A program made the position numbers and the translations under genes. Below the pieces are notes generated by a model. It saw only the letters and a program-made list of their open reading frames with translations. It was not told where the DNA came from and did not search any database. From assembly GCA_937919035.1 (NCBI GenBank), contig CALFPI010000433.1, positions 1 to 37,090 on the forward strand: a DNA stretch of 37,090 bases. Reading direction: 5' to 3'. Positions 1-37,090 of this stretch are shown piece by piece (within the stretch, counting starts at the first letter, position 1; every line of letters begins with the position of its first letter). Origin of the DNA: an uncultured Gemmatimonadaceae bacterium. Lineage in GTDB: Bacteria; Latescibacterota; UBA2968; UBA8231.

Positions 1-1380
1 GGAGCAATCCTGCAGCTGATCGATCACATCGCTCGCGTCCAGCAGACTCAGGCAGGTGTGATAGCCGGGATCGGCATCGGCCGTCGCCGGGATGGCGACA
101 ACGGGCAGGCCACATACGTCCCGCGTCTGATAGGCCATCAGGTGCAGTTCGGGACGGACGAATTCGCGGAAGGCGTTGTGACAATCACGCAGGACACGCA
201 GACAGCCCCCGCGTGCTGCCGGATCGACGGCATCGGTCAGACAGAAGGCGGCAGCACGAATCGTCTCCGGCAGGTTCCACCAGGGCATGTCCGTGTTGAG
301 ATGCTGTCTCTTGACGAGGTCAAAGGCCTTGCAGATGCCCTGCGGTCCCGGCAGATGGCCATTGTCGAAGTTGCGCTGCAGCAGGCGGCTCATGTGGGTC
401 CTGGCTGCAGTCAGGCGCTGGCTCTGCGCCGGCGTTGCCATCGGCGTCGCGGCGCCGATGAACTTCATGGCCAGACCGACGAATTCCAGCGCGTGCCCCG
501 GATCTGACAGGATCACGCCGTCCGGCTCGACAAAGGGCCGCCCCTCGTCATCGACGGCCTCCCAGAAGTCACCCTCCAGCAGATGCGCCCAGCGGCCATC
601 GATATTGGCGTGGTGCGTCAATTCGTAGTCGATGAGTCGCAGGCCGCCGTCGACAGCCCCCGCCGCTGCGGCTGAGGCGAGCATCGCCCAGGCACCCAGT
701 TGAATCATGGCCGCCCCGTGGGTGTGATACCCCTCCCGTGGCTCGGCGCGATTCTTCGGATCCAGCGATATCTGGTCGGAGCGGAACGTGCGCGCGATGA
801 TCGCTGCATCGACGGCATACATGTAGGCAATGGCCTCGGCCCGGGCCGCCTCGTCTCCCAGCCAATGGGCCGCGGCATACATACCCTTGGCACAGAACAG
901 ATCGCTGAAACCGTACGGATGCTGATCGGTGAGGGCAAATCTCTGCACACAACCCGCGTCGTCGAGGCGAAAGGGGTTTCCCTCCGGCGTCATGAAGAAC
1001 GACAGACGGCCGGCGTTGGCCTGACGCATACGCCGCAGTTGCGCCAGCACGGCAGCAGCGACGTCACGCATGCGCGCTACGAGTTCTGCCGCTTCGCCCC
1101 GACGTTCCCACCAGCGCCCGTGTCCGGCGATCGCCTCCAGGCCTCGCCCCTGAATCCAGCCATAAATCGCCCGGCGACCACGGATGGGGTCGTCGACGGG
1201 AAAGTTCTGCCCCGTGATCAGGTCCAGCTTGGTGTCGATGAAGGGGTACTCGGGATTGCTTTCGCAGCGCTCGATGATGGCCGCCATCATCGTGTGGGCA
1301 ATGGCGGCGTAGTCGCTGGCAGCCGCGTGCAGATCGGCTGCCGTCGGCTCGTCGGGCAGGCGTTTGTTGCGGTACGCCAC
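1..1380 (-). CDS. AGE-family (N-acylglucosamine 2-epimerase-like) sugar isomerase, C-terminus cut by window edge
   Basis: The frame is open from a GTG at 1380 to the window edge, giving 460 residues without a stop. The translation shows hallmarks of the AGE (alpha/alpha)6-barrel family, which includes N-acylglucosamine 2-epimerase, cellobiose epimerase and aldose-ketose isomerases: a DPGHALEFVGLAMKF stretch (compare PGHxxEWAWLL in the family), TDMPWWNLPETIRAA, and many Trp and His residues likely to line a sugar pocket. No signal peptide is visible, so it should be cytoplasmic. The GTG shares one base with the TAG of the upstream methyltransferase gene (TAGTG), which implies translational coupling. 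The substrate cannot be told from sequence. The extreme C-terminus lies outside the window. Family is fairly sure, reaction is not. Confidence 0.72.
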   Translation of the reverse strand, partial: MAYRNKRLPDEPTAADLHAAASDYAAIAHTMMAAIIERCESNPEYPFIDTKLDLITGQNFPVDDPIRGRRAIYGWIQGRGLEAIAGHGRWWERRGEAAELVARMRDVAAAVLAQLRRMRQANAGRLSFFMTPEGNPFRLDDAGCVQRFALTDQHPYGFSDLFCAKGMYAAAHWLGDEAARAEAIAYMYAVDAAIIARTFRSDQISLDPKNRAEPREGYHTHGAAMIQLGAWAMLASAAAAGAVDGGLRLIDYELTHHANIDGRWAHLLEGDFWEAVDDEGRPFVEPDGVILSDPGHALEFVGLAMKFIGAATPMATPAQSQRLTAARTHMSRLLQRNFDNGHLPGPQGICKAFDLVKRQHLNTDMPWWNLPETIRAAAFCLTDAVDPAARGGCLRVLRDCHNAFREFVRPELHLMAYQTRDVCGLPVVAIPATADADPGYHTCLSLLDASDVIDQLQDCS

Positions 1381-2042
1381 TAGCGCTTCACGGCCAGCGA
1401 CAGACCATCCCCTACAGGCAACAAGGAAAATTCGATGCGCTCGTCGGCGTGCATCTGTTGTGTCAGGGCCCGGATGATCCGCGTCGATTCCTCCTGCTGT
1501 GCCGGGTCCGCCACACGTCCACCCCAGAGCACGTTGTCCACCAGGATCAAGCCGCCCACGCGCAGCAGCGTCAGACAACGCTCGTAGTAGTTCGGATAGT
1601 TTTCCTTGTCAGCGTCGATGAAGGCCATGTCGTACTGGCCCGCTTCACCGGCAGCAATCATGCCGTCGAGAGTCGCCACCGCCGGACCGAGACGCAGATC
1701 GATCTTGTGTGCCAGGCCCGCCCTCTGCCAGTGCGGTCGACCTACAGAGGTGAACTCTTCGCTCACGTCACAGGCCACAAGTTTGCCGTCCGCTGGCAGA
1801 GCACCGGCGACGACGAGAGCACTGTAGCCGGTGAAGGTGCCGACTTCGATCGCCTTGCGGGCACCGGTCGCCTTCACCAGCAGGGCCATGAACTGGCCCT
1901 GATCCGGCGAGATCTGCATGCCCGCCATCGGCATACCAGCCGTTTCATCGCGCAGGGCTTTGAGTTCGGGCCGGTCCCGCAACGAATGATCCAGGATGTA
2001 GTTGTTGATCGCCTCAGGGATGTTGTTGTTGCGACTGCTCAT
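1380..2042 (-). CDS. class I SAM-dependent O-methyltransferase (caffeoyl-CoA OMT-like)
   Basis: A 220-residue soluble protein of the Methyltransf_3 family, which transfers methyl groups from S-adenosylmethionine to hydroxyls, often catechols. Visible motifs are the SAM-binding AIEVGTFTGYSALV (about 64-77), an acidic residue after strand beta-2 (ACDVSEE, about 90-96), the metal/substrate motif FIDADKENY (141-149) and LVDNVLWGG (167-175), which carries the second metal-binding Asp-Asn. The length is typical for bacterial members. The start ATG at 2042 has AGGTGA about nine bases upstream. Its stop overlaps the start of the AGE-family gene by one base, so the two are co-translated. The natural acceptor is unknown. 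Confidence 0.9.
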   Translation of the reverse strand: MSSRNNNIPEAINNYILDHSLRDRPELKALRDETAGMPMAGMQISPDQGQFMALLVKATGARKAIEVGTFTGYSALVVAGALPADGKLVACDVSEEFTSVGRPHWQRAGLAHKIDLRLGPAVATLDGMIAAGEAGQYDMAFIDADKENYPNYYERCLTLLRVGGLILVDNVLWGGRVADPAQQEESTRIIRALTQQMHADERIEFSLLPVGDGLSLAVKR

Positions 2043-2218
2043 GGGGATGTCTCACCTTTGCGGAGAAGAAACAGGGACGGAAGTTGCATGGCACAAGGGA
2101 AGGTATACGGCATCCGCGCCCTCGAGGAAGCCAGTCTCGCAGGTTGCCGGCGCTGCACGTAGCCCGCGATCACTGGCGGCAGGGCCCGACGCATGACATC
2201 CATCTGGCCATCTCTGAC

Positions 2219-2776
2219 TCACACCTTCGTGATCGTGTCCCCCACGTGGATCGTACCGGACTGCACGATCCGGGTGTTGACGCCGCGCAGCCGCAATTGT
2301 TTGCCTTCCTCCGAGTTGACCCACAACATGGCATCCATGCCAAAGCGCTCGACGAACTTCTTGCACCCCGGATGCGGCTCAGCTGTGATCTCGACGATGG
2401 CTGAACCAATGCTCAGGCGGGCGCCCGTTGGCAGGTTCTCGACACTCATATCCAGCTCGACGTACAACTGATCCCCGGCCAAAGGCCAGCGTTGGCGGGA
2501 TCCGGACACGGCTTGCGCCGAACGGGCATTCATCAACGTCAATTGGGCGTCGGGGTTCGGCGCCTGGGGGGGCGTCTTGCTCTGCCCCCGGGTGATCCAG
2601 TTATCGCCCTGCAGCCCCTGCTCTGCATCCAGCTCTGCCACCTGCAGCAGCACTCGCTCGCCGACGTCGGGGCGACGGGTGATGAGCTCCAGCGTGCCGC
2701 CGTCGGCGGGAGACTGGCGGATCTGCGGCAGGTGCGTATCGAGTTCAACGGTGGAAAGGTGGCGAACTTCGGTCAT
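2219..2776 (-). CDS. MOSC-domain protein
   Basis: A 185-residue protein of the small stand-alone MOSC type (molybdenum cofactor sulfurase C-terminal domain), a fold used for carrying sulfur or binding Mo-cofactor ligands. Recognisable segments are LITRRPDVGERVLLQVAEL, the DxxxGLQGDNW segment, GDQLYVELDMSVENLP, and the conserved Cys in PHPGCKKFVERFG, followed by LRLRGVNTRIVQSGTI. I chose ATG 2776 (MTEVRHL) because it has AGGAG nine bases upstream and matches the family's usual N-terminus. The frame is open back to a TTG at 2830 with an ATG at 2821. It lies 176 bases upstream of the O-methyltransferase on the same strand. The specific substrate is unknown. Confidence 0.85.
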   Translation of the reverse strand: MTEVRHLSTVELDTHLPQIRQSPADGGTLELITRRPDVGERVLLQVAELDAEQGLQGDNWITRGQSKTPPQAPNPDAQLTLMNARSAQAVSGSRQRWPLAGDQLYVELDMSVENLPTGARLSIGSAIVEITAEPHPGCKKFVERFGMDAMLWVNSEEGKQLRLRGVNTRIVQSGTIHVGDTITKV

Positions 2777-2872
2777 CTGGGAGAGCTCCTGGGGCGAGGG
2801 AAGCAACACTGCACGTTTCATTTTCCACAATCAGGCAGGCATTTGTCCAGTCGCACCTGCAAGTGGGTCGAT

Positions 2873-4039
2873 TCAGTGGAGTCGTCCAGGACCTGAAACC
2901 ATGTCCCAAAGCGGCTCTTCCAGCAGCTCTGCCACGGCGCTGTGCGCGGCATCGGTCAGGTGCCCGAAGCCGTTGCGGTAGTAGCCGTCCCCATCCAGGC
3001 GTGCCTGCACGAAGGCGTCACGTGGGTAGGTGTAACCCACACCCAGTTGCTGCAGGATCTGCAGCATGCCGGATTCGCTGGCCTGGCGTTCGGCCTGCGG
3101 CGACGGCGGTGGTGTACCATCACGCTTCGCCTGACCGGCGTGCACGAGGTCGTTGACGTGGAAGGGGTCGGGGATGAGCAGCACATGAAGTGGCACGTGC
3201 CGTGCACGCAGGTCGTCAACGATGCGATGCAGCAGATGGTCGGCAACCGCAAGCATCTCCGGCGTGCGGCCAGCAGCCGCCTGTTCCAGATCCGGTGTGC
3301 TCACCATGCCCGCCGCTCGTGCCATGTGCATGGCGGAGCCGCTCTTCTTCAGCACTCGCATCCACAGAAAACGAACCAGCATCGAGCGCGTCAGGATGTG
3401 ATCGCGCAGCCAGATGCGGCCATCGGCTGCCGCCACGGGCACATAGACAACCTGGCCGTTGTCGACGTGGAACCTCGGCACCGCCGGTGAAGCAACAAGC
3501 GTGAAGTTGTCATGCAGGTCGTTGCCGAGAAACAGGCACAGGACCACGCCGTCAGCATTCCATGCGGGCAGACGTTCCCGCACATGCAGGGCATAGACGC
3601 CGAGGCCGTAGCCATGCACCCCCTGATTGACAGCCTCGACAGTGAATGTCTCAGCCTGGTTTCGGCAGCGTCGGGTCAGTTGCCCCCCGAGGCGTTGGGC
3701 GAAACTGGAATCGATGTCGACCTGATAGGCCTCGAGGAAGGAATCACCGACAAAAACCAGGCGTCGTGTGTCGGCTGCAGCTTCAAAAGACCGCTCGTGG
3801 TCATGGAAGCCCCCGGCATTGAGCTGCACCATGCGCGGCGTGCCGGCCATCTCGCGGGTCCAGATCGCTGCGGCATGGGGCCGTCCGGCAAAACCGAGCA
3901 AGGGGTCGTAGGCGATCGTGACCCGCTCGACGGTGGATGTCATGCGCAACAACAACTCGGCGGCGACAAGGGTGACGCCCGTAGCCACCGTTGCCAGCAG
4001 CAGATTCACCAACCAGCCCCGGGCTCTGGCCGTCGTCAT
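2873..4039 (-). CDS. membrane-anchored SGNH/GDSL hydrolase-fold protein
   Basis: The 388-residue protein starts with one transmembrane segment (about residues 9-31), so the body probably faces the periplasm. SGNH blocks are visible: block I FVGDSFLEAYQ (Ser about 100), block II NQGVHGYG (about 138-145), block III LFLGNDLHDNF (Asn about 173) and block V GFGHLTDAAH (His about 360). Such proteins are esterases or acetyl-transfer partners acting on polysaccharides, as in the AlgJ/AlgX-like SGNH group. Start ATG 4039 overlaps the upstream Kelch gene's stop as ATGA. The frame is open back to 4375, but that extension is an Arg-rich shadow of the Kelch gene. Together with the upstream glycosyltransferase this suggests modification of an envelope glycan, which is inference. 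Confidence 0.83.
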   Translation of the reverse strand: MTTARARGWLVNLLLATVATGVTLVAAELLLRMTSTVERVTIAYDPLLGFAGRPHAAAIWTREMAGTPRMVQLNAGGFHDHERSFEAAADTRRLVFVGDSFLEAYQVDIDSSFAQRLGGQLTRRCRNQAETFTVEAVNQGVHGYGLGVYALHVRERLPAWNADGVVLCLFLGNDLHDNFTLVASPAVPRFHVDNGQVVYVPVAAADGRIWLRDHILTRSMLVRFLWMRVLKKSGSAMHMARAAGMVSTPDLEQAAAGRTPEMLAVADHLLHRIVDDLRARHVPLHVLLIPDPFHVNDLVHAGQAKRDGTPPPSPQAERQASESGMLQILQQLGVGYTYPRDAFVQARLDGDGYYRNGFGHLTDAAHSAVAELLEEPLWDMVSGPGRLH

Positions 4040-5352
4040 CGCAGCAACATCAGGCGTTGCACCCGGCGCGACGACGGGTCCTGCAGGACTGCCAGGTAGA
4101 CGCCGGAAGCCACGGCGGTGCCGCCGTCGTCGTGACCATCCCATATGCGACGGCTGGTCCCCGCACGAGCCCGGCCCAGGTGGCGCACGGGTTGGCCAAG
4201 CATATCGTGAATCGTCACGTGACCGGCGTCGGTCAGCTGCAACTCGAGTACGACGCTGCCATTGAAGGGATTCGGATAGGCCTGCAGGGACAGGGGCGCC
4301 CGTTGTGTGGATGGTTGCAGCGTGGACGGTTGCTGGTACACGACCGTGGGTGGTCCGGGCAACACCAGGCTCCACGTGTCCCCGGCGTTGCCATCAGGCG
4401 TCGTACCCCCAAACAGGAGCAGACGTGATTGCCCAGGCACGTGGAGGAGCACGGCACCATCGCGGGGTGCCGGGCCCGTCGTCGTCAACACCGACCACTG
4501 CTGGCTGGCAAGATCCAATGCCCACAGGTCCCCCCCACGTGTGCCAGCCGTTGTCTCGCCACCGAAAAGGAGAAAGCGATCGCCCGACGGATCGTACGTC
4601 ACTGCTGCGAACTTTCGCCCTCCCGTGGCCGGTGCCGGGGGCAGAACCGACCACCGATCGGTGGCCAGATCCAACGCCCAGGCGTCATCAAGGGCTGCGT
4701 TGCCCCGTTGGCCACCGAACATGATCATGCGGTGGCGGCGGCTGTCGTACGCCGCCGCATGCAGGCAGCGTTCGCCGGGTTGTGGGGAGGCCAGGGTCAC
4801 ATCCCGCCAGATACGCCCCACAGGATCGAAGCGCCAGGTGTCATCAAAGCGCCCCTGCGTGGTAAACCCGGCGAAGCTCACCAGCTCCATGGCGATGGGG
4901 TCATAGACAGCCGCTGTGCCGTAACGAGCGATGGGGGCTGCAGAGGTGGGGAGCAATTGTGTCCACTGCTCCGTCCGCAGATCCAGGGCCCACACGTCAT
5001 TGAGCAACGTCGAACCAGCCGCATCAAGGCTGCGGCCCGACCAGATGAGCATGCGCTGGCCGAGGGCATCGTAGACGGCATTGTGCGAAAATCGGGGCAT
5101 CGGTGCAGCGCCGGTGGGCTGCAGTTGCCGCCAGTCGTCGCTCTGCAGGTCAAAAGTCCAGAGGTCGTTGTGGTCTCCGGCGGCGCTGCGCCCGCCAAAC
5201 AGCACGATGCGTTCTCCCACGGGATCGTAGATGGCGGCCGCCGTGTGCCGTGCCGATGGTCCCGTGGTGGCGGCGACGGTCCACACCTGCCCGGCAATGG
5301 CCGATGGCAGCAGCCCGACCAGAAGGGTGAGCAGGCATCTGACGGGGAGCAT
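4036..5352 (-). CDS. exported Kelch-repeat protein with FlgD-like/type IX-style C-terminal domain
   Basis: A 438-residue protein with a clean signal peptide (MLPVRCLLTLLVGLLPSAIA) followed by about six Kelch repeats of the form P-x-R-x3-AAxYDPxxxRxxLFGG, which should build a beta-propeller. The C-terminal 85 residues (LQAYPNPFNGSVVLELQL ... IWDGHDDGGTAVASGVYLAVLQ) are a FlgD-like/T9SS-type sorting domain, so the propeller is probably displayed on or released from the outer surface. The frame is open further upstream to 5847, but the signal peptide fixes ATG 5352, five bases after the stop of the glycosyltransferase gene. The stop overlaps the SGNH gene start as ATGA. Kelch propellers often bind glycans or act as galactose-oxidase-like enzymes. 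No copper ligands were identified, so binding is the safer reading. Confidence 0.85.
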   Translation of the reverse strand: MLPVRCLLTLLVGLLPSAIAGQVWTVAATTGPSARHTAAAIYDPVGERIVLFGGRSAAGDHNDLWTFDLQSDDWRQLQPTGAAPMPRFSHNAVYDALGQRMLIWSGRSLDAAGSTLLNDVWALDLRTEQWTQLLPTSAAPIARYGTAAVYDPIAMELVSFAGFTTQGRFDDTWRFDPVGRIWRDVTLASPQPGERCLHAAAYDSRRHRMIMFGGQRGNAALDDAWALDLATDRWSVLPPAPATGGRKFAAVTYDPSGDRFLLFGGETTAGTRGGDLWALDLASQQWSVLTTTGPAPRDGAVLLHVPGQSRLLLFGGTTPDGNAGDTWSLVLPGPPTVVYQQPSTLQPSTQRAPLSLQAYPNPFNGSVVLELQLTDAGHVTIHDMLGQPVRHLGRARAGTSRRIWDGHDDGGTAVASGVYLAVLQDPSSRRVQRLMLLR

Positions 5353-5357
5353 GGGTT

Positions 5358-6752
5358 TCAACTTTCTGCCTCCTCTTTGCGCGCGGCGAGGCCGGCGCCG
5401 GCCAGAGTGCACAGCAGTGGCATGATGGGATGACGAAACCGACTCAGGCTCTGCGGGCCACCTGAGGCAAACCAGAGGAATCCCGCCACCACCACACAGA
5501 GCATCCAGGCCCGCTGCGACCGCGGCGTCGCCAGCATGCCGCCGCGTGCCACCAGCAGGTAGATGCCGGCCAGGAAACCGCCGAAGAGAGTCTCGGTGAG
5601 CAACAGGCCCGGACGCTCGTGAAACACGTGCAGCAAGGTCGCCCACAGACCCTGATCCACCACACGCCCCAGCAGTCCCCCGTGGGTTGGGTAGGCGCCG
5701 AAGAGCCGCAGATACTCGACGCCTCCCGGATCCACAGCGACACGCGCCATACCCCGCAGGTGGATCCCGAGGTAGACCCATGGGTGCGCTAGCACGCGCG
5801 CCAGCCCGGTGCTTCCCATGTAGTCGAAGCGTCGCGCCGGTGACCACGATCGCTGCTCCGGATTGCGGGCGAGATAAATCTCAACATCGTGGTATCCCAG
5901 TTCTGCCTGTTGCTGGTAGAACGGGACGCCCTGCACGGCGGCGTCCGTCGATGCCCCCTGGTAGAAGTAGCTGTTCACGTCCACAATCGCTGCCAGGCCA
6001 CCGTAGTCGGCGACCACGGCGTTACGTGCCTGCCAGAGCAACACCGGCACAAGAGCCGTTGCCGTCAGCAGCAGCACTGGGCTCCACCGTGTTGCGGGCG
6101 GCGCCGAACGGCGCAGGGCGAACCAGGCGGCGCTCAGACCGACAGCAAGGGCGATGGGGTAGGCCATGGGTCGCACGAGGGCAGCCAGGCTCAACAGACC
6201 ACCGGCGCAGGCCGCTGTCCCCCTCAGGTCCTGAAACGGATCATCCCGCCGCCCCGCCAGCCGAGCCAGCAGGAACAACCCCCACGTCAGGCAGGCGGTG
6301 AACAGCGTTTCACTCAGCAAGCGCGCTGTGTAGAGGACGGACAGCGGCTCCAGCGCATAGAACGCGGCAGCGGCAACGGCCGCCCGCCGATGAAACAGTT
6401 CGAGAGCCAGGCCGTAGACGGCCAACACGGTACTGCCAGCAAGCAACGCCTGCAGCAACACCGTCCATGCCGCCAGGTGATCGACGAACATGCCGGGCAG
6501 CAGCAGCAGGGGATACCCTGGCGTACGGACAATTTCCGGCACGCCATCTCGGGAAAAGGTCCCCGTCTGCAGCATCTCCCACGCCGGCTCCAGATACCCG
6601 GGCGAGTCGGGTGCGTGCAACGTTTCGATGCCCTGTGTGCTCACAGCGGCCGCGGCGAGGGCAATGCGCAGCACGATCGCTGCGGCAGCAATTGTCAACG
6701 CCACCCGTTCCCGGACGAAACCTTTGCCGGCTTCAGGGCGTCCCAAGGACAT
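5358..6752 (-). CDS. polytopic GT-C-fold (ArnT/PMT-like) glycosyltransferase
   Basis: A 464-residue integral membrane protein with roughly ten hydrophobic segments. After the first transmembrane segment comes LHAPDSPGYLEPA, with an acidic residue in the first periplasmic loop as in GT-C enzymes that use polyprenyl-phosphate sugars. EIVRTPGYPLLLLPG and the SRFRHPIMPLL motif near the C-terminus are also typical of the dolichyl-phosphate-mannose/ArnT-like superfamily. ATG 6752 gives a short cytoplasmic N-terminus before the first segment. The frame is open back to 7289, but that part is low-complexity shadow of the divergent peptidase gene. It is the first gene of a three-gene unit with the Kelch and SGNH genes (5-nt gap, then ATGA). 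It may glycosylate a lipid or surface protein; donor and acceptor are unknown. Confidence 0.82.
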   Translation of the reverse strand: MSLGRPEAGKGFVRERVALTIAAAAIVLRIALAAAAVSTQGIETLHAPDSPGYLEPAWEMLQTGTFSRDGVPEIVRTPGYPLLLLPGMFVDHLAAWTVLLQALLAGSTVLAVYGLALELFHRRAAVAAAAFYALEPLSVLYTARLLSETLFTACLTWGLFLLARLAGRRDDPFQDLRGTAACAGGLLSLAALVRPMAYPIALAVGLSAAWFALRRSAPPATRWSPVLLLTATALVPVLLWQARNAVVADYGGLAAIVDVNSYFYQGASTDAAVQGVPFYQQQAELGYHDVEIYLARNPEQRSWSPARRFDYMGSTGLARVLAHPWVYLGIHLRGMARVAVDPGGVEYLRLFGAYPTHGGLLGRVVDQGLWATLLHVFHERPGLLLTETLFGGFLAGIYLLVARGGMLATPRSQRAWMLCVVVAGFLWFASGGPQSLSRFRHPIMPLLCTLAGAGLAARKEEAES

Positions 6753-6860
6753 CAGTTTCTGGCTCTCTGTCGGACGGCTCCCTACTTTCCTTTGAAATGC
6801 GCGGTCGCTGCGGCAATTTACGCAGCCTCCTCCAACCGCTCCAGCCGAAATGCTCGCCGC

Positions 6861-9800
6861 TTGCTCCGATCCCTGCGCACAGGCCTTTTGGCCACAGCCC
6901 TGCTGGCGGCACCGGCACACGCCGATGTGCAATTGTTGCAGTCCAACAGTGATGGCCTCCGACTCCTTGTTGAGGTCGACGCGGGCCTGGGGCCGATCAC
7001 GACGATGGGGGTCACGGCCATCACCGCCGTCGGCCTGCCCCGTGGCAGTGGCCCCGGCCATGTAGAGCTGCCCTTCATCGCACAGTTGCTGGCGGCGCCG
7101 CCTGGCGCACGGTTGTCGGTGACGGTCGAGAGCCTCGCCGACACAACCTTCTACGATGTGCGGTTGCCGACAGCCGATTCTCTGGCGACAGAGTTTTCGG
7201 CGGAGCGACTGCAGGCTCTGGCTCACACCCAACCCCTCGGTCTTCTTCGTGGCATCCCCGCCCATGCCCTGCATGTGTATCCCTGGCACTACGATGCGGC
7301 CAGCCGCTCACTTCGGGTGCACACACGGCTGTCCATTGACGTCCGTTTTGCCGGCGCCTCCGCAGCCCGACCGCTGTCCCATGCCGATGCGGCCGGTGCC
7401 GCCCTGCGATCGGCCTTTGTCAATCCGCCCGATCACGCGGGCTGGCAGAGCCCACAACCCGCGCGGCGCGCGGCCGCCCAGGCGTATGATCCTGCACGTC
7501 CGTGGCTGAAGCTGGTCGTCACGGAGGATGGCGTGTTTCGCATCGACTCTGACTGGTTGCAGGCGACGGGCCTCAACCCGGCGGAGATCGACCCACGGAC
7601 GTTCGCCCTGTTCCATGCAGGGGAAACACAACCGATCTACGTTCGCGGCGAACAGGATGGCAGGTTTGACAGCGGCGACGAACTGCTGTTTCTCGGGCGC
7701 TACCGCCGGGTGACGACAGCAACGGGCGAGCGCGACCACGAGAGCGAGTACGGCCCCGCCGATACCTACTGGCTCACCTGGGGGGCGACGCCGGGGCCAC
7801 GCTTCGTCGAACGCGACGTCTCCCCCGTGCATGAGTACCCCCCACGACTCTGGTATGAAGCGACGGCCCACTTTGAGCAAGACAGGGTTTTTGACGTGCT
7901 CGCCGCCGCCCCGGATACACTGGCGGACCGCTGGTTCTGGCAACAGCCCGGGCGTTGGCTGCAGGCCGTCGACCCGGATCGACCCGCCAGCGGCACCTTC
8001 GTCGGTGATCTCACCGGTTTGTACGAAGGCGACAGCTACGGCGCCCGTATCACCGTCGCCCTGCAGGGCCGTGTCGGGGCGGATTTCGGCGAACATCACA
8101 CCACGATCAGCTTCAACAATGAGCGCCTGGTCGAAGAGTACTGGTCCGGACAGGTCTCGCATGTTGTCTCCGCGACGGTGCCATCGACGCTGTTGCGCGA
8201 CCGCAACCGCATTCTGCTGCAGGCCCAGGCGGACCGCATTCGTTTTGATCAGTTGTGGTTCAACTGGTTCCGCATCGAGTACCGGCGATCCTTCCATGCG
8301 CACCTCGGCTATCTGGCCGCCCCGACACCGGCCGCCCCTGCAGGCCAGCGCATCACCATCGAGGGATTTGCGGATCATGACGTACTGCTGTTCGACCGAA
8401 CTGGTCAGGGGCTGCTCACAGGCGCGCAGACAACAAGTGCTGATTCACTCGTTGCCATCACCTTTGAGGACGCGCCCGGTTCACCGACGACGTACGTAGC
8501 CGCCGATCGCAGCTCCCTACGAACACCGGTGGGACAGCTCGACACACCCTCGGACTGGCGCAACCCCAGCCATGGCGCCGACTACGTCATGGTCACACCC
8601 GTCGAGTATCTGGCTGCCGCGCAGCGACTGGCGCAGCACCGACGGCAGGAGGGACTCGATGTCGTCGTGGTCACCTCGGAGGATCTCTTTGATGAGTTCT
8701 CCTTCGGGCGTTTCGATCGCGACGCCCTGGCACAGTTCGTCAGCTACAGCTACCACAGCTGGCAGCAGCGACCGGCTCTGCTGCTGCTGTTCGGGGACGA
8801 GACCTGGGACTACCGCGGCAAGTACACCGGGCGCCGCGACCAGCAGCTGATCCCAACGCTGTACTACCTGGCGCGGACCCGGGGTTATTCACCCTCCGAT
8901 TTCCGCCTGAGCCTCGTCGATGGTGATGACCTGCTGGCGGATCTGTCCATCGGACGTCTCGCCGTCGACTCGGTGGAGGAAGCCGAGCGTGTCGTTGACA
9001 AGATCATCGCCTATGACAACGACCCGGTGCCCGGCGACTGGCGCAGCCGCTCCGTCTTTGCCGCCAACTGGCACGCCGTCAACGAGTTCTCCGCGCCGCT
9101 GGATTCCATGGCGGCGCGATACACCGAACCGATTGGCTTGCAGTCGGTTCGACTCTACGCCGCCGATGAGGCGCCCCTGCCGAATGCCCTGGGCCGACGT
9201 TTTCTGCAGGAACTCAACGACGGGGCGCTGATCGTCAACTTCTCCGGACATGGCGCCGCCGGCACCATGCAGTACCTGCTCTCCACCCAGTTTCCCGAAT
9301 GGGACTATCTGTCGCAGATCCGCAACGGCGGACGCCTACCGCTGGTGCTGGCACTATCCTGTCTCAATGGCCTGTTTGTCGATCCCCACACCGAGGGTCT
9401 GAGCGAGCAACTCATGGAATGGCCCTATGGCGGTGCCATCGGCTACGTCTCGGCGACGGCGATCTCCTTCACGTCGCAGAACAGCCTGCTGCAGGAGGGC
9501 CTGTATGCGCAGCTTTTTGCCGAGGGCCAGACCCAGTTCGGGCCCGTTCTCGACGTGGCCAAGGCGCGACTTCTTGCCGCTCACCCGGGCTGGGTTGATG
9601 TACCGCAGACCATGCAGTTGACGGGCGATCCCGCCCAGAGACTGGCCCTGCCCGCTGCGGCCGAGTACGTCGCTGTCGATCTTGTGCTGCCTGACACAGC
9701 TGTCGTGCGTGGACGCACAGTGCGGATCACGGCCGTGGTCGGTAACAACGCTCGCCTTGGGCCATCCGGTCCCGTGGTAAGCCTTGTCGGTCGCTCACAG

Positions 9801-10925
9801 GACGGAACCATCGACACGTTGCTGCGCCAGTTGCGGGCCCCCTTTGCCGGGGTCGATTCTCTGGTCGTGGACTGGCCCGTCACCGTCAGTGGCGGTTACG
9901 AACTGAGTCTGGACGTGGATGGCAACCGGCTCCGTCGAAGGCTGGACATCATCGAGGCTCCCGTCGCCACCCCCTTTCTGCCAACAGAGGGCGCCGTTCT
10001 CCCTCTTCTGGCCCTGCAGGCCCTGATGCCGGTCCGCGCCAGCGGCGGCCCGACGGATGCGCACGCCGTGTTTGCCCTGTCACGGGATCTGACATTCGCC
10101 GAAACGACCACGACGTACTCTACCCCCATCGCGGCCAAGGCGGGTCGGGCAGTCCATACCTTCCGCCAAATGCCCCCGGGCGACGACCCGGACGCGCCTG
10201 CGGATGCTCCCATGTTCTGGCGTGTGCGGGTGGTCGTCGATGGCATCACCGGGCCCTGGTCTGCCGCCCGCTCGGTACAGCAAGCCCCGGTGGCAGGCGA
10301 TGACACTCTCACCTGGCAGCAAGGGGGAGCGGCTCTGCTCCTTGGACAAAGCAGGGGCCTGCAACCTGCCAGCGGTGGGCTCATTGCCGCCGCCGCCAGG
10401 CAACCCTTCCGGCCATCGGCCGAAACACGGGATGACGGTTTCACCGTCGTGGCTCTGCCGGGTGCCGGCGTGCTGGCCACGGACGGAACGTATCTCTACG
10501 CCAAGCGCTGGTTCAACGACCCGTCCACGATTTATGAGGGTACCGATCGGTTCACGCGCATCGGCACCGGCTTCGGCGGCTCCATTCGCGGTGGCTACTA
10601 TGGCGTCCTGCCTGACTCGACGACCCCGGGTATCTCGGCAACCTATCACACCGATGGCTACATCTATTCCGACGCGGGGCATCTGTTTGAGTTGGAGCGC
10701 GTCGATCCGATCACGGGACATCTCGATACCATCGCCGTGCCGGATGGGCTGCTCGACTGGAAGACCGGACTGGTCATCGACGACAGTCAGCGAACCCCGG
10801 GACAAGTGCTGCACGCCATGATCACCTCCGACGGTCAACAGATCTTCAACGTCTCCATGAGTTCGGCTCGTGGCACCCGCGTGGGCTGGGGGGTCCGCGT
10901 GTTCGATGTGGACGACAGCGGCTGA
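6861..10925 (+). CDS. PorU/gingipain-like C25 cysteine peptidase, catalytic part, ended by an in-frame TGA
   Basis: The frame encodes a signal peptide (LLRSLRTGLLATALLAAPAHA) if translation starts at TTG 6861; no ATG lies in frame, so the start is tentative. After a PorU-like N-terminal region (LKLVVTEDGVFRIDSDWLQATG, about 215-235) comes a C25 peptidase domain: SIGRLAVDSVEEAERVVDKI, NFSGHGAAGTMQYL with the catalytic His at about 797, and LALSCLNGLF with the catalytic Cys at about 834. Beta-rich repeats follow. At codon 1355 a TGA interrupts the frame, and the same frame continues for 485 codons to 12383. Both catalytic residues lie before the TGA, but the C-terminal sorting domain lies after it. 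PorU is the sortase-like peptidase of type IX secretion. Here it could equally be a secreted gingipain relative. Confidence 0.8.
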   Translation: MLRSLRTGLLATALLAAPAHADVQLLQSNSDGLRLLVEVDAGLGPITTMGVTAITAVGLPRGSGPGHVELPFIAQLLAAPPGARLSVTVESLADTTFYDVRLPTADSLATEFSAERLQALAHTQPLGLLRGIPAHALHVYPWHYDAASRSLRVHTRLSIDVRFAGASAARPLSHADAAGAALRSAFVNPPDHAGWQSPQPARRAAAQAYDPARPWLKLVVTEDGVFRIDSDWLQATGLNPAEIDPRTFALFHAGETQPIYVRGEQDGRFDSGDELLFLGRYRRVTTATGERDHESEYGPADTYWLTWGATPGPRFVERDVSPVHEYPPRLWYEATAHFEQDRVFDVLAAAPDTLADRWFWQQPGRWLQAVDPDRPASGTFVGDLTGLYEGDSYGARITVALQGRVGADFGEHHTTISFNNERLVEEYWSGQVSHVVSATVPSTLLRDRNRILLQAQADRIRFDQLWFNWFRIEYRRSFHAHLGYLAAPTPAAPAGQRITIEGFADHDVLLFDRTGQGLLTGAQTTSADSLVAITFEDAPGSPTTYVAADRSSLRTPVGQLDTPSDWRNPSHGADYVMVTPVEYLAAAQRLAQHRRQEGLDVVVVTSEDLFDEFSFGRFDRDALAQFVSYSYHSWQQRPALLLLFGDETWDYRGKYTGRRDQQLIPTLYYLARTRGYSPSDFRLSLVDGDDLLADLSIGRLAVDSVEEAERVVDKIIAYDNDPVPGDWRSRSVFAANWHAVNEFSAPLDSMAARYTEPIGLQSVRLYAADEAPLPNALGRRFLQELNDGALIVNFSGHGAAGTMQYLLSTQFPEWDYLSQIRNGGRLPLVLALSCLNGLFVDPHTEGLSEQLMEWPYGGAIGYVSATAISFTSQNSLLQEGLYAQLFAEGQTQFGPVLDVAKARLLAAHPGWVDVPQTMQLTGDPAQRLALPAAAEYVAVDLVLPDTAVVRGRTVRITAVVGNNARLGPSGPVVSLVGRSQDGTIDTLLRQLRAPFAGVDSLVVDWPVTVSGGYELSLDVDGNRLRRRLDIIEAPVATPFLPTEGAVLPLLALQALMPVRASGGPTDAHAVFALSRDLTFAETTTTYSTPIAAKAGRAVHTFRQMPPGDDPDAPADAPMFWRVRVVVDGITGPWSAARSVQQAPVAGDDTLTWQQGGAALLLGQSRGLQPASGGLIAAAARQPFRPSAETRDDGFTVVALPGAGVLATDGTYLYAKRWFNDPSTIYEGTDRFTRIGTGFGGSIRGGYYGVLPDSTTPGISATYHTDGYIYSDAGHLFELERVDPITGHLDTIAVPDGLLDWKTGLVIDDSQRTPGQVLHAMITSDGQQIFNVSMSSARGTRVGWGVRVFDVDDSG

Positions 10926-12383
10926 CATCTGGCGCGAGAATTCATTGTCCCCCCTACCGAGACCGGTTTCAGTTTCCTGTGGACGGATGGCATCTTTGCC
11001 GACGGGGAGCGACTCTACTTGCTGGAGTACGTCGGTCAACGACGCATCCGCGCCGTCAGTGCCCTGGACGGGTCGTTCGTCGATGAATGGACCTCGGATC
11101 AGGACGTGACCCGGGTGATCACGGGCCAGTATGACTGGACGAATGACCACGTCTGGCTCGGGGACCTGCGGGGGTCCGGTCTGTTCCGCTATCGTCGCGA
11201 CGATGGCCCCGCCACAGGACAACTCCGCAGCCCCGACATCGGCCCCGCCGCCGCCTGGCGCAGTGTTCGGATGGCCGGCAATGGCATCCATCTGCGCATC
11301 GAAGGCCGGCATACGCAGGAGCCGCGCACCGAAGACCACAACGGTGGGAACTGGGTTGAAGTTCTGCAGGACTCCTTGCCCGCAGGTGGTGTGATTGATC
11401 TGACGGGGATCGATGCGACGCAGTATCGATACCTGCGGCTCGTGGCCCGGATCGATTCGGCCGCTGGATTGTTGGCGCAATGGGGCGCCGATTTTGCCCA
11501 TGCCAGTGATCTGGAAGTCGCTGACGTCGTCGTCGACGCCGGCACCATTCTAGTGGCCGTGCGCAACCGTGGCCTGGGCCTGTCTGCCCCTGCCTCAGCC
11601 CATCTGCTGACGAAATCGGGACACGTGCTGGCAACGGGTCAGATTGGTGCCGTGGCAGCTGGCGATACAGCGCTGGTGCACTTCGTCGAACCGCCGGAAG
11701 CTGCCACCCAGGCCCTGCGGGTCTGGCTGGCGACGGGCGACGCTGATGCGGACCCGACCAACGATCGGGCCGATGTCCCGCACACATCCCCCTTCGAGCG
11801 GGTCGTGTTCCGCACCTGGCCCCAGGGCCAGCGTCTGCACAATGGCGACGGCGTGGCAGCGGGTCAGGCAATTCTGGTGCAGGCTGCCGGCAGGGGACGG
11901 ATCGCACTGCACGTCGACGGCGTGCCGACAACGGCCGACTCGAGCTGGCTGGAGGCTGCCGGGGCCCGTGCCGTGTTGCGTCTGGCAGCGGGTCGACGAC
12001 GATTGGAGGCCCAACTCCTGGCCGCAGACGGGGCAACACATGGCGCTGAATTGCGGCTCAAAGTCGCGGCTGTGCTGACCCTGCGCAATGCTCTGGCAGT
12101 ACCCAATCCCGTGGGCCGCGACGGCACGCGATTTACCTGCTACGTATCCGGCGCCTGCCAGGTCACTGTGGAGATTTACAGTGTCGGCGGCCGCCGCATT
12201 CGGCGGTTGGATCCTGTCGACACCGATGGTGGTTTTGTCGTGTTGCCGTGGGATGGCCGCGATGGCGACGGACAACCTCTGGCAACTGGCAGCTACCTCT
12301 ACGTGATCCATGCCCGCAGTGAGGGAAACGCACCAGGCGACCACAATTCTGCCCGTCGTGGTGTGGTGGTTGTAGCGCCGTAA
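10926..12383 (+). pseudogene. C-terminal part of the C25 peptidase gene, beyond the in-frame TGA, with FlgD-like sorting domain
   Basis: These 485 codons are in the same frame as the peptidase and read on directly from the TGA at 10923-10925 (HLAREFIVPPTETGFSFLWTDG). Only a TTG at 11019 offers a nearby start, without a Shine-Dalgarno sequence, so independent translation is doubtful. The segment contains beta-rich modules and ends in a FlgD-like domain (LRNALAVPNPVG ... LPWDGRDGDGQPLATGSYLYVIHAR), the same class of C-terminal domain as in the Kelch and M30-like proteins. An Arg codon (CGA) changed to TGA would fit the local context. Possibilities are a genuine nonsense mutation, a consensus error, or readthrough. 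Coding bias remains good throughout, so the lesion looks recent or artificial. Confidence 0.65.
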
Positions 12384-12390
12384 CAAGAAC

Positions 12391-12418
12391 GGGGACGGCT
12401 GCCGTGGCAACCGTCCCC
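12391..12418. terminator. hairpin between convergent genes, possible bidirectional terminator
   Basis: GGGGACGG at 12391-12398 pairs perfectly with CCGTCCCC at 12411-12418, with TGCC/GGCA as a possible inner extension. It sits eight bases after the peptidase reading frame and 39 bases after the convergent coiled-coil gene. The T-rich tail is weak on both strands; GTTCTTGTTA on the minus strand is the better one. Confidence 0.5.
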
Positions 12419-12457
12419 ATTCCCCCGCCTCGCGGACGGAAAATCGTCAGTGGACGC

Positions 12458-12754
12458 TCAGCTCGCCTGCTGACGAATCTTCTGCAGCCTCTGGTCACGC
12501 TCTGCGTAGATCTTCTCGCGGACCTGGTTCATCTCGTCTGCGAATTGCCGCTGATGTTCGGCGAAGGTCTGCGGGTCGGTGTCGGCCCGCATCTTCTCGA
12601 TCCGTCCCTTGAGAACGATCTCCTGTTCAGCCCACTTGGCTTCGAATTCCTTGCGCACCTGGTCGATTTCCTCGACCTGATGACGCGACAGCTTGGTTTC
12701 TTCGTCGACAAGATCGTCGGTCTTTTCGAGGGCAAGTTGCAGAGCTGATTTCAT
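12458..12754 (-). CDS. small charged helical (coiled-coil) protein of unknown function
   Basis: A 98-residue protein with no signal peptide or membrane segment. Almost the whole chain is rich in Glu, Lys, Arg and Gln with heptad-like spacing (EETKLSRHQVEEIDQVRKEFEAKWAEQE ..., and FADEMNQVREKIYAERDQRLQKIRQ), so a long helical or coiled-coil structure is expected. I do not recognise a family. It is divergent from the YtoQ-family gene, with 103 bases between the two starts, and converges on the C25 peptidase. Local coding character matches its neighbours, and the opposite frames offer nothing better. It could be a small structural or regulatory cytoplasmic protein; function is not assigned. Confidence 0.65.
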   Translation of the reverse strand: MKSALQLALEKTDDLVDEETKLSRHQVEEIDQVRKEFEAKWAEQEIVLKGRIEKMRADTDPQTFAEHQRQFADEMNQVREKIYAERDQRLQKIRQQAS

Positions 12755-12857
12755 TGATCTTCACATTTCTCGCGGTTGCAGATCTTACCAAGGGCGTAGA
12801 AGCTAGTGACACAGAGGCCGAACTTCAAGAGAATTCAAAGTAGAAAGGAGGGCCATC

Positions 12858-13319
12858 ATGAGCCAATGGAATGTTTACCTCTCGGGTGAGATCCACAGCG
12901 ACTGGCGGGACCGCATCATTCGCGGTGCAACCGCAGCCGGTCTGCCGGTGGATTTTACCGCGCCCGTCACCGACCACGCCGCCAGCGACGACTGTGGCGT
13001 GACGCTCCTTGGGGCCGAGGATCAGGGGTTTTGGAAGGATCACAAGGGGGCCGGCGTCAATGGCATTCGCACACGCACGTTGCTGCACAAGGCCGATATT
13101 CTGGTCATTCGCTTCGGCGACAAGTACAGACAGTGGAACGCCGCTTTTGATGCCGGCCTCGCCTGCGCTCTCGGCAAACCCTTCATCACGCTGCACGACG
13201 CCGACCTGACCCACGCCCTGAAGGAGGTGGACGCCGCCGCCAGTGCCGTCGCTGAGACGCCCGAACAGGTGGTTGAAGTACTGCGGTATGTGACGAGGGG
13301 ATTGGGGGCTAGCGACTGA
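12858..13319 (+). CDS. YtoQ-family protein
   Basis: A 153-residue cytoplasmic protein that matches the YtoQ family of uncharacterised proteins from Bacillus and many other bacteria: WNVYLSGEIHSDWRDRI at the N-terminus, the central FWKDHKGAGVNGIRTRTLLHKADILVIRFGDKYRQWNAAFDAG, and GKPFITLHDADLTHALKEVD. The fold resembles nucleoside 2-deoxyribosyltransferase-like proteins (YLSGEI start, AFDAG stretch), but no activity is established to my knowledge. The start is well fixed: AAAGGAGG lies about seven bases before the ATG. Its 3' end overlaps the convergent heparinase-like gene by 11 bases (13309-13319). Length is normal for the family. Confidence 0.9.
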   Translation: MSQWNVYLSGEIHSDWRDRIIRGATAAGLPVDFTAPVTDHAASDDCGVTLLGAEDQGFWKDHKGAGVNGIRTRTLLHKADILVIRFGDKYRQWNAAFDAGLACALGKPFITLHDADLTHALKEVDAAASAVAETPEQVVEVLRYVTRGLGASD

Positions 13320-15786
13320 AGGCATCGGCGAAGATGAAAAAGTCGGAGAAGTCCACGACGCCGTCGCCATTGAGATCGAAACGGGCGTCCTCGGCAGAGA
13401 CCTGTTGACCAAAAACGTCGGCGAATTGAAAGAAATCAGTAAAGTCGATCACGCCGTCGCCGGAGAAATCGCTTGGATCGGCGGTTGTGTCACTCGGGGC
13501 GGCGGCCATCGTCAGTTGCAGGGCGCCGGCGCCGGCCAGTGACAACCGCCACCCCGCCGGCGTCACATGATCTACGGCCAGCGATTGCCCGTCGAACCGT
13601 GCCGATGTCACAGAATCGATGCCGCTCAGGGTAATGATGTAGCCGCTGTCCGGTCCTCGCACAAAGCCGTCGAGGTTGTCTCCTGAGGCAGAGAGCAACA
13701 CGTCCACCGTATCGCTGGCCCAGAGGCGCGCCCCGCCCCCCAGGCGCAGTCGTGTACCATCCTGTATCGTCCACGTGTGCAGCCGATTCGACTCCCACCG
13801 AACCCAGCCAAAAGCCGCATCGGTGTACACCGCGCCGCCACTGGTGCTGTCGATGACGACACTGTCCGCGTTGGCGGCGCGCACCCACGTCACTTCCTCC
13901 ACGCCGTCGGCACGTGTCACCCGGATTGCCTGGCCACCGGTGGCGTCGGCTGCAGACAGCGAGGGCGCCTGCGCCGATGGGACCTGAGGGAACAACACCG
14001 AGAGAAACTCTGCCGTCGTCCCCGTCTGGCTGACCTTCAGGAAGGTGTGCGTCGGTTCTTGGAGAAAATCGAAGGAGTGGATGGTATCATCTTCGGCAAA
14101 CGTCCGGCCCGGCGCCGGCGTCAGATAGGCAAGCAGCTCCGCCTGCGGCCGCGTCCAGCGGGCCAGTGAACCGACGCGGGAATAACTGCCGCCGCTGGTG
14201 CCACCACCGTGGCCATGCAGACGCCACTGGTAGGTGCGCACAGAATCAGAGGCAACTTCGTCGGCGATGACGAAGTAGTCGCGATTGGCAAATAGTGTGC
14301 GACGGCGGATACGGGCCCCCAGATACGCGGCGCGCACCTGGGCATAGTCGCCGCCGGCATGGGTCATCGTGTCCTCAATGAAGGCGTCTTCACCACCATC
14401 CACGGCGGCGCCAGCGATCCGATCGATGGGTGGCCCCTGACCATCGACCATGATCAGGTTGTGTGCATTGCCCCAGTTCACCTTGTCATGATTGGTGAAG
14501 TTGATGTAGCCACCGTCGAGAGCCAGCATTTCGCCATGGGCGTAGAGAATGAAACTGGTTTCGTCGGCATGTTCGTGACCGAATCCCTGCTCGCGCGTGC
14601 GACCATGCTCCCCACGCAGCAGCAGGTACGTGGCCGCCTCGCTCCAGTCGGTGCGGAACACGGCGTCACCGGCGGCGGGCATGAAGATCGTCGGCCCGCG
14701 ATCCGGTTCCTGTGAGCCGATGGTGTCATCGTAGTAAACGATCGCATCCGGCTCGTTGAAGCCGCGCACGTAGGGGCCGTTGTCGTTGTGCAGCCAGTCC
14801 CAGTGATGTACGGGACCATCGGCATCGACCGCCGCCAGATAGTGACCATAGGCATCGTCCAGATGGCCGTCGTCGGTATTGGGCCGGCGCCCACTGGGTA
14901 GCCGGATGTTCACTGACCAGTCGTGGGTCTTATCGAGCAGGGGATCGATGAACAGATCTAGGGCGGAGTGCGCTCGCAGGGCAAAGGCGTACGGCAGATA
15001 GACGTCAGCGGCATAACGCTGGTAGAACGGGCCTTCGGCGTAGCCGCCGTCGATTTCATCGATCATGTGGGTCAGAGATCGCGTCACCAGATCGTACGCC
15101 CAATCGGCCCACTCCTGTGGGTTGCTGCCGCCGGACCCGGCGTGGTCGGCCAGAACGTAGGCAACCAGGCCCAGACTTCCGTAGAGCCGGATGTGCCAAT
15201 TGTCGAGATGGGTCACAGACAGATTGCGCGGATCCGTCGTTTCGTGCAGACGGATCTTCAGAGTCCCGAGAAATCCGAGATCGATCTCCTGCACGACGAT
15301 GCCGTCGAACATGCGGTCCGCCTCGTCGGCGAGCAGACTCCGCACCGTCGCCAGCGAATCCGGGTAGTCGGACAGAAAGGGATGCAGCATGTCGTACGCC
15401 TGGGCGTACTGCATGACCACCTCCCCTTCATTGTGTGCTTCGCCCAGATCGCCGCCGTCCCGGGGGAACTTCATGTCCAGCAGCAGGCCAGCAGCCGTGT
15501 GGGCAAAGGTGCTGTCACCTGTCATCCACCAGGCAAAGGCGGCAGCCTTGGCGTACCGCGCCTTGGTGCGTTCCTCGACGGCGGGACTGGGTGGGTTCAA
15601 AGCCCGGTCGAACACGGTCGCCCACCAGGTGGCATAGGGCGCGCGCGTGATGCGGGCCTGCAACAGCGGTACCTGCTCGGCGGTAAACAGCAGACTGGGA
15701 TGCGCCTCGGTCGGCAGGGTTACCTGCGCGCCGGTGGCAGCGACCCGCAACAGCAGGAGAAGAATCGCGAGATGTATGCCCCTCAC
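13309..15786 (-). CDS. exported heparinase II/III-like polysaccharide lyase with C-terminal EF-hand-like repeats
   Basis: An 825-residue protein with a signal peptide (MRGIHLAILLLLLRVAATGA). Residues about 40-330 form the alpha-helical toroid region of heparinase II/III and alginate-lyase-like enzymes (NLSVTHLDNWHIRLYGSLGLVAYVLADH). Around 400-430 the typical beta-sandwich motif occurs (GHEHADETSFILYAHGEMLALDGGYINF), with a candidate catalytic His. These enzymes cleave uronate-containing glycans by beta-elimination. The last 60 residues hold two EF-hand/dockerin-like calcium loops (DFSGDGVIDFTDFF and DLNGDGVVDFSDFF), each followed by FADxF. The GTG start has AGGAG five bases upstream. It follows the probable barrel-protein gene by 22 bases and likely shares its transcript. 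The exact substrate is not predictable. Confidence 0.87.
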   Translation of the reverse strand: MRGIHLAILLLLLRVAATGAQVTLPTEAHPSLLFTAEQVPLLQARITRAPYATWWATVFDRALNPPSPAVEERTKARYAKAAAFAWWMTGDSTFAHTAAGLLLDMKFPRDGGDLGEAHNEGEVVMQYAQAYDMLHPFLSDYPDSLATVRSLLADEADRMFDGIVVQEIDLGFLGTLKIRLHETTDPRNLSVTHLDNWHIRLYGSLGLVAYVLADHAGSGGSNPQEWADWAYDLVTRSLTHMIDEIDGGYAEGPFYQRYAADVYLPYAFALRAHSALDLFIDPLLDKTHDWSVNIRLPSGRRPNTDDGHLDDAYGHYLAAVDADGPVHHWDWLHNDNGPYVRGFNEPDAIVYYDDTIGSQEPDRGPTIFMPAAGDAVFRTDWSEAATYLLLRGEHGRTREQGFGHEHADETSFILYAHGEMLALDGGYINFTNHDKVNWGNAHNLIMVDGQGPPIDRIAGAAVDGGEDAFIEDTMTHAGGDYAQVRAAYLGARIRRRTLFANRDYFVIADEVASDSVRTYQWRLHGHGGGTSGGSYSRVGSLARWTRPQAELLAYLTPAPGRTFAEDDTIHSFDFLQEPTHTFLKVSQTGTTAEFLSVLFPQVPSAQAPSLSAADATGGQAIRVTRADGVEEVTWVRAANADSVVIDSTSGGAVYTDAAFGWVRWESNRLHTWTIQDGTRLRLGGGARLWASDTVDVLLSASGDNLDGFVRGPDSGYIITLSGIDSVTSARFDGQSLAVDHVTPAGWRLSLAGAGALQLTMAAAPSDTTADPSDFSGDGVIDFTDFFQFADVFGQQVSAEDARFDLNGDGVVDFSDFFIFADAFSR

Positions 15787-15808
15787 ACCGTTGCTCCTGT
15801 CGCAGCCG

Positions 15809-16447
15809 TCAGAACAGCGTCAGAGCGCGGCGAAGATCCATGCCCCAGGAGAACCCGAGGGAGATGTAGCGCTTGCCCATCGACAGTCGCACGGATGCCG
15901 ACCTGCCGGTATGGGACGGAAAGAACATGCCGAAGGTGCCGTAGGCGGTACGTGGATCGCTGATGCGCCAACCCATGCCAACATGCAGGGAACCAGGCTT
16001 GCTGCCAACGATGACCGTCGTGACCGGCAGGAAATTGATATCCGCCGACAGCGATCTCAGCAGATTGGTGTCGCCGGCACAACGATCGTAGGAGGCCAGT
16101 CGATTGGTCGCCGTATCGACGCAGAGCTGTTGACCGAACGTTGTGTCGAAGTATTGAAAATACCGCTGGTCCCGATCCGAGCCCTGCAGCAGACCCAGGT
16201 CCAGCACAGTGATCGTGGCCATGATGCGGTGTGAGGGTGCAATGGCGGTAAACCCCAGCGGGAGGCCAAGGCCGGTGCCTTCTTCGACGTCGATGACACC
16301 CATACCGGCGGTGGCAAAAACACCCCCCGGGGGCGTCTGGTCTTCGATGATGAGCCGCTGGGCGAAGCTGTCGTTGGCCGTGGCAAGCAGCGTGAGAAGG
16401 ATGGCGCCAGCGCGCCACCCCGTTACTCGTCGCAGTTCAGGGCGCAC
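15809..16447 (-). CDS. exported protein, probable outer-membrane beta-barrel, unknown function
   Basis: A 212-residue protein with a signal peptide (about residues 8-29, ending NDSFAQ). The mature part alternates hydrophobic and polar residues (GFTAIAPSHRIMATITVLDLGLL, SADINFLPVTTVIVG, SVRLSMGKRYISLGFSWGMDL) and ends in Phe, as outer-membrane barrels often do. Two cysteines (in QLCVDT and DRCAGD) could form a loop disulfide. A rival frame over the same bases (15783-16418) lacks these features. The start is a GTG at 16447, two bases after the stop of the REC-HDOD gene. The heparinase-like gene follows 22 bases downstream, so it might help with polysaccharide uptake or anchoring, but no family was recognised. 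Confidence 0.65.
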   Translation of the reverse strand: MRPELRRVTGWRAGAILLTLLATANDSFAQRLIIEDQTPPGGVFATAGMGVIDVEEGTGLGLPLGFTAIAPSHRIMATITVLDLGLLQGSDRDQRYFQYFDTTFGQQLCVDTATNRLASYDRCAGDTNLLRSLSADINFLPVTTVIVGSKPGSLHVGMGWRISDPRTAYGTFGMFFPSHTGRSASVRLSMGKRYISLGFSWGMDLRRALTLF

Positions 16448-16449
16448 GT

Positions 16450-17679
16450 CTAGGCCCCGAGAATCGAATCAATCTGGCGCTCAAAATCGGCCTTGTTCTT
16501 GATGATCTCCTCGACACTCTTCTGCAGGCGACTGGCGTATGGATCCATCACCGGGATCAGTGGATCACCCCCGTAGCCGATGCCCATCGTGCGTACGGCG
16601 ATGTCGCAGATATGGACCATGGCTGCCAGGCGGCGATGCTGGGTGGATTTGCCGGGTTGATGGTGCGACGTGATCGCCGTGCGTACTTCGCCCGGCAGGT
16701 CCCAGTGAATGGCCAACTCGCCGCCACAGTCGGCGTGGGTGATACCGAGCAACTCGTACTCTGCGGCGAGGATGGAGATCTTTTCACTCTCCACCAGGGA
16801 CAGGACCTTGGCGAAATGATCTGGAAAGCGGAACATGAACACCGCCTTGCCGATGTCGTGCAGCGTACCGAGCAGAAAGTGCGTCTTCTTTTTGTCGGCC
16901 TTGCCGATCACTTCCATCGCCATGCCGGTGCACAGGGAGTGTTTCCACAGGTCATTCATGGTGAAGGCCGCCAGAGCAGGGTTTTCTTTTGCATCACCAA
17001 AGACGTTGTAGATCACCGCAGACTGGACCACTTTGCGAATGACACTGACCCCGAGAAAGGCCACTGCCTGCGACATCATGTTGCCCTGAAAACCGAAGTA
17101 GGCGGAACGACAGGTGCGCATGACATTGGCCGATAGCGCCGGATCCTGCTCGAGAGTGGAAGACACAGCCCGCATGTCGACCTCCTCATCGGCCTTGCTC
17201 AGCAGGGCCAGCAACTTGCTGTGCGCCGCGGGCATGGCGGGCAGGTTGGACAGGTCCTTGATTTCGTCGCGGATTTCCTGGTGTGTCGGTTTCGCGATCT
17301 CCTCACTGCTTTCCAGGATGTCAGTCAGCTTCTTCAGCAGCGCCGAGAGCGTGAAGGGCTTCAGCAGGAAGTGGTTGATGCCTGCTGTCTGCCCTTCCTT
17401 GATGACAACCCGCGCATCTTCCTTGTCCTGAGGCAGGCCGATGACGACGGGTATCTGGTTGTATTTCTCGTGCATGCGCAGGATGCGCGCCGTCTTGACC
17501 CCGCCCATGGGCACAGCATTGTCGAGCAGGATGATATCTGCCCCCGTCTTGCGCAACTGCAGCACGGCTTCGGGGCCATTGCGGCAGTCGTTGACCTCGT
17601 GCCCCTTCTCTCGCAACTGGGCACAGATCAGCCCACCGATTTTTTCGTTTTTCTCTACAACCAGGATCTTTGCAGACAT
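16450..17679 (-). CDS. response-regulator receiver plus HDOD domain protein
   Basis: A 409-residue cytoplasmic protein. Residues 1-120 are a CheY-like receiver with phospho-acceptor Asp53 in LLDNAVPMGG and a Lys in HFLLKPF. The usual acidic pair near residues 9-10 is Glu-Lys instead of Asp-Asp, so Mg2+ binding and phosphorylation may be weakened. Residues about 135-330 are an HDOD domain (LSNLPAMPAAHSKLLALLSKADEE, AVAFLGVSVIRKVV, LGTLHDIGKAVFMFRF), related to HD phosphohydrolases but usually acting as a signalling or scaffold module in motility, chemotaxis and second-messenger circuits. The sigma-factor gene lies 240 bases upstream with a probable terminator between, so this gene likely has its own promoter. 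The partner kinase is unknown. Confidence 0.9.
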   Translation of the reverse strand: MSAKILVVEKNEKIGGLICAQLREKGHEVNDCRNGPEAVLQLRKTGADIILLDNAVPMGGVKTARILRMHEKYNQIPVVIGLPQDKEDARVVIKEGQTAGINHFLLKPFTLSALLKKLTDILESSEEIAKPTHQEIRDEIKDLSNLPAMPAAHSKLLALLSKADEEVDMRAVSSTLEQDPALSANVMRTCRSAYFGFQGNMMSQAVAFLGVSVIRKVVQSAVIYNVFGDAKENPALAAFTMNDLWKHSLCTGMAMEVIGKADKKKTHFLLGTLHDIGKAVFMFRFPDHFAKVLSLVESEKISILAAEYELLGITHADCGGELAIHWDLPGEVRTAITSHHQPGKSTQHRRLAAMVHICDIAVRTMGIGYGGDPLIPVMDPYASRLQKSVEEIIKNKADFERQIDSILGA

Positions 17680-17797
17680 GATAGTGGAGAGAGTGACTGG
17701 TAGTGGACTGTGCGGGGACAGGTAATCTGGCAGAAAAGGGCCAGAGCCTTATAAAGGTAAGGTCGCACCCTCCCCCATCAAGGGCGGCAGAACGTTA

Positions 17798-17829
17798 AAC
17801 CGGCGCGTCTTGCAGTTGACGCACCGGTT
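17798..17829 (-). terminator. probable rho-independent terminator downstream of the sigma-factor gene
   Basis: Read on the minus strand, AACCGGTGCGTC and GACGCGCCGGTT can form a 12-bp stem around an 8-nt loop. The single non-Watson-Crick position is a G-U wobble in the minus-strand RNA but a C-A mismatch in the plus-strand RNA, which argues for minus-strand function. A short T-rich run (TTTAACGTT) overlaps the foot and follows the stem. It separates the sigma gene from the REC-HDOD gene. Confidence 0.6.
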
Positions 17830-17842
17830 CCGGGCGCGGAGC

Positions 17843-17860
17843 CGAGCTTGATCAAGCTCG
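17843..17860. repeat. 18-bp perfect palindrome
   Basis: CGAGCTTGATCAAGCTCG equals its own reverse complement and is centred on TGATCA. It lies between the sigma-gene tandem repeat and the terminator hairpin. It could be a protein-binding site or the core of an extruded hairpin. There is no T-run, so it is not itself a convincing terminator. Confidence 0.6.
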
Positions 17861-17872
17861 ACTTAGGGCAGT

Positions 17873-17924
17873 GCCGGGACTTAGAGCCGGGACTTAGGGC
17901 CGGGACTTAGGGCCGGGACTTAGA
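17873..17924. repeat. four tandem copies of a 13-bp unit at the sigma-gene stop codon
   Basis: The plus strand reads GCCGGGACTTAGR four times without interruption, differing only at the last base (A, G, G, A). On the coding strand the sigma gene's own TAA stop is part of the last unit, so TAA recurs every 13 bases after it. Because 13 is not a multiple of three, the stops fall in all three frames. A diverged fifth unit (CGACTTAGGG) lies just beyond at about 17859-17868. Confidence 0.85.
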
Positions 17925-18774
17925 GTTCGTCTGCCAATTCCTCCAGGTGCTCATATCGAGAGGGATGGCGCAGGCGACTCAGGGCGCGCTCCTTGATCTG
18001 CCGAACCCTCTCGCGGGTGACACCGATCATCTCGCCGATCTGCTCGAGTGTGAGGGCTTCCATGCCGTCGAGACCGAAGTACAATCGTATGATCTTCTGC
18101 TCGCGATCCTCGAGACTGGCCAGAACTTCCTCGAGCTGATTGCGTGCCGAATCGTGAATCAGGTCGCTATCGGGTGACCTCGAGTTGGCATCAGGCAGGA
18201 TATTGAGCAGGGAGCGCTTCTCGTCGTCGTCAAAGGCGCCATCGAGCGAGCTGCAAGGGCGAGCACTGAGAATCGCGTCCGTGACGACGTCGGGGGGCAG
18301 ATCCAGCTCCTTGGCGATCTGCTCGATGTCGGGCTCGGTATCGGAGTTCTGGCCGAGCTTGCGCGTGGCCTTGGAGATGTCCTTGAGCAGGCTGAGTTTG
18401 TTCAACGGCAGCCGCACCGTGCGCACATGCTCGGCGATCGTCTGCAGAATGGACTGTCGAATCCACCAGACGGCGTAGGAGATAAATTTGTAGCCGCGGG
18501 TCCCGTCGAAGCGTTCGGCGGCGGTCATCAGCCCGAGATTGCCGGCACTGATAAGATCCGGGAAGGTCAGCCCCCGGTTCTGATAGTTCTTGGCGACATC
18601 GATGACAAAACGGAGGTTCGCCTGGATGAGTTCATCCCGGGCCTCCATGTCACCGTCCTTGATACGGGCGGACAGCTCGACTTCGCGCTCTCTGGAGAGC
18701 GGTTCGGAGTCGGCGATGTCGTCGAAATAGGCCCTCAGTGTCGAGCTTTCCCGGTCACCGAGCGTTTCGAGCAT
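17920..18774 (-). CDS. RNA polymerase sigma-70 family factor (RpoD/SigA-like, short)
   Basis: A 284-residue sigma factor lacking region 1.1. Region 1.2 is STLRAYFDDIADSEPLSREREVELSARIKDGD. Region 2 is NLRFVIDVAKNYQNRGLTFPDLISAGNLGLMTAAERFDGTRGYKFISYAVWWIRQSI, with the core-binding and -10 recognition helices. Region 3 is around LPLNKLSLLKDISKATRKL. Region 4 is LTLEQIGEMIGVTRERVRQIKERALSRLRHP, the -35 helix-turn-helix. This short form is usual for the primary or primary-like sigma of FCB-group bacteria, so it may be a housekeeping or a group 2 factor. ATG 18774 is chosen for its AAGGAG four bases upstream; the frame is open back to 18828. The leader carries a long hairpin, and tandem repeats begin at the stop codon. 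Confidence 0.92.
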   Translation of the reverse strand: MLETLGDRESSTLRAYFDDIADSEPLSREREVELSARIKDGDMEARDELIQANLRFVIDVAKNYQNRGLTFPDLISAGNLGLMTAAERFDGTRGYKFISYAVWWIRQSILQTIAEHVRTVRLPLNKLSLLKDISKATRKLGQNSDTEPDIEQIAKELDLPPDVVTDAILSARPCSSLDGAFDDDEKRSLLNILPDANSRSPDSDLIHDSARNQLEEVLASLEDREQKIIRLYFGLDGMEALTLEQIGEMIGVTRERVRQIKERALSRLRHPSRYEHLEELADEL

Positions 18775-18829
18775 GACTCTCCTTGGCCGTGTTTCGCATG
18801 ATTGGTGTGTGCTGATTGGTACACGCAAA

Positions 18830-18881
18830 ACCCGCGGTCGGAGCGAAGAGTACTGCGAGGTATCGCTTGCGGACCGCGGGT
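18830..18881. promoter_or_regulatory. long inverted repeat in the sigma-gene leader (attenuator-like)
   Basis: ACCCGCGGTC (18830-18839) is the exact reverse complement of GACCGCGGGT (18872-18881), and inside them AGCGA (18842-18846) pairs with TCGCT (18863-18867). Read towards the sigma gene, the stem ends in GGGT followed by TTTGCG, so the structure resembles a weak intrinsic terminator about 55 bases before the ATG. It could attenuate the sigma transcript or bind a regulator. Confidence 0.55.
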
Positions 18882-18907
18882 GGAATACGTTCGATCATAC
18901 GAATCGT

Positions 18908-18936
18908 ACGATACAAAGTTGACCACTGCGGATCAA
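18908..18936 (-). promoter_or_regulatory. candidate promoter for the sigma-factor gene
   Basis: On the minus strand TTGATC (18936-18931) and TATCGT (18913-18908) are separated by exactly 17 bases, each matching four of six consensus positions. A start near 18901 would give a leader of about 125 nt containing the inverted repeat. An 8-bp palindrome TCGTACGA (18904-18911) overlaps the -10 element and could be an operator. Short motifs like these are weak evidence. Confidence 0.3.
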
Positions 18937-18950
18937 GCTGGAGATGCCCC

Positions 18951-21900
18951 GTGAAGTCAGGATTCTCACGCCTTTTTTTGTTCTTTCTTGTTTCGGCCCA
19001 GCCACCGCTTGGCGCATCGGGGCAATCCATCCCGGTTGACCACTTTTCTGCCCTGCGTTTCGCCGCCCCGGTGCCGGCCCGGGTCCTGGCCGGCCAGGAG
19101 GTCCCCCTGTCAGCGACTTTGCTCGACACAACCTGGCAGGAGGCTTTGTTCAGTTTCCGACCGGTTCGTGCTACAGGGTCCAACCTGGATTTCCACATCC
19201 AGCACCTGCCCGGCCGTGTCGAGCGGACTCTCGTCTTTTCCACCACCCAGGCCGACACGTACGAGGTCGTGTTGTTCGGTGGCGACAGAGACGAACTCGG
19301 TTTCGACGGTACCTTTGGGCCCTTCGTTGTTCTGCCCGCAGAGGGTGACCTGTCCCTGCCGGTGCTTTTTTTTGATGGGCTGCGCCTCGATCTACCCTTG
19401 CCCACACAATTGCCTGCGGGTGCCCCCGTGCGGATGTCCGGGCAGATCCTTGACCCCCGGATTGTCAGTGCCCGCCTCGACCTGTCCCGCGATGGCGTCG
19501 AAGCGGGTGTGATCCACATACCAATCGACAACGGGCGCTTCGACTTGCCGCTGCGACTGCCACCAGGCGCTCCGGGACCTGTTCTTGTGCAGCTTGTGGT
19601 TGGCCTGCAGGATGGCAGCTTTTGGGGGCGGGGGGCGTTTGCCTTCGAGATAACCGATGACGCGCAGCCTCAGGCTGCCCCGGCGGCACTATCGGTGGCA
19701 CTGCTACCCGGTGGCAAAGCGGACGTTCCCATCACGAATCGGGGCAACGCCGAGTTGCAGATTCTCGCCGCCAGCGCCGCCGCCCCCTTCGAAGTCGTCT
19801 CCTTGCCTGACGCCATCCCCCCGGGGGCGACGGGGACCATCGTTGTGCGCTACCTCGGCGCCGGCGGCGAAGAGGGGGCGCTCGTGTTGAGCACCAACGA
19901 CCCCCTCCGACCGCAGCGCCAGGTTGCCTTGCTGGGCGTTGCCGACGGCGAGGCTACCACATCGCTGGCCTGGGTGCGGGCCGATGCCGACGGTCTGCTG
20001 GCGGCTGTGGCTCCGGGTGGCACCGAGCGCTTCGCCCTGGCGCTGTTTTCTCCCCGGCACGATCTGGCAGTTGACACGCGCTACGATTTTTCGGTGGGCT
20101 CTCCAGCCCCCGTGTCGCGGCCCGCGGGTCTTGCCCTGAGCCGACGCGACCTCGGGGAAGCTCTCCGGGCCCGCAAGGCAGCACAGCTGGCCGCTGCGGT
20201 CCGCCGTCAACCGCAACCGACGCCGGCTCTGCGTCGAGCCCAGGTGTCATACGCGGTGGGAGACGAGCGCGATTTTGTGTTTGACGAATTTCCCCCGGTG
20301 CCCCGACAGGTGCTGGCAACGCGGGTCGTTGCCGTCAGTGATCATGCTGTGGCCTTTGTCCATGTCGGTACTACGGCCGACGGTGGCAGTCTCAGCAGCG
20401 ACGACATCGAAGCACACCTGGCCCGCTTTGACGACGACTACGCCCGCATGGTTGCGACCTTTGGCGCCCCCTCCGATGTCGATGGTGATGGACGCATCGC
20501 CTTTCTGTATACACCCCTCGTCGATGACGTGGGGCTTGGCGGTTTTCAGGATCCCACGTCGGTGCTGGCCGAAACGGTCGGTGGCAGCGGCAACCGCACC
20601 GATCTGCTGTTTCTGTCACCGACGCAGCCTGCCTCAGCCTACCGGGCCTTGCTTGTGCATGAGTTTCAGCACCTGATCAACTTCCATCAGCACGTACTGG
20701 TGCGCCACGGCGAGTCCGAGGCGACCTGGCTCGACGAGGGACTGTCGCACCTGGCCGAAGATCTCGTGGATGGCTTCGTCGCCGGTGGCAACAGCAACAA
20801 CGTGCGCGATTTTCTTGCCGACCCCGGCGCCGTCGGACTGACCGCTCAGGACTACGTCAGCAGTGCCGAGCGCGGCGCCGCCTACCTCTTCGTGCGCTCC
20901 CTCGTGGACCGCTTCGGTGAGGCGATTCTGCTGCGACTGGTGCAGACCGGTCTGCGTGATCGTGACACGGTGGAGCAGGCTGCAGGCGTCCCCTTCCGCG
21001 AGCTGCTCGCCGGCTATGCGGTGAAGCTCTACGCCAGTGGCACAGGGTTGGCCGGGCACAGCCGGTTCAACTTCTCCTCCCCCGCCCTTGGCGGCCCTTC
21101 ATCGCGCGGCTTCCCTCTGCCAAAGATCCTGCACCTGGATGCCGGCGCCCCCCTGGCGGGTTCGATCCGCCCGCGCGGCGTCGCTTTTGTGCAGGCATCG
21201 GTGCCGATGCTGTTGCTGCAGGCCCCGGTCGAAGCGGAGTTGAGTGCAGTCCTGCTACCCCTGCCCCAGGGATTTGCTGCCACCATAGAGATCCCGGGGG
21301 ACCACTTCGCGGGTGTGTATTTCGATCCACCCCTGCCGGGCATCATCCTTTCGGGAGAGCCTGTCCTGTTGCGTGGCACAGCCCTTGCCGGCACTACGTC
21401 CCGCATAACGGCCCGCTACTCAATTGACGGCGAGACCATCGCCTCCTTCGGTATGACCGTGGGCGCCGACGGTCGTTTTGAGCGGACCATCATCTTCGCT
21501 CATGAGCAGACAGGAGATCTGGCGCTGGATCTGTTCGTCGGCGGCAACCACGACAGTGAATTTGCCGGCACCTTCGCTCCGGTACAAGTGGAGCCAGGAT
21601 CCGGACCCGTCGTGCTGCCACGGGGATTCTTTGATGCGGTGGTCCTCACGGAGCCACTGCCGACACGACTGGCCGTCGGCAAAGCCCTGACAGTTGCCGG
21701 CACCACAGCCCTGGCCGCTGTGGATGCCGTCATCCTCGAATTCGTCACGGAGGAGGGTGAGACAACCAGCTTCAGCGCTGCAGTCGAGAACGGGCGTTTC
21801 ACCTTGTCCGTATCGCTGCCGACGGACCTGGAAGGGGACCAGCAACTGCGCCTGTTTACCGGTGTGCGGGGAGATTTTTTCTATCGCGGCGGCTTCCACG

Positions 21901-22232
21901 TCGTTGTCGGCGGTACGAGTACGGCCGTCACCGATGTGCGGGGTGTGGATCCGAGTGACTTCGCGCTGACTGCTGCCTATCCCAACCCCTTTAACTCCAC
22001 AACCGTCCTGCCCATGCAACTTGCCCGCGCCGGCTGGGTGGACGTAGCGGTTTTCGGCCTCAACGGGCAGCGCCTGATGACACTGCATCGTGGCTGGTTG
22101 AAGGCCGGCGCACACCAACTTCACTGGCACGGGATGGGCGCCGACGGTCAGCTGGCAGCCAGCGGCGTCTATCTGGTGCGGGCTATCGCCAGTGGGCAGC
22201 AGGCGACACGTAAGGTGCTGCTGTTGCGCTAG
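18951..22232 (+). CDS. secreted M30-like zinc metallopeptidase with duplicated beta-sandwich modules and YPNPFN C-terminal domain
   Basis: A 1093-residue protein starting at a GTG preceded by GGAGA, with a signal peptide (about 1-25). Residues about 30-230 hold two beta-sandwich repeats. About 240-330 resembles an ASH-type Ig domain (GATGTIVVRYLGAGGEEGALVLSTNDP). Residues about 430-740 form a peptidase domain with HEFQH (zinc ligands His570 and His574, Glu571) and ATWLDEGLSHLAED (probable third ligand Glu596), like M30/hyicolysin-type enzymes. Residues about 784-990 repeat the N-terminal module. The last 90 residues are a type IX-style sorting domain (LTAAYPNPFNSTTVLPMQL ... ASGVYLVRAI). The enzyme should act outside the cell; the substrate is unknown. 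It diverges from the sigma-factor gene. Confidence 0.87.
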   Translation: MKSGFSRLFLFFLVSAQPPLGASGQSIPVDHFSALRFAAPVPARVLAGQEVPLSATLLDTTWQEALFSFRPVRATGSNLDFHIQHLPGRVERTLVFSTTQADTYEVVLFGGDRDELGFDGTFGPFVVLPAEGDLSLPVLFFDGLRLDLPLPTQLPAGAPVRMSGQILDPRIVSARLDLSRDGVEAGVIHIPIDNGRFDLPLRLPPGAPGPVLVQLVVGLQDGSFWGRGAFAFEITDDAQPQAAPAALSVALLPGGKADVPITNRGNAELQILAASAAAPFEVVSLPDAIPPGATGTIVVRYLGAGGEEGALVLSTNDPLRPQRQVALLGVADGEATTSLAWVRADADGLLAAVAPGGTERFALALFSPRHDLAVDTRYDFSVGSPAPVSRPAGLALSRRDLGEALRARKAAQLAAAVRRQPQPTPALRRAQVSYAVGDERDFVFDEFPPVPRQVLATRVVAVSDHAVAFVHVGTTADGGSLSSDDIEAHLARFDDDYARMVATFGAPSDVDGDGRIAFLYTPLVDDVGLGGFQDPTSVLAETVGGSGNRTDLLFLSPTQPASAYRALLVHEFQHLINFHQHVLVRHGESEATWLDEGLSHLAEDLVDGFVAGGNSNNVRDFLADPGAVGLTAQDYVSSAERGAAYLFVRSLVDRFGEAILLRLVQTGLRDRDTVEQAAGVPFRELLAGYAVKLYASGTGLAGHSRFNFSSPALGGPSSRGFPLPKILHLDAGAPLAGSIRPRGVAFVQASVPMLLLQAPVEAELSAVLLPLPQGFAATIEIPGDHFAGVYFDPPLPGIILSGEPVLLRGTALAGTTSRITARYSIDGETIASFGMTVGADGRFERTIIFAHEQTGDLALDLFVGGNHDSEFAGTFAPVQVEPGSGPVVLPRGFFDAVVLTEPLPTRLAVGKALTVAGTTALAAVDAVILEFVTEEGETTSFSAAVENGRFTLSVSLPTDLEGDQQLRLFTGVRGDFFYRGGFHVVVGGTSTAVTDVRGVDPSDFALTAAYPNPFNSTTVLPMQLARAGWVDVAVFGLNGQRLMTLHRGWLKAGAHQLHWHGMGADGQLAASGVYLVRAIASGQQATRKVLLLR

Positions 22233-22272
22233 GCTCTCAGAGTCGCGGCGTTTGCATCCGCCGAAAATTCCA

Positions 22273-23133
22273 TCATCGCAGGCTCTGCGTCATCTCTTGA
22301 TATTGTGCCGCCCGACGTTCTCCGGTGGCAGCAGTGGCCTCGATGCGGCGGCCGATGCGGGCCATACGTTCGTCGGTGGCAGGATGACTGGCCAGCAGCC
22401 GGTCCAGAGAGTTCCCGCCACCGGCTTCGAGGCGCGCCATCTTGTCGAACAGAGTGATCAGACCCCGGGGATCGTAGCCGGCGGCGATGGTGTAGCGCAC
22501 GCCGAAATCATCGGCCTGGCGTTCGTCATCCCGGCTGAAGCGTGCCATGGCACCGGCGCCGGCCAGATTGGCGGCCATCTGTGCCAATTGTTCCGGCGCC
22601 TCGCCGAGGCTGATCGACACCAGCAATTGCACACCAAGGCTGGTGGCCAGCTGGTTGGCGGAGTGGCGCGCCACGACGTGACCCAGTTCGTGCGCCAGAA
22701 CCCCGGCCAGTTCGGCCTCGTCTGCAGCCAGTGCCAGCAGTCCGGTATACACGTACATAGGGCCACCAGGCAGGGCGAAAGCGTTCACCTGCTTGTCGTC
22801 ATCGAGAACCGTGATGCGATAGTCGATATCGGGTCGGTCGGCCCACGCCTGGTCGATCAATGGCTGCGCCAGCAAACGCACGTAGCGCTGCAGTTCGGCG
22901 TCGGGCAGGATCGTGTTCTCGGTTTCGACCTGCTGTGCCAACTGCTGCCCGAGCCTGACTTCGGTTTGCACGGGTACCAGCTCGCGGCCAAGGACCTGGC
23001 GTAGGGAAGCGCAGCCACTGGCTCCGATCATCGTCGTCAGACAGACGAGACCGCCCAGCAACCAGCGGCGGAACTGTAGCAGGTTGATCAGTTTTTGCTG
23101 CTGAATTTCACCGCTACGGAGCCCACGACCCAA
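22273..23133 (-). CDS. M48-family metallopeptidase, lipoprotein (BepA/LoiP-like)
   Basis: A 286-residue protein with a lipoprotein signal ending in GASGC (Cys41 from the TTG start). Zinc-peptidase signatures are LAHELGHVVARHSANQ (His148, Glu149, His152) and the downstream DERQADDFGVRYTIAAGYDP, whose Glu is the third ligand. Length and layout match periplasmic M48 peptidases such as BepA and LoiP, which degrade or help assemble outer-membrane proteins; unlike BepA it lacks a C-terminal TPR domain. The start is uncertain. TTG 23133 overlaps the upstream small gene by 46 bases, while a CTG at 23091 would begin in the overlap with that gene's TGA and give a compact signal peptide (INLLQFRRWLLGGLVCLTT). 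It converges with the M30-like gene, 40 bases apart. Confidence 0.88.
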   Translation of the reverse strand: MGRGLRSGEIQQQKLINLLQFRRWLLGGLVCLTTMIGASGCASLRQVLGRELVPVQTEVRLGQQLAQQVETENTILPDAELQRYVRLLAQPLIDQAWADRPDIDYRITVLDDDKQVNAFALPGGPMYVYTGLLALAADEAELAGVLAHELGHVVARHSANQLATSLGVQLLVSISLGEAPEQLAQMAANLAGAGAMARFSRDDERQADDFGVRYTIAAGYDPRGLITLFDKMARLEAGGGNSLDRLLASHPATDERMARIGRRIEATAATGERRAAQYQEMTQSLR

Positions 23134-23231
23134 CTGGATCCCAGACTCAGCGCGATGATGAGAAAGGCCACCAGGGCACTGCCCCAGTCACTGTGGCCAT
23201 AAATCGGTTCAAAGAGGGTGTTGGCGTACAT
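23088..23231 (-). CDS. 47-residue single-pass membrane protein
   Basis: ATG 23231 is preceded by CAGGAG at a spacing of six bases, a strong ribosome site that decides this start; the frame is open to 23309 through a Pro/Glu-rich extension. The product has a short polar N-terminus (MYANTLFEPIYGHSDWG) and one transmembrane segment (SALVAFLIIALSLGSSWVVGSVAV), ending in KFSSKN. It lies directly upstream of the M48 peptidase gene, overlapping its probable start, so the two are likely co-expressed. No family was recognised. It could be a small partner of the peptidase or a stress-type membrane peptide. Confidence 0.55.
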   Translation of the reverse strand: MYANTLFEPIYGHSDWGSALVAFLIIALSLGSSWVVGSVAVKFSSKN

Positions 23232-23393
23232 CTCAGACTCCTGTGTCTGCCGTGACGGCGCCGGTGCCGGCCCTGGCTCAGGTTCAGGTTCAGACATCGA
23301 GAATACCATAGAACCGGCAGCATCGCAATCGTGGCGCCCCTGGATCCGCTAGGATGATGTGCGCTTTGTCGTCAATAGAATAGATTTCTGCCT

Positions 23394-23990
23394 ATGCCTT
23401 TGCTGAGCCTCCCCTTCTCGCCCAAGTCGGTCAACCGGATCCGTCTGTTGATCCAACGTCTGGCCATGTTTGTCGGCCTCGGATTGTTGTTGTGCACCGC
23501 AGACCCGTCCGCGGCACAGGACAAGCCTTCCGAATACCAGGTCAAGGCTGCCTTTCTGTTGAACTTCGCCCGTTTCGTCGAGTGGCCGGAGGGCACAAAC
23601 CAGGATACCTTGCGCATCTGCATCGTCGGCAACGACCCCTTTGGCGACGCCTTCCAGACCATCCTTGGACGAGCACCAGGCAGTCAACCCGTACACATCA
23701 TGCATCCGGCGGCGGCTGATGTGCCAGGCGTCGATTGTCACATCCTGTTCGTCAGCGACTCCGGAAGTCGGGAACTGGCCAGAATCCTGCATCAGACGCA
23801 TCACGAACCGATGCTCACCGTAGGTGACGCTGACGGCTTTGCCCGCGCTGGCGGCATGGTGGGCTTCATCCTGCGCAACAACAAGATTCGCTTCCAGATC
23901 AACTCCACTGCAGCGACTCACGCCGGCTTGCGCTTGAGCGCCAAACTGTTGCGGCTGGCGGAGATCGTTGACGACGGGGGTGACGACTGA
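23394..23990 (+). CDS. YfiR-family periplasmic regulator (DUF4154)
   Basis: A 198-residue protein with an N-terminal signal segment (about 15-42) and the YfiR core: EYQVKAAFLLNFARFVEWP (about 47-65), LRICIVGNDPFGDAF, CHILFVSDS and GGMVGFILRNNKIRFQINSTAATHAGLRLSAKLLRLA. In the YfiBNR system YfiR is a periplasmic protein that represses the CHASE8-containing diguanylate cyclase YfiN. Here the next gene overlaps by one base (TGATG) and encodes a CHASE8-like histidine kinase, so this protein probably gates that kinase from the periplasm, which is inference. No clear Shine-Dalgarno precedes ATG 23394. A later ATG at 23466 would shorten the signal peptide. Confidence 0.88.
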   Translation: MPLLSLPFSPKSVNRIRLLIQRLAMFVGLGLLLCTADPSAAQDKPSEYQVKAAFLLNFARFVEWPEGTNQDTLRICIVGNDPFGDAFQTILGRAPGSQPVHIMHPAAADVPGVDCHILFVSDSGSRELARILHQTHHEPMLTVGDADGFARAGGMVGFILRNNKIRFQINSTAATHAGLRLSAKLLRLAEIVDDGGDD

Positions 23991-25321
23991 TGACGTACCT
24001 GCGTGACATGTCCATCCGCCGCAAGGTCCTGGCGGTGATCATGCTGACCAGCAGTATCGCCTTGCTGCTGGCCTGTGGTGCCTTTGCCGCCTACGACTGG
24101 CTCAGCACCCGCGAGTCCCTCGTGCACCGTCTGGCGACGATGGCCGACGTCGTCGGTGCCAATTGCACCGCCGCCCTGGTTTTCGACAATACAGAGGACG
24201 CACAACAGACGCTGGCAGCATTGCGGGCAGAACCAAGACTTGTCGCCGGCGACGTCTACAACCGTGCCGGCAGAGCGTTTGCTCACTACGGCAGTCGGAG
24301 TCCCTCCGACCGCCTCCCGCAGCCGGTCCTGCCCGACTACCGGTTCGGTGAGGATTACCTGGAAGTCTGGCGTCCGATTGAACTGGACGGTGAACGTCTG
24401 GGTACGATCTATCTGTGTTCTGAGTTGTCCGAACTGGAGGATCGGATGGCGCGCTACGGACAGATCGCCGTCGTATTCCTCGTGGCAGCGTCATTGGTGA
24501 CCTTGCTGATCGGCTCGCGCCTGCGGGCGGTCATCACCGAACCGATCCTGCGTCTGCAGGGGGCCATGCAGGCGGTGCGCGATAATCCCTCCTATTCGGT
24601 GCGCGCCGAGAAACACGGGGATGACGAACTCGGCCAGCTGGCGGATGGCTTCAATGCCATGTTGACGCGGATCGCCGACCGTGACGAGGCCCTGCGCACC
24701 TCCCTGGTAGAAAAGGAAGTGTTGCTCAAGGAGGTCCATCACCGGGTCAAGAACAACCTGCAGATCATCGCCAGCCTGCTCGACCTGCAGGCCAACAGTA
24801 TTACAGACGATGCGACGGTTGAGGTGTTACGTGAGAGTCGCGATCGCGTGCGATCCATGGCCCTGATCCATGAGCACCTCTATGGCACCGAGGAGTTGGG
24901 GCGCATCGATCTGTCCGACTACGTGCAAGACCTGTGCAGCAGCGTCGCCGCCTCCTACGGTCTCAACAATGTCCAGGTTCTGCCGAAGGTCGATGACATT
25001 GTCCTCAATATCGACACCGCCATCCCTTGTGGGTTGATCATCAACGAACTGCTGTCGAATGCGCTGAAGTATGCCTTCCCCGAAGGCAAGGGTTGTGTGC
25101 GGATTGAGGTCCGTCGCGCCCCCGAGGGCGAAATGGGCTATGTGATGACCGTTGCCGATGATGGCGTCGGACTGCCGGCAAGCGTCGATCCCACAGCATC
25201 AGCCTCGCTTGGACTGCAGTTGGTGCATGCCCTTGCACAACAGATTCACGGCGTCCTGACCTGCGACCGGCAGGGCGGCACAACCATGCGGATTCACTTC
25301 AACCCCCTCAGACCTGCATGA
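23990..25321 (+). CDS. CHASE8-HAMP sensor histidine kinase (HisKA_2 type)
   Basis: A 443-residue membrane kinase. Transmembrane segment 1 is at about 11-33. A periplasmic CHASE8-like domain follows at about 40-140 (ADVVGANCTAALVFDNTEDAQQTLAALRAEP, also seen in YfiN), then transmembrane segment 2 at about 152-174 and a HAMP domain to about 230. The HisKA_2 dimerisation motif is LLKEVHHRVKNNLQIIASLL with phospho-acceptor His250, and the ATPase domain shows INELLSNALKYAFP and VADDGVGLP. The start overlaps the YfiR stop by one base. The 3' end overlaps the convergent response-regulator gene by 14 bases (25308-25321). The layout looks like YfiN with its GGDEF output replaced by a kinase. The convergent single-domain regulator is a plausible partner. 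Confidence 0.9.
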   Translation: MTYLRDMSIRRKVLAVIMLTSSIALLLACGAFAAYDWLSTRESLVHRLATMADVVGANCTAALVFDNTEDAQQTLAALRAEPRLVAGDVYNRAGRAFAHYGSRSPSDRLPQPVLPDYRFGEDYLEVWRPIELDGERLGTIYLCSELSELEDRMARYGQIAVVFLVAASLVTLLIGSRLRAVITEPILRLQGAMQAVRDNPSYSVRAEKHGDDELGQLADGFNAMLTRIADRDEALRTSLVEKEVLLKEVHHRVKNNLQIIASLLDLQANSITDDATVEVLRESRDRVRSMALIHEHLYGTEELGRIDLSDYVQDLCSSVAASYGLNNVQVLPKVDDIVLNIDTAIPCGLIINELLSNALKYAFPEGKGCVRIEVRRAPEGEMGYVMTVADDGVGLPASVDPTASASLGLQLVHALAQQIHGVLTCDRQGGTTMRIHFNPLRPA

Positions 25322-25670
25322 CCTGCCGCACGAACTCAGCCACTTCACTGGGGCGGAAGGGTTTTCCGAGAATTCCCAGCACTCCCGGCAAGCGCTCCTC
25401 GTCGGGGTCCATGCCGGTTATGATGGCGACCTTCACATCGGGATCCAGCAACTGCAGTTCCGCCAGCGCGTCGTAGCCTGACAGCCCCGGCATACCCAGA
25501 TCGAGCAGGATGATGTCGATCGTGTCCTCCCCCAGTTGGAACATGTCGATCGCCTGCCGACCAGCCGACGCCGTCAGGACATCACAGGTCGCGGCAAGTA
25601 ATTTCTGCAACAGAGCCAGCACGATCGGATCGTCATCAACGATGAGGATCGTCGGTTTTGCGTCGGTCAT
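25308..25670 (-). CDS. single-domain response regulator (CheY-like)
   Basis: A 120-residue stand-alone receiver with a full active site: acidic pair in LIVDDDP (about 12-13), phospho-acceptor Asp57 in LLDLGMPGLSG, Thr in IITGM and Lys103 in LGKPF. There is no output domain, so it must act by protein contact, as a phosphorelay intermediate or a phosphate sink. It is convergent with the CHASE8 kinase gene with a 14-bp overlap of coding ends, and it starts 98 bases from the divergent Rieske-protein gene. HisKA_2 kinases often pair with such single-domain regulators, so the neighbouring kinase is the first candidate partner, though they are not on one transcript. Confidence 0.92.
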   Translation of the reverse strand: MTDAKPTILIVDDDPIVLALLQKLLAATCDVLTASAGRQAIDMFQLGEDTIDIILLDLGMPGLSGYDALAELQLLDPDVKVAIITGMDPDEERLPGVLGILGKPFRPSEVAEFVRQVMQV

Positions 25671-25768
25671 CAGCTCTCATGGGGATGCGGTGGGCAGGGG
25701 CCGTTGTACCTATGATACTGCGATCCGCCAGGGTACCGCCAACTGAACGACTCAAAAGGAAGCTGAAC

Positions 25769-27574
25769 ATGACACTGCGCACACCAGACCGTCCGGCCGC
25801 CGATCCCGATGACATGGTTTTCCATGAATTGTGCGCCGCCGCCGACATCGCCACCGATGCGGGCAAACCTTTCACCATCGACGGCAACCATCTGGCCGTG
25901 TTCCGCCAGCAAGAGGGTTTCTACGCCTGTGACAATCGCTGCCCACACATGGGGTATCCCCTGTCGGAAGGCAGCGTGCGCGATGGGGTCCTCATCTGTC
26001 ACTGGCACCATTGGGAGTTTGACCTGAAGACGGGGGCCTGCTTCCTGACCAACGGCGATGATGTCGCCAGCTTTCCCATCGAGGATCGTGATGGCGTGCT
26101 CTTCGTCGGCATCCCGAAAGGTTCCAAAGGTGCCGCCCGCCAGCGCCTTGTGGAGCGCGGCAAGAGGGCGCTTGAACAAGGACTGAAGGATCGTTCCTCC
26201 TTCCTGATCGCCAAGGCTGTCACGGCTCTGCGAGAAACCGGCGCGACACCGCAGGAGATCATTCAACACGGCCTCTTCTATGGCGCCCACAAAACCAGTG
26301 ACGGCTGGTCCTCGGGCGTTGCCATTCTGACGCTGTGTGGCAACATGTGGGAGGATGTGGACCCGAAGGACCACAATCTGTTCCTCGTGCATGGTCTGTC
26401 GCAGATCGCCAATCGTACGTCGGGCAGCTCCCGGCGGCAGCGTTTCCCTTTCCCCCGGACCGATGCCGACCCCGACCTGCAGACGATGAAGCGCTGGTTC
26501 CGTCGCTACATCGATCTGCGCGATCGCGGCGCCGCCGAGCGCATCCTGCTGACCCTGCACGACCGCGGCGAATCGGTGGGAGTCCTGGCCGATTTTGTTT
26601 TCAGCGCCGCTACCGATTCTTACTTCACCGGTGATGGTCACGCCCTCGATTTCGCCAACAAGATGTTCGAAGCCCTCGAATTCGTCGACTGGCAGGGCGC
26701 CCACGAAATTCTGCGACCGATCATCGTGGATCTGGTGAGCCGTACGCGCCATGAGGAGACCTCGCGGTGGCAGGATGCCGTGCCGGTACTGGAGGGAATC
26801 TTCGGCCACATTGATGACATCTGGGAGGCCAACCAGAAAGTGCCCGCGCAGGCACTGGACATCTCCGCCTATGCACAGATTCTGCTGGGTGATGACTTTG
26901 CACCCATTGTCGATGACCTCGAGCAGCGCCTGCGCGCCGGCGTCAATCCCCTCGACATCTGTCGCGCCATGACCTATGCCGGCGCCGTGCGCACCCTTCG
27001 CTTCCATCTGAAGAACGAAGGCGACTGGCATGACGTGGCCAACATCTACTCGTACGCCCACGCGCTCTACCGGGCCTTCCAGCTGGCCCCCTCAGCAGCC
27101 CTGCTACGTGCCCTGTTTCATGGTGCAGTATTCACCACCTACCTGCGTTGGCTGAACATGCCCGCTGCACGGGTGCCGCGCGCCGGGCAGCGCCTTGCGG
27201 GGGAGGAGCATTTCGCCAGTCCGGAAAAACTGCTGCACCGCCTGCAGGAACTGGCGGACTTCCAGAAGGTGGCCGAAGCCGAGATTCTGGTGAATCAGTA
27301 CCTGGAGGAGGGCCACGACATCACGCCCCTGAAACACACCCTCGCCCATATCATGCTGCGCGAGGACGCTGAACTGCACATGTTCCAGGTTCTGGAAGCC
27401 GCCTGCCGGCACTACGATCTAAGCACCGACCCGGAAGAGCGACGCACCCACATGCTGGCAGCAACACGCTACATCACCGCCCAGAAGGTGATGAAAAACA
27501 TCCTCTGGTCCACGGAGAATGCCGAACGATTGCAGCGCGGTGAATTATTGAGCGACCGGGAAGACGACGACTAG
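25769..27574 (+). CDS. Rieske [2Fe-2S] domain protein with a long helical C-terminal domain of unknown function
   Basis: A 601-residue cytoplasmic protein; ATG 25769 has AAAAGGA nine bases upstream. Residues about 18-115 form a Rieske domain with both cluster-binding boxes, CPH (Cys58, His60) and CHWH (Cys78, His81), followed by WEFDLKTG as in ferredoxin-type Rieske components. The remaining 480 residues are mostly helical, with His-rich segments (QHGLFYGAHKTSDGWSSGVAIL, DPKDHNLFLVHGLSQIA, FTGDGHALDFANKMFEAL). I do not recognise the domain; no non-haem-iron 2-His-1-carboxylate motif is obvious. It may be an oxygenase or redox enzyme fed electrons by its own Rieske centre, which is inference. 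The last codons and the following 50 bases are duplicated immediately downstream. Confidence 0.82.
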   Translation: MTLRTPDRPAADPDDMVFHELCAAADIATDAGKPFTIDGNHLAVFRQQEGFYACDNRCPHMGYPLSEGSVRDGVLICHWHHWEFDLKTGACFLTNGDDVASFPIEDRDGVLFVGIPKGSKGAARQRLVERGKRALEQGLKDRSSFLIAKAVTALRETGATPQEIIQHGLFYGAHKTSDGWSSGVAILTLCGNMWEDVDPKDHNLFLVHGLSQIANRTSGSSRRQRFPFPRTDADPDLQTMKRWFRRYIDLRDRGAAERILLTLHDRGESVGVLADFVFSAATDSYFTGDGHALDFANKMFEALEFVDWQGAHEILRPIIVDLVSRTRHEETSRWQDAVPVLEGIFGHIDDIWEANQKVPAQALDISAYAQILLGDDFAPIVDDLEQRLRAGVNPLDICRAMTYAGAVRTLRFHLKNEGDWHDVANIYSYAHALYRAFQLAPSAALLRALFHGAVFTTYLRWLNMPAARVPRAGQRLAGEEHFASPEKLLHRLQELADFQKVAEAEILVNQYLEEGHDITPLKHTLAHIMLREDAELHMFQVLEAACRHYDLSTDPEERRTHMLAATRYITAQKVMKNILWSTENAERLQRGELLSDREDDD

Positions 27575-27624
27575 GGCGAAGCACCGGAGGCGGTCTGCAC
27601 AGCCCGCAGTCGTGAGGCATGGCG
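27528..27624 (+). repeat. 97-bp direct repeat, copy 1 (3' end of Rieske gene and flank)
   Basis: This copy covers codons for LQRGELLSDREDDD, the stop codon and about 50 bases of downstream sequence. It matches 27641-27737 at an offset of 113 bases with only six differences. Confidence 0.9.
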
Positions 27625-27640
27625 GGCGCCCATGCCCTCA

Positions 27641-27737
27641 GATTGCAGCGCGGCGAACTACTCAGCGACCGGGAAGACGACGACTAGGGCGGAGTACCGG
27701 AGGCGGTCTGCACAGCCCGCAGTCGTGAGGCATGGCG
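27641..27737 (+). repeat. 97-bp direct repeat, copy 2 (relic of a second gene tail)
   Basis: It repeats 27528-27624 with six base differences. The four that fall in the former coding part are all silent, so the same peptide tail (LQRGELLSDREDDD) and stop are preserved. A 22-codon frame from ATG 27619 (MAGAHALRLQRGELLSDRED...) still reads through it, but there is no ribosome site. It may be the remnant of a tandem paralogue whose body was deleted. Confidence 0.85.
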
Positions 27738-27863
27738 CAGGCCCGAAATACACCCGACGAAGCGCCGGAGAATCAGTACCCGTACAGCTCGTATACACAC
27801 CGTAGGACGCCGGGATGGCGGGAGGACGACGACCGAGGTCGGGAAACCGGATGTGGTTGCAGT

Positions 27864-28814
27864 TCAGGGCCGGCTGGTTCTTGCCACCCACGCCCGGTGC
27901 AGCTGCTCGTGCTCTTCCAGCAGCGCCCGCACATTGTCGAGAAACTCTTCACGGAAAGGCTCAGGCCGTTCCGTCTGCAGCAAGGCCAGGATCTGCGCCC
28001 CCGTAGGCTCGGTGTGCATGCGCATGGCCGTATCGAACATGATGCCGCGCAGCGCCGGGTCCATATCGATACGGGAACACATCACACGTGTCATCAGGCT
28101 CGGCGAGGCCGCGATGATGCGCAGGTCCCGTCGCAACTGGGGGTTCATCTCGCACAACAATTCGTAGGTAACCTCGTCGACGATACTGGCGTCGGCCTGG
28201 CCAAACAGAACCGGTGGCACTGCGTGGCCGGGGCGATTCCGTAGCTCAAGCGTCACCTTCTCAGCTGATGTTGGTCCGTATCCCTGGCGCAGCAGCAGCA
28301 CGTCGAGCCACTTGTGTGCGGTCTGCCCACGGTCGAGGGTGGATACCAGTACGCGGCGCCCTGCCAGCTGGGTAACATCGTCGATGCCTGCCTCGCGATG
28401 CACCAGTAGCAGTTGCCGGGACAGGATCTCTCCCCCCCGCTGCGGTACGACCTCCGGTCGTAACGGTAGGCGCGTGATCATATCCAGATAGTTCATGACC
28501 GTCAGCGCCAGAACATCGATGTGCCCCGCTGCGAGTTCTGTCTCAATCGTCTGCATGTCGTCGATAACATGCAGTTCCAGCATCGCCTGGAAGCCCAGGA
28601 TCGGCTGCATCTGCGACGTCCAGAGTTCCATGGCGATTTCGGCGTCGCGCACGTTGACCTGTGGGAAGATGGCGGGACTGGTGCAGAAGCGGATGACGGG
28701 CAATGGTGGAGCGGCAGAGGGCTGTGCCGATTGAGTCTGGCCGTAGGTGACGGTCGACGCACCGCAGACACAGGCCAGGACAAAGGAGCGGAGTCGCGGA
28801 AGCGCTCGGGTCAT
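27864..28814 (-). CDS. PhnD-like periplasmic solute-binding protein, third of three
   Basis: A 316-residue exported protein (signal peptide about 1-25, ending TYGQ) of the phosphate/phosphite/phosphonate-binding PhnD-like type II fold. Diagnostic stretches are IRFCTSPAIFPQVNVRDAEIAMELWTSQM, LAAGHIDVLALTVMNYLDMI (the domain-1 loop that contacts ligand in PhnD), LAGRRVLVSTLDRG, VLFGQADASIVDEVTYELLCEMNPQLRRDLRIIAASP. It is the last gene of the kinase-binding-protein run; its start overlaps the preceding stop by four bases (ATGA). It is the most diverged of the three copies. No permease or ATPase gene is nearby, so a sensory role is likelier than uptake. The ligand is unknown. Confidence 0.88.
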   Translation of the reverse strand: MTRALPRLRSFVLACVCGASTVTYGQTQSAQPSAAPPLPVIRFCTSPAIFPQVNVRDAEIAMELWTSQMQPILGFQAMLELHVIDDMQTIETELAAGHIDVLALTVMNYLDMITRLPLRPEVVPQRGGEILSRQLLLVHREAGIDDVTQLAGRRVLVSTLDRGQTAHKWLDVLLLRQGYGPTSAEKVTLELRNRPGHAVPPVLFGQADASIVDEVTYELLCEMNPQLRRDLRIIAASPSLMTRVMCSRIDMDPALRGIMFDTAMRMHTEPTGAQILALLQTERPEPFREEFLDNVRALLEEHEQLHRAWVARTSRP

Positions 28815-29734
28815 GGTGAAGACGCCGATTCGGGCCGCGGCACGAGAGTCTTATAGGCGGCGACCAACTCGCGCACGCCCTGCAGGTATTCTTCTCGAAA
28901 AGGCACGATACTCGAGCGCCCGAACAAGTCGAGAATCATGCGGCCCTGCGGCCGTTCGTGCAGATCACCGATTGTTCGCAGCGTCAATGCCCGCAACGAC
29001 GCAGAGCATCCGGGTCCGAAACTGGTAACGCCTTCCAGCAGATCGGCGGAGTTGGTGACGATCCGCAGATCCTGACCGACCTGCGGGTTCATTTCCGCCA
29101 GTGTCGCCAGGGACCGATCGCTGACGATGCAGGCGTCAAGTTGCGAGAAGAAGACCGGCAGTGCCGCCTTGGGCGCATCGCGCACTTCATGCAAGTGGAA
29201 ATAGTCCCTCGCAGGACCAAGCCCCTGACGGGCCAGTTCCACCTCGAGCCACATGCGTGGCAACGGATTGGCGGCCGACGAGACGATGGCCAGATCCGCA
29301 CCGGCCATTGTCTGCCACGATGTCAGCGACGATGCAGCCTGCACCAGCAGCAGATAACGCTCGGTGACCCTGCCGTTGGTCTGCACCGGGACCATCGCCG
29401 GCGTCAGGTGCATCTGGGGCTGATAGATGAGAAAATCCACACTCGACAGCACGACGAAGTCGATGCGACCAGCAAGCACATCAACAACGGCGGCGGCGGC
29501 ACTATCGTAGATCACGGTTTCGCCGCGATACCGCGCATCGAAGAAGCCCGCCAGTTCGTTGGCCCACATCTGCAGGGCGATGACTACATCTTCGCGGTTG
29601 GCGATATCGAATATCGAACTACTGAAGGCCATGCGGACCAGGCCTTCGTCCTGGTCTGCCGGCACACGGAGCGGTGGCTCGGCAGCGGCCGCGGCCGCTG
29701 CCGCCAGCAGCAGAAGTGTCGCGACGATAATCAT
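28811..29734 (-). CDS. PhnD-like periplasmic solute-binding protein, second of three
   Basis: A 307-residue exported protein with an Ala-rich signal peptide (MIIVATLLLLAAAAAAAA). The PhnD-like core reads VRMAFSSSIFDIANREDVVIALQMWANELAGFF, VLAGRIDFVVLSSVDFLIYQ, MAGADLAIVSSAANPLPRMWLEVELARQGL, and VFFSQLDACIVSDRSLATLAEMNPQVGQDLRIV. The last block is nearly shared with the other two copies (compare VFFGQVQACIVTERALQTQGELNPQI), so the genes arose by tandem duplication. It overlaps both neighbours by four bases. The positions that differ between copies include the ligand loop after the first domain (LSSVDFL here, LFTFDFL and LTVMNYL in the others), which suggests different ligands or ligand states. 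Confidence 0.88.
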   Translation of the reverse strand: MIIVATLLLLAAAAAAAAEPPLRVPADQDEGLVRMAFSSSIFDIANREDVVIALQMWANELAGFFDARYRGETVIYDSAAAAVVDVLAGRIDFVVLSSVDFLIYQPQMHLTPAMVPVQTNGRVTERYLLLVQAASSLTSWQTMAGADLAIVSSAANPLPRMWLEVELARQGLGPARDYFHLHEVRDAPKAALPVFFSQLDACIVSDRSLATLAEMNPQVGQDLRIVTNSADLLEGVTSFGPGCSASLRALTLRTIGDLHERPQGRMILDLFGRSSIVPFREEYLQGVRELVAAYKTLVPRPESASSP

Positions 29735-30660
29735 GGCGTCGCCGTCGATGACAGTTGCTGCCAGCGCTCGTACGCGGCAACCAGTTCCCTCGTCGCCTGG
29801 ACATCGGTGTCGCGGAAAGCACGGATCCGCGACAGGCCGAACAATTCCAGAACCTGCCGACCAAGGGGCCTCTGGTGCAGTGTGGTTGTTGCGGCCAGCA
29901 TGAGGACTCGCGTCGAATCATCACAGGCCGGGCCAAAACTCACCACCGTTGGCAGGAGTCCTGGAGAGCGGGCGATGACGGTCAGTTCCCGGGCGATCTG
30001 GGGATTCAGTTCACCTTGTGTTTGCAGGGCACGCTCAGTGACGATGCAGGCCTGAACCTGACCGAAGAACACAGCCAGGATGGCGCTGGCAGATGACTCG
30101 GCCTGCTGCATGCGGGCATGTTGCCGGCCACTGGTCAGTCCCTGTTGCTGCAACGCCACGTCGAGCCAGATCAGCGGCAGCCTGTTTTCCGCAGGCGTAC
30201 CGATTCGAATCTGGGTGTCACGCAGATCCGCAAGATTCTGGGTGGACGTGCCCACACGCACAACGACGACGTACTTCTCTGTGGTGTGGCCGTCGGCGAA
30301 CACGCCGACGATGGCCGGCGTGAGATCTGCGTTTTGCTGCTGGGCAAGGAAATCGAAGGTGAACAGGGTGATCGCCATGGCCCGTCCCGCTTCGACTGCC
30401 CTCACCGCATCCTCCGTGCTGTCGTAGATGACAACCCTGCCGTCAATATCCGTGTCGAAAAATTCGGTGATTCGCTCTTTCCACGTCTGCACCACGATCT
30501 GTGCGTCTTCACGACTGATCTGGCCGAAGGCGATACTGGTGAAGGCTAGTTCCACAGAGCGACGACCGTTGTCAGCATCGGTTTTGGCACCGGCACTGGT
30601 TGCTGACGCCACACACAGGAAGCCAAACAGCAGAGCGCGAAAACTCATGTCGGCAGTCAT
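29731..30660 (-). CDS. PhnD-like periplasmic solute-binding protein, first of three
   Basis: A 309-residue exported protein (signal peptide about 5-25, ending SAGA). The PhnD-like core shows VELAFTSIAFGQISREDAQIVVQTWKERITEFF, VEAGRAMAITLFTFDFLAQQ, LADLRDTQIRIGTPAENRLPLIWLDVAL and VFFGQVQACIVTERALQTQGELNPQIARELTVIARSP. It is clearly closer to the second copy than to the third. Its ATG overlaps the TGA of the histidine-kinase gene by four bases, and its own stop overlaps the next start the same way, so kinase and binding proteins should be made in linked amounts. The simplest reading is a periplasmic ligand sensor docking on the kinase's extracytoplasmic domain. Confidence 0.88.
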   Translation of the reverse strand: MTADMSFRALLFGFLCVASATSAGAKTDADNGRRSVELAFTSIAFGQISREDAQIVVQTWKERITEFFDTDIDGRVVIYDSTEDAVRAVEAGRAMAITLFTFDFLAQQQNADLTPAIVGVFADGHTTEKYVVVVRVGTSTQNLADLRDTQIRIGTPAENRLPLIWLDVALQQQGLTSGRQHARMQQAESSASAILAVFFGQVQACIVTERALQTQGELNPQIARELTVIARSPGLLPTVVSFGPACDDSTRVLMLAATTTLHQRPLGRQVLELFGLSRIRAFRDTDVQATRELVAAYERWQQLSSTATP

Positions 30661-32315
30661 CCCGGTGAGCCATTGTCTGCGGCGGGCAACACCATGATGG
30701 CACTTGTCCCACCCCCCGGGCGCGAACTCAATTGCAGCGCACCGCCGATTTCCTCGACGATGGTTCTCGACACGGCCAGACCCAATCCCGTGCCCTTGTT
30801 GGGTTCCTTGGTGCTGAAGAAAGGATCAAAGACACGGGCCAGGATCTCCTCCGGGATCCCGTCACCGGCATCCGTCACCTCGATCAGCACGCGACGCACT
30901 CCATCGACCACCGCTGCCGAGGTAGACACGCGCACCCAGGCGTCGACACTGCGCCCGGCGGCGGCCGCCTCCTCGACGGCATCGCGGGCGTTGTTCAACA
31001 GATTGAGCACGACCTCTTCGAGGGAGTAGGCGTTGGCCACAACCAGCGGCAAATCTGCCCCCTTGTCGCAGAGCAACTCAAGGCCATGGGAGCGGAACTG
31101 TGCGCCCAGCAGATCGATGGCATTGTCAACGACATCGTTGACGTTGACCGCCGTGGTCTGTGGTCGCCCCGCTTCACGGGCGAACATGCGGATGTGCTCG
31201 ATTATGTGCACCATGCGATCGGTCTGATCGAGAATGCGCTGCATGCGTGAGCCCAGTTCTGCATCATCCAGACTCCAGCCACGGTCCTGGCCAATGAGAA
31301 CGTGCTCGGCCAGTCCGCGCACGCCCATCAGCGGCTGGTTGAGCTCATGGGCGATGCCGGCCGCCATTTCGCCCAGAGATCGCAGCCGGTCGGTGTGCAT
31401 CGTCACGGCCCGCTGGGTCTGCAGCTCCTGCTCCGCTTCATGGCGCGCCTGCTCGGCCCGCTGGCGTTCACCGATCTCGCCGCGCAGTACGACATTCGCT
31501 TCGACCAGTTCGGCGGTGCGCTCCGCCACGCGATTCTCCAGTTCGGCCTGCGCCCGTTGCAGGGTTTCCGTCATCTGGTTGAAGGACCGCGCCAGGCTTT
31601 CCACTTCATCACCCGTTGTCACCGTCGCCCGCGCGGACAGGTTGCCGGCGGCGACTTCGCGACTGACCCGGTCCAGGTGGCCGATGGGGCGGCTGAGGCG
31701 ACGGGCAAAAAACAGCGACACGAGCGACGCCGCCAGCAGGCTGATCGTACCCAGCACCGCGATACGTCGGTACGTCGCGCGCTGATCGAGGTCGAACTGG
31801 GCGCGGGACAGGCCGATGTGAATCCAGCCCCAGTCGATCCCAGAATAGCGCAGGGGATACGAGTAGTGATAGACAGACTCGTCGACCAGCGAGCTTACTT
31901 CGAAGGCTCCCTCGGGAGACGGGCCCCCCTGCCAACGGTCGGTGTCGCGTTCGTACGACCAGCCCTCTCCGGTGTGGACCAGTGAGAAGCCGTCCTTGCG
32001 GGTGATAACGATGAAACGCACGATGTCGCGCTCCTGCACGACCTTCATACAATGCTCGATCACCGGGCTGTAGTCCTCCACGACAATCGAGGTCACCGTG
32101 ATCTGATCGATCGACGTGGCCATCACCTCTGCTGTCAACTCGAGGCGCGCCTTGAGCATCTCCTGCTGGGTCGGCAGGATGAGAACGATGAACATGCCGA
32201 GGGCCAGAATCACCCCTGTCCATGCCATGATCCCGGTGCGAACAAAGATCGAGCGTGTCGGTCGTCGGTCGAGAGGCGCGCCGATGGCTGCTTCGTTGTA
32301 CGGCTTGTGTACCAT
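30657..32315 (-). CDS. periplasmic-sensing histidine kinase, co-translated with three binding proteins
   Basis: A 552-residue kinase. Transmembrane segment 1 (MAWTGVILALGMFIVLIL, about 30-47) and segment 2 (about 183-203) bracket a periplasmic domain of about 135 residues with Cache/PDC-like features (VRFIVITRKDGFSLVHTGEGW, YSYPLRYSGIDWGWIHIGLS). A HAMP domain, a coiled coil (QAELENRVAERTAELVEANVVL) and HisKA follow, with phospho-acceptor His323 in MAAGIAHELNQPLMGV; the ATPase domain has NLLNNARDAVEEA, DAGDGIPEE and NKGTGLGLAVS. ATG 32315 has GAGG upstream; a GTG at 32333 is also in frame but would overlap the small upstream ORF. No receiver is attached, so phosphate must go to a separate regulator. 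Confidence 0.92.
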   Translation of the reverse strand: MVHKPYNEAAIGAPLDRRPTRSIFVRTGIMAWTGVILALGMFIVLILPTQQEMLKARLELTAEVMATSIDQITVTSIVVEDYSPVIEHCMKVVQERDIVRFIVITRKDGFSLVHTGEGWSYERDTDRWQGGPSPEGAFEVSSLVDESVYHYSYPLRYSGIDWGWIHIGLSRAQFDLDQRATYRRIAVLGTISLLAASLVSLFFARRLSRPIGHLDRVSREVAAGNLSARATVTTGDEVESLARSFNQMTETLQRAQAELENRVAERTAELVEANVVLRGEIGERQRAEQARHEAEQELQTQRAVTMHTDRLRSLGEMAAGIAHELNQPLMGVRGLAEHVLIGQDRGWSLDDAELGSRMQRILDQTDRMVHIIEHIRMFAREAGRPQTTAVNVNDVVDNAIDLLGAQFRSHGLELLCDKGADLPLVVANAYSLEEVVLNLLNNARDAVEEAAAAGRSVDAWVRVSTSAAVVDGVRRVLIEVTDAGDGIPEEILARVFDPFFSTKEPNKGTGLGLAVSRTIVEEIGGALQLSSRPGGGTSAIMVLPAADNGSPG

Positions 32316-32325
32316 AGATCGATCC

Positions 32326-32427
32326 TCAGTCACTCGTACCGAAGGCCGCCAGAGTCACGGCACAAGCCGCCGCCTGACCGATCGTCACCAGCACCAGCAG
32401 GCGCATGCCGGAGCTCCAGATAGCCAT
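32326..32427 (-). CDS. possible 33-residue hydrophobic peptide between the TolC-family and kinase genes
   Basis: The ORF starts at ATG 32427, five bases after the TolC-family stop, preceded by AGGTGA at eight to ten bases, and ends 10 bases before the kinase ATG. The product (MAIWSSGMRLLVLV..., ending ..TLAAFGTSD) is almost entirely hydrophobic and could be one membrane helix or a secreted signal-like peptide. It fills the gap exactly, in keeping with the tight packing of the operon. No homologue is known to me and chance cannot be excluded for such a short ORF. Confidence 0.42.
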   Translation of the reverse strand: MAIWSSGMRLLVLVTIGQAAACAVTLAAFGTSD

Positions 32428-32432
32428 CTGGT

Positions 32433-33866
32433 TCACCTGGTGCCGCTTATGAGTGCCAGCAGTTCGGTGCCCACGATCTGCTCCAGATGGGCACGTGCCT
32501 CAGCGTGTTCGTAGCGCACCTTTTCATACACGGCACGGGTGAAGGACTCCATCAACTGGGACTGGATCACGTCCTGGACCTCAACGAGTTGATCCTGGTA
32601 GGCTCTGGCGTTGAGGCTGCGGTTCTGTTCGGCCGCCTCGAGGGCCGCGCCCATTGCGCTCTCCTGGCCCTGAGCCCGCATCATTTCGAGGAACAGGGCC
32701 TTCACCTGCAGACCGAGCCCCTCGCGCAGACGCACTTGTTGGTGTTCGAGGCGCGTCAGTCTCGCCTGGGCTTCACGAATGCGATGCCGCGTCAGAAAGC
32801 CGTCGAACAGGGGAATTTCCAACCCCACGGCAACAAGCCAGCTCTTATTTTCGGCGTCACCGACGATGCCGGCGTCGTGGCTGTTGCTGATCAGTTCCAC
32901 ATTGCCCACGAGGGCAGCCATGGGCATACGCCCGCTGCGCGCCTCATCGACCTGGCCTGCCAGGGCGTCGAGTCCTGCCTGCAACTGCCCCCAATCCGGA
33001 TTGAAGCGGTAGCTGGCGTCAACGAGATCGGCAAGATCCACAGCCAACGCTTCATAGGGCACGGACGACGCGTTCGGCGTCACGACCTGATCCCAGGTCA
33101 GACCCATCGTGTTACCCAGCGCCGCAACTGCCAGTTCACGGTTGCTGTGCAGACGCACCACGGCGGAGCGCAGTCCCTCGACGACAACTTTGTGCGCCAA
33201 CCAGTCCGTCTTTTTAACCGCGCCAGAGCCGCGTTGGTAGAGGTTTTCGGTGAGCTCCAACGTCACCTCCAACCGGGCCAGGGCTTCCTCGCCGATGCGG
33301 ACAAGATTGACTGCCAGGACGGCGCCGTGGTAGATGCGCTTGACGTCGTAGACCACTTCCAGATCGGTGCGCCGCGACGCCTGCTGGGCGGCGGTGATCC
33401 CGGCGCGGGTCTGCCGCAGCAGCGCGCCGCGCAAGCCGCCGGTATACAGCGGTAGCACAACATCGACGTCAGATACGGCATGTACCTTGTCCTGCAGCCG
33501 AATATGCTTCTCCGGAACCGTAACGTTGGCCAGTAGATCCTGGTTCAACAGGTTGAAGGAGTAGAGATCCGTCTCTTCGGGAAAGATGAAGGTCGGATCG
33601 TCATCGCGACGGCTGAGGCTCGAACTCAGCGTCGCAGTCGGCCAGTAGGTGGACAGCGCCTGCTGGTGCTGCGCCTCGGCGATCACAACGCCAAGCTGCG
33701 ACGCCGGTCGTGCATGATTGTTGGCCAGGGCCTGTTCGAGACACTCTTTCAGACTCAGGTGGAGGCTGGAATTTGTACGGCTTTCGGCCTCTGCCGCAGC
33801 TGTACCCGGCATCAGGTTCATGGCGCTCAGCGCTGCCAGAAAACAGGCACACCTGATCCGTTTCAT
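32433..33866 (-). CDS. TolC-family outer-membrane protein (OEP)
   Basis: A 477-residue exported protein (signal peptide MKRIRCACFLAALSAMNLMPGTAAA) with the two-repeat layout of TolC-type trimeric channels. The start of the mature protein reads LHLSLKECLEQALANNHARPASQLGVVIAEAQHQQA; the first strand pair has DVDVVLPLYTGGLRGALLRQTRAGITAAQQ; the second repeat has WLVAVGLEIPLFDGFLTRHRIREAQARL. Long helical parts surround these. ATG 33866 is preceded by AAAGGG about eight bases upstream and overlaps the TGA of a short upstream ORF. No inner-membrane pump or adaptor gene is present in the window, which is odd for this family unless it works with pumps encoded elsewhere or in a signalling or secretion role. 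Confidence 0.9.
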   Translation of the reverse strand: MKRIRCACFLAALSAMNLMPGTAAAEAESRTNSSLHLSLKECLEQALANNHARPASQLGVVIAEAQHQQALSTYWPTATLSSSLSRRDDDPTFIFPEETDLYSFNLLNQDLLANVTVPEKHIRLQDKVHAVSDVDVVLPLYTGGLRGALLRQTRAGITAAQQASRRTDLEVVYDVKRIYHGAVLAVNLVRIGEEALARLEVTLELTENLYQRGSGAVKKTDWLAHKVVVEGLRSAVVRLHSNRELAVAALGNTMGLTWDQVVTPNASSVPYEALAVDLADLVDASYRFNPDWGQLQAGLDALAGQVDEARSGRMPMAALVGNVELISNSHDAGIVGDAENKSWLVAVGLEIPLFDGFLTRHRIREAQARLTRLEHQQVRLREGLGLQVKALFLEMMRAQGQESAMGAALEAAEQNRSLNARAYQDQLVEVQDVIQSQLMESFTRAVYEKVRYEHAEARAHLEQIVGTELLALISGTR

Positions 33867-34024
33867 GCGGTTGCCCTTTGTTGGTTTGTCATTGTCGGTT
33901 CTTCTTGTCTTGGTCGAGTGCTGCACGATCCCGTCGCAACCGCGCCTGTGCTCAGCAGTTTGGACACGGGCTTCGTCAGGCACTTGCGCAGACCACGGTT
34001 CATGACGTCGATGGCCAGATCCAT
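33863..34024 (-). CDS. possible 53-residue ORF between hybrid kinase and TolC-family gene
   Basis: The frame runs from ATG 34024, ten bases after the hybrid-kinase stop, to a TGA that overlaps the TolC-family ATG as ATGA. The product begins MDLAIDVMNRGLRKCLTKPV and has a short apolar stretch (SKLLSTGAVATGSC), weakly lipoprotein-signal-like, then a polar tail. No clear Shine-Dalgarno precedes the ATG. Position and overlap are suggestive, but the composition is not convincing; it may simply be untranslated leader of the next gene. Confidence 0.28.
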   Translation of the reverse strand: MDLAIDVMNRGLRKCLTKPVSKLLSTGAVATGSCSTRPRQEEPTMTNQQRATA

Positions 34025-34034
34025 GCGACGGCCG

Positions 34035-35978
34035 TCAGCCCTGTGTTTGATGGCTGGCAAAGGTGATGGTGAAGGTCGTGCCGACGTCCACCGTCGAGTC
34101 GACCTGCACCGAGGCGCCGTGACGGTCCAGGATGGTCTTGACGATCGGCAGGCCGAGTCCCGTACCCTTGCCCTCGGGCTTTGTGGTGAAGAACGGTTGA
34201 AACATGCGCTCCAGATTCTCCTCCGTGATGCCACAACCGGTATCCCGGATGGTGACGATCACGCGGCGACCATCGGCATCGCCGTGGACACCGAGATACA
34301 GCCGCCGCTGGGCCACGCCCTCCATGGCGTGCGAAGCGTTGACGACGAGATTGCGGAACACCTGCTCAATCTGGGCTGGATCCCCCTTGATCGCCGGCAC
34401 GTCCTCGGGACAGTCGACCTCAATGTCACATTGCCGCAGAACTCGCAGGGGGGACAGCAGCGACAACAGCTTGTTCAGCTCCGTCTTCAAGTCGATGATC
34501 AGGTCACTGCTGGCAGTCGGTTTGCCCAGGTTCAGCATCTGCTGTACGAGATCGGTCATCGCCGTCACAGCGGGGACAATCTCACCGATGAATTCCCGCG
34601 CCTCATCCGCTTGACCAGATTCGATCATCGATGTTGCCAGATCAGCGTTGCCAAGGATGGCCTGCAGCGGCGTCTTGAACTCGTGCGCGATTCTTGGCGC
34701 CAGTTGACCCAACACTGACAGACGTTCGGCCTGCAAAAGTTGCGCCTCCACATGCTCACGGTCGGTGTGATCCTCGATCACGTGCAGTCGGGCAATGACC
34801 CGCTGGCCGCCGTCCATGACGTCACTACTGTGCAGCAGCACCGGCACAAGCTCACCGTTCTGCTTCAGGTGCTGCCGGCGGGCCGACTCCTTCGATCCGG
34901 GGTTCAGGCCGCTGCCATCGGCAGGATCGGCGAAGAGCAGGCTCAAGGGACGCCCCTTGATATCGGCCTCCGTGTAGCCGTGGATCTGCTCCGCCTTGCC
35001 ATTGAAGGTCAGGATCTTGCCGTTGTTGTCCGTCGACACGATACCGAAGGGTGCAGAATCGATCAGGTGACTGAGATATCGCTCGCGCTCGGCGATCTTC
35101 GTCTGCAGATCGGAGCGCCCTTCAATCAAGTCTCCAAGCAATTTCTGCATGTCCGAGGAGCGCTTGTGCTCGCTGAGTGCCTTGGCGATCAGCCGGCGCA
35201 GCTCGGTCTCAACGAGCGGCTCATTGAGATATCCGACGGCGCCACACTCAAGGGCGCGCACCAGGGTCTGGCGATCCGGTCGAGCGGAGACGATCAGTGG
35301 AATGACGGTGGAATCGATGCTGCGCATCTCAGCCACCAGGTCGATGCCGTCCACATCAGGCAGATCGACGGCGGTGATGACGACGTCAATCGTCTGTTCG
35401 GCAAACAGCTTCAGGGCACTTGCTGCATCCGGCTGCGAATGGACGGTGTGTCCGAGCCGCTGCAGAATGTCACGAACCAGACGGGTCGTAGCATCATCGG
35501 GAAACACGACGAGGAAGTCGGCAACCAGTGTCGGCATTGCCTCGGACGGAACCTGTTCGCCGGCGACCAGACCACGCCGCACCTGGCGGAAATCGGCCAG
35601 TACCTGTGCCTCCAATCGACGACGCTCATCAATGCGATCCATGCAGTGCATCAACTCGCGCAGCCCCACTGGTTTTTTCAGGTAGTCCTGCGCCCCGTAC
35701 TGCAGGGCTGCTGTGGCAACACTCTCGTCGCCGTGGCCCGTCATCAGGATCAGTGGGATGCCGGGGTGCCGCAGGCGCACGGTGCGCAACAGATCAAGAC
35801 CATCCATCCGCGGCATACGCACGTCGCTGAGAATGACGTCTACATCGCCGGCGACCTCCAGTTGCGCGAGGGCGTCGACGCCCTGTTCCGCGGTCAGTAC
35901 CTCGTGACCGCAGTCCGTGAGGAAATCACCAACAACGCGGAGGATGTTGATCTCATCGTCGACAATAAGGACTCTCAC
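34035..35978 (-). CDS. REC-pseudoREC-PAS hybrid histidine kinase
   Basis: A 647-residue cytoplasmic protein without membrane segments. Receiver 1 (1-120) is intact: IVDDE, Asp52 in LSDVRMPRMDG, LMTGHGD, Lys101/102 in YLKKP. Receiver 2 (about 152-270) has lost key residues: Ala203 replaces the phospho-acceptor (ITAVDLPDVDG), Glu253 replaces the conserved Lys (YLNEP), and FPDD replaces the usual acidic pair. A coiled coil and a PAS domain follow (about 310-415, LIDSAPFGIVSTDNNGKILTFN), then HisKA with His432 (LGQLAPRIAHEFKTPLQAIL) and an ATPase domain (GDPAQIEQVFRNLVVNASHA, GKGTGLGLPIV). The GTG start shares one base with the upstream regulator's TAG. Receiver input to kinase output makes it a phosphorelay hub. 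Confidence 0.92.
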   Translation of the reverse strand: MRVLIVDDEINILRVVGDFLTDCGHEVLTAEQGVDALAQLEVAGDVDVILSDVRMPRMDGLDLLRTVRLRHPGIPLILMTGHGDESVATAALQYGAQDYLKKPVGLRELMHCMDRIDERRRLEAQVLADFRQVRRGLVAGEQVPSEAMPTLVADFLVVFPDDATTRLVRDILQRLGHTVHSQPDAASALKLFAEQTIDVVITAVDLPDVDGIDLVAEMRSIDSTVIPLIVSARPDRQTLVRALECGAVGYLNEPLVETELRRLIAKALSEHKRSSDMQKLLGDLIEGRSDLQTKIAERERYLSHLIDSAPFGIVSTDNNGKILTFNGKAEQIHGYTEADIKGRPLSLLFADPADGSGLNPGSKESARRQHLKQNGELVPVLLHSSDVMDGGQRVIARLHVIEDHTDREHVEAQLLQAERLSVLGQLAPRIAHEFKTPLQAILGNADLATSMIESGQADEAREFIGEIVPAVTAMTDLVQQMLNLGKPTASSDLIIDLKTELNKLLSLLSPLRVLRQCDIEVDCPEDVPAIKGDPAQIEQVFRNLVVNASHAMEGVAQRRLYLGVHGDADGRRVIVTIRDTGCGITEENLERMFQPFFTTKPEGKGTGLGLPIVKTILDRHGASVQVDSTVDVGTTFTITFASHQTQG

Positions 35979-36358
35979 TACCGCTTCTCTCCTTCGCCGA
36001 TCAGGCGGCGAATCAGATCGTCAAGGTCGACAAGTCGCACGGGTTTGAGCAGGAAACCACTGGCGCCCCGCAACTCCGCTTCACTGTCCATTTGCGCGTC
36101 TCCGTGACCGGTCATCATGACCACCGGCGTGTCCTGATCGTGGGTTCGCAATTGCTCCAGCAGAGCAAGTCCGTCCAGGCCCGGCATACGTACGTCGGCC
36201 AGAACCAGATCGAACGTCACCGCCTGGAGGATACTCGACGCCGCCATCCCGTCCTCGGCGGTGCAGACACGATAGCCGCAATCGGTCAGATAATCGCCTA
36301 GCGTGTCGCGGACGATCTGTTCGTCGTCCACCAGCAGGATGCGCAACTCCCCGGTCAT
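35978..36358 (-). CDS. single-domain response regulator, coupled to the hybrid kinase
   Basis: A 126-residue receiver with all active-site residues: LVDDEQ (Asp11-Asp12), Asp55 in LADVRMPGLDG, MMTGHGD with Thr83, and Lys105 in FLLKP. It closely resembles receiver 1 of the adjacent hybrid kinase (DVRMPxxDGLxLL, LTDCGxxVxTAExG), so the two probably arose by duplication. ATG 36358 has GAGG six bases upstream; an ATG at 36388 is in frame but has no ribosome site. Its stop overlaps the hybrid kinase start by one base. Without an output domain it probably passes phosphate onward or regulates by contact. Confidence 0.9.
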   Translation of the reverse strand: MTGELRILLVDDEQIVRDTLGDYLTDCGYRVCTAEDGMAASSILQAVTFDLVLADVRMPGLDGLALLEQLRTHDQDTPVVMMTGHGDAQMDSEAELRGASGFLLKPVRLVDLDDLIRRLIGEGEKR

Positions 36359-36410
36359 GCTTGCCTCGTCCGTTGATAGGGCTGCCATCGTTTACACATT
36401 TTACGAGCAA

Positions 36411-36425
36411 CGTCTGCAGCAGACG
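36411..36425. promoter_or_regulatory. 15-bp interrupted palindrome upstream of the regulator gene
   Basis: CGTCTGC A GCAGACG is a perfect inverted repeat of 7-bp arms around one base. It lies 53 bases upstream of ATG 36358, next to an AT-rich TAAAAT on the minus strand that could be a -10 element. It may be an operator. The gene-free stretch 36359-36561 holds nothing else that I can support. Confidence 0.35.
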
Positions 36426-36561
36426 CAAAGACACATCCCAACCGATATCGAGCGACGCCGTAGGGAAATCTCGTGAGCGCCGAGGGCCACATCCGCTTGG
36501 CACAATTGGCCCCATGCTAGACCCAAGTGCCAGTGAGGTGAGCCGCTGCAGGCACCGAAAC

Positions 36562-37090
36562 CTACGGCAGCGCGAGGGCCTCGGCGGCGGTGGGCAACAA
36601 CAGGATGGCCTTCGTACCTCCTTCAGCAGCCACTTCTAACCAGATCCGACCGTTGAACTGCTCGACGATCGATCGTGAGATCGACAGCCCCAGACCGGTT
36701 CCCTTGTCGGGACCCTTGGAGGTGTAGAATGGCTCAAAAACCCGGTCCCGGTCGGCTTCTGGCACGCCGATGCCGTTGTCGGCGACCTCGACGCGAATCC
36801 GACCGGTTTCCGTCAGTGCGGTATGAATGACCACCTGGCCGGCGGAGGGTTCACCGGAGCTCTGCAGACGCTCGAGTACGGCATCGCGAGCATTGGCCAG
36901 CAGGTTGAGCATCACCTCCTCCAGTGAAAACCCGTTGCCCCAGGTCGCAGGCAGATCCTGCTGCAGGTGGCTCTGCAGGTCGATCCCCCACGAGCGGAAC
37001 TGCAAACGGTGCATGTCCATTGCAGCAAGCACGACCTCGTTGACGTCGACGGCAGACATCTCGGGTTTGCCTGCCTCACGGGCAAAGACA
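36562..37090 (-). CDS. histidine kinase, C-terminal part (N-terminus beyond window)
   Basis: The frame is open from the window edge to TAG at 36562, giving 175 residues. These cover the end of the dimerisation domain and the whole ATPase domain: SLEEVMLNLLANARDAVLE (N-box), VADNGIGVPEADRDRVFEPFYTSKG (G1/F-box) and DKGTGLGLSISRSIV (G2). The entry sequence FAREAGKPEMSAVDVNEVV matches FAREAGRPQTTAVNVNDVV of the kinase at 30657-32315, so the two are paralogues. It lies upstream of the single-domain regulator by about 200 bases on the same strand. Its sensor region cannot be seen. An in-frame ATG at 37059 is internal, not the real start. Confidence 0.85.
   Translation of the reverse strand, partial: VFAREAGKPEMSAVDVNEVVLAAMDMHRLQFRSWGIDLQSHLQQDLPATWGNGFSLEEVMLNLLANARDAVLERLQSSGEPSAGQVVIHTALTETGRIRVEVADNGIGVPEADRDRVFEPFYTSKGPDKGTGLGLSISRSIVEQFNGRIWLEVAAEGGTKAILLLPTAAEALALP

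Follow-up and report, generated by a model that had tools for sequence, protein, structure and literature searches.

Organization of the locus

The window analyzed here is a whole contig (CALFPI010000433.1, 37,090 nucleotides) of a metagenome-assembled genome of 5.9 Mb, which is 87% complete and consists of 782 contigs. On its minus strand lies a series of genes transcribed in the order response regulator, REC-REC-PAS-histidine kinase, TolC, sensor kinase, SBP1, SBP2 and SBP3. Pfam assigned a single REC domain to the response regulator (35978–36388), a candidate phosphate acceptor, and identified the next protein (34035–35978) as a REC-REC-PAS-histidine kinase, a possible phosphorelay partner. 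The TolC-family outer-membrane protein (OEP, 32433–33983), whose probable true start is near 33865, lies upstream of the sensor histidine kinase (30657–32333), the end of the former and the start of the latter being 99 nt apart. The kinase combines a single Cache domain with HAMP, HisKA and HATPase_c domains and is followed by three secreted binding proteins of the PF12974 family, SBP1 (29731–30660), SBP2 (28811–29734) and the divergent copy SBP3 (27864–28814).

The original prediction had described a kinase with a Cache-like domain, followed by three secreted PhnD-like proteins, and the corresponding ORFs were recovered where it had placed them, with a 4-nt ATGA overlap at each of the three junctions (kinase-SBP1, SBP1-SBP2 and SBP2-SBP3), as it had reported. 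These genes are overlapping, which is the correct term in place of the “fused” used in that prediction, and the kinase was called from a GTG at 32333 rather than from the in-frame ATG at 32315 chosen previously. The adjacent TolC-family gene (32433–33983), which belongs to the unit, had been left out.

An Rfam scan of the window returned zero matches to RNA elements, and promoter and terminator scans gave nothing exceeding shuffles. A role in anti-phage defence was also considered and discarded, PADLOC giving no match. Several other genes of the window deserve mention. A protein with a Rieske domain and a long extension at its C-terminus (25658–27574, plus strand) is convergent with the SBP operon. 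At 23394–25321 (plus strand), a YfiR/HmsC-like secreted protein (DUF4154) directly precedes a CHASE8-HAMP-HisKA_2 kinase and forms with it a second pair of periplasmic regulator and kinase, 2.5 kb from the first. Further away, a long ORF (5889–10925, plus strand) carries a gingipain-type Peptidase_C25 domain (242 bits), and the FlgD_ig-like C-termini of its neighbours suggest a sorting signal for secretion.

A Cache-domain sensor kinase

The HAMP, HisKA and HATPase_c domains of the kinase were clear in Pfam. Its periplasmic part, approximately residues 26–205, gave no family match in the window protein itself and a weak match to sCache_3_2 in its relatives. A model of the sensor built from 29 relatives (pLDDT 89.6) shows a six-stranded sheet together with two helices, one of them long, and the solved structures that matched it best in Foldseek were the Cache/sensor domains of WalK, Tlp3, SoHK1S and DctB. 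Model and fold search thus locate a Cache fold between two membrane helices, as in Cache-domain sensor kinases, and the term “Cache-like” previously given to this domain was right. The best-conserved stretch of the sensor is YSGIDWGWIH; all 29 sequences share its S, D, W, G, W, I and H. The sensor profile also matched the sequences of alpha-haemolysin and 4u64 (E 0.015–0.03); these matches were judged to be due to chance, the fold search having given Cache domains.

Divergent binding proteins with an ArrX-like fold

All three binding proteins matched PF12974 well above its cut-off of 27 bits (70–81 bits; SBP1, 81; SBP2, 69.6; SBP3, 72), and SBP1 reached just 22 bits against the PhnD equivalog model TIGR03431, for which the cut-off is 261. 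An AlphaFold model of SBP1 built from 57 relatives (pLDDT 90) had ArrX as its best fold match in the PDB (E 4e-19), followed by PtxB, AioX and PhnD. The ranking obtained with a sequence profile was ArrX (1e-18), the sterol-binding protein MCA1014 (5e-11), PtxB (2e-9) and PhnD (8e-6), so that the binding proteins are nearer to ArrX than to the transport proteins PtxB and PhnD by sequence as well as by fold.

The pocket residues of AioX (Cys106, Ser161/Ser163, His192 and Asp210), aligned through ArrX, are not conserved in these proteins. Among the 57 relatives, the Asp was found in 1/57 and an SxS-like loop in 8/57, while the Cys and the His are not conserved. Arsenic oxyanions are thus unlikely to be the ligands, and arsenic sensing was rejected as the default reading. 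Pocket positions vary among the relatives, and the ligands may differ between copies. Other positions are strongly constrained: NPQ is invariant (57/57), W164 is present in 55/57, and F198, F273 and Q268 are nearly invariant. An LNP(Q/E) block had been noted previously as conserved between the copies; the motif should read NPQ, the Q being present in every relative instead of a Q/E alternative. This element could be structural rather than a docking interface.

Pairwise identities within the window were 39% between SBP1 and SBP2, 23% between SBP1 and SBP3, and 29% between SBP2 and SBP3. The tree joins SBP1 to SBP2 as its sister (support 100/99) and leaves SBP3 outside this pair, and the operons of Geobacterales contain several distinct paralogue clades which are kept across species. 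The number of binding-protein genes per locus ranges from 0 to 5. At locus L039, from Desulfopila, the copy at 8420–8938 has lost about 130 profile positions through an internal deletion and is likely a dying paralogue. Overall, this resembles a turnover in which receptors come and go while the kinase and the channel stay.

Such turnover raises the question of whether the copies are simply redundant, that is, birth-and-death duplicates recognizing a single ligand in a system resembling AioX/AioS with spares. The variable copy number, the sister relationship of SBP1 and SBP2 and the large deletion at L039 would all fit this explanation, which we nevertheless regard as rather doubtful: the window copies are just 23–39% identical, and the paralogue clades of Geobacterales remain distinct from one species to another.

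A further PF12974 gene, the fourth of this genome, was found as an orphan on another contig (L014, G000:C774, 1801–2730), with W164 and NPQ both present. Its counterpart in a sister species (L012, G003:C687, approximately 430–1360) belongs to the same subfamily. Neither orphan has a kinase or a TolC gene beside it, and both lie in conserved synteny with amidohydrolase-like genes. The existence of such copies apart from any kinase counts against the co-receptor reading.

Distribution of the module and absence of ABC transport genes

The sensor domain served as sole query against a collection of 84,980 genomes, one per species. Because only this domain was used, the genes found next to it constitute an independent observation. 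The scan led to the recovery of 31 loci, mostly from incomplete metagenome-assembled genomes, in at least seven phyla: Latescibacterota, Desulfobacterota including relatives of Geobacter, Nitrospirota, Calditrichota, Ignavibacteria/Bacteroidota, Verrucomicrobiota and Campylobacterota. The module is thus rare but widely scattered. Two contigs are cut at the kinase (L035 and L049), leaving 29 loci that can be evaluated for binding proteins, and in 27 of them one to five PF12974 genes adjoin the kinase. The first exception, L037, has a TolC-kinase arrangement, and PF12974 genes are located on other contigs of the same genome. The second, L033, has kept the sensor kinase, but no binding protein or TolC is found anywhere in the genome, so the kinase may act alone.

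Of the 26 loci with a contig long enough to be judged, 22 have a TolC gene. It is missing at L030, L033, L045 and L055, being encoded elsewhere in the genome for L030 and L055. The usual gene order is TolC, one or more binding proteins and kinase, and that of the window is TolC, kinase and three binding proteins; since all parts are retained, the order has changed and the content is conserved. Two additional genes were encountered next to these loci. A rubrerythrin gene directly follows the kinase at L027 (12428–13003, assigned by NCBIfam) and at L031 (12353–12988, by sequence resemblance), and a CxxCH-rich, multihaem cytochrome-like protein is encoded directly upstream of TolC at L060 (G338:C159, 3422–4411).

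Two observations could have overturned the original prediction: permease and ATPase genes lying beside the binding proteins in relatives, or a lack of co-conservation of these proteins with the kinase. The co-conservation holds across phyla, and no permease or ATPase was found in the clusters of relatives, where a crude search for ABC-ATPase motifs was equally negative. Just two ABC-like genes were seen, at L047 and L049, both several kb downstream. The claim that the window contains no ABC permease or ATPase was also borne out, no ABC domain being found in the window ORFs scanned, and neither PhnC nor PhnE was detected nearby in the window or in the 31 related clusters. As neither observation contradicted it, the co-receptor reading is well supported by genomics. 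It was incomplete in that TolC had been missed, and its principle is not new.

Most PF12974 proteins serve ABC importers, and the genes of the window could in principle belong to an ordinary importer whose permease and ATPase are encoded elsewhere, with a kinase that merely controls it; genes could indeed be missing from a genome that is 87% complete. However, no PhnE above the cut-off was present in this genome, none of the 31 loci has an ABC gene in its cluster, and the nearest solved relative of the binding proteins is a protein of a signalling family, which makes such an importer highly improbable. Given the lack of an import pump in the gene set, a multi-ligand sensor is likelier than a transporter.

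A dedicated TolC-family partner

The TolC-family protein contains two OEP repeats, recognized as two stretches of PF02321 (115 bits), and 19/19 relatives match the same family. It represents a subfamily specific to the module. In a sample of 47 genomes of the class, high-scoring TolC proteins were found in two genomes (649 and 637 bits, the next best reaching 142 bits), and both cluster with the sensor kinase and binding proteins. Similarly, in the phylum of Desulfoluna (395 genomes sampled), two genomes encode the sensor, and high-scoring TolC proteins are confined to these two (678 and 658 bits, against 221 for the next best). In both samples, the sensor is therefore found in precisely those genomes that have the TolC subfamily (2/47 and 2/395). 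This co-occurrence, together with the 31 conserved loci, rules out a chance neighbourhood.

The proteins also diverge together. Pairwise distances correlated at 0.83 between TolC and sensor (18 loci), 0.78 between TolC and binding proteins and 0.69 between sensor and binding proteins, each with p ~ 0.001. Mean pairwise identity was 42% for TolC, 41% for the sensor and 27% for the binding proteins. TolC is a dedicated part of the module, linked as tightly as the binding proteins, and it is for this reason that the earlier picture was incomplete. The extracellular loop of the subfamily is 60–89 residues long, versus 50–60 in many other TolC proteins. It was considered as a site of ligand recognition and rejected, its conservation (0.52) not exceeding the average of the protein (0.59).

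Efflux or secretion is the usual task of TolC proteins, and the TolC gene, present in the cluster at 22/26 evaluable loci, is among the best-conserved parts of the module. These features would suit an exporter that carries its own regulator, in which TolC pairs with an inner-membrane pump whose genes lie elsewhere, the compound is gathered in the periplasm by the binding proteins, and the kinase adjusts production of the pump. Against this explanation, no inner-membrane pump or adaptor (MFP, RND or ABC) was recognized in the cluster at any locus, and we know of no PhnD-fold protein that feeds an efflux pump. We therefore consider it unlikely. A TolC deprived of an inner-membrane partner is nonetheless odd, and counts against a reading as a pure sensor.

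Output of the sensor kinase

The single-REC protein of the window (35978–36388) is 43% identical to the product of a REC gene located directly after the kinase of L026, and hybrid kinases similar to the 34035–35978 protein flank several of the related loci. These resemblances suggest that both the regulator and the hybrid kinase are linked to the sensor kinase. Among the kinases of relatives, C-terminal additions comprise REC (12/29), Hpt (3) and GGDEF (3), and in some cases GGDEF-EAL or HD domains occur in regulators encoded nearby. No regulator with a DNA-binding domain was found beside the window unit.

Proposed mechanism

Gene content, co-conservation, co-divergence, fold and the absence of ABC genes are direct observations, and from them we infer that the kinase, the binding proteins and TolC probably form a multi-component sensor rather than a transporter, with the binding proteins as interchangeable co-receptors. 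Within the periplasm, each secreted PhnD/ArrX-fold protein would bind a small molecule and dock on the single Cache domain of the kinase, presumably via a shared surface that includes NPQ. Docking would change the activity of the kinase, and the signal would be transmitted to response regulators by phosphorelay. With several paralogous binding proteins, one kinase could answer several ligands, and the set of receptors would grow and shrink between species. The copy number of 0–5, the divergent pockets and the invariant NPQ fit such combinatorial or multi-ligand sensing.

The TolC-type channel may provide, at the outer membrane, either an entry for the signal molecule or a controlled export route. 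More tentatively, the whole assembly might span the envelope, TolC acting as an input that passes or gates the signal and interchangeable binding proteins competing for one Cache kinase, so that sensing is combinatorial and multi-ligand and involves no transport.

Comparison with known systems

AioX and ArrX represent one branch of the PhnD-type fold for which a role in signalling, not transport, has been proposed, and in AioXSR the response needs the binding protein, the kinase and the regulator, all three (PMC5908839). The AioX-AioS-AioR and ArrX/ArxX systems (PMC5908839) resemble the present module in that the gene of a secreted PhnD-fold protein lies beside that of a sensor kinase, with no ABC genes and a role in signalling, and ArrX is the closest solved relative of our binding proteins. 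They differ in having one binding protein, no TolC and a pocket for arsenic oxyanions (Cys, His, Asp, SxS) whose residues are not conserved here; no arsenic enzyme genes were recognized beside the loci. In the TtrS and ThsS kinases (PMC5408782), a PhnD-like module likewise controls a histidine kinase. It is however fused into the kinase, whereas here the binding proteins are secreted separately and the kinase has a Cache domain. LuxP/LuxQ and TorT/TorS (PMC5908839) also provide a kinase with a separate periplasmic binding protein as its co-receptor, but from other families, in single copy and with no TolC. In GltB-GtrS-GltR with OprB (PMC7927077), a binding protein activates the kinase and the system has an outer-membrane channel; this binding protein comes from a working ABC importer, however, and a sugar porin forms the channel.

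Only about ten cases of a binding protein activating a sensor kinase are reported to be known (PMC9602780). The system had been put forward as undescribed, which is too broad for the co-receptor principle, already known, and appears correct for the presence of several binding proteins and of a TolC dedicated to the module. No paper joining TolC, PhnD and histidine kinase was found in a literature search from which subscription journals were mostly missing. To our knowledge, the sensor kinases activated by binding proteins are all one-to-one. If our reading is true, the module would exemplify many-to-one sensing in nature, with one to five swappable receptors per kinase and docking rules readable from sequence, by setting the invariant NPQ and DWGWIH against the diverging pocket. 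Since TolC, normally an export channel, is tied to a sensory system, the crossing of the outer membrane by a signal becomes testable, and relatives of Geobacter as well as Desulfoluna limicola ASN36 (L041), which has a finished genome, provide experimental entry points. Relative to the systems above, the novelty seems to lie in a conserved module that combines several swappable binding proteins per kinase with a dedicated TolC-type channel.
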